A stretch of 64,000 bases of DNA from Owenia fusiformis. Taxonomy: Eukaryota; Annelida; Polychaeta; Sabellida; Oweniidae. This document shows positions 1 to 64,000 of this stretch, one piece after another (the first letter of the stretch is position 1; every line of letters starts with the position of its first letter). Location of the stretch: contig CAIIXF020000005.1 in the NCBI GenBank assembly GCA_903813345.2, positions 19,161,375-19,225,374 on the forward strand, read 5' to 3'. The translations under genes were made by a program, and so were the position numbers. The notes under the pieces are model-generated. The model was not told the DNA's origin. It saw only the letters and a list, made by a program, of their open reading frames with translations, and made no database searches.

Positions 1-639
1 GGAAGAGCATTAAAGTAGATTTGGTTGCATTGAAAAGAGCTTTTGCTAATTATATTAAAATCTTTGGAATTAACCTCCAGTCTATATAAGTCAGCATCTT
101 AAATCTTCAATAATCTTCCATTTTTCTATTTCTTTGAATTAGATGGGAAACTTTGGCATCATTTTTGAAAAGAATACTACTGGCATTCTACACTCTGCAT
201 CTCAATTCATTGACATTCTTTGCAGCCGATCTTCACAACAAAATTAGTATTTTAAACAATTATTTAGAGATTGGACTCTAATCCTCCAGGTGATGAATGA
301 ATATCTTTTGAAGATTTCATTAATGATGGCATTAATCTGAATGTCACAACGTTTTATGTTTGAATGTCAAGACATTCTAATTTTATTTAATTACAAGGCA
401 AATGATGATTTATATAAGGATGTGGTTCTTTGAACCATAAAACATCAATTTAAAACATTTGTTAATGTGATGAGAAAAAAGTTACCTGCGTTAAGTGACA
501 CTGAGCTTGGTTCAGTTGATCCTGAAATTAAAAGGTCTGAAATGTTGATGGATGAATGCCTAGAAATATAAATGTACACACAGAGTTTGCTCCAATAATT
601 GCACAAGGCCCATGATAAGTAATGTTAAATGCAAGAATG

Positions 640-880
640 CCAGTTATGCTAATTTTGGCCTATAATTAAGGAATAAAGACTGAAATTTTATCATTTAAGG
701 CGTAATGTAGGACCGAAAATCATAAAATCGAGGTCTTTGTTACGATTCTAATATGATTAACAGACATGGAATACAACTCTTTGCATTTATGAATTATAAT
801 AGTCATACATACTCCAATATAGACCACTAAATCAATTGTTCTAGCTTTTGTGATGTTACATATCATATCAGAATAGGCCT
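640..880 (+). repeat. Dispersed repeat copy 1 (pair with 4630-4990)
   Basis: Shares CATAAAATCGAGGTCTTTG, CATACATACTCCAATATAG and AATCAATTGTTCTAGC with the copy at 4630-4990, in the same orientation. Confidence 0.8.
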
Positions 881-1368
881 TAATAATGGATGCATGAATT
901 TAGTCTTTGATATAGTCATCATAAATACTAGTTTTCCGTAATTTCATCAAAACTTCCATATTTTGCAGATTCCCTGATTTTCATGAAAATCATGCAGAAT
1001 TACCAGAATTACATGTATTTACAAATTCCTACCATTGCAAGGTTCTCAGAAATTCAAAACTGACTTAAGATTGAACTAATAATATTGTGAGCAACTAGGT
1101 GGTGACATTTTGCCATGTTATTGCCTTGTTGAAAATTCGATTCCCCTTAACAGAATTTCCCATTTTCTCATAGAATTTTTTGCAGAATGTTTTTCATGCA
1201 GAAAACTAGTATATGTGGTTCATGAAGACCAGTAATATTGATGCATGAGGGCCTATGATATTGAGGCATAGAGGCCTATAATATTTATGCATGATTGAAG
1301 ACCAGTGATATTGATGCATGAGGGCTCTAATATCAAAGGAGCAAGAATCCCGCGAAATAAATATATTA

Positions 1369-1580
1369 AGATCTCAGATTAGAAATGTGAATGCCTATTT
1401 CTTGGAAACTCAGAGGAAACTCAAAGGCCGCCCTCTCATATGGAAACCCCAGAGCCTTTTATATGGATGCATGAAGATCTCAGATTAGAAATGTGAATGC
1501 CTATTTCTTGGAAACTCAGAGGAAACTCAAAGGCCGCCCTCTCATATGGAAACCCCAGAGCCTTTTATATGGATGCATGA
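1369..1580. repeat. 106-bp tandem duplication
   Basis: The block beginning AGATCTCAGATTAGAAATG is repeated at 1475 almost without change. A truncated third start (AGATCTCTGAT) lies at 1581. Confidence 0.92.
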
Positions 1581-1660
1581 AGATCTCTGATATGCATGCA
1601 AAAAGTTCTTCTCCACCAAAGAGATTTAGTTATTAATCGTTTAACTATTTGTATTTACAG

Positions 1661-1720
1661 TATGGCCCAGACCTTGTTCTTGTCTCTGCAGGGTTTGATG
1701 CTGCCAGGGGAGATCTATTG
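1661..1720 (+). CDS. HDAC6: HDAC6 exon: [20 protein letters not shown]
   Basis: Acceptor tatttacag and donor gtgagt bound 20 codons in phase 0. The [10 protein letters not shown] motif carries the Asp zinc ligand of HDAC catalytic domain 2. Confidence 0.95.
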
Positions 1721-4700
1721 GTGAGTCAAGAGTTGATAAAGGATGTGTGATCAGTTTCTACATGTTATCCCAAAACATCATGTGCAGTAAAACCTATACG
1801 GGGAGAATGCTGCTGCATTATTTAAGAAATGATTTAGCCCATTTCCCATATGAGTTTCAAAGTATACGGATTGCTATAATAGCCTTGTCAGGGGTCCAAA
1901 TATCTTAATTCACAGCAATGTTACAGTAATTGTTCACGTCAAATAATCTATTGAAGATTATGCATTCTTGGAATGTGCATGTCACAGCCAAAAAGTCTAA
2001 TAGAGCCACTGATGGCATTTGCATCTGTAACAAGTGTCACATATTTGTAACCATTTGTAGACAGTCTCATATTAATCATTAATGTTGTTCAAATTAGGGA
2101 GGCTGCGATGTTACTCCTGAGGGATACGCACAAATGACCCGGATGTTAATGGGACTAGCCAATGGGAGACTTATTCTTGGATTGGAGGTAATGTTTTTCT
2201 CTTAATTCAATTTTATGCATTTATGGGAAATATTTATAAAAAAGCTAATTAACAGATACTAAGACAAACTATTGTCTGTGTCTATGTCAATAGTCTGCAA
2301 AAGGCTAATAAGCCCATATAAAGCAGATATATAATTTAACAGTGATAAAATTTGAATAGAATATAATTTAAAACCTTAACATGTAAAAATAGATCTACGG
2401 TTTACAACTCATTTTAAAATTGAAAGGAACCATCCTGGTTGGCCCCTGTACCCCCCTTTTTTATTAAAAGTGAAAACTCAATTTCTGGCCTTGAGACTAG
2501 TCATGAATGTAAACAATACTCTAAACATACTCACCTGACATTCCAACACTTTTGGCGGGACTTCATAATGTGTCTGTTGTAGAAGGTTCTGAATATGTAA
2601 AGCCCCCTCTAGATGTCCATATATGTAACCCACATTATATTGCATAGACTCTTTGGCCAATACTCCTGCATTTATGTGTACAATATATTTGAAACAATAT
2701 CATTTTAGTTTCACAAAGAGAGCCCTGCCTCTCTCTTTATTTTGAAATTAAAAATAAGGTAATGCAGAAACTGTAAAATCCTTGTTACTAGAACACGTTT
2801 CTAAAAAATCAAGCCCCATTTGACCTACATGCTAAAGAGCCCTCTCTGTAAGGAACATCTTGAATTGACTGTTTTGGCCAGTATTAAGGTTGTTCCATAC
2901 ACACAGGTTTTACTCTGTGAAAAAGGATATATGTCAAAGGTATTTTAGAAAATCGAATGTGCTGCTTACTCAGAAATACTTCAATAATTAATGCAACCCT
3001 ATTTAGGTATAAACATGACTAAAATACATATTGTATATATTATTCATTTTAGGGTGGCTATAACTTGTCCTCAATATCAGAGTCTATGGCAATGTGTACA
3101 TCTATGCTACTAGGTGACCCATGCCCACCGCTTGAAGAAGAATATGATATAGCTCCACAGTAAGTTGTCTTTATTATCCCATGGTACTACTACTTCCTGG
3201 TGAATAACACCAGGGAGTATTTTTGATATTGAAAAAAAATCATATTGTACTGCCTAGTCCCGTTCACGAAAATCATATTCACCATCCGAGAATTTTTGCT
3301 AAACAAAACTTCCTATTTTGTTCGGTTCGGTTGATATAGCATGCTATAATGATGTTCTTATGAGAGAAATTATATTTAAAATTGGTTTTGTTTGTGTCAA
3401 AGAGAAACAGGTGAAAACTGACATTAAGTCCTTTAAGGTATTGAGGGAGTCTAAGGTTGTGCTTCATTATGAGATTAATGTCCTCAGCAGATTCTTAACT
3501 TTCACTTATTGCTTACAGTTCTACCAAAAATTCAAAAATGTTTGTGTATTGGCATATTTTTTCTTTTTTCAGGGCAACAACCAAAGAAGTTGTAATGGTA
3601 ACCAGGTCACGCTTTACTATATCACCTAACAAGCTTGCTATTCAAGGCTCTGATATTATTTCTTCTTGATATGTTGTTATATTCCAGTGCCGTGAAGTCC
3701 ATTAATAATGTGTTGGACACACACAAAGCTCACTGGCAGAGCTTACAATATAGAGTGCCTCTGTACAATCACAAACAAGATGATGATCCACACAAAGACG
3801 ATGTTACACATAAAGATGATGTTACACATAAAGATGATGTTACACATAAAGATGATGTCGCACAGAATGATGGAGATCTTGACACATTAGCAACTGCATT
3901 ACAGGACATGTCAGGTAAATTCAAATGTCATTCTGTCTTTAAAAAGTGAAACCCAGGAACAATGTATAGTATTCTGTGTTTTAGTGTTTGAGATCCTATT
4001 ATGTTCTGTTTTGTCACACCCTTGGGTGCTATTAGAATTTGATCAGTTTACTGGGTGGATTGGTGGTCATTCCAAGATCTTGTTCATGCATTTCCAGACA
4101 AATAGTTTTAGGGTTGATTTGGAATTCTTATGGATGCTTCTTTTGAGCATGTTGGGTAAATTTAACGGAAGATTTTTTGAATTTGAACTCCTCTTAAATT
4201 CCAGTCATACTTTCTGCACAATGAAACAACATTTTGTTATAATTTTTTGTTGGCAGTTGGTGTTTTGTGTTTGACATCTACAAATAGCATAGGTGACATT
4301 TTGCATGTTAATGCCTCGTTTCTGTATATTGCATGAACACTCATCATATTTGTTTCAACTATAGCCTACTTATTGTTTTTAGTTGCACCTCAAGTTGCAG
4401 TCTGTGATACTAGGGGTGGGGATATACCGCCTGAGGGTGAGAGCTTGGCTTGTGGGGTTGAGGAAGGAGCTTGTGGGGGAAGCGATGCAACTGCAATTAA
4501 TCTAGTCACAGTAAGTACTTGAATTGAGAAATGTCTTCAAACTACTATGTGAGGCTATGTTTAAATTTTTTAATTCACTCATGCTATTATAGTCTGCTTA
4601 TCTCTCACTTGTTGTTGATATCATTGTGCAGCTAGCTAAGAGCCAAATAAGGAACATAATTAGAATATAAAACTGAGATTTTATGATTTATGGTGCAAAA

Positions 4701-7700
4701 TGACCAAAAATTTTATTCTGTTCATTGTTAAAATACCAAAATCATGTAGCGATTGAGTTGAATGGCCAAAATGGAATTTGAGGTCAAATATTTGACATAG
4801 ATCATAAAATCGAGGTCTTTGTTACGATTCTAATATGATAAACAGACAAGAAACACAACTGTTTGCATTTATGAATTTTAGCTGTCATACATACTCCAAT
4901 ATAGACCAGAAAATCAATTGTTCTAGCCATTGTGAGGTCAAATATCATATTAGAATATTTGATAATTGCTGATAATAGGTTCTAGCTTTTTGTGAAAACA
5001 ACTAAAATTTATTTAGTACTTTGCACAGAATTTGCTTGGCTACATTCAATCATAGAGATAAAAGTTCATATTTAGCATATAGTATCAAGAACTGCTACCA
5101 GAGTTTACCAAAAGAGTTCAAAGATTCAGAATGATGAACTACTGGTAGAGGATGAATATTCAGAACTGCTGCTGTTGAATGAAATTCAGAACTGCTGCTG
5201 GAGAATGAAATTCAGAACTGCTGCTTCAGAGGATGAATATTCAGAAATGCTGCCGGAGGATGAATATTCAGAACTGGTGCCGGAGGATGAATATTCAGAA
5301 CTGCTGCTTCAGAGGATGAATATTCAGAAATGCTGCCGGAGGATGAATATTCAGAACTGGTGCCGGAGGATGAATATTCAGAACTGCTGCCAGAGGATGA
5401 ATATTCAGAACTGCTGCCTGGGGATGAATATTCAGAACTGTTTCCAGAGGATGAATATTCAGAACTGCTGCTGGAGGATGAATATTCAGAACTGGTGCCT
5501 GGAGGATAAATATTCAGCAATGTTGTTAGGCCCATATTCAGAACTGCTGCCAGAGAATGAATATTCAGAACTGCTGCCTGAGGATGAGTATCCAGAAATG
5601 CTGCCAGAGGATGAATATTCAGAAATGCTGCCAGAGGATGAATATTCAGAACTTCTGCTGGAGGATGAATATTCAGAAATGCTGCTTGAGGATGAATATT
5701 CAGAAATGCTGCTTGAGGATGAATATTCAGAACTGCTGCCAGAGGATGAATATTCAGAACTTCTGCTGGAGGATGAATATTCAGAAATGCTGCTGGGTGA
5801 TGAATATTCAGAACTGCTGCCAGAGGATGAATATTCAGAACTGCTTTCTGAGGATGAGTATTCAGAACTGCTTTCTGAGGATAAATATTCAGAACTGCTG
5901 CCAGAGGATGAGTATTCAGAACTGCTTTCCGAGGATGAGTATTCAGAACTGCTTTCTGAGGATGAATATTCAGAACTGCTGCCTGAGGATGAATATTCAG
6001 AACTGCTGCCCGAGGATGAATATTCAGAAATGCTGCCAGAGGATGAATATTCAGAACTGCTGCCAGAGGATGAGTATTCAGAACTGCTTTCCGAGAATGA
6101 ATATTCAGAAATGCTGCTTGAAGATGAATATTCAGAACTGCTGCCAGAGGATGAATATTCAGAACTGGTGCTGGAGGGTGAATATTCAGAACTGCTGCCA
6201 GAGGATGAATATTCAGAACTGGTGCCAGAGGATGAATATTCAGAACTGCTGCCAGAGGATGAATATTCAGAACTGCTGCCCGGGGATGAATATTCAGAAA
6301 TGCTGCTGGAGTATGAATATTCAAAACTGCTGCTGTAAGGCGCGTATTTAGAACTGCTGCCGTAGAATGAATATTCAGAACTGCTGCCAGAGGATGAATA
6401 TTCAGAAATGCTGCCGGAGGATGAATATTCAGAACTGCTGCCTGGGGATGAATATTCAGAAATGCTACCAGAGGATGAATATTCAGAACTGCTGCCTGGG
6501 GATGAATATTCAGAAATGCTGCCGGAGGATGAATATTCAGAACTGCTGCTGTAAGGCCCATATTCAGAAATGCTACCAGAGGAAGAATATTCAGAACTGC
6601 TGCTTGAGGATGAATATTCAGAACTGCTGCCAGAGGATGAATATTCAGAAATGCTGCCGGAGGATGAATATTCAGAACTGCTGCCTGGGGATGAATATTC
6701 AGAAATGCTACCAGAGGATGAATATTCAGAACTGCTGCCGGAGGATGAATATTCAGAACTGCTGCTGTAAGGCCCATATTCAGAAATGCTACCAGAGGAT
6801 GAATATTCAGAACTGCTGCTTGAGGATGAATATTCAGAACTGCTGCCAGAGGATGAATATTTAGAAATGCTGCCGGAGGATGAATATTCAGAACTGCTGC
6901 CAGAGGATGAATATTCAGAACTGCTGCCTGGGGATGAATATTCAGAAATGCTGCTGGAGGATGAATATTCAAAACTGCTGCTGTAAGGCCCGTATTCAGA
7001 AATGCTGCCTGAGGATGAAGATTCAGTGCTGCTTGAGGATGAATATTCAGAACTGCTGCCAGAGGATGAATATTCAGAACTGCTGCTTGAGGATGAATAT
7101 TCAGAACTGCTGCCGGAGGATGAATATTCAGAACTGCTCCCAGAGGATGAATATTCAGAAATGCTACCAGAGGATGAATATTCAGAACTGCTGCCTGGGG
7201 ATGAATATTCAGAAATGCTGCTTGAGGATGAATATTCAAAACTGCTGCTGTAAGGCCCGTATTCAGAAATGCTGCCTGAGGATGAAGATTCAGAAATGCT
7301 GCTTGAGGATGAATATTCAGAACTGCTGCCAGAGGATGAATATTCAGAACTGCTGCTTGAGGATGAATATTCAGAACTGCTGCCGGAGGATGAATATTCA
7401 GAACTGCTCCCAGAGGATGAATATTCAGAAATGCTACCAGAGGATGAATATTCAGAACTGCTGCCTGGGGATGAATATTCAGAAATGCTGCTTGAGGATG
7501 AATATTCAAAACTGCTGCTGTAAGGCCCGTATTCAGAAATGCTGCCTGAGGATGAAGATTCAGAAATGCTGCTTGAGGATGAATATTCAGAACTGCTGCC
7601 AGAGGATGAATATTCAGAACTGCTGCTTGAGGATGAATATTCAGAACTGCTGCCGGAGGATGAATATTCAGAACTGCTCCCAGAGGATGAATATTCAGAA

Positions 7701-10700
7701 ATGCTACCAGAGGATGAATATTCAGAACTGCTGCCTGGGGATGAATATTCAGAAATGCTGCTGGAGGATGAATATTCAAAACTGCTGCTGTAAGGCCCGT
7801 ATTCAGAAATGCTGCTTGAGGGTGAATATTCAGAACTGCTGCCAGAGGATGAATATTCAGAACTGCTCCCAGAGGATGAATATTCAGAACTGCTGCCAGA
7901 GGATGAAAATTCAGAACTCGTGCCAGAGGATGAATATTCAGAACTATTGCTGGAGGATGAATATTCAGAACTGCTCCCAGAGGATGAATATTCAGAACTG
8001 CTGTATTCCCAAATAGGGGCTGTGAGGACACTTGTCGCCAGCAGGCATATCACTAATAGTAACTGCATACTTTTGCTGGATTGTCAAACTAAAAAATAAT
8101 AAAAAATAAAAAAGACATGTTATCATTAAACAGTCATTGATCATTATGATCTTATTCTGTCTGCTCATTCAGACAATGGTTCAAATACCACTCAGAGAGT
8201 TTTTCGATTCAGGTAAAATATCATTAAGAGAGTTTATTCATCTAGACAATAGTTCTATTACCATCTTGGGATTTTACCCTTCCGGACAATAGTTCAAATA
8301 TCATTGCGAAAATTTATTCATAATTGGTAAAATTATTTTAATTGTTAATTTTATGCATTCACAAAATGAATTTCTCTATCTGCTATATGATCTTGTTATA
8401 GCTATTTTTTAAAAAATCATGTTCTGTAGGTGATTCTTTTTGTTTGAAATATCAGATTTTTAAGGTGTTTTCTAAGAACAATGCACATGTGTAATCTCAT
8501 TGATATTAAACATATATTTTATTTCACTGTTACTTAATCTCCATGCACATATTTGTTTTTATGTCACCACCAAAAAGTGGTGACAAGTTGTTATGGTCTC
8601 CGTTTTTTGTGGCATCAATTGGCGGTTGGTGGTTGGCGATCACATTTTAGATTTGACCTTCAGTGGCCTTTTCAAGGTCAAAAAAGGTTAAAAAGGGTCA
8701 AAAAGGTCTTTTTTAATTTGCTTCAAAGTGATCAATTTGTTTTTCAAAATCATCTGCAAGTTCTCAAAAGTTCAAATCCGAATATAGATTTGACCTTCAA
8801 TGACATTTACATGGTCAAAAAAGATTTGTCCTTCAGTGACCTTCTCAAGGTCAAAAAGCTCTTGGACTTGTTTCAAATTGACCATTTTTTCAAAATCATC
8901 TACAAGTTATCAGAAGTTCAAATCTGACTTTAAATTTGAGATTTCACCTTCAATGACCTTCTCAGTGTCAAAAAAGGTCTTTTTCAAATTGCTTCAAATT
9001 GACCAATTTTTTTCAAAATCATCTACAGAGTTCTCAGAAATTCAAATCTGACTTAAGATTGAACTAATAATATTGTGATCGAGCAACAAGGTGGTGACAT
9101 TTTGTCATGTTAATAATGCCTTGTATGATCATGTCATGTCATGGCTATTTTTAAAAAATCATCTTTTGTAGGTGATTGAAATTTTTACTGCTTCACCTCA
9201 AGATGTATATTATATTTCACTGTTACTTAATCTACATGCACATATTTGTTTTTGGCTCACACAGTGAGCCTATGGGATCGACCAGGCATCCGTCCGTCCG
9301 TTGGTCCGTTGGTCCGTCCGTCCGTTGGTCCGTCTGTCAACATTGGCTGCACAAATTAAAACTGCTATTCAGATTGAGTCATATCCACAGTCATTTTATG
9401 CATATCCATAATGCCTATTTGACCTATCATCGCCATTTCCCAAGTTCGCCCGGTTTCCGAGAAATTGCTGATTTTGACGTCAAAAAGTCAAATTTTCTGT
9501 AAATACTAGACACTTTGTTGAAGTAGAACTTTCAAATAACTTGTAGTAGTTGCTGTATATGCAACCTATGTCCTCTGAAGATTTCAAAGCTCTTCGAATT
9601 ACAGTTTTTGGTGTTTACTCTATAAAATTTGACAAAACAAAAAGTAGGACTTAGTCATTTTCAGGAAACTTTCTCATTTATAAAGTCAATGGCAGGTTTT
9701 GTGATTGACAAGTTTCTCAAAGTTTGCCTAATACTTGATCATTTCTTGCAATGAATTACATCATAGCTAGATTTAAGCGTTCCCTACATATTGCTTAATA
9801 TATGTCAGCATCAAATTTTTACCGTTTTTGAGATATTCTACGTCAAAAAACAGAAAAAATAAGTTATTTTTCAACTTGCTTCAATTTGACCCAATTTTTT
9901 TTTGAAAAATTTGACCAAATCTTTTTTTGAAAATCATCTAAAAGTTACCAGGAGTTCAAATCTGACATTAGTTTTAGGATTTGACCTTTACTTGACCTTC
10001 AATGACCTTTGAAAGGTCAAAAAAGTTGATTTTTCAAATTGATTTTTGGATGTAAATTTTGGTCAGCTTAATCACAAAAGACCTTACTGAGCTCTAAATA
10101 AGTTAAATTTTCAAGGTCAAAGGTCATCAAACTAGGTCACACAACTGTGCTGTCTAAGTTTCTCAAAGTTAGAGACTTGAAATCCAAATCAATGTTTTTG
10201 TTTGGAAGTCAGGATATACATTCCTCTGAATGTTCCAAACTGTGTGAGCACAAGACCGTGGGTCCTATTTTTACATATTACATTATTACTTCAATGCATT
10301 TATGCTATCTTGGAAACCAATTAATCTTAAACACTTTTATTAATCACCTCCTTATTCAAAATTCAATTTTCAAAAAATAATAATCTTCTTGAGTAATATT
10401 TGGAAACAGATAATCTGAAACATATATTTTTTGTTACTTACCTTCTTAATCTATGTGTATTTGAAAGTTAAGTAGCTGCAAACAACATCTACAATTTGTA
10501 ATTTAACATACATATGTCTATATATACAAACTTCCAAAGCTGAACAAACACATTTATTATGCTCATTCATACTCATAATTTTAGTTTTACATTAATTTTT
10601 CAAAACATATATGAATAGGTAGAATCATATGAATTGTAACTTATAAGTTGATTCCATTAGACTGTAAATCTTTGTAGGAACCTTCAATTAAATAAGACAA

Positions 10701-13700
10701 CAGCCTATATGCATGCACCTGTCAGTTCCATAGTTTGAAAGAACAATCAACGTTTTACTGATCTTAACTTTTCTTTTGTATCAATCATTTCAAATTGGTG
10801 TTTTGTAGTATTCTGAAAATCAACTCAAATGAAACAGATTGGTTTAAGAAATATTATTGTAACAAAAGAAATGAAATAAGACTCAAAGTTAGAGAGCATG
10901 TATTACACTCTTAACACTGTCCATGTGACATTTTATTAATTTGTTCAATATCTTTGGCACAACTTTGAAAAAATTAAGCATGAACATGTAAAAGGCTCTT
11001 ATGTGGCTCTAGCATATGATGATTTGCGGTCACAAATTGCGATTTTGTTAATTTTATATCTTTCTATGACAATTTGGCTAGTGGGCAGCGATTTTGAAAA
11101 ATGGTGGTCATTTTTATATGTGTTATTTTACATTGTTGATATACATGTACAGTAACTGGAAAAGTAATGAATACATACAAGCATATTACAAAATGATAAT
11201 TTGGCTAATTTGCAGCCATTTCAAAATAGCAGCCATGGCCATTTGATGGGATTTGCTATGCATTGGTGTTGCTGTTATCTATTATCTCACATTTGATGGG
11301 ATTTGCTATGTATTGGAGTTTCTGTTATCTATTATCTCACATTTGATGGGATTTGCTATGCATTGGTGTTGCTGTTATCTATTATCTCTCATTTGATGGG
11401 ATTTGCTATGCATTGGAGTTTCTGTTATCTATTATCTCACATTTGATGGGATTTGCTATGCATTGTTGTTGCTGTTATCTATTATCTCACATTTGATGAG
11501 ATTTGCTATGCATTGGTGTTGCTGTTATCTATTATCTCTCATTTGATGGGATTTGCTATGCATTGGAGTTTCTGTTATCTATTATCTCACATTTGATTGG
11601 ATTTGCTATGCATTGTTGTTGCTGTTATCTATTATCTCACATTTGATGGGATTTGCTATGCATTGGTGTAGCTGTTATCTATTATCTTACATTTGATGGG
11701 ATTCGCTATGCATTGGTGTTGTTGTTATCTATTATCTCACATTTGATGGGATTCGCTAATTATTGGTGTTGCTGTTATCTATTATCTCACATTTGATGGG
11801 ATTCGCTATGCATTGGTGTTGCTGTTATCTATTATCTCACATTTGATGGGATTTGCTATGCATTGGTGTTGCTGTTATCTATTATCTCACATTTGATGGG
11901 ATTTGCTATGCATTGGTGTTGCTGTTATCTATTATCTCACATTTGATGGGATTTGCTATGCATTGGTGTTGCTGTTATCTATTATCTCACATTTGATGGG
12001 ATTTGCTATGCATTGGTGTTGCTGTTATCTATTATCTCACATTTGATGGGATTTGCTATGCATTTGTGTTGCTGATATCTATTATCTCACATTTGATGGG
12101 ATTTGCTATGCATTGGTGTTGCTGTTATCTATTATCTCACATTTGATGGGATTTGCTATACATTGGTGTTGCTATTATCTATTATCTCACATTTGATGGG
12201 ATTCGCTATGCATTGGTGTTGTTGTTATCTATTATCTCACATTTGATCGGATTCGCTATATATTGGTGTTGCTGTTATCTATTATCTCACATTTGATGGG
12301 ATTCGCTATGCATTGGTGTTGTTGTTATCTATTATCTCACATTTGATGGGATTCGCTATATATTGGTGTTGCTGTTATCTATTATCTCACATTTGATGGG
12401 ATTCGCTATGCATTGGTGTTGCTGTTATCTATTATCTCACATTTGATGGGATTTGCTATGCATTGGTGTTGCTGTTATCTATTATCTCACATTTGATGGG
12501 ATTTGCTATGCATTGGTGTTGCTGTTATCTATTATCTCATTTTGATGGGATTTGCTATGCATTGGTGTTGCTGTTATCTATTATCTCACATTTGATGGGA
12601 TTTGCTATGCATTGGTGTTGCTGTTATCTATTATCTCACATTTGATGGGATTTGCTATGCATTGGTGTTGCTGTTATCTATTATCTCACATTTGATGGGA
12701 TTTGCTATGCATTGGTGTTGCTGTTATCTATTATCTCACATTTGATGGGATTTGCTATGCATTGGTGTTGCTGTTATCTATTATCTCACATTTGATGGGA
12801 TTTGCTATGCATTGGTGTTGTTGTTATATATTATCTCATATTTGATGGGATTTGCTATGCATTGGTGTTGTTGTTATATATTATCTCATATTTGATGGGA
12901 TTTGCTATGCATTGGTGTTGCTATTATCTATTATCCTACACTTAGTGTACTAAATGTATAATAACATTAAAAAATAAATTTGATATCTATTGGCAAAATG
13001 AATTACCGGAGGATATCGTGATGATATACTCTGGGCGGAGGATATCGTGACGATATACTCCGTAAAACCCAATATGCGGAGGATAGTGTGACGATATACT
13101 CCGCTTGTTAATTTCCCGCTAAATTGACTCTATTTGGCATGAAATTCATTTTGCAATGATATTATACATTTAGTACATTCCTTGTAAGTGTAGGATAATA
13201 AGAACATCCTATGATTTTTTTCAGAATATAATTTTAATCTACTCGGTGATATTGATATTGCACTTGTTCGCTTTGCTCTCTCGTGCAGATATCAATATCA
13301 CCTCGTAGATAAAAATGATATTCCTCAAAATCATAGGATATCCTATAATTATCTCACATTTGATGGAATTTGCTATGCATTGGTGTTGCTGTTATCTATT
13401 ATCTCACATTTGATGGAATCTGCTATGCATTGGTGTTGCTATTATCTATTATCTCACATTTGATGGGATTTGCTATGCATTGGTGTTGCTGTTACCTATT
13501 ATCTCACATTTGATGGGAATTGTTATGCATTGGTGTTGCTGTTATCTATTATCTCACATTTGATGGAATTTGCTATGCATTGGTGTTTCTGTTATCAATT
13601 ATCTCACATTTGATGGGAATTGTTATGCATTGGTGTTGCTATTATCTATTATCTCGCATTTGATGGGAATTGTTATGCATTGGTGTTGCTATTATCTATT

Positions 13701-16700
13701 ATCTCGCATTTGATGGGAATTGTTATGCATTGGTGTTGTTATTATCTATTATCCCAAATTTGATGGGATTTGCTATGTATTGGTGTTGCTATTATCTATT
13801 ATCTCAGATTTGATGGGATTTGCTATGCATTGGTGTTGCTGTTATCTATTATCTCACATTTGATGGGGATTGTTATGCATTGGTGTTGCTATTATCTATT
13901 ATCTCGCATTTGATGGGAATTGTTATGCATTGGTGTTGCTATTATCTATTATCTCGCATTTGATGGGAATTGTTATGCATTGGTGTTGCTATTATCTATT
14001 ATCCCACATTTGATGGGATTTGCTATAAGGTGTTGCTGTTATCTATTATCTCACATTTGATGATGCGAATCTTTTTTATAATTTTACATCAAAATGTATA
14101 CTAGGAATACTAATGGAAACAAATTGTGCACCTCTTTTAGCATACCTTTTTCTATTCTAACGAATTTAAATTTTACAAAGGATAATGAAATATAAACTAA
14201 ATTTTATATTGAGAAGTTATTAAATATTAAGGGCGTTGTACGACCTTGTACTGGCCTTGAAATTACAAGCCTTGTACATGCTTGTATGGGCCTTGGAAAC
14301 AATTATGAGCATCATTCAAGCTCGTATGGGCTTCAAAAACAAGCCGTATGAGCCGGTACGAGGATTGTGCTCCTTTTTGCCCGTAATTCTCGAGGCTCAC
14401 ACGAGCTCATACAGGGCTCGATGTAATTTGCATGTGTAGATATAGAGCCAATATAGCAAGCAGGGCATGCTCAAAATGTTTAGATGTTAAATCAAGACAT
14501 AATATTTTAGTGATGAAATTCCTAGGCCAAGGTTATACAGTACTAAAAGCTGAAGGAACGCTTTATAGGCTCTGCTAAAAAATACAATTTACGAGTAAGT
14601 CATTAATTTTGAAGTTTCAGGTTTTGTCACTTGATATGCTTAGATATGTTGGTATTGTTTAAAGACTGGCACCAAGCTCACAATCTTTTCACTTGGCACA
14701 GTTTTAGGTGGATCCCTTCTATGGCAATAATGGTTTAGAAAAAGGGATCGAAACCAGCCACAGTTTTCTCATGATGACTATTGTGAAATATTGTGTTTTA
14801 TGGATTATGATGACAGCTTTGCAGATGGATGTTGACCCTTTGATATCCTTTTGGACTTCGAGATTGGATTTTGTCCATCCCACATTACATTATTTGAGAC
14901 TGAATGCCATATCTTGTATGTATATTAGTATCTACAACTATTACTTGATGTTTTGAGTGTGGCTATCAATTCTTAATTTATTCTTCAACATGTATTCTAA
15001 TGATTTCAGTATAAATGAAATGTCCTTTGGTGTTATGGTCTTGGATTGTGATAATGGTACTTGTATGGTGTGGGAAGGGGCAATTAGACACTGTTTTTTT
15101 CATATTGAATTGTGATTTGGGATAATTGGGGTTTAATTTCTTTATGACTGGTTTACCCTTAAGCCCCGTTTATGGCCTAGTCACATAGCCCGGCCGATGA
15201 GGTTACGATGAGCCAGCGATGCAATTTTTACCGAACTCGGCCGAACACCGGCCGGACACCGGCCGGATATCCGTGTCGTTTGTTGCTTAAAACCGCATCG
15301 GTGGTAGCTCGATGAAATTTTAACTTCGGAGTTAAATTTCACCGGGCTCTCACCGAGCTCCCTCATCATGTCATCGCAGCCCCATCGTAACCACATCGGA
15401 AAACACGTCGGCCGGTGCACGGCCGAGTATCGGCCGGTGTCCCGTGCATCTGAGACAACCAAAGGACGAGGTTTTTTAACGGACAGCGGCCGAGCTCCGA
15501 CCGAGCTCCGGCCGATGTGGGACAGAGCATCGGCCGGTCACTGTTCAAAGCCCGTTAACAACCCGGCCGGCGATCGCACGGTGTCCTGTTACCTGCTCGG
15601 GTACCGGCCGTATTCCTTCCGATGTCCGGCCGACCTCCGGCCGGTAGTTGCTGCCACATCGGCAGAAAAAAACTACCATTTTGAGACAGACTCCGTACGG
15701 TCACCGGCCGGTGTTCGGTCGGTCGCCTGAAGATGTCCGGACGGAGTCCGTTCACGTCACCGAGCTCTGCTTCCGATGAGGAGAGCTCGGTGGCACCAAA
15801 AAAATCCACCGAGCTCTACCGATGCCGGACATCGGCCGGGCTATGTGACTAGGCCATTACACTGACCGTTGGATTCCAGTAAAGTCCAATGAAGATGGTC
15901 TTTTTGTGAAATGAACTGTTCCATTCTTTCATTTTTTTGTTCAAATTTGATCATGTGATACTTCCATGGTAAGAGGGCTTCATCCATGATGTCACACAAT
16001 CCCTTTTTCTTTTTCTTTCTCTGTTCTGTAACCATGTTTTGTATCTTGTCATTTGCACTTATGCTTACAACAAACTGTCCCAAGGAATGAGCCTACATTA
16101 ATATAGCTCATATTAACTTAGTATCTCCTTTAGAAGAGTTTTCAGTCACACCTTGTACCATGTATTTTATACAAACAAAATTCATTTATGTATGCTTTTC
16201 AAATTATAATTCTTTCATTAATGTCCAAAGTTTACAACAAAACACATTTAAAGCCTGTTGATATCTTCAAATCTGATGTGTAGGTTTCAGATTTAATCAT
16301 CAGATCCTGAGCTGCCAGAACTGGCAGGACCTGGCATACATGGCAGACCTAAAAATGAAGATCTTAAATATAATTCATATGCATTATGAACTCAGATTAT
16401 GTTTACAGTATGAGACACGACATACGGTTTTAGATTATCTTTGTGTCATTGTTTTGATTTTTATTAATCTCTATTGGAGCTGAATGATTGCAGTTTTGCA
16501 TCTGGTCCTTGGGGATGACATACAAAAAAAAGCCGCTAGAGAAATATATTTGATCAAAATGCAGATATTCTTTTGACATGAAGGAATAATTGTCGAGGAT
16601 TTATTAACATACTTTGTGGGATAGCAGCATCCGCTCCACAGATAGCATAGTTCAACATGACCATTCCATATCCGATCTTATGCAAGTCACAATCACGTTC

Positions 16701-19700
16701 CTTGGCAGCAGCGAAAACATGACATGCAATGGCTGAAAGAATTAACCTTAGTTACTCATTCATCCATATATCAATTGTTTATTACAATGCTTATTACCTT
16801 TAATTATCCTGAAAGTGCTATCATCTTATGCCCAAAGAATCTTGTAATCAAGATAGTAGGAACATTCTTCACTCCTTTAACTTTTCCAAATGAAGAACAG
16901 ACAAGTGCCAAGATTCTATAAGGTTCCGGACATACACACACAAACCTACCTGCAGATTTCTCCATGTCGCCACAATGTTCTTCTGGGTTTGTACCAAGTT
17001 CCACTGGCAGCCAGATGAACTCTCCATCTGTATTGTCACAGTCAGCAAGCTCCCAATTGTAGGTTGTGATGGTCTAAAAATCAACAGCATTGAGGTGCAC
17101 TTAGAGTTTAGAAAGGAATACATAGTCTTGTAGGTTTTTAAATTGTTGATATAAAAATCATTTGTATTCTGATTTCCCAAAGACCTTTTACCCATACTAG
17201 CTAGATTAATAGTATAGATCAGGGCTAATCTTACCACAATGTTAGCTTGCACAGGGTAGTAAAAAATGGTCACCCCCTTCATTTTCCTCATATCTTCTGT
17301 CATTTTAGGAAATTACCTCCTGACATTTGTCAGATTTGTACATCATTAAATTCCTACCAGCCTACCGTATTTTATGATCATCAGACTGATAGTCGCAATA
17401 TTACAGCATTTTGAACAGCATGCTGCAGGTGTGGCCATCATCAGGCTGTAGACAAACCTTCACAAGTTGTCAATGACTCAGCAGGTATGGCCTGAATGAC
17501 ATGATTGATTTCCCTTTGGCGCAATCCCCACATTTTTGACTTCTTGGACAACATGTGCAGGTTTGCCTACTGCGCAATAGTGGTCACTGGTGTATGTTGT
17601 TTAAAGTGCTGTAACATTGTGACTATCAGTATGATGCTCATGAAATATAGCAGGTTGGTAGGAAATTGAATGGTGTACAGATACGCTAAATATTTGGGGT
17701 AATTCCCTAAAATGATAAAGATATGAGGAAATTAGCGGCAGGGTTTCCATTTTTTGACCACGTTGTACATCCCATGTTAATATCTTTCTTAGTATTAATG
17801 TAGTTTGCTCACATTCAGACAATGTATTTTGTGTGCAGCATCCATGAATGCCTCAACATGTACAAGGTCACAATTCCTCTGCGTTGCCTCAGCCCTGATA
17901 ACGTTTGCTATTTCTGAAACAACAAAATATGTGCATTAAATTTTAGGTGGTGTTTTTATTTTGTAAGATTTGTTATATCTTACAATCTGACATTTTGTTC
18001 TGAGGTTGTTTGAAAGTTTTTAGGTTGTATTTATCACATGAAGCTTTCTCAACATCACAAATCATACAATGTATCATGTAATATAAACTTCCATATTTGA
18101 TTTTATATTGGATCTATTTCTTGGATACAGTAGAAATTATTTCCAATATTAAGCAATCTAATTTATGCTGCCACTCAAACACTTAAATATTGAATTTTCA
18201 ATTACACTCACATAGAGGACAGTATTACCTTCAGCATGTTCATTGCACAGAGCATCACGATTTCCTTCCTCGAGAGCATCCATGATATCATCACTTAGTG
18301 TGTTGTATGGCTCGGGGGTCAAATCTTGACAGTCAAAAAACTCGAGAATCTTAGCTTGGTCTACGTCTGCTCCACGCTTATAAATACATGACAATGTTAG
18401 TGATGGGCTTATGTAAAAATACATCTCAATGCTAGTGAAGAGCTTTATAAACAATACATGACAATACTAATGATGGGCTTACGTAGAAATACATTACAAT
18501 GCCTAAGTGAAGAGCGTCATTTAGAAGTAAATTAAATGAACAAATTTGAACATTGTTAGTTTTGTGAGTCAAGTTCAAGTTCCTAATTTAGACAAGTACT
18601 TACACCTTTTTGAATGTTAAAAGTAAATTAATTGACTTTATATGATCAGTTTTTTCAAGTTTTATGTTGAAGTCTATCAAAAATGTAACATAAATTCAGC
18701 ACTTAAACTTAATTTGGCAGCCATTTTAATTTGGTGGATCTACCAAATTGTTAAAGGCCTCCAAATGAAGTAGCCCCAAATTCCCTGGTAATTTAGTACC
18801 ATGTAAATTAGTACCATAAGTTCATTGTAATATTGTAAGTCATAAAATATTGCAAATAAAGTAGCCACCATATGTCCAAAACAGCAAATGCACCAAAATA
18901 AGTAGCACCAATTTAAGTAGAAGTATGGTAACAATTTTGATTCACCTTTGAAATGATGTTCCATGGTTGGATGTTGGTTTTCTTGATAGAATGACATTGC
19001 ACAACTGTCACTACCATCAATGCTGCTATAACTGCGTATGTCATCATTGTAGTCTGAAAATGATTTGTTTTAAAACATTCTGTTGCATTCTATTGCATGC
19101 ACTCCTTAACTACATGTATTTCTTTACCAAAATATTTCAAAACTTTACAGCTAGGTATGTTCTATTAAAGTCCCCGTCTAAAGTTTGAAAATATTTTTTT
19201 ATCATTCATTTACTATTTGTCATGACTTAAAAAGTTATTCTAGAGATTTTTGAAAGAAAATTTTTTTTTGAAAAAAAAGTTGTGAGCATTTCATTTCTCA
19301 AATATTCAAATTTCCCGCCATTTTTCAAAAAAAGTTGAAATTTTTTAATCATCAAATATTTCTTAATGCATTTCGAAAAAGATTATCTTTTTAACACCAA
19401 TGCAAAGATTGATCAAAGGACACACTATTTCAATAATAAAATGCCATATTTAATGGGCCACTTCAATGTTTTAGCATATAAAAAATATTTTGCACCATTA
19501 GTGATGTCACTAAGGTAGCAAAAACTTTTTGAAAAAAATTGAAAATTTTTTTTTCGATGTCAATCTTTTCTAATTATGCTAGACTTCAATAATATACCAA
19601 TGTTGATTGTCTAACCAGGTTAAAAGGGAGAATATATTATGTTTTAGATATCGTTGTACCATTGGTTTCTATGAGAACTAGAATTTTTAAATGCATTTTT

Positions 19701-22700
19701 CTCGGAAGCATTTTCATGCACTGATAAGTTCATTTCTCGCTTATTTATGAACCGATTTTCTTAATTTTTTCGGCAAAAAACATGCGAGGATGAATGCTAT
19801 GCATTGGTATGAGTTGTTGATAATTAAAAGATATGTGTGACCTCTAAAAGTTAGTTTTAAATAAATTCACAAATTTTGGAACAAAAAGTCTATCAAAAAA
19901 CACTTTTTGAAATTAAAAAAAAAAGTTTCACATATCACACTTTGATAACATTGGGTAAGACTACAATATAAGCCAAAGTGGTTTAAACTTTAGATGGGGA
20001 CTTCAAAGCAAAAAAACTATTGAAAAGAGATGTTATTTTAATGCCCTTGCCAAATTTTTATTTTGAAATCAGAAGTTTGATGATAAATCACCAATTTGAA
20101 ACTGGTACTGAATTAAAAATTATAAAGTTTTAACTTACCTTAATTTTCGGTCACCGTTGAATCCAGGTGTGTAGAATTCTTGGTCCAAGTCTGGTCCTTT
20201 TATAGCTTTCCGAAACAGCTGGCCAACATATAATGTGGGTGTGTTTATGGGTACAAAGTGGTGAGCAAATATTAGATCACATAATTTGGGTATATCATAT
20301 GATACGGCTTTTAAAAGGCACATTGTAAGCTGTGTCAGTATTTAAGAAAGTCAAATGGCTTTTTGGAACAAACTTAGTTTGATCACCTTTGATCAGTCAA
20401 CAGTCTGTTCCAAAGTTGCAAGTGCAGTAAAGTACAGTGGAAATCTGTTTAACAAAATATTCTGTAATCTCATTATCCCAGGATTCTTTCCTTAAGTGGA
20501 TGTAAAATTCTCTTTATATTTTATGACAAACCTGATCCATGTATAATTATGTATGTCTCACTCATATCCTCAGAATAGTTAAGGAATGTATAGTGATCAG
20601 TGAAAATAAAAAATTGAACATTTGATATTGAAAAGCAAATGAGAAAATGAGTACAATCAGCTGAATATACATGTATTGAGTAACCTGAGTAGGTATGGTA
20701 CATGTAATTTAGATAAAACAATTGTTGTCATGAAGATGGACTGTAGAAGAAATTGGTTGGGTTATTCTAGTCACTAACAAACTGAATTACTCAGATGCGA
20801 GTAGGTAGTTACCAGTTTCGCCACCAGGTGGCTGATTCGGGGGAATTAACATGGCAGGGTATTACAAAATTCCCTTAAACTTGAATATGCATCAGTTTTA
20901 GTGGTTTACTTTTCATATTACCTTTATGTATCTGATAGTTATACAAATTAAAATATGTCCAGTAAAAGAAAAGATTATCTGCCCTACACAAGAAAAGATA
21001 TTTCACTTTTTGTGGTTTTACAACATGGGGTCTATGGGGAATCTCCCCGACCTAGAAGTCACATTTTCAAAGAAAATTAAATTTGATAAACTCTTTTCAA
21101 AACCACATTTCTAAATGTAATTTTATTGTGAATTCTTAATGACGTAACTTAAGATTATTTCTACTCGCATCTAGGATATTTATGGCATTTGACTTTCAAA
21201 CTTTGGCTGATCTTGAGTAAGTCCTATTGAGTATGCACAGAAAATGAACTAAAAAGACCCTCAAATTATTGAAAACCTTGTTCTCAAATATAAACTAAAA
21301 TGATTATGTATTCATAATTATCATGTTTGATCGGAATAATGACCCAGATGCAAGTAGATAGTTACCAGCTTTACTACCATGTTACTAATCATAACAGATA
21401 ACATGGCAGATATATTAGAAAGCAGAGTACTCATCAGTTTTAGTGGGTTAATTTTCATATTATCCTTACATGTATGTACCTGATAGTTATACAAATGAAA
21501 ATATGTCCAGTAAAACAAAATATTATCTCTCCAATAAAAGAAAATATATTTCTCTTTTTGGATTTTATAGCATGGGGTGTATGGGGAATCTCCCCAGCAT
21601 AGGAGTTACATTTTCAGTTTTTTCAAAGTTGATAACAATTTTTTTAAACCACATTTATGTATGTAATTTTACTTGCAGTGATGTAAATCACGATTGTTTC
21701 TACTTGTATCTTGTCTATTTAATATAATGTAGATGTATAAGTTTCAGCTGTTTCTGTACAAGCAATGATACATTAGCATTTTATATAAAATTAAAAGTTA
21801 TAATATATATTCATAAGGACCACTGAATCAATCAAAACTAATGGAAGTGCATCATTTTAATTGCCTTGGGTATATTTGTATTAAATATGTATTGACTTTT
21901 ACTTTACCTATTTTTGCTAGAGTAAGTTAAGCTAATGGTAGGAATCTAATTTATTAATGTGTTATTTCATGGTCTCTTATAATGATTAATTATTAATAAT
22001 AATGTATGGGAAACTGTTTACTCAAGGTTAGCATGGACTTGGCTAGGGTACTTGGTCATTAATAACAGCTTACAATATTGAGAAACAAAAATAAAACAAA
22101 AAGGATTTTCAACTTAAACTTTTTTAATTATGTTCTGTGATTCTCTTGTAGTTGCAGACGGATGGGATGTTTGCTGTTCAACCTTTAACCTGGTGCCCTC
22201 ACCTTGACCTTGTGGAACCACTGCCCCCTGGTGGCCTTGATGTGAATCAGGCTTGTCTGGAGTGTGGACACAGAGGGGAGAACTGGGTCTGCTTACAGTG
22301 CTATCAGGTACTACATGTATATTAGTAATCTAATGATCTTTTTTCAAGTGGTCGATTTCACATTATCCACATCAGGGTGTACAGCAATCTATTTGGATTA
22401 AAACGATTACAATGTGAAATATGTACAAATGTGTCATGTATCAAGTGTCTCCTGAATGGGGATGGGGATATCATGTGTTATTTGTTTATCCCTTTATGTT
22501 ATACTATTAACAGCTATGCTTATAATACAGTACACGGTAACTGTTTTTTGAGTATTTTATCATATATAGATGTCAGTTTAGAAAGAGACTCCACACTTTT
22601 GTTATTATTAGACATTCAGAAAAAATATCTTTGTACGGTGGTCTACGTAAAAAGGTCATTAATTTACAACTGCTTCTTGATATTCTAATGAGCTAGAATT

Positions 22701-25696
22701 TTGATTTAAGTTGATGTGAGGTTAATTTTCAAATAAAAATGCAGAAAATGCAATTTCACTCTTTCGATGGAAGTTATTAATTTTACATGTTGAAAGTTTG
22801 ATGAATATTTCCAGATGGATATTTGATTTTATTGCAGGTTCATTGCAGTCGCTATGTGAATGAACACATGGTAAAACATGGCTTGGAGTCGGAACATAGA
22901 GTCGTACTAAGCTATGCAGACCTCTCAGTATGGTGTTACAGCTGTGATAGTTACATCTCAAACCAGGTATGTCCCTTTAACCTCCCTATGGTTGTGTCTC
23001 CAACCAGGTGTGCCCCTTTAAGCTATGGTTGTGTATCAAACCAGGTATGCCACTTCAAGCTATGGTTGTGTCTCAAACCAGGTGTACCCCTTTAAGCTAT
23101 GGTTGTGGCTCAAACTAGGTGTGTCCCTTTAAGCTACAGGTGTATAATTGTGTCTCAAACCAGGTCTGTCCCTTTAAGCTATGCAAAAATATTTACAGGG
23201 CTTATGCAAAAATATTTACAGGGCTTGTCAACTTCAAGTAAAAAAGAGACCTTCAGGAGGGTTAAATCCTAGACAAAATTGAAAAAGAATATGCTTACCA
23301 AATGATATATGCAAAGAGAGTGGAATTAAGCACTACATTTTTAAGTGATCCATATTGATCAGATCAAAACATTTTCCATGTTTTTCTAAACATGGGACAT
23401 ACATGGCTATAGCTATTAGGAGAGAGATCTGGAATGTCCCTTTAAGAATCTAAAATTGTACAAAATCCCAAGATCCACCAGGAGTCATAAGATAATCATA
23501 CAATGATCATACAGGACATGGCTGAGTAGGTTTTCATTTGTTTGGTTGAGAAAAAATCAGGAAGTCATTGGCAACTTTTATTCCCACGATAAAATTCTCT
23601 GGTTGTCTGTGCGACATTTGAAAGTTGGCTGGGCAGTAGAACGAAAATCGGAGCAATGTGACCAAGGCACTGCTGAATGATACCATTCCATTACTGCCTT
23701 GTAATTATTCTTCCTTTAATAGACTAAATCACATAAAAGGTGAAAGTCTTGTGGTGTGTATGTTGTAATTATGATAATGAATATCAGGGTATAAGCCCAG
23801 GGATGCAACTTCATCTTCAAAATGTGTCAACAAATATATTTGTCTAAAAAGCTTGAAAGCTGATATTTAGGTCTCACTCGGTTAATGATGATTTCTGTCA
23901 AATAGTTATCAGATTTTCACTTTGTAAGTATTAACACAAACTTTGATGAACTCTATTTGGAATACAAATTCCTTCCTAAAACAATTTATCCTGCAGAATT
24001 TGTCAGTATGTGACAGTTATTTAATTAGGATGTACATTTTTAGTCAGGGTATTAGTGAGTTCTGCAAAAGAAATCTTTCAACCAAGAAATGAAGTTGAAC
24101 ATTTCTTCGTCTTAAGTCTTCATTAACTTCCTTATTAATAAATGTCACAGTCTGATTTGCTATAGGCACCCAGTTCGCTAAAATAAAGTATTACAAGTCA
24201 CATAATATAAACAGAGGAATTTGGTTTCCAGGTGCCTGGAAACAAATTGTTTATGAAATACTAGATTGTATCCGAATAAACTGAGCTCTTAAGCTTATGA
24301 AAAATATTTGTTATTTGTTTTATCTCTCATAGACTAATAAATCTAAAAATTCCCATTTTCAAAAGTAGTGTTTATGCCGAATTTTTTCAAAACAAGAGAA
24401 ATCACTTTTAGGTGCATATATGCACTGTAGAATCACCTTGCTGAATGCACAGGTATTGGTAGTTGCAAATAATGCTATGAGCAAATATTTTTTAGGTTTA
24501 GCTGAATGAATGAAATCATGATGACATTTTCTATCAATTTACTATTGCAAAAAGCAATTCCCAAAAAGAGATTTTACCAATACAAAATGGTGGTTCAATC
24601 CACATATCAAGAAGAAAAACTCTACATCATAAGCAGACAAGGTATATGATGATACATCAATCTTCCTTTCATTTAGTCTCTCAAAATATATTTGATCTTT
24701 ATAATATTGATCTAAATACAATTAAATTTTGGGCTGATACTTGGCTAAGGAGATTAAGGCACCACAAAAAGTTACATTTTACATAGCCCTTACAATTCTT
24801 GTCCATAAACCTACATTATGTATTCTTTACTTTATTGGGAGATGTCCCCATTCCCAAAGTAGTTTGTCACTAGTCAACTAAACAAGGAATTACAGACAAT
24901 TCTAAATTCATTTTAACAATTCACTTATGTTCTTCGCTCGAATTACTTGGAAACTGTAAAAAATTGTTCCATTTTAAGTGATTATGCAGATGTAATGTGG
25001 ATAAATGTCTATGAAAAGTCCTGGGAGCCTTGAATATAGATAAGTTTTCACGGTTGTCTAATTTTATAAGCATTTTCATTGAATATTGCTTAATCTTTCA
25101 TGACATTGTATCCACTGTTCACCAGTAACCCAACTAAATGATTGATACAATAATTATGAATAATAACTATATATCTGTAAGAAAATCTAGAACTGTGCAG
25201 TTTTTTGATTTACTGGGTAAATTTTAAGATGACCATTTTGGAGTTTTATCTAGCCCAAAATCTTGATAGCCAAGCATGGTAAATTCTAGTTCTATATGAA
25301 AAAAATCACACAATGTTGTTTAGCTCGACTTAATAATGTTTACAAAACACATTGATATTCTTCTCAGGATGCACTATTATTACCCCGTTTCTTGTTTCAA
25401 AAATAAATCCACATTTCCTTAGAATTATTAACACTCTGATGATAATGTGTTATTTAGATTTTTATGTGATGCTGGGAAGCAATTGTGAAAATGTTATTGT
25501 ATAAATATGCTATTGTATTGCATTGATTGTTGAACTTAAAACCCAATGATTTGATAATGGTTTAATAAATAAATGAACAAGGATGGATATGTACAGTAGT
25601 AAATGAGACGGCACCTTTATGCTATCTTTCTACTTGTTCCAGGTTTTGGATCCAGCATTGGAATCAGCCTCCATTAGCAAGTTCGGAGGGGAATAG
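1661..25696 (+). CDS. HDAC6: Histone deacetylase 6, 3' half (end of catalytic domain 2, linker, ZnF-UBP), eight coding exons
   Basis: Class IIb cytoplasmic deacetylase that, in known homologues, acts on tubulin and other proteins and binds free ubiquitin C-termini through a zinc finger. Exons: 1661-1720, 2098-2187, 3053-3159, 3688-3914, 4383-4510, 22152-22307, 22838-22966, 25643-25696. All junctions are GT-AG and phase-consistent and give 316 residues plus TAG. Residues 1-85 match the end of catalytic domain 2, with the zinc-ligand Asp in [10 protein letters not shown] and the catalytic Tyr in EGGYNL. Residues 86-204 are a poorly conserved linker containing four HKDDVT/A repeats. Residues 205-316 are the ZnF-UBP domain with WCPH, CLEC, NWVCLQC, HCSRY and VWCYSC, so zinc and ubiquitin contacts appear intact. 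The protein ends KFGGE, slightly shorter than the human form. Upstream exons lie outside the window. The 17.6-kb fifth intron contains two opposite-strand genes. An extra linker exon inside it cannot be excluded. Confidence 0.93.
2098..2187 (+). CDS. HDAC6: HDAC6 exon: [10 protein letters not shown] to LILGLE
   Basis: Thirty codons, phase 0 at both ends, acceptor aaattag and donor gtaatg. It resembles the GGC-V-PEGY segment of class II deacetylases. Confidence 0.94.
2188..3052 (+). other. HDAC6 intron without recognised features
   Basis: I see only unique AT-rich sequence and no supported gene or repeat. Confidence 0.6.
3053..3159 (+). CDS. HDAC6: HDAC6 exon: [11 protein letters not shown] to YDIAP
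   Basis: Acceptor cattttag and a perfect gtaagt donor. It carries the GGYNL catalytic Tyr motif and the LLGDP segment. It ends in phase 2, and the split codon is completed as His by the next exon. Confidence 0.94.
3688..3914 (+). CDS. HDAC6: HDAC6 exon: end of catalytic domain 2 and start of linker
   Basis: It encodes [19 protein letters not shown], the terminal helix of catalytic domain 2, then a hydrophilic linker with four HKDDVT/A hexapeptides (3791-3862). Acceptor tattccag, donor gtaaat, ends in phase 1. Confidence 0.88.
3791..3862 (+). repeat. In-frame 18-bp tandem repeat in HDAC6 linker (HKDDVT x4)
   Basis: Four almost identical 18-bp units encode [18 protein letters not shown] and HKDDVA, a charged extension just after catalytic domain 2. 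Confidence 0.9.
4383..4510 (+). CDS. HDAC6: HDAC6 exon: acidic/Gly-rich linker
   Basis: After acceptor ttgttttttag the frame reads [20 protein letters not shown] and continues to NLVT, with a gtaagt donor. Phases match the exons on both sides. It lies between catalytic domain 2 and the zinc finger, a region poorly conserved in HDAC6, so support rests on frame and splice sites. An alternative acceptor at 4399-4400 would shift the phase. Confidence 0.75.
4630..4990 (+). repeat. Dispersed repeat copy 2
   Basis: Same sequence family as 640-880 with about 10-15% visible difference. No coding frame. It lies between the HDAC6 linker exon and the repeat-protein gene. Confidence 0.8.
5008..5013 (-). 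terminator. Candidate polyadenylation signal of the repeat-protein gene
   Basis: AATAAA on the minus strand about 75 bp beyond the last repeat unit; the nearest canonical hexamer I noticed downstream of the stop. Confidence 0.5.
5086..8010 (-). repeat. 27-bp coding tandem array with 270-bp higher-order repeats
   Basis: Units of the type GATGAATATTCAGAACTGCT (plus strand) repeat every 27 bp. Between about 7000 and 7800 ten-unit blocks recur with 267- and 270-bp spacing and near identity, each marked by TGTAAGGCCCGTATTCAG. That marker gives a stop in the plus frame but GPY in the minus frame. Confidence 0.95.
5486..8068 (-). CDS. Secreted nine-residue-repeat protein (SSSEYSSSG repeats), nested in HDAC6 intron
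   Basis: Single long minus-strand frame of 860 residues. It opens with a classic signal peptide, [17 protein letters not shown], followed by PIWEY. The rest is about 90 tandem 27-bp units encoding [18 protein letters not shown] variants, with higher-order blocks marked by [12 protein letters not shown]. Composition is almost only Ser, Glu, Tyr and Gly, with no Cys after the signal peptide. A near-perfect acceptor (T-rich tract then AG at 8089-8090) lies 20 nt before the ATG, implying a non-coding first exon. The frame ends [13 protein letters not shown] because of one extra base at 5500. Repeats continue another 330 bp, partly in another frame. A matching AATAAA is at 5013-5008. The stretch resembles silk-like, mucous, byssal or mineral-matrix proteins only in style; SSE sites fit secretory-pathway serine kinases and EY sites could be sulfated or cross-linked. 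Function is unknown. Confidence 0.8.
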   Translation of the reverse strand: MQLLLVICLLATSVLTAPIWEYSSSEYSSSGSSSEYSSSSNSSEYSSSGTSSEFSSSGSSSEYSSSGSSSEYSSSGSSSEYSPSSSISEYGPYSSSFEYSSSSSISEYSSPGSSSEYSSSGSISEYSSSGSSSEYSSSGSSSEYSSSSSSSEYSSSGSSSEYSSSSSISESSSSGSISEYGPYSSSFEYSSSSSISEYSSPGSSSEYSSSGSISEYSSSGSSSEYSSSGSSSEYSSSSSSSEYSSSGSSSEYSSSSSISESSSSGSISEYGPYSSSFEYSSSSSISEYSSPGSSSEYSSSGSISEYSSSGSSSEYSSSGSSSEYSSSSSSSEYSSSGSSSEYSSSSSTESSSSGSISEYGPYSSSFEYSSSSSISEYSSPGSSSEYSSSGSSSEYSSSGSISKYSSSGSSSEYSSSSSSSEYSSSGSISEYGPYSSSSEYSSSGSSSEYSSSGSISEYSSPGSSSEYSSSGSISEYSSSGSSSEYSSSSSSSEYSSSGSISEYGPYSSSSEYSSSGSISEYSSPGSSSEYSSSGSISEYSSPGSSSEYSSSGSISEYSSSGSSSEYSFYGSSSKYAPYSSSFEYSYSSSISEYSSPGSSSEYSSSGSSSEYSSSGTSSEYSSSGSSSEYSPSSTSSEYSSSGSSSEYSSSSSISEYSFSESSSEYSSSGSSSEYSSSGSISEYSSSGSSSEYSSSGSSSEYSSSESSSEYSSSESSSEYSSSGSSSEYLSSESSSEYSSSESSSEYSSSGSSSEYSSPSSISEYSSSSRSSEYSSSGSSSEYSSSSSISEYSSSSSISEYSSSSRSSEYSSSGSISEYSSSGSISGYSSSGSSSEYSFSGSSSEYGPNNIAEYLSSRHQF
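8089..8090 (-). promoter_or_regulatory. Predicted 3' splice site ahead of the repeat-protein start codon
   Basis: Read on the minus strand, a run of T with a few A (8091-8115) ends in AG, followed by TTTGACAATCCAGCAAAAGT and then ATG. Confidence 0.6.
8100..8552. other. AT-rich spacer with degenerate short repeats
   Basis: Loose repeats of CAATRGTTCAAATAYCA type between 8165 and 8330. Nothing else recognised. Confidence 0.5.
8560..9125. mobile_element. TIR repeat ('ATGTCACCACC' family) copy
   Basis: Starts ATGTCACCACC and ends GGTGGTGACAT near 9102, then TTTTGTCATGTTAATGCC. The inside consists of direct repeats built from TTCAAATCTGACTT, ATTTGACCTTCAATGACC and CTCAAGGTCAAAAAGGTC. The same family occurs at 58551-59165, with relics near 1047-1137, 4287-4322 and 35207-35330. 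Confidence 0.7.
9253..10250. mobile_element. Repeat with CCGTCCGT tract and GGCTCACACAG ends
   Basis: Opens with the palindrome GGCTCACACAGTGAGCC, then a CCGTCCGTTGGTCCGT tract. An inverted CTGTGTGAGC occurs near 10240. An inner segment (9860-10140) shares the ATTTGACCTTCAATGACC motifs with the neighbouring repeat. No intact coding frame. Confidence 0.45.
10442..10495 (-). promoter_or_regulatory. Possible promoter and non-coding first exon of the repeat-protein gene
   Basis: On the minus strand TATATATA (10526-10519) lies about 80 bp before a perfect GTAAGT donor at 10441. This could supply the missing 5'UTR exon 2.35 kb upstream of the acceptor. It is a pattern match only; AT-rich DNA produces such motifs by chance. 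Confidence 0.25.
10980..11240 (+). mobile_element. Helitron-like element remnant flanking the 50-bp satellite
   Basis: Contains GACAATTTGGCTAGTGGGCAG and TTTTGAAAAATGGTGGTCAT, matching the inside of the element at 60880-62165. It runs directly into the first satellite unit, as the element runs into its 3' end. Confidence 0.6.
11229..12934. repeat. 50-bp minisatellite, about 34 copies
   Basis: The unit ATTTGATGGGATTTGCTATG followed by CATTGGTGTTGCTGTTATCT and ATTATCTCAC repeats every 50 bp with few differences. Some units keep ATTCGCTAT. The first part of the unit matches the 3' end of the Helitron-like element at 62120-62160. Confidence 0.97.
12935..13194. mobile_element. Miniature TIR element inserted in the satellite (three internal hairpins)
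   Basis: Inverted ends TCCTACACTTA...AAGTGTAGGA, with ACTAAATGTATAAT inside both, flanked by TA. The centre holds three copies of a palindrome of type GGAGGATATCGTGACGATAT-ACTCC at about 13006-13036, 13035-13062 and 13076-13103. TA flanks suggest a mariner-type element. Confidence 0.8.
13204..13346. mobile_element. Fold-back miniature element (hairpin MITE)
   Basis: Arms of about 58 bp beginning ATCCTATGATTTT and ending GGTGATATTGATAT-GCAC are mirrored around a loop of about 20 nt (TTGTTCGCTTTGCTCTC). A related copy is at 39466-39607. Confidence 0.8.
13352..14064. repeat. 50-bp minisatellite, second block, about 14 copies
   Basis: Same unit as 11229-12934, more diverged (GGGAATTGTTATGC variants). 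The two blocks are separated by the two inserted miniature elements. Confidence 0.95.
14225..14445. repeat. Imperfect inverted-repeat segment
   Basis: Alternating CTCGTATGGGCTT, GCCGTATGAGCC, CTCGAGGCTCAC and CGAGCTCATACAGGGCTCG motifs can pair with each other. No coding support. Confidence 0.45.
14446..15172. other. Intronic sequence without recognised features
   Basis: No supported gene, tandem repeat or TIR pair seen. Confidence 0.5.
15173..15856. mobile_element. GC-rich Harbinger-like non-autonomous DNA transposon
   Basis: Perfect 27-bp inverted ends starting TGGCCTAGTCACATAGCCCG, flanked on both sides by TTA (15170-15172 and 15857-15859). A 3-bp TWA duplication is typical of the PIF/Harbinger superfamily. 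The inside is extremely rich in CGGCCG and CCGAGCTC motifs, unlike the AT-rich surroundings. No transposase frame; short frames inside are composition artefacts. Confidence 0.85.
16293..16348 (-). CDS. Secreted protein last exon
   Basis: Completes the split Ser codon, then [17 protein letters not shown] and TAA. An ATTAAA hexamer overlaps the stop codon; I saw no better poly(A) signal nearby. Confidence 0.75.
16293..19047 (-). CDS. Uncharacterised secreted cysteine-bearing protein, six coding exons, nested in HDAC6 intron
   Basis: Coding exons on the minus strand: 19047-18946, 18376-18229, 17913-17813, 17073-16950, 16732-16613, 16348-16293. All have GT-AG junctions and matching phases, giving 216 residues plus TAA. 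It begins with a signal peptide ([18 protein letters not shown]). The mature part has ten cysteines (50, 78, 98, 115, 129, 151, 162, 173, 190, 202) and ends in a Ser/Gly/Asp tail ([10 protein letters not shown]). Two halves look duplicated: ATQRNCDL...IHC and AAKERDCDL...AIC have the same 17-residue spacing between cysteines. Predicted mostly helical, extracellular or luminal. I do not recognise the family, so function is unknown. Exons are small and not open beyond splice sites, which argues for a real gene. A 5'UTR exon and TATA box lie upstream. Confidence 0.82.
16613..16732 (-). CDS. Secreted protein exon 6
   Basis: [16 protein letters not shown] to GADAAIPQ, acceptor ttctttcag, donor gtatgt. 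It has Cys162, Cys173 and Cys190. Confidence 0.82.
16950..17073 (-). CDS. Secreted protein exon 5
   Basis: [14 protein letters not shown] to CGDMEKSA, acceptor gatttttag, donor gtaggt, ends in phase 1. It has Cys129 and Cys151. Confidence 0.82.
17250..17770. mobile_element. Old mariner-like long-TIR element, diverged copy
   Basis: Matches the elements at 42296-42858 and 43024-43499 (TTTTCCTCATATCTT, CATCAGACTGATAGTC, AGTGCTGTAAC, GGGTTTCCA-TTTTTTGACCA). It lies in an intron of the secreted-protein gene and is clearly more decayed than the later copies. Confidence 0.8.
17813..17913 (-). CDS. Secreted protein exon 4
   Basis: [16 protein letters not shown] to KIHCLN, acceptor gtttcag, donor gtgagc, phase 1 in and phase 0 out. 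It has Cys98 and Cys115. Confidence 0.8.
18229..18376 (-). CDS. Secreted protein exon 3
   Basis: [16 protein letters not shown] to LCNEHAE, acceptor tataag, donor gtaata, ends in phase 1. It has Cys50 and Cys78. Confidence 0.8.
18946..19053 (-). CDS. Secreted protein exon 2: start codon and signal peptide
   Basis: Acceptor catttttcag-type site at 19055-19054, six UTR bases, then ATG at 19047. 34 codons to ISK with donor gtgaat, phase 0. Confidence 0.8.
19168..20004. mobile_element. TIR element in first intron of the secreted-protein gene
   Basis: Left end AAGTCCCCGTCTAAAGTTT and right end AAACTTTAGATGGGGACTT form an inverted pair about 840 bp apart. The inside is AT-rich with no coding frame. 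Confidence 0.65.
20139..20175 (-). promoter_or_regulatory. Predicted non-coding first exon of the secreted-protein gene
   Basis: About 25-30 nt after the TATA box, a short exon would end at a perfect GTAAGT donor (20138-20133 on the minus strand) and splice to the acceptor at 19055-19054. The transcription start is estimated, not seen. Confidence 0.55.
20196..20204 (-). promoter_or_regulatory. TATA box (TATAAAAGG)
   Basis: Minus-strand TATAAAAGG is a canonical core promoter element, correctly spaced to the predicted first exon and donor. Confidence 0.65.
20793..21172. mobile_element. MITE family A ('AGATGCGAGTAG' ends), copy 1
   Basis: Inverted ends AGATGCGAGTAG and CTACTCGCATCT, 380 bp apart. 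Inner landmarks CACCAGGTGGCT, ATATGTCCAGTAAAAGAAAA and ATGGGGAATCTCCCC are shared with four other copies in the window. Confidence 0.88.
21346..21711. mobile_element. MITE family A, copy 2
   Basis: Diverged copy (AGATGCAAGTAG ... CTACTTGTATCT) about 170 bp after copy 1, same orientation. Confidence 0.85.
21712..22151 (+). other. End of the large HDAC6 intron, no feature
   Basis: AT-rich unique sequence up to the polypyrimidine tract and acceptor of the zinc-finger exon. Confidence 0.6.
22152..22307 (+). CDS. HDAC6: HDAC6 exon: ZnF-UBP first half
   Basis: Acceptor ttctcttgtag and donor gtacta bound 52 codons in phase 0. [18 protein letters not shown] and NWVCLQCYQ match the N-terminal half of the HDAC6 ubiquitin-binding zinc finger. 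Confidence 0.95.
22838..22966 (+). CDS. HDAC6: HDAC6 exon: ZnF-UBP second half
   Basis: Forty-three codons in phase 0 ([15 protein letters not shown] to DSYISNQ). It includes the Arg of CSRY and the Trp/Tyr of VWCYSC that contact the ubiquitin tail in known structures. Its donor (aaccag|gtatgt) is the first member of a minisatellite that repeats the donor sequence. Confidence 0.95.
22956..23175 (+). repeat. Roughly 37-bp minisatellite repeating the HDAC6 exon-intron junction
   Basis: The segment TCTCAAACCAGGTATGT spans the true donor (GT at 22967). Variants recur with GT at 23008, 23045, 23082, 23119 and 23164, mostly 37 bp apart and followed by CCCTTTAAGCTATGGTT. The unit includes the last exon codons and the intron start. 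Confidence 0.9.
23176..25642 (+). other. Last HDAC6 coding intron, no recognised gene
   Basis: A short duplication TGCAAAAATATTTACAGGGCT occurs at about 23180-23225. A segment near 23390-23450 (TTAGGAGAGAGAT...CCCTTTAA) recurs near 62685-62750. Otherwise unique AT-rich sequence. Confidence 0.5.
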
Positions 25697-25717
25697 AGTA
25701 GATCCAATCACAGACAG
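25643..25717 (+). CDS. HDAC6: HDAC6 terminal coding exon with short 3'UTR and downstream donor
   Basis: Acceptor tgttccag, then [17 protein letters not shown] and TAG at 25694-25696. A good donor (gacag|gtgagg) at 25717/25718 suggests a 3'UTR intron only 21 nt after the stop. I could not place the following UTR exon. Confidence 0.85.
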
Positions 25718-26586
25718 GTGAGGATTCTCTTTATTAAGACACTTCCAGAGTGTGAGAATAATAACAAAACTATAATGGTTGTAATGGTGATTAACCAGCA
25801 CTGGTTATTCATTTAATTGCTGGTTGGCCTTGAAGTAAACTATTTATCCTATCATTAAAAAGTCAAGCCAATCTTTGTCATAAAGTCAAATGTTGATATG
25901 TTTATTTATTCTGGATATAATAACAATTAATTAAGCACTTAGTGGCTATTACTTCAGTAACAAGACAGCCTAAGAGCAAATTCCTTTATGATATCATAAA
26001 AACTAACTGATTTATTGATTCATCTTTGGCATGCCCAGAGGGATCACATTTGTTATTTATCGATATATCAATTGTGAAACATGGGCCAATTATTTTGATT
26101 TGAAGCTTTGTACATATGTTCCATCAAAAAAGTTGTTGGACACTTGGTCTTTCTTGTTATTGTAGATACACATAATTTGTTATGAGTTTAAGAATTTTAG
26201 GACACTTTGAGTATGGACTAATTTTTCATGACGTTGTACCCACTTTTCACCAGTCACCCAACTGCAAGCTTGACATTGATACAACAATTATGGATATTTT
26301 ATGTTTTGATCTCATGAAATCATTTTCATTGTCTGCAGTCTATAATCAAGCTTTATAATTTCATGAAGTGCACAACTATTAACATGGTATGTTCACGTCA
26401 TGACTCCTTATCACAATCTTCTTTCATTGTCATTTTCCACTAAGTCTAAATTGTATTACATTATATCAAAAGAGATTGGAACAAATGAAACCTTATAAAT
26501 GAGAAGATCTTCCTTCAGAATATTACGAAACTGCTGGTATTCCCCTTATAAATCATGATTTTAAACTGTATGTGTTTTGTTAATTA
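25718..26586. other. HDAC6 3' flank, no recognised feature
   Basis: Probably 3'UTR intron or intergenic. No clear UTR exon or poly(A) site could be assigned. Confidence 0.5.
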
Positions 26587-27086
26587 ATTTAAACCTGCAC
26601 ATCGCTCCAAAACCCAATCTTGGGTTGTTTCGGGGGTGAACTTTATCATTTTGAGCTTAATGAAAGATTATAGAATGATGAACAAATGGGGCAAATCTTG
26701 TGTAGAAATACTTACGATAAATGTGTCATTTCAAAGATTATTCATTGAATTGCTTCGATCAGCGCCGACGATATGATTTTGAAAAGGTTTCTAAATGAAG
26801 AACGTGACGTCACTTCCGAATCATAGCATTCAAGGTAAGTAGCATTTAATTACTTCCTACATTCAGAATAACACCGTAGTCTAGCGGTACAATTCTCGCT
26901 TAGCACGCGGGAGGCCCGGGTTCGAATCCCGCATTCGCCTTTTTATTTTTTTAACGAAATGATTGTTCTTTGATATAACGCAGAAAAAAACAATTTTTAT
27001 ATACATTAACTTTATATTAGAGCTTAAAAATGTAAAAACAACATATGTCAACATATTGCGTTTTGGAGCGATGTGCAGGTTTAAAT
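26587..27086. mobile_element. 500-bp TIR element carrying a tRNA-like Pol III unit
   Basis: Inverted ends ATTTAAACCTGCACATCGCT and its complement extend 27 bp without mismatch (26587-26613 and 27060-27086). Read as ACCTGCACATCG ends flanked by TTAA, it would fit a piggyBac-type TTAA target. The inside carries a tRNA-like sequence and no protein frame. Confidence 0.82.
26870..26940 (+). tRNA. tRNA-like sequence (degenerate; anticodon would read AGC)
   Basis: Perfect A box TAGTCTAGCGG (26877-26887) and B box GGTTCGAATCC (26919-26929), then TTTTTATTTTTTT. The anticodon arm CTCGC-TTAGCAC-GCGGG pairs and would present AGC (Ala). However, the 5' and 3' acceptor strands do not pair and the T stem has a mismatch, so it is better called a tRNA pseudogene or tRNA-derived module than a working tRNA gene. 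Confidence 0.55.
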
Positions 27087-27470
27087 GAAGGTCAAAGTCT
27101 CATCATGCTGATTTACTACAATTGTGATGAGACATTCATGTAGAAGTGAATATGCATGCACAAAATGCCAAAGGGAAAAGACTAAAAGTTACAAAACAGA
27201 TTAAGAAAATGGAACATCTAAGAGTAGAACCAATCATAAGGAAAACAAATCCCAAATATCCTAAAACTGTTAAAAATGTTGATAATGATTTAAGGTTCTC
27301 TATTTCTGCTGATGTCTTAAAACTGAAAATATAGTCTCATACAATGATATTCAATATAATAACTATTAGAGTTCCAAGGATAGGTGTGAAAGTGCCAGAA
27401 ATCAAATGCCAAGACCCAAACACCATTTAAACACTTCATCCTCTACAGTAACGACACAGTTTTAATGAGT

Positions 27471-27655
27471 ATACAGTAAAAACTGAACACCTTAGTTATC
27501 TGGACACCCCAATATGATCACTTGCTCCCAGTCCCAATATAATATATATATATAACCTCCCATTGATTCTCTTGTCAAAGAAGCCTTATTAACATGTGAA
27601 CATCTGGTACCTTTTGGCCAGTCCCAGCAGCATTCAGATTAGACAGGTTTTACAA
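27471..27655. mobile_element. Short pogo/Tigger-type MITE, diverged
   Basis: TACAGTAAAAACTGAACACC at the left and ACAGGTTTTACAATAG at the right form imperfect inverted ends resembling the cleaner copy at 54980-55140. Confidence 0.4.
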
Positions 27656-28111
27656 TAGTTTGTTAGTGTCTTAAAATGATATCATAAAGTTCTGAAGGAC
27701 ATGACAGTGAACAGAAGAATCACATGCTTGTTATTCCAGGACTCATTCTCACCAGTAGATTAGAATATTATTAATTTTCTATGTTGTTAAAATCACATTG
27801 ACTGTGAATTGATGTAATGTACATGCCATCAGTGATGTATAATGAAAAACCAAGTGTTATCTATTTTATCAGTTTCATCAATCACGATCATGTTGTGTTT
27901 CCTATAAAGGAAATAATAGATAATCACACTGTAAATGACATCAACAGGAATATATCATCTTTATTAAGATTTTGAAATCAATTTGTTCACTCTTCAACTG
28001 TCAAATGACATTTATCTTGACTTTTTATTAAATAGTAAATGTACAAATACATGCAAGGCAATGTTAAGACAGATTCATTTTGAACTACATCTCACTGTGG
28101 GGCAATTACTC

Positions 28112-28365
28112 AGATGCGAGTAGGTAGTTACCAGTTTCGCCACCAGGTGGCTGATTCGGGGGAATTAACATGGCAGGGTATTATAGAATTCCCTTAAACT
28201 TGAATATGCATCAGTTTTAGTGGTTCACTTTTAATATTACCTTTATGTATCTGATAGTTATACAAATTATAATATGTCCAGTAAAAGAAAATATTATCTG
28301 CCCAACACAAGAAAAGATATTTCACTTTTTGTGATTTTACAACATGGGGTCTATGGGGAATCTCA
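28112..28365. mobile_element. MITE family A, copy 3 (truncated)
   Basis: Nearly identical to copy 1 from the AGATGCGAGTAG end to TCTATGGGGAATCTC, then unrelated sequence, so the right end is missing. Confidence 0.88.
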
Positions 28366-28689
28366 ATTATCCCAAAATCATATACAGTATTTACAAGACA
28401 AGACATTGTCAGATAAATAAAAAAAATGACATTAAAGGAAAATGTGTACCTACATGTAAAATCCTCTTTCATAGACCTGAATTCAAAATTAATTGTGAAT
28501 TGATACAATCTAAATATTATTTTTATCTTTTATCTTAACATTAAGCTATTCCTTTAATTTGAAGGAGAATTCAGTGATGCATACTATACTTCTTATTAAT
28601 ACAACTTATTTATCTTGGCAAGAAAATCCAGGCATCCACAAATATTTTAAATATTACATCAATGAAGTCATGCAAATAATTATCCCATT

Positions 28690-29130
28690 GAATGGAGTTC
28701 GATGGATATAGAGAACAGCTCCTTCTGGTACGTACATGCGTACATCTATCTGTCCTTCTCAAATACTCAAATACCATAAGTGGTCTAATATTATGTTTAT
28801 TTTATACATATATGCCCCATGTGAGTACAAGTTCTGCTCAAAAAGCCAATTTGCAATATTTGATCATAAGCATGGTACAATGTCTTATGACAATTTTGCT
28901 AGTAAGTGGCCATTTTGAAAAATGGCTGCCATTTTTATGTGCAATATATTTTACGTTTTTAAACTTGAAAAGTAGAAGAGTGATTTTTTGAACTTTTAGA
29001 TATGACTACTTAGAATTATATTACACCTTATAACAATTTGGCCAGTGAGCAGACATTTTGAAAAATGGTCACCATTTTTATTAATTTTTTTTGTGTTATT
29101 TTATGCTTTTGTGTTGTAACTGGAAAAATA
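28690..29130 (+). mobile_element. Helitron-like element remnant
   Basis: ACTCAAATACCATAAG, AGTTCTGCTCAAAAAGCC and TTTTGAAAAATGGCTGCC correspond in order to the element at 60880-62165. Both ends are lost. Confidence 0.6.
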
Positions 29131-29545
29131 TGAATCCTGCACGAATCCCGAAGGTTGGATTCATTTGTAAACTACCTTCCATATGAATCCTGCACGAATC
29201 CCGAAGGTTGGATTCATTTGTAAACTACCTTCCATATGAATCCTGCACGAATCCCGAAGGTTGGATTCATTTGTAAACTACCTTCCGTATGAATCCTGCA
29301 CGAATCCTGAAGGTTGGATTCATTTGTAAACTACCTTCCGTATGAATCCTGCACGAGTCCTGAAGGTTGGATTCATTTGTAAACTACCTTCCATATGAAT
29401 CCTGCACGAATCCTGGCTACAGGATTCATTTGTAAACTACTTAAACAGCGAATCCTGCACAAATCCTGGAGGCAGGATTCATACAGGATTCATATGCGCA
29501 TATGAATCCTGCTTGAATCCTGCCTCAAGGATTCGGGGATTTGAT
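29131..29545. repeat. 53-bp minisatellite with GAATCC/GGATTC palindromes
   Basis: Units begin TGAATCCTGCACGAATCC at 29131, 29184, 29237, 29290, 29343 and 29396 (exact 53-bp steps), then decay into shorter GAATCCTG/CAGGATTC inverted motifs to 29545. Confidence 0.95.
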
Positions 29546-29800
29546 TCACTTTTTTTGCTGTGGGAGCGATTTTGTTGACATTTTATATGTGAATAATTAG
29601 AAGCATGTTACACTTTGTTATGACAAGTTGGCTTGTGACTGTGAGTGGCCATTTTTCAAAATGGCAGTCATTTTTATTATGTGAATAATTCGATATAAAT
29701 ACTTCAAAGCATATTTCACTGTCTATTGACAATATGGCTAGGCAACCATTTTCAAAAGTGGCAGCCATGGATGCTCATGGGATTTACTCCACCTTAGCAT
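29546..29800 (+). mobile_element. Continuation of Helitron-like remnant
   Basis: TTTTCAAAATGGCAGTCAT and TGGCTAGGCAACCATTTTC are the family's internal motifs, so the 53-bp array sits inside an old copy. Confidence 0.5.
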
Positions 29801-31446
29801 TGCTGCATTGCTGTTATCTTGTTCAGCATAGCCAAAGATCATTCTTAATAATCGATTGGCAAAGTTTAATCTGTACGGTATGCTACTTGTTGTTTATGGT
29901 GTGTTATGATTTTTCAACAGAAAATTAGAAGCATTTGATATGAAGGCACAATATGAATGATATTTTTCAAAAGTAATTTAAAAAATAATTATATGTATAT
30001 TTTGAAGTATTTCAAAAGGTATTCCAGCTTGAATATACATGATTTTGGCCATTTTTGGACCAAATTTTGTGAACCCCCTGGAACGTTTCAAAAAGTGAAC
30101 CACCTTGGCAAATCTTGGCTATGGGCCTGATATATGTCACTCTTTTCACCATAAGATGTATATAACGTTGGTAATTCAAGTCCATATCCATTCTTTTGAC
30201 GTCTACCAGTGATTTTTCGTGTTATCTAGCCATCTCGTTTCGGCATGTGTTGAAAATAGTCGGATCGATATGCAATCCAAAAAAAGGACAACTTTTTGAA
30301 CTAATTTGACTTATTTTAAGCGCCCAGGTGCCAATCACGGCTAATACGGTATTTAGAGTTTTATGTTTCAGGCAAAATTAGCCACCAAGGTATTGCAATG
30401 TTTTGACTAGACAATTTCCAATCAAAACTCTCATTATTTTTGCAATGAGTCATTGAAATTGAAATGAAATCTGACGCCAGTTTTCCGTTTTAGCTGTCAA
30501 CATGTTTTTCAGTTTCTCATGGCAACAGAGTCATTTATCATGACACATTCTATCTTAATCAACCTAAGCTCATATAGACCAGGCACAGTTTCAGGATGCT
30601 TATCTTGTCTATGAATAATACCTCACGTATCATCTCAGTATTTCACAACCTTTTCCATCACTCTTGTGTTATATTTACAACTTTTTCTGGGAGATTATTG
30701 TTTTCCCATCTATCTTTTCCTTACGCTATTAATTAAGTTAAGAATCCATGAGGATCTTCAAATTCCTTGTATCCTGATCCCATATCCCATCTCCATAGTC
30801 CCATAATATAGACATTACATCTCCATATTCCTATAATATACATATATATCCCATCTCTATATAGTCCCATAATATACATATCCCATCTCTATAGTCCCAT
30901 AACATACATACATACCCCATCTCTATAGTCATGTGATATAGAGATCAAGGTATACCTTTTGCATCTTTTGCAGATTACAATGGATAGCATTGCAGCTTTG
31001 TGAAATACTTGTATGTACATTTTGAGAAAAATAGGCTTCTTTTTACACATAGATTATTTTACTTATAAGCACAAGTTAACCAAATAACTTATATCAGACA
31101 TCACTCCTAATAACCCATAGTTAACCCATGACATAAATGGAACTGACTATGAATCCTATGACTCGTTTACTAGAGCATGAGAGTCAGGCACATAAGTTAT
31201 TTCTTGCAAATGTGCAATCAGTTTTTATGCCCATTCTGGGATCTCCTGAGGAATGTATTTCACAGACTGAACTTATTTATTGTTCTTTATTGACTGTTGA
31301 AGATCTGGAAGAGACTTTTCATAACCTTGAAACCCTATTTATTTGATGGAGTTATTTGTCCCTGACAGTGTCTATGATTTAGTTTTGGATGAAATTGCGA
31401 ATGTAATTGAGGTTTAGAGCCCTTATCTCCACCTCCATCTCCACCT
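29801..31446. other. No confident gene; short degenerate tandem repeat and one coding-like segment
   Basis: CCCATCTCYATAGTCCCATAATATA-type units repeat between about 30780 and 30935. A 69-codon plus-strand frame at 31137-31346 is discussed in the findings. Nothing else recognised. Confidence 0.5.
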
Positions 31447-33128
31447 CCACAAACTTCGCAGGGATATAGAAAAGCCATCCATCATTTCATTTGGCCGTCT
31501 GTTTGTCCTACGTTCGTTTGTCCAGAAGATTTGATAATTCAAATACCAATCGATGGATCTGATTCAAATTTTATAGGCTTATGCCTTATGGTATAGGGCC
31601 ACTGCTAGAGCAGGAATTTCCAATATGGCAGCTCAATTTAAAATGGCTACAATTTTCCACAAAAAATGTATAATCTTTAAGAACACAAATTAAATTTAAT
31701 GGATTTGGTTCAAAATTTTATGTTGACGCCTTATGGACATGCGGGTGCTGCTCATGAAGAAATTTTCAAGATGGCTGTTGTCCTTTCAAAATGGCCATCA
31801 TTTTTCGTAAAAATGTCATCTTCGATAACTCAAATACCAGTTCAAGGATTTGCTTATACACTGATGCCTTAGGAACCTGGAAGTCCTGCTCTAAAGAAAT
31901 TTTCAAGATGGCCACTGAATTGCAAAATAGCCTCCATTTTTCAAATTCCATTTGACAGATTTGGTTCAAAATATACTGCTGCTTTAGGGACATATGAGTC
32001 CTGCTCAAGAAGAAGTTTTCAATATGGCTGCTGAATTTCAAAACGGCTGCCATTTTTTATAAAATAATGTAATTTTTGATATCTCAAATACCATTGGTGC
32101 AAACTTTATTGGCTAATGCCTTATTATCCCAACGAACGAAGTTCGGTAGGGATATAGTGAAGCCCTCTGTCCGTCCGTCCATCCGTCCGTCCGTCCGGAA
32201 GATAACTCAAATACGAGTTGACGGATTTTCTTCATATTTAGTGGAAAGATGTATATTGGTGAATAGTTGTACGCAAAAAAAAAATTTTTCAAGATGGCCG
32301 CCGCTTTAAAAATGACGGGACTTTTTCGCAAAAAACATAAATTTTTCATTCTAAACCAAAGTAATTAATATTATTGTTTGAAATTTTGGTAGTATATTCG
32401 CAACATCTATCTATTTCACATATATTCCGTGTTTTTCATCTTGACCCCCAGGGGCCGTGTATGGGGGTTCAGGAAAACAATTTCGCTAATTTTTAGATCT
32501 TTCTGAAGTATAGCTTTATTATACTCAAATGAAAGGCAATTAAGAGTAGATTGCAAATATTGTATCTTTTTTCTGATTCGAGCCTCGTAAAATTCAAAAT
32601 GGCCGTCTAATGTACGATTTCGCAATAATTTTTCGATCCCTTCAAAGTATGGCTATATTATACTCAAATTGAAGGAATTTTGGAGTAGATCACAATTATG
32701 GTATTATTCTTCAGATTTGTACCTCAGAAAATTCAAAATGGCTGCTTTGCAGAAATTCGCAATTCTAAAATCTAAATTTTTCAATTTTAATCAAAGTAAT
32801 GAGTATAATTGATTGGAATTCGGTAATTGATATTTTGTTCGTTGGGATTTGCTACTCCGCGGAGTTGCCATTGTCTAGTTGTAAAAGGACCTCCGCTTCA
32901 ATATGGCTACTTATTTTAAATGGCTGCCATTTTTCATAAAAAATGTAAGATGTGATAATTCAAATACCAGTTGACAGATTTGCTCACATTATGGGTGTAT
33001 ATTTTTTTGTAAAAAGGAAACACTACTCTACTACTTCCTGGTTATTCCTATCATGGAATGTTCAAAATGACTAGAGATTTGATAAAATATGTTTTGTTCA
33101 GGGGGATTTGCTACTCTGCAGAGTTGAA
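31447..33128 (+). mobile_element. Helitron-like element, outer copy interrupted by a younger copy
   Basis: The left part (CTTCGCAGGGATATAG ... AACTCAAATACCAGTT, AAAATGGCCATCAT) and right end (GGGGGATTTGCTACTCTGCAGAGTTG, 33103-33128) belong to one diverged copy. They are separated by the insert at 32128-32876. Confidence 0.65.
32128..32876 (+). mobile_element. Helitron-like non-autonomous element, younger nested copy
   Basis: Begins TCCCAACGAACGAAGTTCGG after an A and ends GTTGGGATTTGCTACTCCGC GGAGTTGCCATTGTCTAG before TT. The 5' TC, the 3' CTCCGCGGAG palindrome followed by CTAG, and insertion between A and T are Helitron hallmarks. A CCGTCCGT tract lies near the 5' end. No Rep/helicase frame, so non-autonomous. 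Confidence 0.65.
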
Positions 33129-35206
33129 AAAAGTATTAAGTACAGTACAGTAAAAACTAAAAATATTAAGCTAAAGATTGAGGCAGAAAAGTTAAGCACA
33201 ATTGCCATACAAGTAATAAAAATACTAAAAAAAAGTATTAAGCACATTTACGATACAAGTAAACACTTCAAAGTATTAAGCACAATTGCCAAAAGGGAAA
33301 AGACATTTTAGCATTTCAAAGTCTAGTAAAAAACAAGCAAATGGTCATTAGGTGCATTGGTATTCTATTTTCATTTGTTCTTCAACATGTATTGTTATTA
33401 CCTAGTTATGAGCCTATGGTCAAATAAATGCTCTACGGACAAAAACAATCTCTAATAGACAATTTGCTAATGCGTCAGACCTCAGGGCTTCATTATTTCC
33501 CATAATTGTTCATGAAGATTTTGATGGAGATGCATGTTGTTAATTATTTGTTTTAAGAGGAAAATTGAATTACCTTTGTAATTATAGTTAATAGGGCAAA
33601 TATAACCTTTAAAGGTCAGTTTCTTTGAATATCATAATAGAACATGTTCCTACGTCATAACCGCCTACTGCACTATAGAAGATCAAAAAAACATATGTAA
33701 CATTCTTTCACTTACAGGTATACAGTACACTTTGAACAATTTATTCAAGAAACCAGGTTTATCACCTTTGTGCTATTTCAAGTCTATTTCAAGTCTTTTT
33801 ATTACTATCAATTGATCAATTATTTACTAGAACAAGAATTCAATTAAGGATGCATGCATGGTAATAATGTGCTATTGATGTGAGACTCCTCTCCATGCAA
33901 AAAGGGGTCAGGATTTTGACAGAACAAAAATTTAGGCTGTCAAATTATCCAACCATCTACCCAAGAGGCAACCCAAGTGAACCCAAGTAATAGCTCATTA
34001 AATATTGTTTTTGTTTTTAAATTTTTATAAAAAGTGATTGATCTTGTCTCAGATTCATGCACACATAGATCCTTTATGAATCCTGCCTCATGAGAAGACA
34101 GCTGTCAATTAATTAAAACGAAGCCAAAGAAACTGCCTGTATGTTTATTTATGTCTCTAAGTTCTGCTCTTCTCTGTCAGGATTTAATCACAATGATGAT
34201 GTTCCATGTATTGTCTTTAACATTTGTGTGTGTCCCCATTAGGTATGATATTACAGAACACAGTAACAATAAAGAAGCAGTAAACTATGTAGTTACTAAA
34301 ATGCCTTTTCAGTTTCAGATCATTTCCTTGGAGTACAACTGCTTTTGCAAAAGTAGCAAATCTTAATGCAGAAAAATCAAAACACTACTTGCTCAGCAAT
34401 TAATGGGGGAGAAATTTTGAGATTTTCACCATTAGTCCTGCTCCCTTAATCTTTTGTCCAAATTCAAGAATTTGTAGATTTATAGATAAAGGAAATGCAT
34501 AAAAAGGCAAAAAGTGGCCAAATCTCTTTACCAAAATGACAATTTTCCAGAACGTCAATGATATTAAATTCTACATGTAGACCGTGGGTATAGCCAGGGG
34601 GGATGCGATGGTTGCTTCGCTTGCAGTGATACAAACCCAAACATATTGCTGGCTACTTCCCTATAGACAGAAGAAATATTATTATTTTAAATAAGTTCAT
34701 AGATCAGGAATCAGTTGAAGGTTGCAAAAATGCTTTTGCCACGTGAGACAACCAAAAAGTACCAATGTTCAATCAGAGATCCAAATACCCATAAATACAA
34801 ACCTGAGTCTGGGAATTAGGATCCCCATTACTTGGAAATATATATTTACATTGACACACTTAACAACTATTTGTGGAGGAAGAGGTCACTTAAGTGATTA
34901 TTAAATGTCATGTCCAATTAAGAAAGACATATTTTAAAAGCGCACTTAGCATTTACGTGTGCTTATGGGAATCATGATGAATGATTTGGCGAAGTAGTTG
35001 TCATCTATATGTGTCCCTGGAGGAAGAATCCTAGACAATCAGTGACTTTAATTTATAAACATGGACTTTACTGTTAGATGTCATCTGAATACTAAAATAG
35101 TTAATACAGAATCCAGTGATTTTTGTGAATGCTGCTTTAATTGAAAACAGTTGAACATTTGTACAGAGCAAAAGAGACCCATCTTAACAGGTTTTGCATT
35201 TTATTG
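33129..35206. other. No recognised gene
   Basis: AT-rich sequence. A short run of AAGTATTAAGCACA-type repeats occurs at 33130-33290. The rest shows no supported feature. Confidence 0.5.
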
Positions 35207-35330
35207 CTTACATGTCTCCACCAAATTGTGTTATAGTCTCCACCTTTTTTATGGTGGTGATTGGTGTTTGGAGTTCGGTCTCAAAAACAAATGGCAGGTG
35301 GTGATATTTTGCATGTTAATGCCTTGTGTT
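35207..35330. mobile_element. Short relic of the 'ATGTCACCACC' repeat
   Basis: ATGTCTCCACCAAATTGTGT at the left and GGTGGTGATATTTTGCATGTT at the right match the ends of 8560-9125, with almost all of the inside deleted. Confidence 0.6.
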
Positions 35331-35439
35331 TGTTTTAAAATGTTTAAGTGATTGTTTGATATTTGGTTCAGGTGATGGTCTTGGAACTACATGTAAATGG
35401 TGATCATGTGACTTATTACATGTATAGGGATAATCAGTA

Positions 35440-36826
35440 AGAAAGTATGCAACTTTACTTATATTTTTGTTATTTTGAGATCTTTCTGAAAGATAGTTTT
35501 ATGATACTCAAAAGAAATGCAATTTAGATTGCAAATATTGTCTCATTTTTCTGATTCTGACCTCAGAAAAATGTAGGATTTCACAATAGTTTGCTGTCTG
35601 GACATAATATCCAAAGATGCAGTCTGAGCAATAAATAAATGAGTTGTGGATTTGCTGAAATGAGGATTTCCCATGTTAAAAATAAGATTTTCAAGAGGCC
35701 ATACATCAATGGATGAGAGTGTACAAAATGTAAAATATACAAATTTTAGGGGTATATGTCTATAAATTGGAAACAATGGGCTTTCAAACCAACGTGGTTT
35801 AGAAGTGGTGATGGAGAATCTACTCATTTATGTATTGCTCAGACTATAGTCTATTTTTTCTCTAAAATGAATTATCTCATTGAACCCATGTTAGATTGAA
35901 ATATTTTTCTAGAAATAACCAAATTGTCAATTTTTCTAATTTTCACATATTTTGTTATACATCAGTACATGTATATCTTTCATATCGATTTTTTCAAGAA
36001 ATCTGAATTGGAGAAAAAAGTTGATAGACAGTGAAAGTCTACATTATACTCAAATTGAAGGAATTTTAGAGTAGATCACAATAACGCAAATGCGAGTAGT
36101 TAGTTACCAGTTTCACCACCAGGTGGCTCGCTCGGGTCAGATAGCATGGCGGGTATAGTAGAAAGTTCCCTTTAACTTAAATTACATCTGTTTTAGTTGT
36201 TCAATTTTCATATAGCCCTAATGTATTGAATAATTATGCAAATTAAAGTATGTCCAGTAAAAGAAAATGTTATATGTCCAATACAAGAAAAGATATTACA
36301 CTTTTTGTGATTTTGTAATACTATGGGGAATCAACCCGAACTAGAAGTCACATTTTCAAAAAAGATAAAATTTTCACAGTTGATAAACAACTTTCGAAAC
36401 CATATTTTTAGATGTATTTTTACATGTAGGTTTCAAATATGACATTACTTTGACTGAATTTTGAATATTTAATGACGTAAATCAAGATCATTTCTACTCG
36501 CATCTAGTCTATTGCCATTTTGTATTTCTGATCCCTGCCTCAAAAAATTCATAATGGCTGCCAAAATCAAAAATTCGCAATCATTTAGATATTTCTTCAA
36601 AGTATGGTTACATTACACCACAATCTCAAATACTGTATTATCTTCATGGATTGAGACTTTGAAACTTATAAATGGTCAACCAACTGCTTATATTGGTGGA
36701 AACTCTCCAATGTCTGTATTTTATTATCTGCAAATCAAGGGTAGAATAGGTGGTAAATATTACATTTTGCAGATTCATGAATATAGTTTTCACTGGGGTT
36801 TGCTACTCCGTGGAGTTGTTGATTTT
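35440..36826 (+). mobile_element. Helitron-like copy interrupted by MITE A
   Basis: GAGATCTTTCTGAAAGATAG, ATACTCAAATTGAAGGAATT and CTGGGGTTTGCTACTCCGTG match the element at 32128-32876 in order. MITE A copy 4 (36088-36505) is inserted in the middle. Confidence 0.6.
36088..36505. mobile_element. MITE family A, copy 4
   Basis: AAATGCGAGTAG ... CTACTCGCATCT, 418 bp, containing the family landmarks CACCACCAGGTGGCT and ATGTCCAGTAAAAGAAAA. It interrupts the Helitron-like copy. Confidence 0.88.
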
Positions 36827-36957
36827 ATTTATTTATTAAAATCATATAAACATATTTACCAGGGTGTGTATGGCTTATGTGAGCCAAAAATGTACCTTTG
36901 GGATAAAAAGATTTTCCCATAAAATTTATAACATAACAATATGCCATTCTAAATGTT

Positions 36958-37400
36958 TTACAGGGTGAGCCAAAAAATGTAACTCAAAACAAATCCTGAT
37001 AACTCAGTCATCCTGTATGGATTTGAAGCCATGCCACAAATTAACCTTTTCCAGTGTTCTTTCATTCTACTAAGTTGCATTGGTCTATTTACAGCAGTCA
37101 TGATTTTATTGCCATTTTACAAAACATGCTCCAAAGGCAAGACATGAATGAACAATCCAAAAGGCATCAGAGAGTTGAAACAAGATATTAGAATGGAAAT
37201 AAGAGTCATTACACAAGATATCTGTGAGTGTGTAGCCAAACACCTTACCCCATGTGTTCAAGTTTGGAATATACCAATTGTACAAATGAAATTTGGATAA
37301 ATGAAAAAATATTGAACAAAATTAAATTGTGCAAAACATGATCGAGATGACAGAGTTATTTAGATTTGTTTGCGTTACCTTTTTTGACCCACTTTGTAAA
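36958..37400. mobile_element. Mariner-type MITE (CAGGGTGAGCCAAAAAATG ends)
   Basis: TTTTACAGGGTGAGCCAAAA at the left is mirrored by TTTTTTGACCCACTTTGTAAA near 37379-37399. The ends are imperfect and there is no transposase frame. Confidence 0.55.
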
Positions 37401-39465
37401 ATATTTACATGTAGATACATTTACTTTTACTTTTATTTCAGGGACGTTTATTATTGATGTAACTATGTGTCATCAAAATATAAGTTATGAAAGCCAAACT
37501 GGTAAACAATATGATTATAATGTATACAATTTTAATGAAATGAAATGCACAACTTTTGAGATGTTATTCTTCGTGTTCAGACAAGAAAGGAAACAATCTG
37601 AAATGCATTCCACACTAATGAAAATGAATAATATAAGTTGAAGAAAGGTTTTCAGTTATGACGTCATTGTTCACTTTGATTCAGGTAAATCACACTATGC
37701 CATCCGGAAAAATAATGGTTGCTTCAATTGGGAGGATATAGAATTGTCATCTAATGGTGGCAGCTACTTCGTCTTTGAGGATAGTTTGTTATTAATTGGT
37801 TGTTGCTAATGTCCTGTAAAGGTTGAATACTTCCATGAAGGAATAAAAGTCAGAATTAAATCTGAAAGTTGGTAAACATTTTGATAACACTACTTGAATG
37901 TTAGGGAGGGGGGTGTTAGACAATGTTCCTTTTTGGATTTTGTTTGCTTATTTAATCTTAAAGAAATGCTTTTCCTAATTTTATTCTAAATACTTAAATG
38001 TTGTATTATCATCTACAAATTTTAATCTGCATACTTGGTAAATTGAGAATGAGGTAGGTTTCAATTCCAGGACGACTTTTGTAATTGTTGTATTGTATTA
38101 TGCAACAATCAGTTAGCCAGTAAATTCTATTATTTTTGTTTTAACCTATCACTTTTAATTATTTCCCTAGCGCTGTAGTTTAAAATTGAAATATTATAGC
38201 TCAGTTCATGATGAAGTAACACTTTAAATGTTAAGCCAAAGGTAAAGATATAACAAAAAAGATAAGCTCTAAAATAATTCATTTTGCATTACCTTATCAC
38301 TCTCCAGAGCTTATCTAATAACAATCAGTATAAATTGAATCGAGCTTTCTGTGTCTAGCTGAGATTTATCTTTGATTTGTACTTTTGTTTATTGTTCTAG
38401 CTGTTATAGTGTAATCTGAGATATTAAATGCCAAAAATAAGATGATATTCTTATAAAACAATTAATTTGGATTGAGAGATAATAGAGATTACATCTGAGC
38501 TTGTAGCCATGGAGTTAAACCATCCACGTGACTTCCAGTTCTGTAAGGTCAGCCTTTATTAGCAAATCATCAAGGCAACTACCAAAGTCGTCATAGGATA
38601 TGATTGTGATACGAAGATATGACATATCACATAAACTATGACATCAGTCACATATTACCCAATCAGCAACTAAACAAACATATATTTTAACGTCACACAA
38701 TCACTGCTTTTCTATAGTAATATGTGACATCATTGACATGTTACCTAACCTATGACAAAACAAGCATTTAATTTAGTTTATTATTGTTTTCAGTGGATGA
38801 GTCTTTTGTGGACACTAGAACAGTTTTCTTCACTTATTCATGTGTATTTATTATGTGTTATTATGTGTATGGCCTCCCTATTTTTCTAGTGAAAGGACGG
38901 GTGTCATTAAGGGCCCTTTTTAGCCCCCAAAGATATCTGATAATAATGCATATCATATTGAAGAAAAATCATTTGTGCTTTATAAAAATACAATTTCAGC
39001 AAATTTTGACCTTTGATGTTCACACAACAGTCATTTAAAGATCATATACCATTTTTGGTGTTTTTACAAAAAATTCTTTATTTATTGTTGTCTAAGTAAA
39101 TAGTATATAAATATTAACCAATTTAAATATATTAAAATGTAATATATGAAATACTGAAGAAAAGATATGATTAAAATTATTTTCATGGAAAAGCACATAG
39201 GGCAATATTGACAAAATGCAAATGCTATTTTGGTAGGTTCTGGGCTAGCAATGGGTACATTTCAACTGTGACTGTAATGGATTACTATTGACTTTTATCA
39301 ACATCACAGGGCAACATTTAAGCAACTTGAATACAAGGAAAATCAAAGATTTCCTCTCATTTCTTAAATGAGGAACAAAAGCATGAATTCAAAGAAAATA
39401 AATGATGGCCTGTGCCAAAATATATAACATATGAGAAAGTTGTGGCACAGTAAAGGATATGTAAA
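37401..39465. other. No recognised gene
   Basis: Several frames below 100 codons have no recognisable similarity, and I see no clear repeats. Confidence 0.5.
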
Positions 39466-39607
39466 GGATATCATATGATTTTAAATGATTTTATGTTTAT
39501 CTCCGAGTTGATATCAATATCTTGCCAAGTTAGCATAGCGAATTAGCGCAGATATTGATATCAATGAGCTGGATTAACACAATATCACGAAAATTCATAG
39601 GATGTTC
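39466..39607. mobile_element. Fold-back miniature element, second copy of the 13204 family
   Basis: Left arm CATATGATTTTAAATG ... GTTGATATCAATATC and right arm GATATTGATATCAAT ... ATTCATAGGATG form an imperfect hairpin like that at 13204-13346. Confidence 0.65.
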
Positions 39608-39744
39608 TATTTTCCCATTGTTCACCTCTAAAACTAAACAAAGCATATCAAAACAACATCCATTCATTCATTCATCCTCGTGATGTCATGAAATCACTAT
39701 GTAACACATCATATTGGTGGTAGTTTTCAAATCCCTGTCAAAAG

Positions 39745-39785
39745 GTGATATCTGTGAAATATTTTCCGTATTCCACAGATATCAC
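39745..39785. repeat. Perfect 12-bp hairpin (GTGATATCTGTG)
   Basis: GTGATATCTGTG (39745-39756) and CACAGATATCAC (39774-39785) with a 17-nt loop; A/T runs extend the stem by G-T and A-T pairs. Confidence 0.7.
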
Positions 39786-42227
39786 TTTTTCCACGCATTT
39801 GCAAAATATCATAAATATGTTTTCATGTTACCTAACAGAGCGGAACAGAGTTCAACTATGGGATAAAGAATAAAAAATAGGTACATAATTGAATTACCAC
39901 TCCAAAAATATTAAATATGATGGTTTATAGAAAGAATATTGAATATGAGATTCAAAAAGACAAGTGGCCTCATGTCTCTCATTACCCAAACCCCAGATCC
40001 TCGATGTCATATATATACTGTATATCAATGTTATTTACTGGGAGGATTAAATATGGAGTGTATAGCAATGGTCAATGGATGGATATTTTTTCCCTAGAAG
40101 TGGAACCAAACTCAGTCATGACAATTAATAGAAACTTGTTTTTTATTATATTTTTGTGTTCTCTATTTGAGATGAAATAATATGAGATTCATTTCTACAA
40201 GAGGATGGAACGAATGTGAACTTGTATATTGAACTATACTCCTTTTCTGAATAAACAGAACAACATTTTATCCAAGCCAATTAAGAAAACCAAGGCCAAT
40301 GAGTGTAATTTATGCCCAGTTAAACTAACACAGTAACAACTTTTTGTCTGGACTCACTTATCATGTAAGAATGAATTGTATTACTGTTTACTGCATTAAA
40401 TGTCAAGTATACTATCTGTATTTAATTTCAAATGCCTATCTCACTTATCGAAGGTATACAAGAAATGTTATTTTGAAACAAATTCAGCACAACCAAAACC
40501 ATGTCCACATAATATGACAAATCCAAGATGGCTGCCACAATTTTAGATCCATGCACATGTGAAGAAGTTAGAAATACACATGGTCCACAAGTTCCATCCC
40601 CAATAAAATGGGAAGTTTAAGGTTTTCACACATATCAACTCTATTCCTATATACTTTATATTTGTGGTAAGGCTTGTGATCTAGGTAAACTTAGCATGTT
40701 CATGTACCTCCTATCCTCTGAAGCTAAAAACAGAAATAGTGACTTCAATTGAGAAAAATGAATCTTATGGGCTCCATATAGTGTACATTTAGAGTGGCTG
40801 TCCGGCTTAAGTTAGATACTACTGGTAATATGAGATTGAAAATTATGTCAAGTTTAGTCCTCAGCCTCTCATAACGGATAACTTGGAGGTAATTGTGTTG
40901 TTACTGCAAAAACCTCTATTTCTTCATCACAAATCTACCATCTTTTGCATCTGTCAAAACCCTTCATTTCATGTTAATTTTCAGACTTTTGCTTGTGCCA
41001 TCATTAAATATATATATTCAACTTGTTATTCAGAATATTTTAAGAACTTTTCATGATTTTTTTTATTTTCACACTTCTGAAAAAATGACTAAGTCAGAGA
41101 ATGGCCTCTTAATGGCATGTCCCCTTTTCACTTGGTCATCTTGTTCATTTATTGACCCTTGGATACCTGAAAGTTTAATCAAAATATTGGGAGTAGAATG
41201 TTTTCTATTTTATACCTGGTAATATCTGATAACAATGATTTTTTGATTTGCTCACCTAATCAATTAAAGGGAAATGAGATTAAATCATCCATGAAATAAG
41301 TTACAAATACTTGTGTCAGTGTAACCATTTTTATGGAAATGTATCTGTAGTCTACTGGGTAACATCTTGATTCATCAAGGTATGTCATATGACTGAAGAA
41401 ATACACTGATTTAACAGTATGCCTGGGTAATATAAGCACATGTTTGTGGTTCATCATACACTATAGGGATCACACAAAACATTATTTAACAATTCAGTTT
41501 GCATCAATTGAGAAATCTTTTGAACGATTTTATTTCGATTTCTTTTGTACTTATAAGTTCTTCCAAAGTTGCTTTACATGTTTTTCTCATCACATGCCAT
41601 TATTGTGATTCTGTCATTGCCTTGGGGACAGTCTTAATGGTCCCATTCAATATTTTTTTTATCAAAGGAATGTATTTTAATGAATCTCTGTTCTTTCCCT
41701 GTCTAATCTGTTGAACATTTCTGAGATAAAAAATATCCAGGAAATATTTTTGAAACCTTTGCATTCATTTTGTTTATTTTTAATATGTTTTAATTGTTTA
41801 GTTATTAAGATTGCCCTCATGCTTATTCTTTACCTCATAAAATAAATCTTTTTGATGGGTGTCTGGAGACAGAAATCTTAGAGTAACATTTTATGTCTCT
41901 GTTGTAATGGTGCTTTTGAGACATACATATCTTGTACTCATTGGACAATAAGTAGGTTGATGGAATAAACTTGTAATTACAATAGTAAAACTCAGTTCTT
42001 TTGTACCTTTTTTAGTATACATATTTACACAGATCTAAACTCTCATAGCAATGTTATTTTTCAGTAGTTCTGACAAAATGAAAACTCCCTCACATTTTCT
42101 CCACAATATTCTAAAACAATCGGAGATCAAATTAAATTAGATGTCAACAACTTTACATACAAAAGAGTATGAAACAACAAACATATATGCCATGTGAAGT
42201 GTATTGGAATTGTGGAATACCTATGCC
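39786..42227. other. No recognised gene
   Basis: AT-rich unique sequence. Frames up to about 110 codons have no recognisable motif. Confidence 0.5.
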
Positions 42228-42295
42228 AAATGCTTATTTAGTTATGGATGAATATAAACATATTTGTTTTAGTGAATGAATCAGAAGAATATACA

Positions 42296-42858
42296 GGGTG
42301 GTCAAAAAAATGGAAACCATGCATTTTCCTCATATCTTTGTCATTTTAAGAAATTACTCCCTGATATTTCACACATTCATAAATCATTCAATTTCCTACA
42401 ACCCTACCATATTTCATGACCATCAGACTGATAGTCACAATTTTACAGCACTTTGAACAACATGCTTCAGGTTTGGCCATCATCGCGCTGGAGGCAAACT
42501 TGCACAGCTGTCAATGATCCAAATGCATTCCTCAGCAGGTACGGCCTGAATTATACAGATGATCTCACTTTCGAGGTCTGCAAGTGTCCTGGGGTCATTA
42601 TTATACACTCTATCTCTGCCATATCCCCATAGGTAGGGACATTTTGGACGACATGTGCAGGTTGGTCTTCAGCGCAATAGTGGCCACCGGGAATGTTCTT
42701 TAAAGTGCTGTAACACGGTGACTATCAATCAGATGGTCATGAAATATGGTAGGCTAGTAGGAAATTGAGTGATGTACAAATGTGCAAAGTCATTTCTTAG
42801 AATAATAAAGATATTAGGTAAAATGGTGTAAGGGTTTCCAGTTTTTTTGACCACCCTG
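42296..42858. mobile_element. Mariner-like non-autonomous element with long TIRs, copy 1
   Basis: CAGGGTGGTCAAAAAAATGG to TTTTTTTGACCACCCTG, flanked by TA. The inverted arms extend about 165 bp and include TTCATGACCATC and GATAGTCAC on both sides. No transposase frame. Confidence 0.85.
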
Positions 42859-43023
42859 TAAGTGGTATAACATCTCTTTGAATCAATGAATTAGATTTAT
42901 GAATATATGTATATGCCATATGAAGTGTCTTGGAATTGTGGAATACCTATGCCAAATGCTTATTTATTTATGGATGAATATAAACATATTTGTTTTAGTG
43001 AATGAATCAGAAGAATATACACA

Positions 43024-43499
43024 CAGGGGGTCAAAAAAATGGAAACCCTGCATTTTCCTCATATCTTTGTCATTTTAAGAAATTACTCCCTGATATTTCA
43101 CACATTCGTAAATCATTCAATTTCCTACCACCCTACCATATTTCATGACCATCAGACTGATAGTCACATTCCTCAGCAGGTACGGCCTGAATGATACAGA
43201 TGATCTCACTTTTGAGGTCTGCAAGTGTCCTGGGGTCATTATTATACACTCTATCTCTGCCATATCCCCATAGGTAGGGACATTTTGGACGACATGTGCA
43301 GGTTGGTCTTCAGCGCAATAGTGGCCACCGGGAATGTTCTTTAAAGTGCTGTAACACGATTACTCTCAATCAGATGGTCATGAAATATGGTAGGCTAGTA
43401 GGAACTTGAGTGATGTACAAGTGTGCAAAGTCATTTCTTAGAATAATAAAGATATTAGGTAAAATGTTGTAAGGGTTTCCAGTTTTTTTGACCACCCTG
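43024..43499. mobile_element. Mariner-like element, copy 2 with internal deletion
   Basis: Same as copy 1, but the sequence jumps from GACTGATAGTCACATT to CCTCAGCAGGTACGG, shortening one arm. Confidence 0.85.
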
Positions 43500-43605
43500 T
43501 ATGTGGTATAATATCTCTTTGAATCAATGAATTTAGATTTATGAATTAGACTTCAATAAATATAACATTATCCAAACTGGTGAAATTTATTTAAAGTTAC
43601 TATAT

Positions 43606-43985
43606 CACTGGTGGTCTGCTCAATTACGCTGGTTACTGAAACGGTTCGTTTCGGTAACAAAATGTCAGAATGTCGAAGGTACTATTTTTCTTTTTTCCTT
43701 ATATCACGCATTGTAGGCAGAGTCCCCACGAGGTTTTTTCTCACAAACCTGTATCAGTATCATATGTTTTAGAAAATGTACATATTTGCGAAAAATTAGC
43801 TCAGAAGACAACAGAATCGTCGATTTAATTCCTCACTCAAGTTACATAAACGGTTTGGGTAAAAAAGTGCAGATCTTAACTGTTTTTCAAAATACGGTTT
43901 GAAAAATCGTACCCTCGATGTTCCGACATTTTGTTACCGAAACAAACCGTTTCTGTAACCAGTGTAATCGAGTAAATCACCAGTG
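43606..43985. mobile_element. 380-bp TIR element with about 77-bp arms
   Basis: CACTGGTGGTCTGCTCAATT ... GGTAACAAAATGTC at the left mirrors GACATTTTGTTACCGAAAC ... AATCACCAGTG at the right. No target duplication is clear, so the superfamily is unassigned. Confidence 0.8.
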
Positions 43986-44939
43986 AATGTGATTGAGCTA
44001 CAAGAAGTGAGTTTATGAAAAAAGATGAGTCATCATAATAGAATAAAAATAGATAAATAAGAAATATTGATTGAGAAATCCCAGAACCAATGCTTTGAAA
44101 GATTGGATGTAAAGTTCATACTGGTGAAGCCTCTACATTTCAATGTTCCTACCACATGCATTTCTTCATTAATCCACCTGGATTTTAAATGCATTGAAAA
44201 ATCCTTTTGGTAATACATGTAAAATAAAAAAATGTTGGTTTAATAAAGCTGTCAAGCTTGTATCAATAAATTACATTGCCTTCATCTCATAAAGTGGTGT
44301 ACTAATAGCTTCTATGTAAATAATATAATTCCATGGTTAATGCCCTGTGTTCATATGCAGGTATGGTAACAGTGTATGGAAATTAGTTCATCCTTATATT
44401 GAAAGTTATAGTCCGGATGTGAAGTGCCATATTTTAAGTGAAGGTGGAAATGCTTATTATATGAACTTTTTTTGCATTTTCTGTTTAAACATGATATCCA
44501 TAATCAGAAACTGTCGGATGCCCAACGGGCATCCTTGAGGATTTTTTTGGCGGCCATTTTGAATTTTCACACGTTTTATGTATTTTAGCCAGCATATTAG
44601 AACAGAAAACTAGCATACACATAAACAAATCTTGCTGTTTTTTCTATAATAGAGTTTTAATATGATGTTTACCAATATGTTTGGTTCCAGAAATGTTTCT
44701 TGACAAAAATAAAAAAAATTCAAGATGCCCGCCAACCTTACAATTTATTAAATGTCTCATTCTTGGATAATATCAAATTGATATTAGTGTTTTCTACAAA
44801 ATTATCAATAAATAATACTAAATACATCTGATTATGATCTCTTTCTCACATATAAAATATCTGAAATGAGTAAAAAGTAACCTACATAATAATAATGATG
44901 TTCCACAAGGGTCATATCTTGGTGCTATATATCTTGAAT

Positions 44940-46206
44940 TTATGAATAATCTTCTTTTACTAAGATTTCATTAAGGATTTTCCTCAATAAATCCTCATCA
45001 GTTTCTTCCAATTCCTGTTCAGTTACTGTCTTTGTATGTTGGTTATTGCATTCATTCCCCTTGCAAACACAGAACAATGTACATGATAAAGATGCCCTGG
45101 AGCATGAACATCGCCCAGTTCCACATACATTGCCCTCTGATGCACATGTGCACTTAATGAGCTGGAGAATTCCTTCAGGGGCACAGGGCATGTCCTTGGG
45201 CATTGTTGTTGGGAGCCCGTGCTGTTAATTTCCCAACCATAATCCGTTGTAGGGATAAGTGGGGGGTCAACAAATTCTGTTGAAGTTTTCTCAACTTCAG
45301 TCATGTCTGCATTGACATCTCCCAAGTTAGCGAGTGAGTATCTATTAAACACCTTCAGGACTGTTAGCTTGCCAATTCCATGCATGCAAGATGTCGTATC
45401 ACTGCCAGAGAGACCATGCGCAGCTAACAAGTTTGGTATTTTTAATTTGTGTTCATTTACGGTTGCATTAATGTTAAAGTTTGCTCGGCCAGATGATGTT
45501 CCCTCCATTATGATGCTATTTTCCATTAACTTGTGCTTGAGACAGTGATGAAGAAGTAGAAGGAAAACATCAGAATCATCACTGAGTACACTGATATTCT
45601 GTATGCCTTTACTGGCAGCATGTAGAACCTGGTGCACAATAACAACATCTGCTTCTTCTTGAGTGGTCCTTAAGTCATCACGTTGGTCAATATTGCCTTT
45701 GTGAATTTGTACAGGTGTTGGATCAGGACCTGTGATAACAAGGATGTTGGAGAATGATCCTTCACTAGCTTTTTGAGCAAGATGGTCGATGAAACACTTT
45801 ATCAACTGGACCTTGTTCTCAGTCACATTCAGAACAACATTATGTACAGGGAGAGGTGTGTCAGAGCTGAACTTATGCACTCTACTGGCTGATTGCACTC
45901 GAGATGACCTGGTGCTGTTCTTTATGCTATTGTCTTTATATCTGTCAAAGATACATCTGATTCGGTTAGGAGTCTCAGGATGTACTTAGTGAAAGCAATA
46001 CAGAAGTTTTCAATTTTGCCAGCCATCGACCATGTTATGATCCAAAGGATGGCACACCCATCAACGACACGTACATTGCAATTGTTTTCTCTTGAGGTCA
46101 CCTCAATCTGTAACTTTTGTTTCAGTGTTGATTTTGAAGTTGTGATATTAATTTTTCCATTTTCATCAAATAGTGATGATGGAGGGAACATCATCTGGCC
46201 GGGCAA
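44940..46206 (-). pseudogene. Transposon-borne PIN-like plus CXC-domain protein, frameshifted (copy 1)
   Basis: The reading order on the minus strand is a start region (46206-45922), a large central frame (45023-45898 and a little upstream), then a C-terminal frame (45203-44940). The central part has SDDSDVFLLLLHHCL and HGLSGSDTTS, acidic motifs seen in PIN/FEN-like nuclease folds. The C-terminal frame has CTCASEGNVCGTGRCSCS and further CxC pairs, typical of a Tesmin/TSO1-type CXC DNA-binding domain. At least two frame breaks interrupt it: one near 45955, another near 45215 where 7 bp present in the inverted copy are missing. About 200 bp of coding sequence found in the right arm is also absent. 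I know this combination from uncharacterised repetitive genes of aquatic animals; the transposon superfamily is not certain. Confidence 0.7.
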
Positions 46207-47102
46207 ACATTAACATTAATGCAACCGTATATGAACACAAATTAAAAATCCCAAACTTGTTAGCTGCGCATAGTCCCTCTGGCAGTGATACGACATCTTG
46301 CATCTTGCAGTCCTGAAGGTGTTAAATAGATACTCACTCGCTAACTTGGGAGATGTCAATGCAGACATGACTCATATTGAGAAAACTTCAACAGAATTTG
46401 TTTCTAGATGTTATGGAATTACACCTAAAGTCACAGACAAAATGTCTGATGTGAGATATGCTGTATGAGCAAAGAAAAATGCTGCAAAATTACAAATGCA
46501 CCAAAGCTAAAATCCCTCCCACCAACAACAGAAGCATTTTCCCAGCATGTGAAGCGAGCTCATTTCCAAGTAGCTATATGGAAAAATGCTGATATGCCTG
46601 ACCCCCCACTTATCCTTCCAACAGATTATGGTTGGGAAATTAACAGCACGGGCTCACTTACAAATGCACCAAAGCTAAAATCCCTCCCACCAACAACAGA
46701 AGCATTTTCCCAGTATGTGAAGCGAGCTCATTTCCAAGTAGATATATGGAAAATGCTGATATGCCTGACCCCCCACTTATCCTTCCAACAGATTATGGTT
46801 TGGAAATTAACAGCACGAGCTCACTTGTCCCAACAACAATGCCCAAGGATACACCCTGTACCCCCGAAGGAATTCTCCAGCTCATTAAGTGCACATGTGC
46901 ATCAGAGGGCAATGTATGTGGAACTGGGCGATGTTCATGCTCCAAGGCATCTTTACCATGTACATTGTTCTGTGTTTTCAAGGGGAATGAATGCAATAAC
47001 CAACATACAAAGACAGTAACTGAACAGGAATTGGAAGAAACTGATGAGGATTTATTGAGGGAAATCCTTGATGAAATCTTAGTAAAAGAAGATAATTCAT
47101 AA
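46165..47102 (+). pseudogene. Inverted partial copy of the PIN-like/CXC gene (right arm, copy 1)
   Basis: Plus-strand homology to the 3' part of the minus-strand gene. It includes a CXC frame (to EDNS, stop at 47102) and a segment containing SLPPTTEAFSQHVKRAHFQ that is duplicated (about 46497-46590 and 46660-46745). It is not a complete gene. Confidence 0.7.
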
Positions 47103-48155
47103 ATTCAAGATATATATAGCACCAAGAAATGAGCCTTGTGGAACATCATAATTATTATGTAGGTTACTTTTTACTCATTTCAGAGATTTTATATGTGAGA
47201 AAGAGATCATTAGCAGATGTATTTAGTAATATCTATTGATAATTTTGTAGGAAACACTAATATCAATTTGTTATTATCACAGAATGAGACATTTCATACA
47301 TTGTAAGGTTGGCGGCCATCTTGAATTATTTTTTTTTGTCAAGAAGCATTTCTGGAACCTAACATATTGGTATACATCATATTAAAACTCTATTATAGAA
47401 AAAACAGCAAGATATGTTTATGTGTATGCTAGTTTTCTGTTCTAATATGCTGGCTAAAATACATAAAACGTGTGAAAATTCAAAATGGCCGCCAAAAAAA
47501 TTCCTCAAGGATGCCCGTTGGGCATCCGACAGTTTCTGAATATGGATATCATGTTTAAACAGAAAATGCAAAAAAAGTTCATATAATAAGCATTTCCACC
47601 TCTATTGGCTCTACATCCAGACTAGTCCGGATGTGAAGTGCCATATTTTAAGTGAAGGTGGAAATGCTTATTATATGAACTTTTTTTGCATTTTCTGTTT
47701 AAACATGATATCCATAATCAGAAACTGTCGGATGCCCAACGGGCATCCTTGAGGAATTTTTTGGCGGCCATTTTGAATTTTCACACGTTTTATGTATTTT
47801 AGCCAGCATATTAGAACAGAAAACTAGCATACACATAAACAAATCTTGCTGTTTTTTCTATAATAGAGTTTTAATATGATGTTTACCAATATGTTTGGTT
47901 CCAGAAATGTTTCTTGACAAAAATAAAAAAAATTCAAGATGCCCGCCAACCTTACAATTTATTAAATGTCTCATTCTTGGATAATATCAAATTGATATTA
48001 GTGTTTTCTACAAAATTATCAATAAATAATACTAAATACATCTGATTATGATCTCTTTCTCACATATAAAATATCTGAAATGAGTAAAAAGTAACCTACA
48101 TAATAATAATGATGTTCCACAAGGGTCATATCTTGGTGCTATATATATCTTGAAT

Positions 48156-49422
48156 TTATGAATAATCTTCTTTTACTAAGATTTCATTAAGGATTTTCCT
48201 CAATAAATCCTCATCAGTTTCTTCCAATTCCTGTTCAGTTACTGTCTTTGTATGTTGGTTATTGCATTCATTCCCCTTGCAAACACAGAACAATGTACAT
48301 GATAAAGATGCCCTGGAGCATGAACATCGCCCAGTTCCACATACATTGCCCTCTGATGCACATGTGCACTTAATGAGCTGGAGAATTCCTTCAGGGGCAC
48401 AGGGCATGTCCTTGGGCATTGTTGTTGGGAGCCCGTGCTGTTAATTTCCCAACCATAATCCGTTGTAGGGATAAGTGGGGGGTCAACAAATTCTGTTGAA
48501 GTTTTCTCAACTTCAGTCATGTCTGCATTGACATCTCCCAAGTTAGCGAGTGAGTATCTATTAAACACCTTCAGGACTGTTAGCTTGCCAATTCCATGCA
48601 TGCAAGATGTCGTATCACTGCCAGAGAGACCATGCGCAGCTAACAAGTTTGGTATTTTTAATTTGTGTTCATTTACGGTTGCATTAATGTTAAAGTTTGC
48701 TCGGCCAGATGATGTTCCCTCCATTATGATGCTATTTTCCATTAACTTGTGCTTGAGACAGTGATGAAGAAGTAGAAGGAAAACATCAGAATCATCACTG
48801 AGTACACTGATATTCTGTATGCCTTTACTGGCAGCATGTAGAACCTGGTGCACAATAACAACATCTGCTTCTTCTTGAGTGGTCCTTAAGTCATCACGTT
48901 GGTCAATATTGCCTTTGTGAATTTGTACAGGTGTTGGATCAGGACCTGTGATAACAAGGATGTTGGAGAATGATCCTTCACTAGCTTTTTGAGCAAGATG
49001 GTCGATGAAACACTTTATCAACTGGACCTTGTTCTCAGTCACATTCAGAACAACATTATGTACAGGGAGAGGTGTGTCAGAGCTGAACTTATGCACTCTA
49101 CTGGCTGATTGCACTCGAGATGACCTGGTGCTGTTCTTTATGCTATTGTCTTTATATCTGTCAAAGATACATCTGATTCGGTTAGGAGTCTCAGGATGTA
49201 CTTAGTGAAAGCAATACAGAAGTTTTCAATTTTGCCAGCCATCGACCATGTTATGATCCAAAGGATGGCACACCCATCAACGACACGTACATTGCAATTG
49301 TTTTCTCTTGAGGTCACCTCAATCTGTAACTTTTGTTTCAGTGTTGATTTTGAAGTTGTGATATTAATTTTTCCATTTTCATCAAATAGTGATGATGGAG
49401 GGAACATCATCTGGCCGGGCAA
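48156..49422 (-). pseudogene. PIN-like/CXC protein pseudogene (copy 2)
   Basis: Same structure and same frame breaks as the copy at 44940-46206, so the damage preceded the duplication. Confidence 0.7.
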
Positions 49423-50318
49423 ACATTAACATTAATGCAACCGTATATGAACACAAATTAAAAATCCCAAACTTGTTAGCTGCGCATAGTCCCTCTGGCA
49501 GTGATACGACATCTTGCATCTTGCAGTCCTGAAGGTGTTAAATAGATACTCACTCGCTAACTTGGGAGATGTCAATGCAGACATGACTCATATTGAGAAA
49601 ACTTCAACAGAATTTGTTTCTAGATGTTATGGAATTACACCTAAAGTCACAGACAAAATGTCTGATGTGAGATATGCTGTATGAGCAAAGAAAAATGCTG
49701 CAAAATTACAAATGCACCAAAGCTAAAATCCCTCCCACCAACAACAGAAGCATTTTCCCAGCATGTGAAGCGAGCTCATTTCCAAGTAGCTATATGGAAA
49801 AATGCTGATATGCCTGACCCCCCACTTATCCTTCCAACAGATTATGGTTGGGAAATTAACAGCACGGGCTCACTTACAAATGCACCAAAGCTAAAATCCC
49901 TCCCACCAACAACAGAAGCATTTTCCCAGTATGTGAAGCGAGCTCATTTCCAAGTAGATATATGGAAAATGCTGATATGCCTGACCCCCCACTTATCCTT
50001 CCAACAGATTATGGTTTGGAAATTAACAGCACGAGCTCACTTGTCCCAACAACAATGCCCAAGGATACACCCTGTACCCCCGAAGGAATTCTCCAGCTCA
50101 TTAAGTGCACATGTGCATCAGAGGGCAATGTATGTGGAACTGGGCGATGTTCATGCTCCAAGGCATCTTTACCATGTACATTGTTCTGTGTTTTCAAGGG
50201 GAATGAATGCAATAACCAACATACAAAGACAGTAACTGAACAGGAATTGGAAGAAACTGATGAGGATTTATTGAGGGAAATCCTTGATGAAATCTTAGTA
50301 AAAGAAGATAATTCATAA
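49381..50318 (+). pseudogene. Inverted partial copy of the PIN-like/CXC gene (right arm, copy 2)
   Basis: Duplicate of 46165-47102, with the same internal repeat and the same C-terminal CXC frame. Confidence 0.7.
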
Positions 50319-51082
50319 ATTCAAGATATATATAGCACCAAGAAATGAGCCTTGTGGAACATCATAATTATTATGTAGGTTACTTTTTACTCATTTCAGA
50401 GATTTTATATGTGAGAAAGAGATCATTAGCAGATGTATTTAGTAATATCTATTGATAATTTTGTAGGAAACACTAATATCAATTTGATATTATCACAGAA
50501 TGAGACATTTCATACATTGTAAGGTTGGCGGCCATCTTGAATTATTTTTTTTTGTCAAGAAGCATTTCTGGAACCTAACATATTGGTATACATCATATTA
50601 AAACTCTATTATAGAAAAAACAGCAAGATATGTTTATGTGTATGCTAGTTTTCTGTTCTAATATGCTGGCTAAAATACATAAAACGTGTGAAAATTCAAA
50701 ATGGCCGCCAAAAAATTCCTCAAGGATGCCCGTTGGGCATCCGACAGTTTCTGAATATGGATATCATGTTTAAACAGAAAATGCAAAAAAAGTTCATATA
50801 ATAAGCATTTCCACCTCTATTGGCTCTACATCCAGACTATTACTCTTTAATTTATAGTAGATCATTGAACAGTTTGAGAATGGTCATTTGATACTGTTTT
50901 TGTAGTATGGGAATTTTTGTACCATGGTTACCATGTTATGACTCTGAAATTCTGCTCAATGGATTTGATTTTCGATGGAAAATTGCAATTGAAAAGACCT
51001 TGGCCAACTTTGATTGACAATGATTATAATAAAGCATGATATATAATTATTTGAATATTGTGGTTGAATTGTCATGCTATGA

Positions 51083-51589
51083 TTATCTTATTGGGATACT
51101 CAAAAGATTGATGATGACAATATTTTTATCAAGACAATAACAAAAACACTGTATCAGAATTATAAAACTCAATGGAACAAAGATATATTAAATTACCCTG
51201 TCTTGAGAACTTATGTTAAATTCAAAAATGTCTTTGAAAGAGAGAGTTATTTAAATATCCAAAATAAAAATTACAGGCAAGCAATTTGTAGATTTAGGCT
51301 TAGTTCCCACAAGTTACATATAGAACTTGGTCGTCATTTAAAGCCAAAGCCAAAACCTGTAGATGAACGTTTATGTAATATTTGTGGTATTTTAGAAGAT
51401 GAACAACACTTCATCATGATTTGTAGGAAAAACACTACAGAAAGAAAAATTTTGTTTGACACCCTTACACGATTTAATTTTGTAGGCAGTCCTGACATTA
51501 TTTTTAAAAAACTAATGTCTCACAAAAATTCTTATGTAATTTTACATTTAGCAAAGTTCATCTATCATTCACTCAAAAAATTGGATTAA
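51083..51589 (+). pseudogene. Non-LTR retrotransposon reverse-transcriptase C-terminal fragment
   Basis: The stop-to-stop frame has no natural ATG start and is open upstream to 51083. It contains YPVLRTYVKFKN, a basic stretch (RFRLSSHKLHIELGRH) and CNICGILEDEQHFIMIC, a zinc-knuckle arrangement typical of the end of LINE-type ORF2 proteins in invertebrates. The stop at 51589 is followed by about 230 bp of 3'UTR, AATAAA at 51809 and an ATATAT tail, as expected for a 5'-truncated insertion. Clade not assigned. Confidence 0.72.
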
Positions 51590-51830
51590 TGTGTCAACGA
51601 TGCATCACACTGATATTTAAATTTCTGTCAAGTTATATTTGTATTTTACAATTATCTTGTATTCTGTATTTTACATTTGATGATGTAATTAGAATTGTAT
51701 TTGACAACAACTTTATTTTTGTATTCAATAGTTAGTTTAGTCTTAGGTCAGTTTTGTAGATTGTAGTTTTTAGTGACTAATATGTCATTGTAATGACATC
51801 AGAGAGTCAATAAAAGATATATATATGACC
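51590..51830 (+). mobile_element. 3'UTR and tail of the truncated non-LTR element
   Basis: AATAAA at 51809-51814 then AAGATATATATATG, a short microsatellite tail. Confidence 0.5.
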
Positions 51831-52003
51831 ATATAGTCTAATAGTCCATATAAAAGGAGTTGAAAGTTTGTCAGTGTAAAAATTTTGATCCATTAATTGT
51901 TTCAAAAACATGCCAATGTTTCACTTTGAATACTCATTTTATATAGAAGGTAAAAATAAAAGAATTTAAGATGCAGAAATATCCAAATTCATAAGAATAA
52001 CCC

Positions 52004-52125
52004 AGATGCGAGTACATAGTTCCCAGTTTCACCACCAAGTGGATAAGTTGAGGTATATAGCATGGCAGATATAGTTAATGTTTCCTTAAACTTGAATATT
52101 CATCAGTTTTAATGGTTCAACTACC
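52004..52125. mobile_element. MITE family A, copy 5 (left-end fragment)
   Basis: AGATGCGAGTACATAGTTCC, TTTCACCACCAAGTGG and AACTTGAATATTCATCAG match the first third of the family, then homology stops. Confidence 0.75.
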
Positions 52126-54033
52126 TTTTTGCCACTTTTAGAATTTAGCATCATTTTCAAATAAAGTCAGAACTGTTGGATTTTTTAGAGAATAGGCATG
52201 ATCGACATATAGAATAAAAAAGCAAAAAATATTGTTAAATTGTATATAGTTAAATTTTGATACTTACTCTCAACTCATCTTATCCTTCTACTCATTTGAC
52301 TTTTAAAATTATTATTTCTATCGGAAATATGCCCATTTGTGGTTCAAATCAAGAAAATCACTTTCAACAGTATAAAAATTATTATTAGTTTTTACTCTGC
52401 AGAGTTCAGACCTCAAACCTGGCTGACTTCTGGCCAATGGCAACCTCTTTGCTTTTGGCAAATTAGTTGCCTATTAGGTAATAGACTGAATCCTAATACA
52501 GTATTCTTAAATATGGCAATCATATTTTCAGCGATAACCGTGAACACCCACTTATATCTAATACTGGATGGGATGATAACACTATGAAGAAGTAGCAGAT
52601 GTATTTAAGATGACATGATCCTACTTAATATGAAATGCGAGCAGAGAAAAAATACAAACCCAATCTCAAGATCCCTATAATTGCAATATTATGAAAAATT
52701 ACAACCATTCTCCTTGTAGGTAACCATGACTAAGTTGACATTGCCATGTACATAAATCATTGGCTTAACTATAGTATTACCGGGAGCAAGGTTTAGTCTG
52801 TATTGAGAATAAAGCTTGTATGTCTTCAGTTTGTCTGTAATTTGTCATTATGAGAAATCATGGCCTTCTATTAGCTTCTCTCTAGAAGGCCATGAGATAG
52901 TTAGAGCTTCCTTTCCATCTATTCCCCGTACAGTTTTCTTGAAAATGTTGATGACCAATCAAATCAATTTCAGAGATCAACCTGATCAATGGCATTGTTT
53001 TAAAGACTTTGAATGTCTTGATAGACATCTTTACCTTAGCCTAATTGGGGTCATTAAACAAAATGAGTTGATACAACTAGAGATGGAGTTTATAACTAAT
53101 CACAATGGCACTACAACATTATGTAGCACTTTGCAATGTCCAACATTAAAGACAATCAATACATACTTATCATTTATTTATTGTACCAATAAATCTACAA
53201 AAGAAGAGAAAGAAAAACTTACTCTGATCAGAGCATATTTCTAGTTGAAGGCAGAAAGATGCGATATGTATCAGATAGGTATTCTGTTATTCCAGTGGTC
53301 ATTCCATCCATCCATCCATCCAGGCAATAATTCAGATAACAGTGGGTAAATCTGAATTTCACATTACTTAGCCAAAATATTTCAATACATTGTATTTCAT
53401 CATTTGGGCAAACTCAAACAGACCTAATAGGGTAGAATGTGATTTTCAACAAGGACCAGCAAAGCGATGCTGTATTAGATTATTATATTTTTACACAAAA
53501 ACATTTTCTTTTATACACTTTTGTACTTTTGAGTAAGACGTCTTATTTAGTATATGAATTATTCATACTTTTAAACATTGATATGGTTTAATAATGATAT
53601 ATGATTTAAAGCATGAACTCTGAATGTCAAACTTGGATGATGCTTACATCAATTTGAAAGATAATATAATATGTTTTGCAATTTCCTGTTGTTTTTAATA
53701 AACTTTTGACTCGAAAATTATGTGAGCAGGATGCACATTAATAGAAAATGCCAGAATACATTGAAATCTGTTTCAGTTTTAATATTCCTGAATCCAAATA
53801 CATATATGGATGAATGGAGAGAGATTCGAAAAGTGTACTGTGCCCATTATAAATATGGAAAAATATATGTACAGTAAGTTAGTTAAATTATGAAATATGA
53901 CTCAATCAGTGAATTATTGATCTCTATGCATTAACCTATTAATGAGTCAATAATAAGGAAATATTGCCACAGATGACCTTTATTAACATTGTTTATATAA
54001 CAAACCTGATAATAGTGATGTGTGAATTAGACA
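52126..54033. other. No recognised gene; short Helitron-like relic
   Basis: CCATCCATCCATCCAGGCAATAATTCAGATAA near 53307-53340 matches the start of the element at 60880-62165. A 142-codon plus frame at 52816-53244 shows no recognisable motif. Otherwise AT-rich. Confidence 0.45.
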
Positions 54034-54041
54034 TATGCTGA

Positions 54042-54521
54042 AGGCTTTGTATAAAAAACCTCCTACCTCATACCCACCTACCCACCTACGTGGAACATGA
54101 TACAGTCGTTGAAGGGTTCAATTTTAAAGATTATTAAATCTCAAATAGCTCATATTATTAACATTTCTACAATTCTGGCTTTATTTCATGACTAGACAGA
54201 TGACAGATCCATGAATAAAAGCACATGGACCCAGGGGAGCCCCAGAGAAATAAATAACTAACGACCGCGAGCATAGGTCCAACAAGTCAGATAAAGAAAT
54301 TGAAAGAAAGTGTGCTAAATTTGATGCTCCGAGTGGGAATCGAATCCAGCTGGGATGTAGCAGCAACTTGCTATCAAGGGACTGGGTCGTCACAAATGCA
54401 TAGATATAATTCATTATAAACTAAGATTAAATAAATTAAGATCTTTAAAATTGAACCCTTCAAAGACTTTATCATGTCCCACGTACGTGGGTATGAGGTA
54501 GGAGGTTTTTTATACAAAGCC
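54042..54521. mobile_element. 480-bp TIR element with 8-bp target duplication (hAT-like) and a tRNA-like B box
   Basis: Inverted ends GGCTTTGTATAAAAAACC... pair over about 100 bp with indels. Direct TATGCTGA copies flank it at 54034-54041 and 54522-54529; an 8-bp duplication is typical of hAT. On the minus strand GATTCGATTCC (54346-54336) matches a Pol III B box in 10 of 11 positions. Confidence 0.82.
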
Positions 54522-54979
54522 TATGCTGAATTCCAGCCCAGAATTACTTAAAAAGTGCCCAAAATGGGGTTTAAAACGGTATGATTTTGAAAGAATTTAT
54601 GGCCAGGGAAGATTTGTTCCAACGGCCCCTGATCATGACCCCTAAGCACCCATGCTACGAGCTGGCAAATGTGTTTTTTACTTCTTTTCAAAGTATTTTA
54701 TGGGTTTGTTGCTGTACTGGAAATAAATACTCAGATTGTATTATGGGTTAAGAAATTAGAAATATAATCAGACATTTAAATCATTCAGACATTTTTTTGT
54801 TGAGTAAAAGAGAGAATCAGATCTAGCGAGCAGGCCAACAAAACTTTTGGGAGATCTTTTGGAAGAAATTAATTGTATTTGAGATTGTAAGGAATAAATT
54901 GTTAGGTCAATTGTACATGTTGCTTGCAATTTTGTCACCCCTCCCTATAGATCTGATTCTGCCTTTAAAGTTCCAAGTA

Positions 54980-55140
54980 CAGTAAAACCTGTTCTAGTGA
55001 ACACCTCTTTCTAGTGAACACCTGTCTCTAGTAGAGACCCTTCCTCCACACGTACACTACTGACTTCTCTGTAGTGAACACCTACAAACACTGAATATTT
55101 TTTCTCACCAAAAAGTGTTCAATAAACACAGATTTTACTG
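54980..55140. mobile_element. 161-bp pogo/Tigger-type MITE
   Basis: CAGTAAAACCTG at the left and CAGATTTTACTG at the right, flanked by TA on both sides. The inside repeats CTAGTGAACACC three to four times. Confidence 0.75.
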
Positions 55141-55419
55141 TATTTCAAACTACTAAATTTTATGTGTTTATAAATTAATCAATCGTCTTCAAATTTTCGG
55201 ATAATGTGTATTATACGCCTTTAACTATATGTGCAAAGTTTCATTAAGTTTACTGGTCATTTACTAAAGTTATTTGAGGATTTCCTAATAGGAAAAGACT
55301 TTTGATACAGAGGGTATGTAACTATTGATCTAAGCTCAAGAACAGTTAAGGACAGTGATTTTGGAGACCATGTCCAGGTTTTGTCTATAATTAAGTCATA
55401 AAATAGTTCCTTTATTTTG

Positions 55420-57165
55420 ATATCCAAGATGGCCACCAAAATGGCTGCAGAGTCACGATTTTGAGGAGTGACTAAAATGTTTATCTTCATCAAACTCTTT
55501 CTGGTGTATGATACACTTGTCTTTGAGGAATTTCTTGTGCTTGATCTTCTCCATCCAATAATCTACTTCTTCCTATGGGCAGTCTACTTCTTTCTATAGT
55601 CAATGTTTATGATACTGAGCCACAACAAAACTAAGGGAAAGGAAGGCAAATTACAGTAATATTGCTAATGCGATGATCATAAGATTTTATTTCGCAAATT
55701 TTCATGTTAATGTCTGTTCTTATTTGACCTTTTAGTGATTTTAACACTTTGGCATCCATCTTGAATTCTGATATTAATCTCAGATTGTTTCATGGCATTG
55801 CTCTAGATAACTGAAATTCTTGACCTCCTTAAAGTAAACATTGCTTCCAAAATTATTGTTCTTGGTGATCCATGAGGTTAAATAGATAGTTATATGAATT
55901 CATTTTGGCAGCCATTTTTGGGGCCATCTTGGATATCTATATAAATAAAATGTTTGTTGATTTTATTAAAGACAAAATTAAAATCATTGACCTCACAAAC
56001 TTAAAATATCAAAAATTAATGTTCTAACTCCTCTATATGTTTAGATAATAAAGCTTATTTTCACTCAGCAATGTTGGAAGCCATCTTGGATCCAATTAAA
56101 GGAATTAGTTATAGTTTTAGACATAACTGAAAATGACACCAAAAATTTTGATATGGTCTCAAATTACTGTTATAAACTGTTCTTTGAGCTTAAATCAAAA
56201 TTTACTTGTTATTGGCACCCATTTTGGTGACCATCTTGGATTTCTATGAAAAGCAATTATTCGATGACTCAGATCTAGACATAAATGAAACCTTTGACCC
56301 CTAAAACCTTGACATTGTTTCCAAAATCATTCTTCTTAACTGTTCTTTGAGCTTAAAACAATAGTTAAATATTCATTTTGGCACCTATTTGGATGGCCAT
56401 CTTGGATTTCTATATAAAGTAATTGTTTGATGACTTAGATTTAGACATAAGTCAAATCCTTGACCCTTTAAACCTATATATTGTCTCAAAAATCACCGTT
56501 CTCAACTGTTCTTTGAGCTTAAATCAATCAGTTAAATATTTATTTTGGCACCCATTTTGGTGGCCATCTTGGATTTCTATATAAATTAATTGTTTGATAA
56601 CTCAGATTTAGACATGTATGAAATCCTTGACCCCTAAAACGCAGACATGTGCTCCAAAATCACTGTTCTTTGAGCTTAAATCAATAGTTGAATATTCATT
56701 TTGGCACCCATTTTGGTGGCCATCTTGGAATTTTTATTTAAAGTAATTGTTTGATGACTTAGATTTAGACATAAGTCAAATCCTTGACCCTTAAAACCTA
56801 GATATGGTCTTTAAAATCACTGTTCTTCACTGTTCTTTGAGCTTAAATTAATAGTTACATATTCGAATTGCCATCCATTTTGGTGGCCATTTTGGATTTC
56901 TATGAAAAGCAATTATCTGATGACTCAGATTTAGACACAAATCAAATCCTTGACCCCTAAAACGTAGACATGGGCTCCAAAATCACTGTTCTTAAGTGTT
57001 TATTGAGCATTAACAGGAGTTAAATATTCGTTTTTGCACCCATTTTGGTGGCCATCTTGGATTTCTATAAGAAACAATTGTTTGATGACTTAGATTTGGA
57101 CATAAATGAAATCCTTGACCCCTAAAACCTAGTCAAAGGTCCTAAAATCACAGTTTTTGCATCTC
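55420..57165. repeat. About 165-bp tandem repeat, roughly eight to ten units
   Basis: CCATCTTGGATTTCTAT recurs at 56231, 56397, 56563, 56720, 56887 and 57052 (157-167 bp steps), with older units near 55925 and 56082. Each unit also has GATTTAGACATAA, TCCTTGACCCCTAAAACC and CTTTGAGCTTAAATCAATAG. Confidence 0.9.
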
Positions 57166-58550
57166 AGTGCTTAGATATACCCACTCTTATATTGTAACTT
57201 GTGCGCCGGCGGCCATTTTGAAAAATGGGTGATAATGCAATGCTATCACATATTTTCTTACTATGGAGGTCTTAACCTTCCCAAAAATCACTATGGCGAT
57301 TATTCCCCTAATTTGATATGGACCAACCCCCCAGGCTGATCGCCTATTAGGTTTCAGGCATGTATGCTTAATCCATTATAAAAATGCAATGAAAAATCAC
57401 TTTGGCATGAATTTTTAGATTTACATGTTCAAAGACCAATTTTGTTATTTTGTAAAAACTTCATTAAAGATGACAATGAAAGGCTCTTTTGTATGATAAG
57501 CCATTCTAACATGACAACTCACTTTAAAATACAAGATGTAATATTGATGATTCTTGAGGTTTAAGATTTTAGAAGACTTATTTTCATTTCAATAGAAAAA
57601 GAACATAACAGCTGACTTAGAAGTTTATCCCTTCTGATTACAGCTAAAATGCACTTTGGATCACATGTCTGGAAAATGATTTAAACACTATCTTGAAGAC
57701 ACTGCAAATAAAAATAGAAGTATGACTCTAATAATGAAGTTATTTATTAGTAGATTCTAGAAAAACTGTAGATTTTTAAATCTTATTTACTAAAAAGCAA
57801 TATGTCTTAATGGTGGGATTTATGGGGAAAAAACATAGCAGTTTGAAATGTTTTATGGATAAATGCAAATGTTACAGAATATTCTGTCCCACAAATATTG
57901 CTCAGATGGCAAGTCTGTAATCACAATTACACTACTTATTGCTTTAATTTAAGAAATAAATGCCTGCAATCATAGTTGTAATATACAGTTACCGTGTCTC
58001 GGTTTTCAATTTAAGAATTATTCACTAAATATGTCAATGATTTCAGCTCTCAGTATCATAAAAACCTATGGTACTGATAAGAGTAGTTCTATTAGATAAT
58101 TGGGCTATAAAAATCTGAAGAGTTTGTCTCCCAATTTTATTTCTTTATGGTTTCTAGATATTGTCTACCTATTTCCAGGCAAATCGTTTTCATGATTGAT
58201 TTGAGCATGGGCCTTCAAAGTATGGGTTTTAAGGTTTTAAAAAGTTTTTGAAATGCACAGACAGAATAATAAGAAGAGCAATTCAGAGTCAACCATTCAT
58301 TTGGAAACAATTTCCAAGCATATCAGACCATGGTCTTACCTAGAAAAAAACAGTAGACTTTAAGCACTCCCCAAGCAAGAAGAGGAATCTCCCCAAAGAT
58401 CAGAACCACCCATAAGAAAAGCATTCCCCCATAATATACTAGATACAAAGAAAAATGTCTCTGGGTATTAGCCATTAAAACAGACCCCCTCATACCCCAA
58501 GATTGAGGAATCATTACCGCACACTCCAAAACTACAAGATCATTAAAAAA
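57166..58550. other. No recognised gene
   Basis: AT-rich sequence with GCGGCCATTTTGAAAAATGG near 57208, a motif shared with the Helitron-like repeats. Nothing else supported. Confidence 0.5.
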
Positions 58551-59165
58551 AAAAGTGGTGACATATTGTTATGGTCTCCGTTTTTTGACGGCAGTTGGTG
58601 GTTGGCAATCGGCGTTTGTAACAAGTTTTTACAGCTTCCAATAACTTAACAAATACTGACTAGACTGATTTCCATTTTTCAAAACCTTCTACATTCAGAA
58701 GTTCAAATCTGACTTTATATTTAAGATTTGACCTTCAATGACCTTTTCAAGGTCATAAAAGGTTAAAAGGTATTTTTTCAACTTGTTTCAAATTGACCAA
58801 TTTTTCAAAATCATTTACAACTTATCAGAAGTTCAAATCTGACTTTAGATTTGACCTTCGATGACCTTCTCAAGGTCAAAAAGGTCTTTTTTCAACTTGC
58901 TTCAAATTGACCAATTTTTTCTCAACAGCTCAAATCTGACTATAGATTTGACCTTCAATGACATTCTCAAGGTCAAAAAAGATTTGACCTTCAATGACAT
59001 TCTCAAGGACAAAAAGGTATTTTTTCATTGCTTCAAATTGACCAATTTCTTTTTTCAAAATCAGCTACAAGTTCGCAGAAGTTTAAATCTGACTTGAGAT
59101 TGAACTCATGCTATTTTGAACAACTACATGTAGGTGGTGACATTTTGTTATGTTAATGCCTTGTT
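58551..59165. mobile_element. 'ATGTCACCACC' family repeat, second long copy
   Basis: GTGGTGACATATTGTTATGG at the left and GGTGGTGACATTTTGTTATG at the right. The inside consists of ATTTGACCTTCAATGACC / CTCAAGGTCAAAAAGGTC / TTCAAATTGACCAATTTTT modules like 8560-9125. Confidence 0.7.
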
Positions 59166-60878
59166 TTCATTTGTTCTGAAGTCATTGCAATTAGTGCTGA
59201 TGGGCAAATTAATAAAATATATATATATTTCTAATACTCTTGACATAAAATAGTTGTAAGTACTACATGTATGTAGATAAAGAATGTTGTAAGTCTGTAG
59301 GAATATATAAGTGCCTGTTGAGTAATATTTCAGACTTAATTTTACTAACAGGATATGAAAAGTTACCATCTATTGAAATAAGATCTTTTAACAAGATTAT
59401 CTGCATGAATAAATCATTTTTATCATGTAAATATTTTAAAAGGAGAGTGTAACCTAGCTGTACCAAGAGCTTACTTTTGTACAAATGTTTATTTAACCGA
59501 TCTTACACATTTCAATTTTCACTTTTTCTGTATCATTCATTAAGATATTGAGCTTGACAAATGTGCTTGTCATGTTTTGTTCCATTTGAAATATCAAAGA
59601 CCCAAGTATTACATTGAAGTAACATTTGTAAGTAGTGTGTATAAGGTATATCAGCATAAAAAATATTCTGGCTTGCTTTCATTTAATGTTTTTTGATCAA
59701 GTTTTGAGTCTATGGAACCACCCACTCATTCATCCTTTATATTACGTGGCATCAGACCCGCACATTGCTCTGGGGAAAGTTAATTTTTGTTCACCCTCAT
59801 TACATATCAAGAATGTCTCCACAGACTTATTCATCGTAATCATGATGACATTTTAGAAAACTATTTTTACCCAAGTCGCTACACTCAGTGCTTTAAATGA
59901 TTTAAATGGCTTCGGAGTCCTATAAAATGGCACATCTCCACCTTTGTTAATTATTTATCTTTAAGACATATATTTGAAGGTCATCTAAAAGATTTAGACA
60001 GACATCCTTGAAAAGTTGCTTGTGTTTGCATGTCTTAAGCTCCTGGTAGGTTGACCTGATAATCTTGCAATTGCAATAATATATAATAAAAGCATAATTC
60101 ATAGATACGAGGGTTGTTCAATAAATACTGGTACAAGTGCTCTCATTGCCATGTTCATGAAGGTATCAAGTTGAGATATTTGTAGATTGCAATAGATTGA
60201 AGGTATTGAATGTCAACATACTTTCAAATAAGGTAATTTACTTGGCATTAGTAAAGTTACTGTAAGTTTAATCTAAAAATTGATGAGGATACCCCTGGGA
60301 GTATACCTAATCTTTTAACCATGTTCAAGAGGTGAGCTTTTCAGTAATGCAAATTTATATCAAAGATGGAATATATGTACTAAATGTTAATCCTATGTCG
60401 GAAGTGAGTAGAATTAGCATAAAACAATGCCTGTATTCTAATATGACCAAGACACAATTTAATCTTTTGATTCTTTTAACATGATAAAAGCTCCCAGTGA
60501 TTTCCTTTAGAGAGGCAATTTGGAATTAGAAAGGCAATTACTCAAAGCTATAGGGTAGAGCATTGATATCCAAGACATGTACCAGACACAACCTGTCAAT
60601 ATTATTTATCTCTTCATGGACTTGTAACTTGTCAGTCCTCAGGTTGCAAAATAAGTAATTATCCAAGTAAATGGTAAGGTTTGTATTTTTCAGTTTGCTA
60701 AGTTATATCACATCAATTGTACCATACCTGTTGTATTCGCGAATTCAACTGCTGGCTGTTGGCTGACTTGACCAATTCATTTAAATATGAGTAGTACATA
60801 ATTGCTACTACTCATTTTCATATTTAAAGGGACTTTCTTGGCCAGACCATTTCTATCCCGATATGATAGCTATAATTA
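59166..60878. other. No recognised gene; possible mariner end
   Basis: GAGGGTTGTTCAATAAATACTGG near 60110 resembles a mariner-type terminus, but no partner end was found. Otherwise unique AT-rich sequence. Confidence 0.4.
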
Positions 60879-62160
60879 TCCCATCGAACGAAGTTCGGAG
60901 GGATATAGGGAACGCCTCCGTCCGTCCGTCCGTCCGTCTGTCCGTCCGTCCGTCCAGGCAATAACTCAAATACCATTGGCCCGATTTTGTTCATATTTCA
61001 TACACATATACCCTATGGGGGTAGAAGTTCTGCTCGAAAGCCGATTTTCAAAATGGCCGCTCATTTCAAAATGGTGGCCATTTTAGTGACGATTTTACAG
61101 TAATTTAGGTGCAATATGTAAAACTGTAATAGCAATATGTTTTAAATGTAAAAAAAATTATAAAGGACATTAATAATGCTACAAATGTAGATATTAAAAA
61201 GCACATGGCAGCCATCTTGAAAAATGGCGGCCTTTACTCGTCATTTTACGATTTTTGCTGTAACTTTAAAAATAGTGGAGCAATTTTGTTCATATTTGGT
61301 GTGTGAATACTATAAGCATTGCACACTGTCTAAAGACACTTTTGGTAGAAGGCGGCCGCCATTTTAATGTATTTTACTATAACTCGAAAAGTAGTGGAGC
61401 GATTTTGTTCATATTTGGTATGTGAATACTATAAGCATGGCACACTGTCCTATGACACTTTTGGTAGAAGGCGGCCATTTTAAAACAATTTTGAAAAATG
61501 GCCACCATTTTAATGTATTTTACTATAACTCGAAAAGTAGTGGAGCGATTTTGTTCATATTTGGTATATGAATACTATAAGCATGGCACACTGTCCTATG
61601 ACACTTTTGGTAGAAGGCGGCCATTTTGAAAACAATTTTGAAAAATGGCCACCATTTTAACGTATTTTACTAATACTCGAAAAGTAGTGGAGCGATTTTG
61701 TTCATATTTGGTATGTGAATACTATGAGCATGGAACACCGTCTATTTCTAATGACGCTTTTGGTAGAAGGTGGCCATTTTGAAAAATGGCCGCCATTTTA
61801 ACGTATTTTACTATAACTCGAAAAGTAGTGGAGCGATTTTGTTCATATTTGATATGTGAATACTTTAAGCATGGCACATTGTCTAATAAAACTTTGGGGA
61901 GTAGTCGGCCATTTTGAAAAATCGCCACCATTTTTACGTGTGTTATTTTACAAGTACGTGTGCGGTTTTTCAAAAAATTTTAGAGGTGGCTACTTAAAAG
62001 CATATTATTTCTTCTGATGACAACTTGGCTAGTGAGCAACCATTTTGAAAATGGTGGCCTTTCTGGTGTGATGTTTTATGATATTTGCGCTTCGTTTGTA
62101 AAAATGCCAGCCATTTTTGTTCGATGGGATTCGCTACGCTTTGGCGTTGCCGTTGTTCTG
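60879..62160 (+). mobile_element. Helitron-like non-autonomous element, longest copy, with internal tandem repeat
   Basis: Starts TCCCATCGAACGAAGTTCGG after A and has a (CCGT)n tract at 60918-60955. It ends GATGGGATTCGCTACGCTTT, GGCGTTGCCGTTGTTCTGG before T, a CTRR-type end after a small hairpin. The inside (about 61080-61980) is a 140-148-bp tandem repeat. No coding capacity. Confidence 0.65.
61080..61985. repeat. Roughly 145-bp tandem repeat with GGCCATTTTGAAAAATGGCC palindrome
   Basis: CGAAAAGTAGTGGAGCGATT recurs near 61387, 61532, 61680 and 61818, with a diverged copy near 61270. Each unit carries GGCGGCCATTTT and its complement close together, able to form a hairpin. Confidence 0.9.
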
Positions 62161-64000
62161 GTTATACATATGAATTCAAAACATTTTTCTGTGTTTTGCT
62201 AAACATGTATATTAGGAGTCCCGCAATTCATCGTTACATCGATGCATCAGCTCTTTTGATTACGATACGAGCATTTCCATACACACTGTCAAATATCGAA
62301 ACCCAAAAATATTGTCAACATACCTGTAATACATGTACTTCATATCTTGCTTAAATCTTCTGCATGTTCAGCTTTTTGGAAGTTCAATTTTACATTTTTT
62401 GTGTGGGTTTTAACATTGACACGTGCCCCATATTGAATATAAATATCCAACAGACGAGATCTCCAGTCAAAATGTGAACAAATTACTTCTCTCCTCTATG
62501 TCTAAATTATACAACGTTCTAGTGTCAAATTTTCATTCGTAATTATAGATGTGATGTCAAGCTGAACGTTCAAAAAATTTCAGAATGACATTAAATGTAT
62601 GGAATCGTTGCTTGTATCATTAGGAAAGTATCGAGATATGTATCATATTATTGCATAATGTATTGTGTGACCCCTAATGTACAGGTATATATGGTTATAG
62701 CTACCATATTAGGAGAGAGATAGTCTGGCAAGGAATATCCCTTTAAATGAGTTGTCCACAAAATAGCAGTCATATCAGCCAACAGCCTGCAGTTGAATTT
62801 GCGAATGTTAGCTAAGGCAGTTATCTATGCCTGGTAATATCACTGCAAAGGTATGGAATTAAATTAATCTTATGAATGCTTTGCCTTGTATGTTTGTCTG
62901 ATTTAAACTGGGGAGACTTAGACCACGGGGGCTCATATCATCAGTATGTAAGCCTACATGTAAACTGTCAAAGTGATTACTCAATGAGAAATCCAGGCTT
63001 GCTTTATGTGTCATGCTTAGCAAAGAACATTGACCGAGATATGGAATTCTCTCTACAAGATACCTTGAATTATGACCGATCTCTTAACGACCAAGCATGC
63101 ATATTTAAAAAAGTCAACATTAAACAGGTTTATGTACATTGTGATTGATATCATATCAAGAAATTGAGGCGTTATATTGGAAAATGAGTTACCCTAATAT
63201 CATGTGGATGATGCTTAAAAATTGACACTATTTGCCATGGTGTCAAATACACATAAGTATAACTGCTAAACAACACCTCTAAGAAAAAACAACATAATTT
63301 AAAAATTGACATTTTTGTTTCAAACTTTGTTTAAACAATCATGAATTCAAAATTGACAGTATGTCAAATACACAAAATATTGAAGACCTTTAAATAAAAA
63401 ATATCATGATATCAATATCAAAATTGACCATTGGCTAGCTAGTTTCTATAGGGTGTAATTTGTTTAGTGTGAAAAAGACCTTGTATTGATATTTTGGCTT
63501 GATTTGACCATTAATAGCTCTGATTTGCTGTCAAACTACTATGTTTTATGTTTCAATCCAATCTATGTTAATACTTCTAGGGTGATTTGATAGGGTAGTA
63601 CTCGCCAGTGCTTTTTATTTAGGTTAATTGCTGGCTCATAACCAGGTTGCTTAATGCTAATCATTCATCATAATTTAGAATGACACTAATGAATTAACAT
63701 TTAATCTTTATTTATAGGTGTCAACTAAATCTGGTCAACAACATCAAAGATGATATTTCTTCGATTTGAAAAAAGGAATCTGAGACCCATGGATTCTTTA
63801 TAAAATGAAAACAAAGTGCCCTTACATGTACATGTATGTACAAGTTGTTTATATGTAGTGTATGTAATATATAGAAATTAATTATTTTACAACATTTGCA
63901 CATACTTACACATGAGTAAGGATGAAAAAGATGGATGACTGCATTCCCTGGCCACAGAAAATGATGCTGCTTAATTTTAATGTCACCTTCACTTTCTTGA
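62161..64000. other. No recognised gene
   Basis: A segment near 62685-62750 (TTAGGAGAGAGATAGTCTGG ... CCCTTTAA) resembles 23410-23450. The remaining sequence has only short frames without recognisable motifs. Confidence 0.45.

Follow-up and report, generated by a model that had tools for sequence, protein, structure and literature searches.

A candidate gene for a secreted serine-rich repeat protein, antisense within HDAC6 of Owenia fusiformis

The window analysed here, the whole 64-kb stretch of DNA, corresponds to C5:19161375-19225374 in a 498-Mb assembly of 525 contigs. Its minus strand carries a 27-bp tandem array and, largely within it, an open reading frame of 860 aa plus stop (8068..5486), comprising a hydrophobic leader, the residues PIWEY and then serine-rich units (Table 1). 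Another large minisatellite, with 56 copies of a 50-bp unit, lies nearby at 11240-14062. The surrounding plus strand resembles HDAC6: deacetylase matches lie upstream (C5:19112580-19148286, + strand), a zf-UBP match lies on the far side of the array, and the PDB matches of the probable exon at 3688-3914 (+) are HDAC6 in three of three cases but weak (E 1.1-1.4). Taken together, these matches support an antisense position of the array within HDAC6, between the catalytic-domain and zf-UBP matches at 3914 and 22835, and thus the intronic location given in the preliminary description.

The array is highly regular. The reading frame contains 94 repeat anchors, in keeping with the roughly 90 SSSEYSSSG repeats originally described, and 90 of the 93 spacings between them measure 27 nt, the others being 15, 24 and 24 nt. 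Ninety units fall into 38 distinct forms, and column counts show the codon GAA kept in 87 of the 90. Across 5136-8008, cyclic alignment matched the consensus at 90.6% of the aligned bases and placed seven indels. Two 3-base deletions, at 7026 and 5533, are the indels aligned upstream of 5503, and none in that stretch breaks the frame; the spacing of 15 nt found where the array begins is likewise divisible by three. A 1-base insertion near 5502 leads to the TGA stop, and the tail beyond it contains frame-breaking indels near 5309, 5226, 5209 and 5183, which form two like pairs and so perhaps represent two independent events. By definition, though, the frame stops where an indel first breaks it (near 5502), and decay at the edges of an array may occur in any case. 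Superimposed on the 27-bp period are GPY-type units (GPY, APY or GPN), recurring at 90, 90, 89, 72, 72, 72 and 270 aa. The first pair of adjoining 270-bp blocks differs by a single base, while the next two block comparisons gave 26 and 43 mismatches, both values being inflated by a 3-base deletion that shifts the blocks against each other.

Upstream of the repeats, the minus strand offers the parts of a simple two-exon gene model, built as a candidate from a donor, a TATA-like box and an acceptor. The acceptor, a T-rich tract (pyrimidines at 17 of 20 positions) followed by TAG at 8091-8089 (-), lies 20 nt ahead of the ATG, and its score is matched or beaten by 0.18% of the 1695 minus-strand YAG sites in the window. 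An in-frame TGA at 8086-8084 (-) makes this ATG the first in-frame start of exon 2. At a distance of 2.35 kb, upstream of the coding exon, there is a consensus donor (junction 10442/10441, -), 84 bases downstream of the TATA-like TATATATA (-); the donor sequence, AAGGTAAGT at 10444, is one of the two minus-strand MAGGTAAGT sites in the window. The preliminary description was accurate on the frame and on the strong acceptor; its 17-residue signal peptide stands as a signal-like leader whose cleavage position is uncertain, with Pro following A17 and a crude signal-peptide rule first accepting a cleavage site after residue 11.

Table 1. Features of the array, the candidate minus-strand gene and the flanking HDAC6 matches, in window coordinates.
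Feature	Coordinates	Strand	Basis or remark
Probable HDAC6 exon carrying the end of catalytic domain 2 and HKDDVT repeats	3688..3914	+	weak PDB match
Candidate polyadenylation signal AATAAA	5008..5013	-	one of 143 AWTAAA on the strand; weak alone
Entire 27-bp tandem array, 106 copies	5136..8003	-	TRF
Array tail past the stop, ~350 bp, which would be 3' UTR	5136..5485	-	array alignment
TGA stop, reached after the 1-base insertion	5486..5488	-	ORF and array alignment
Repeat protein body, 843 aa past residue 17, with GPY-type units	5489..8017	-	ORF translation
Hydrophobic leader, signal-peptide-like, exact cleavage site uncertain	8018..8068	-	hydropathy rank, predicted helix
5' untranslated part of exon 2	8069..8088	-	starts after predicted splice acceptor
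Candidate intron 1	8089..10441	-	donor and acceptor
Candidate non-coding exon 1, ending at AAG/GTAAGT donor	10442..10497	-	start inferred
TATA-like box TATATATA	10519..10526	-	one of 33 TATAWAWR sites on the strand; weak alone
HDAC6 zf-UBP match	22835..22966	+	Pfam E 2.5e-12; PDB HDAC6 E 1.7e-17

The array could instead be a non-coding intronic minisatellite, its leader accidental and its frame open by chance, or it could be a dead gene; we consider this explanation unlikely. A 27-bp unit without a stop leaves frames open by construction, and a second minus frame is open across 945 codons. We therefore rejected the open frame as evidence of coding: minus frame 1 is open too, with 0.0 stop-making changes expected, and in the SSSEY frame the absence of stop-making variant types (0 seen versus 1.5 expected) gives P 0.15. 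Synonymous change was assessed on 31 variant types, called against the consensus from the 38 distinct 27-nt units, leaving out columns 7-18 of the GPY units and the three off-length spacings. In the SSSEY frame, 12 types of 31 are synonymous where 7.9 would be expected (P 0.026); the count for the second open minus frame is 5, with 9.9 expected. Synonymous types are likewise in excess in the plus frame reading ELLPEDEYS (13 of 31 versus 8.4 expected, P 0.0098), which has its wobble base in common with the SSSEY frame, and in the minus frame whose unit contains a stop (9 versus 5.3 expected, P 0.019). Present in three of six frames, one of them with a unit stop, the excess indicates neither strand nor coding and was rejected as coding proof; its spread over three frames speaks for a minisatellite. 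Codon-position rates were 0.052, 0.079 and 0.086 in the post-stop units versus 0.072, 0.087 and 0.128, alike in order and somewhat weaker. The near-identical 270-bp blocks further imply that the array is partly recent, with few independent variants, and the neighbouring 50-bp minisatellite also fits a non-coding origin. Against it stand the stretch ahead of 5503, free of frame-breaking indels, the upstream donor, and the joint occurrence of leader and acceptor.

We placed this joint occurrence against all 659 ATGs followed by 30 open codons on both strands of the window. The hydrophobic peak of the leader is the highest among them. Signal-like leaders occur at 20 of these ATGs, an acceptor with at least 16 of 20 pyrimidines within 60 nt at 9, and both together at one, that of the SSSEYSSSG frame. 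Because the thresholds were chosen post hoc, after the case was known, and 0.27 joint ATGs per window (20 x 9 / 659) are expected if the criteria are independent, the coincidence is suggestive; it supports a gene without being decisive. Searching the assembly with the leader plus repeat (E <= 10) returned at least 23 matches, at least 22 of them in this locus; elsewhere in the assembly no leader paralogue was found at this cut-off except for one weak match with stops, on C1. Profile and structure searches with the reading frame gave no match in Pfam (E <= 1) or PDB (E <= 1).

The ELLPEDEYS frame raises a further alternative, that the array is a plus-strand HDAC6 exon whose acidic repeats would separate the second catalytic domain from the zinc finger. 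Gene position and strand fit such an exon, this frame has the strongest synonymous excess, the adjacent HDAC6 exon already contains HKDDVT repeats, and human HDAC6 carries comparable SE14 repeats. Eight stops interrupt the frame between 6336 and 7791, however, although a donor-like GTAAG adjoins seven of the eight, and frame-breaking indels follow from 5502 down. The best plus-strand acceptor in 4900-8100 has 12 of 20 pyrimidines, compared with a 99th percentile of 15 in the window, and no open plus frame with splice sites was found across the array. We consider this exon highly improbable.

The reading frame, the leader, the acceptor, the repeat composition and the HDAC6 context are all supported by the sequence, and the locus is probably a small gene in an HDAC6 intron for a secreted, unfolded serine-rich repeat protein. 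Past residue 17, the 843 residues include 503 Ser, 99 Tyr, 96 Glu and 65 Gly (60% Ser, or 59.7%, 12% Tyr and 11% Glu), no Asp and five Lys plus Arg, yielding a net charge of -91 and a pI of ~4. There are 98 Ser runs of length three, and the longest run is seven. An AF2 model of residues 1-200, computed from the single sequence, has a helix at residues 2-15 but no further element and no strand; pLDDT is 85 in the first block of ten residues, 74 in the second and 38-49 in later ones. This result fits a leader followed by disorder, although a single-sequence model is weak evidence.

Fam20C-family genes are expected in any animal, and the assembly has 12 matches to the family over cut-off, at several loci. 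FAM20C is reported to act on S-x-E/pS and poly-Ser (PMC12621633, PMC4275877). The S-x-E motif had been said to occur in every unit; it is present at 66 of 96 Glu and missing at 30, mostly through Ser-to-Ile change; 27 of the 96 Glu stand in SISE and 53 in SSSE, and S-x-S-x-E occurs 17 times. Simple S-x-pS priming would reach 92 of the 503 Ser. The common form of the unit places a single acidic residue next to Tyr, so that the predicted Tyr sulfation is weakly supported.

The same leader and predicted disorder would be accounted for equally well by a secreted protein whose serines are O-glycosylated or unmodified, acting as a mucin-like or lubricating polyanion, and the 30 Glu without S-x-E are in keeping with this. 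Yet Thr at 0.5% and Pro at 2.4% are out of character for typical mucin domains, and Glu adjoining Ser, with its codon so well kept, favours acidophilic kinases. A protein of this kind is possible, if rather unlikely. A role in a matrix or an adhesive, as a phosphoprotein that bears tyrosine, is plausible.

More specifically, we put at about even the chances of a nested antisense gene for a secreted, disordered, polyanionic phosphoprotein that serves as a component of a cation-bridged secretion. For this model we infer exon 1, expression, secretion, phosphorylation, cation bridging, cross-linking and tissue. A short non-coding exon 1 would be spliced onto one coding exon, which would encode a signal peptide and an intrinsically disordered polyanionic chain of ~94 SSSEYSSSG-type units. 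Fam20-type kinases of the secretory pathway would prime Ser at the 66 S-x-E sites, from which phosphorylation would spread to further serines. The chain would be stored with Ca/Mg and then released, setting by ionic bridging and perhaps by Tyr cross-linking, and the product would form part of a glue, a tube lining, mucus or a mineral-binding secretion. By analogy with known secretions, the most likely role is that of a Ca/Mg-bridged polyanion within a glue, tube or mucus.

Two of the tissues originally envisaged, mantle and foot, imply a mollusc. The assembly contains three above-cut-off matches to PF16915, a giant-haemoglobin linker domain of an annelid family, and a molluscan setting is therefore not supported; the genome is probably that of an annelid. 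The molluscan haemocyanin beta-sandwich domain had no match in the assembly, and neither did the controls, so that its absence carries little weight. The 38 Forkhead matches in the assembly lie on nine numbered contigs and include two tandem clusters; for Owenia, nine of 12 chromosomes are reported, with tandem foxQ2 on two (PMC9539403), but the chromosome numbers do not agree. COX1 had no match in the assembly. Of the earlier interpretation, the idea of a secreted repeat protein encoded by a spliced gene survives as the best reading, given the leader, acceptor, donor and disorder model, while the mollusc and the S-x-E site in every unit do not. As a more speculative proposal, somewhat doubtful at this stage, the protein may represent an undescribed class of annelid biopolymer: a periodic Ser-Glu-Tyr polyanion with kinase-primed phosphoserine and Glu-adjacent Tyr in nearly every unit, blocked by GPY mostly every 72-90 residues, and derived from an HDAC6-antisense minisatellite that captured a leader and an acceptor. 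If expressed, the gene would offer a clear-cut example of a structural protein for secretion encoded antisense within an unrelated gene's intron, and a genetically encoded polymer of ~94 similar Ser/Glu/Tyr units that could serve as a template for Ca-responsive underwater glues.

Among known systems, the Pc-3/Sa-3 cement proteins, with their Ser runs punctuated by Tyr, offer a close functional precedent, and the 99 Tyr and 98 runs of three Ser found here follow the same pattern. Sabellariid worms employ Ser/Tyr-rich phosphoproteins of this kind, and Sa-3 is produced in cement cells that express FAM20C candidates (PMC12621633). Pc-3A/B and Sa-3A/B/C have in common with the repeat protein a signal peptide, Ser/Tyr-rich low complexity and extreme acidity; here, the leader passes the crude rule, ranks first of 659 in hydropathy and is modelled as a helix. 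Pc-3 differs in its serine content, 72.9 mol% (PMC12621633) versus 59.7% in the repeat protein, which thus lies below the cut-off of ~70 mol% that we chose ourselves, taking it from Pc-3. The repeat protein also departs from Pc-3/Sa-3 in having Glu in nearly every unit and a strict nine-residue period, and it is longer (860 aa versus 216-405 aa for Sa-3A/B/C). A made-up poly-Ser/Tyr query had no match in the assembly and is uninformative. Because serine is below the Pc-3 level and any homology is putative, we claim no membership of this group; the working mode may nevertheless be Pc-3-like.

Caddisfly silk has (pSX)n motifs, for which Ca-phosphate bridging has been proposed from several lines of evidence (PMC4929942). 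H-fibroin shares repeated serine clusters with Glu nearby (PMC4929942), but it is an insect silk, and the repeat protein has no alternating aliphatic (SX)4-5 and no strand in the single-sequence model. The X of the silk (SX)4-5 motif is aliphatic or Arg; in the repeat protein, S-x-S-x-E occurs at 17 sites only. FAM20C substrates are also found in biomineral matrices, dentin phosphophoryn being an example. The repeat protein resembles these in having S-x-E sites (66 for 96 Glu, a likeness of motif alone) and in being predicted to be secreted, disordered and polyanionic; it differs in its lack of Asp and its many Tyr, and any mineral link is putative. The preliminary description knew of no named family with this repeat. 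Four repeat-derived strings were absent from the open PMC text searched, and among the papers listed on adhesives, tubes, caddisflies and annelid repeats no title or abstract opening names such a repeat, but Pc-3/Sa-3 do supply a near functional counterpart. If the proposed model is true, Pc-3-like chemistry would extend to another repeat grammar, in which Glu provides both constant charge and a kinase site.

A second large minisatellite lies between HDAC6 exons. Its 50-bp period is not a multiple of three, and 82 codons is the longest open stretch among the frames listed for it. The probable HDAC6 exon itself holds a shorter repeat, with an 18-bp unit, from which the HKDDVT repeats after the second catalytic domain of HDAC6 derive.

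Further along the window is a direct duplication with an offset of 3216 bp, its two copies showing 11 differences over 2588 bp (99.6% identical). The first copy contains an exact inverted match of 79 bases and a 320-aa frame, which had no Pfam match at E <= 1; the frame is also listed in the second copy. Elsewhere in the genome assembly searched (G000), matches to the extracellular haemoglobin linker domain lie near one another on both strands of contig C6, and tandem Forkhead clusters are found on contigs C8 and C10.

Repeats and domain clusters in the window and in G000
Feature	Position	Copies or matches
Second minisatellite	window 11240-14062	56
Repeat in probable HDAC6 exon	window 3777-3858	4.6
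Duplication, first copy	window 44920-47507	
Duplication, second copy	window 48136-50723	
Haemoglobin linker domains	C6:27033687-27048438	three
Forkhead cluster	C8:13951116-13967262	four
Forkhead cluster	C10:20683397-20703742	three
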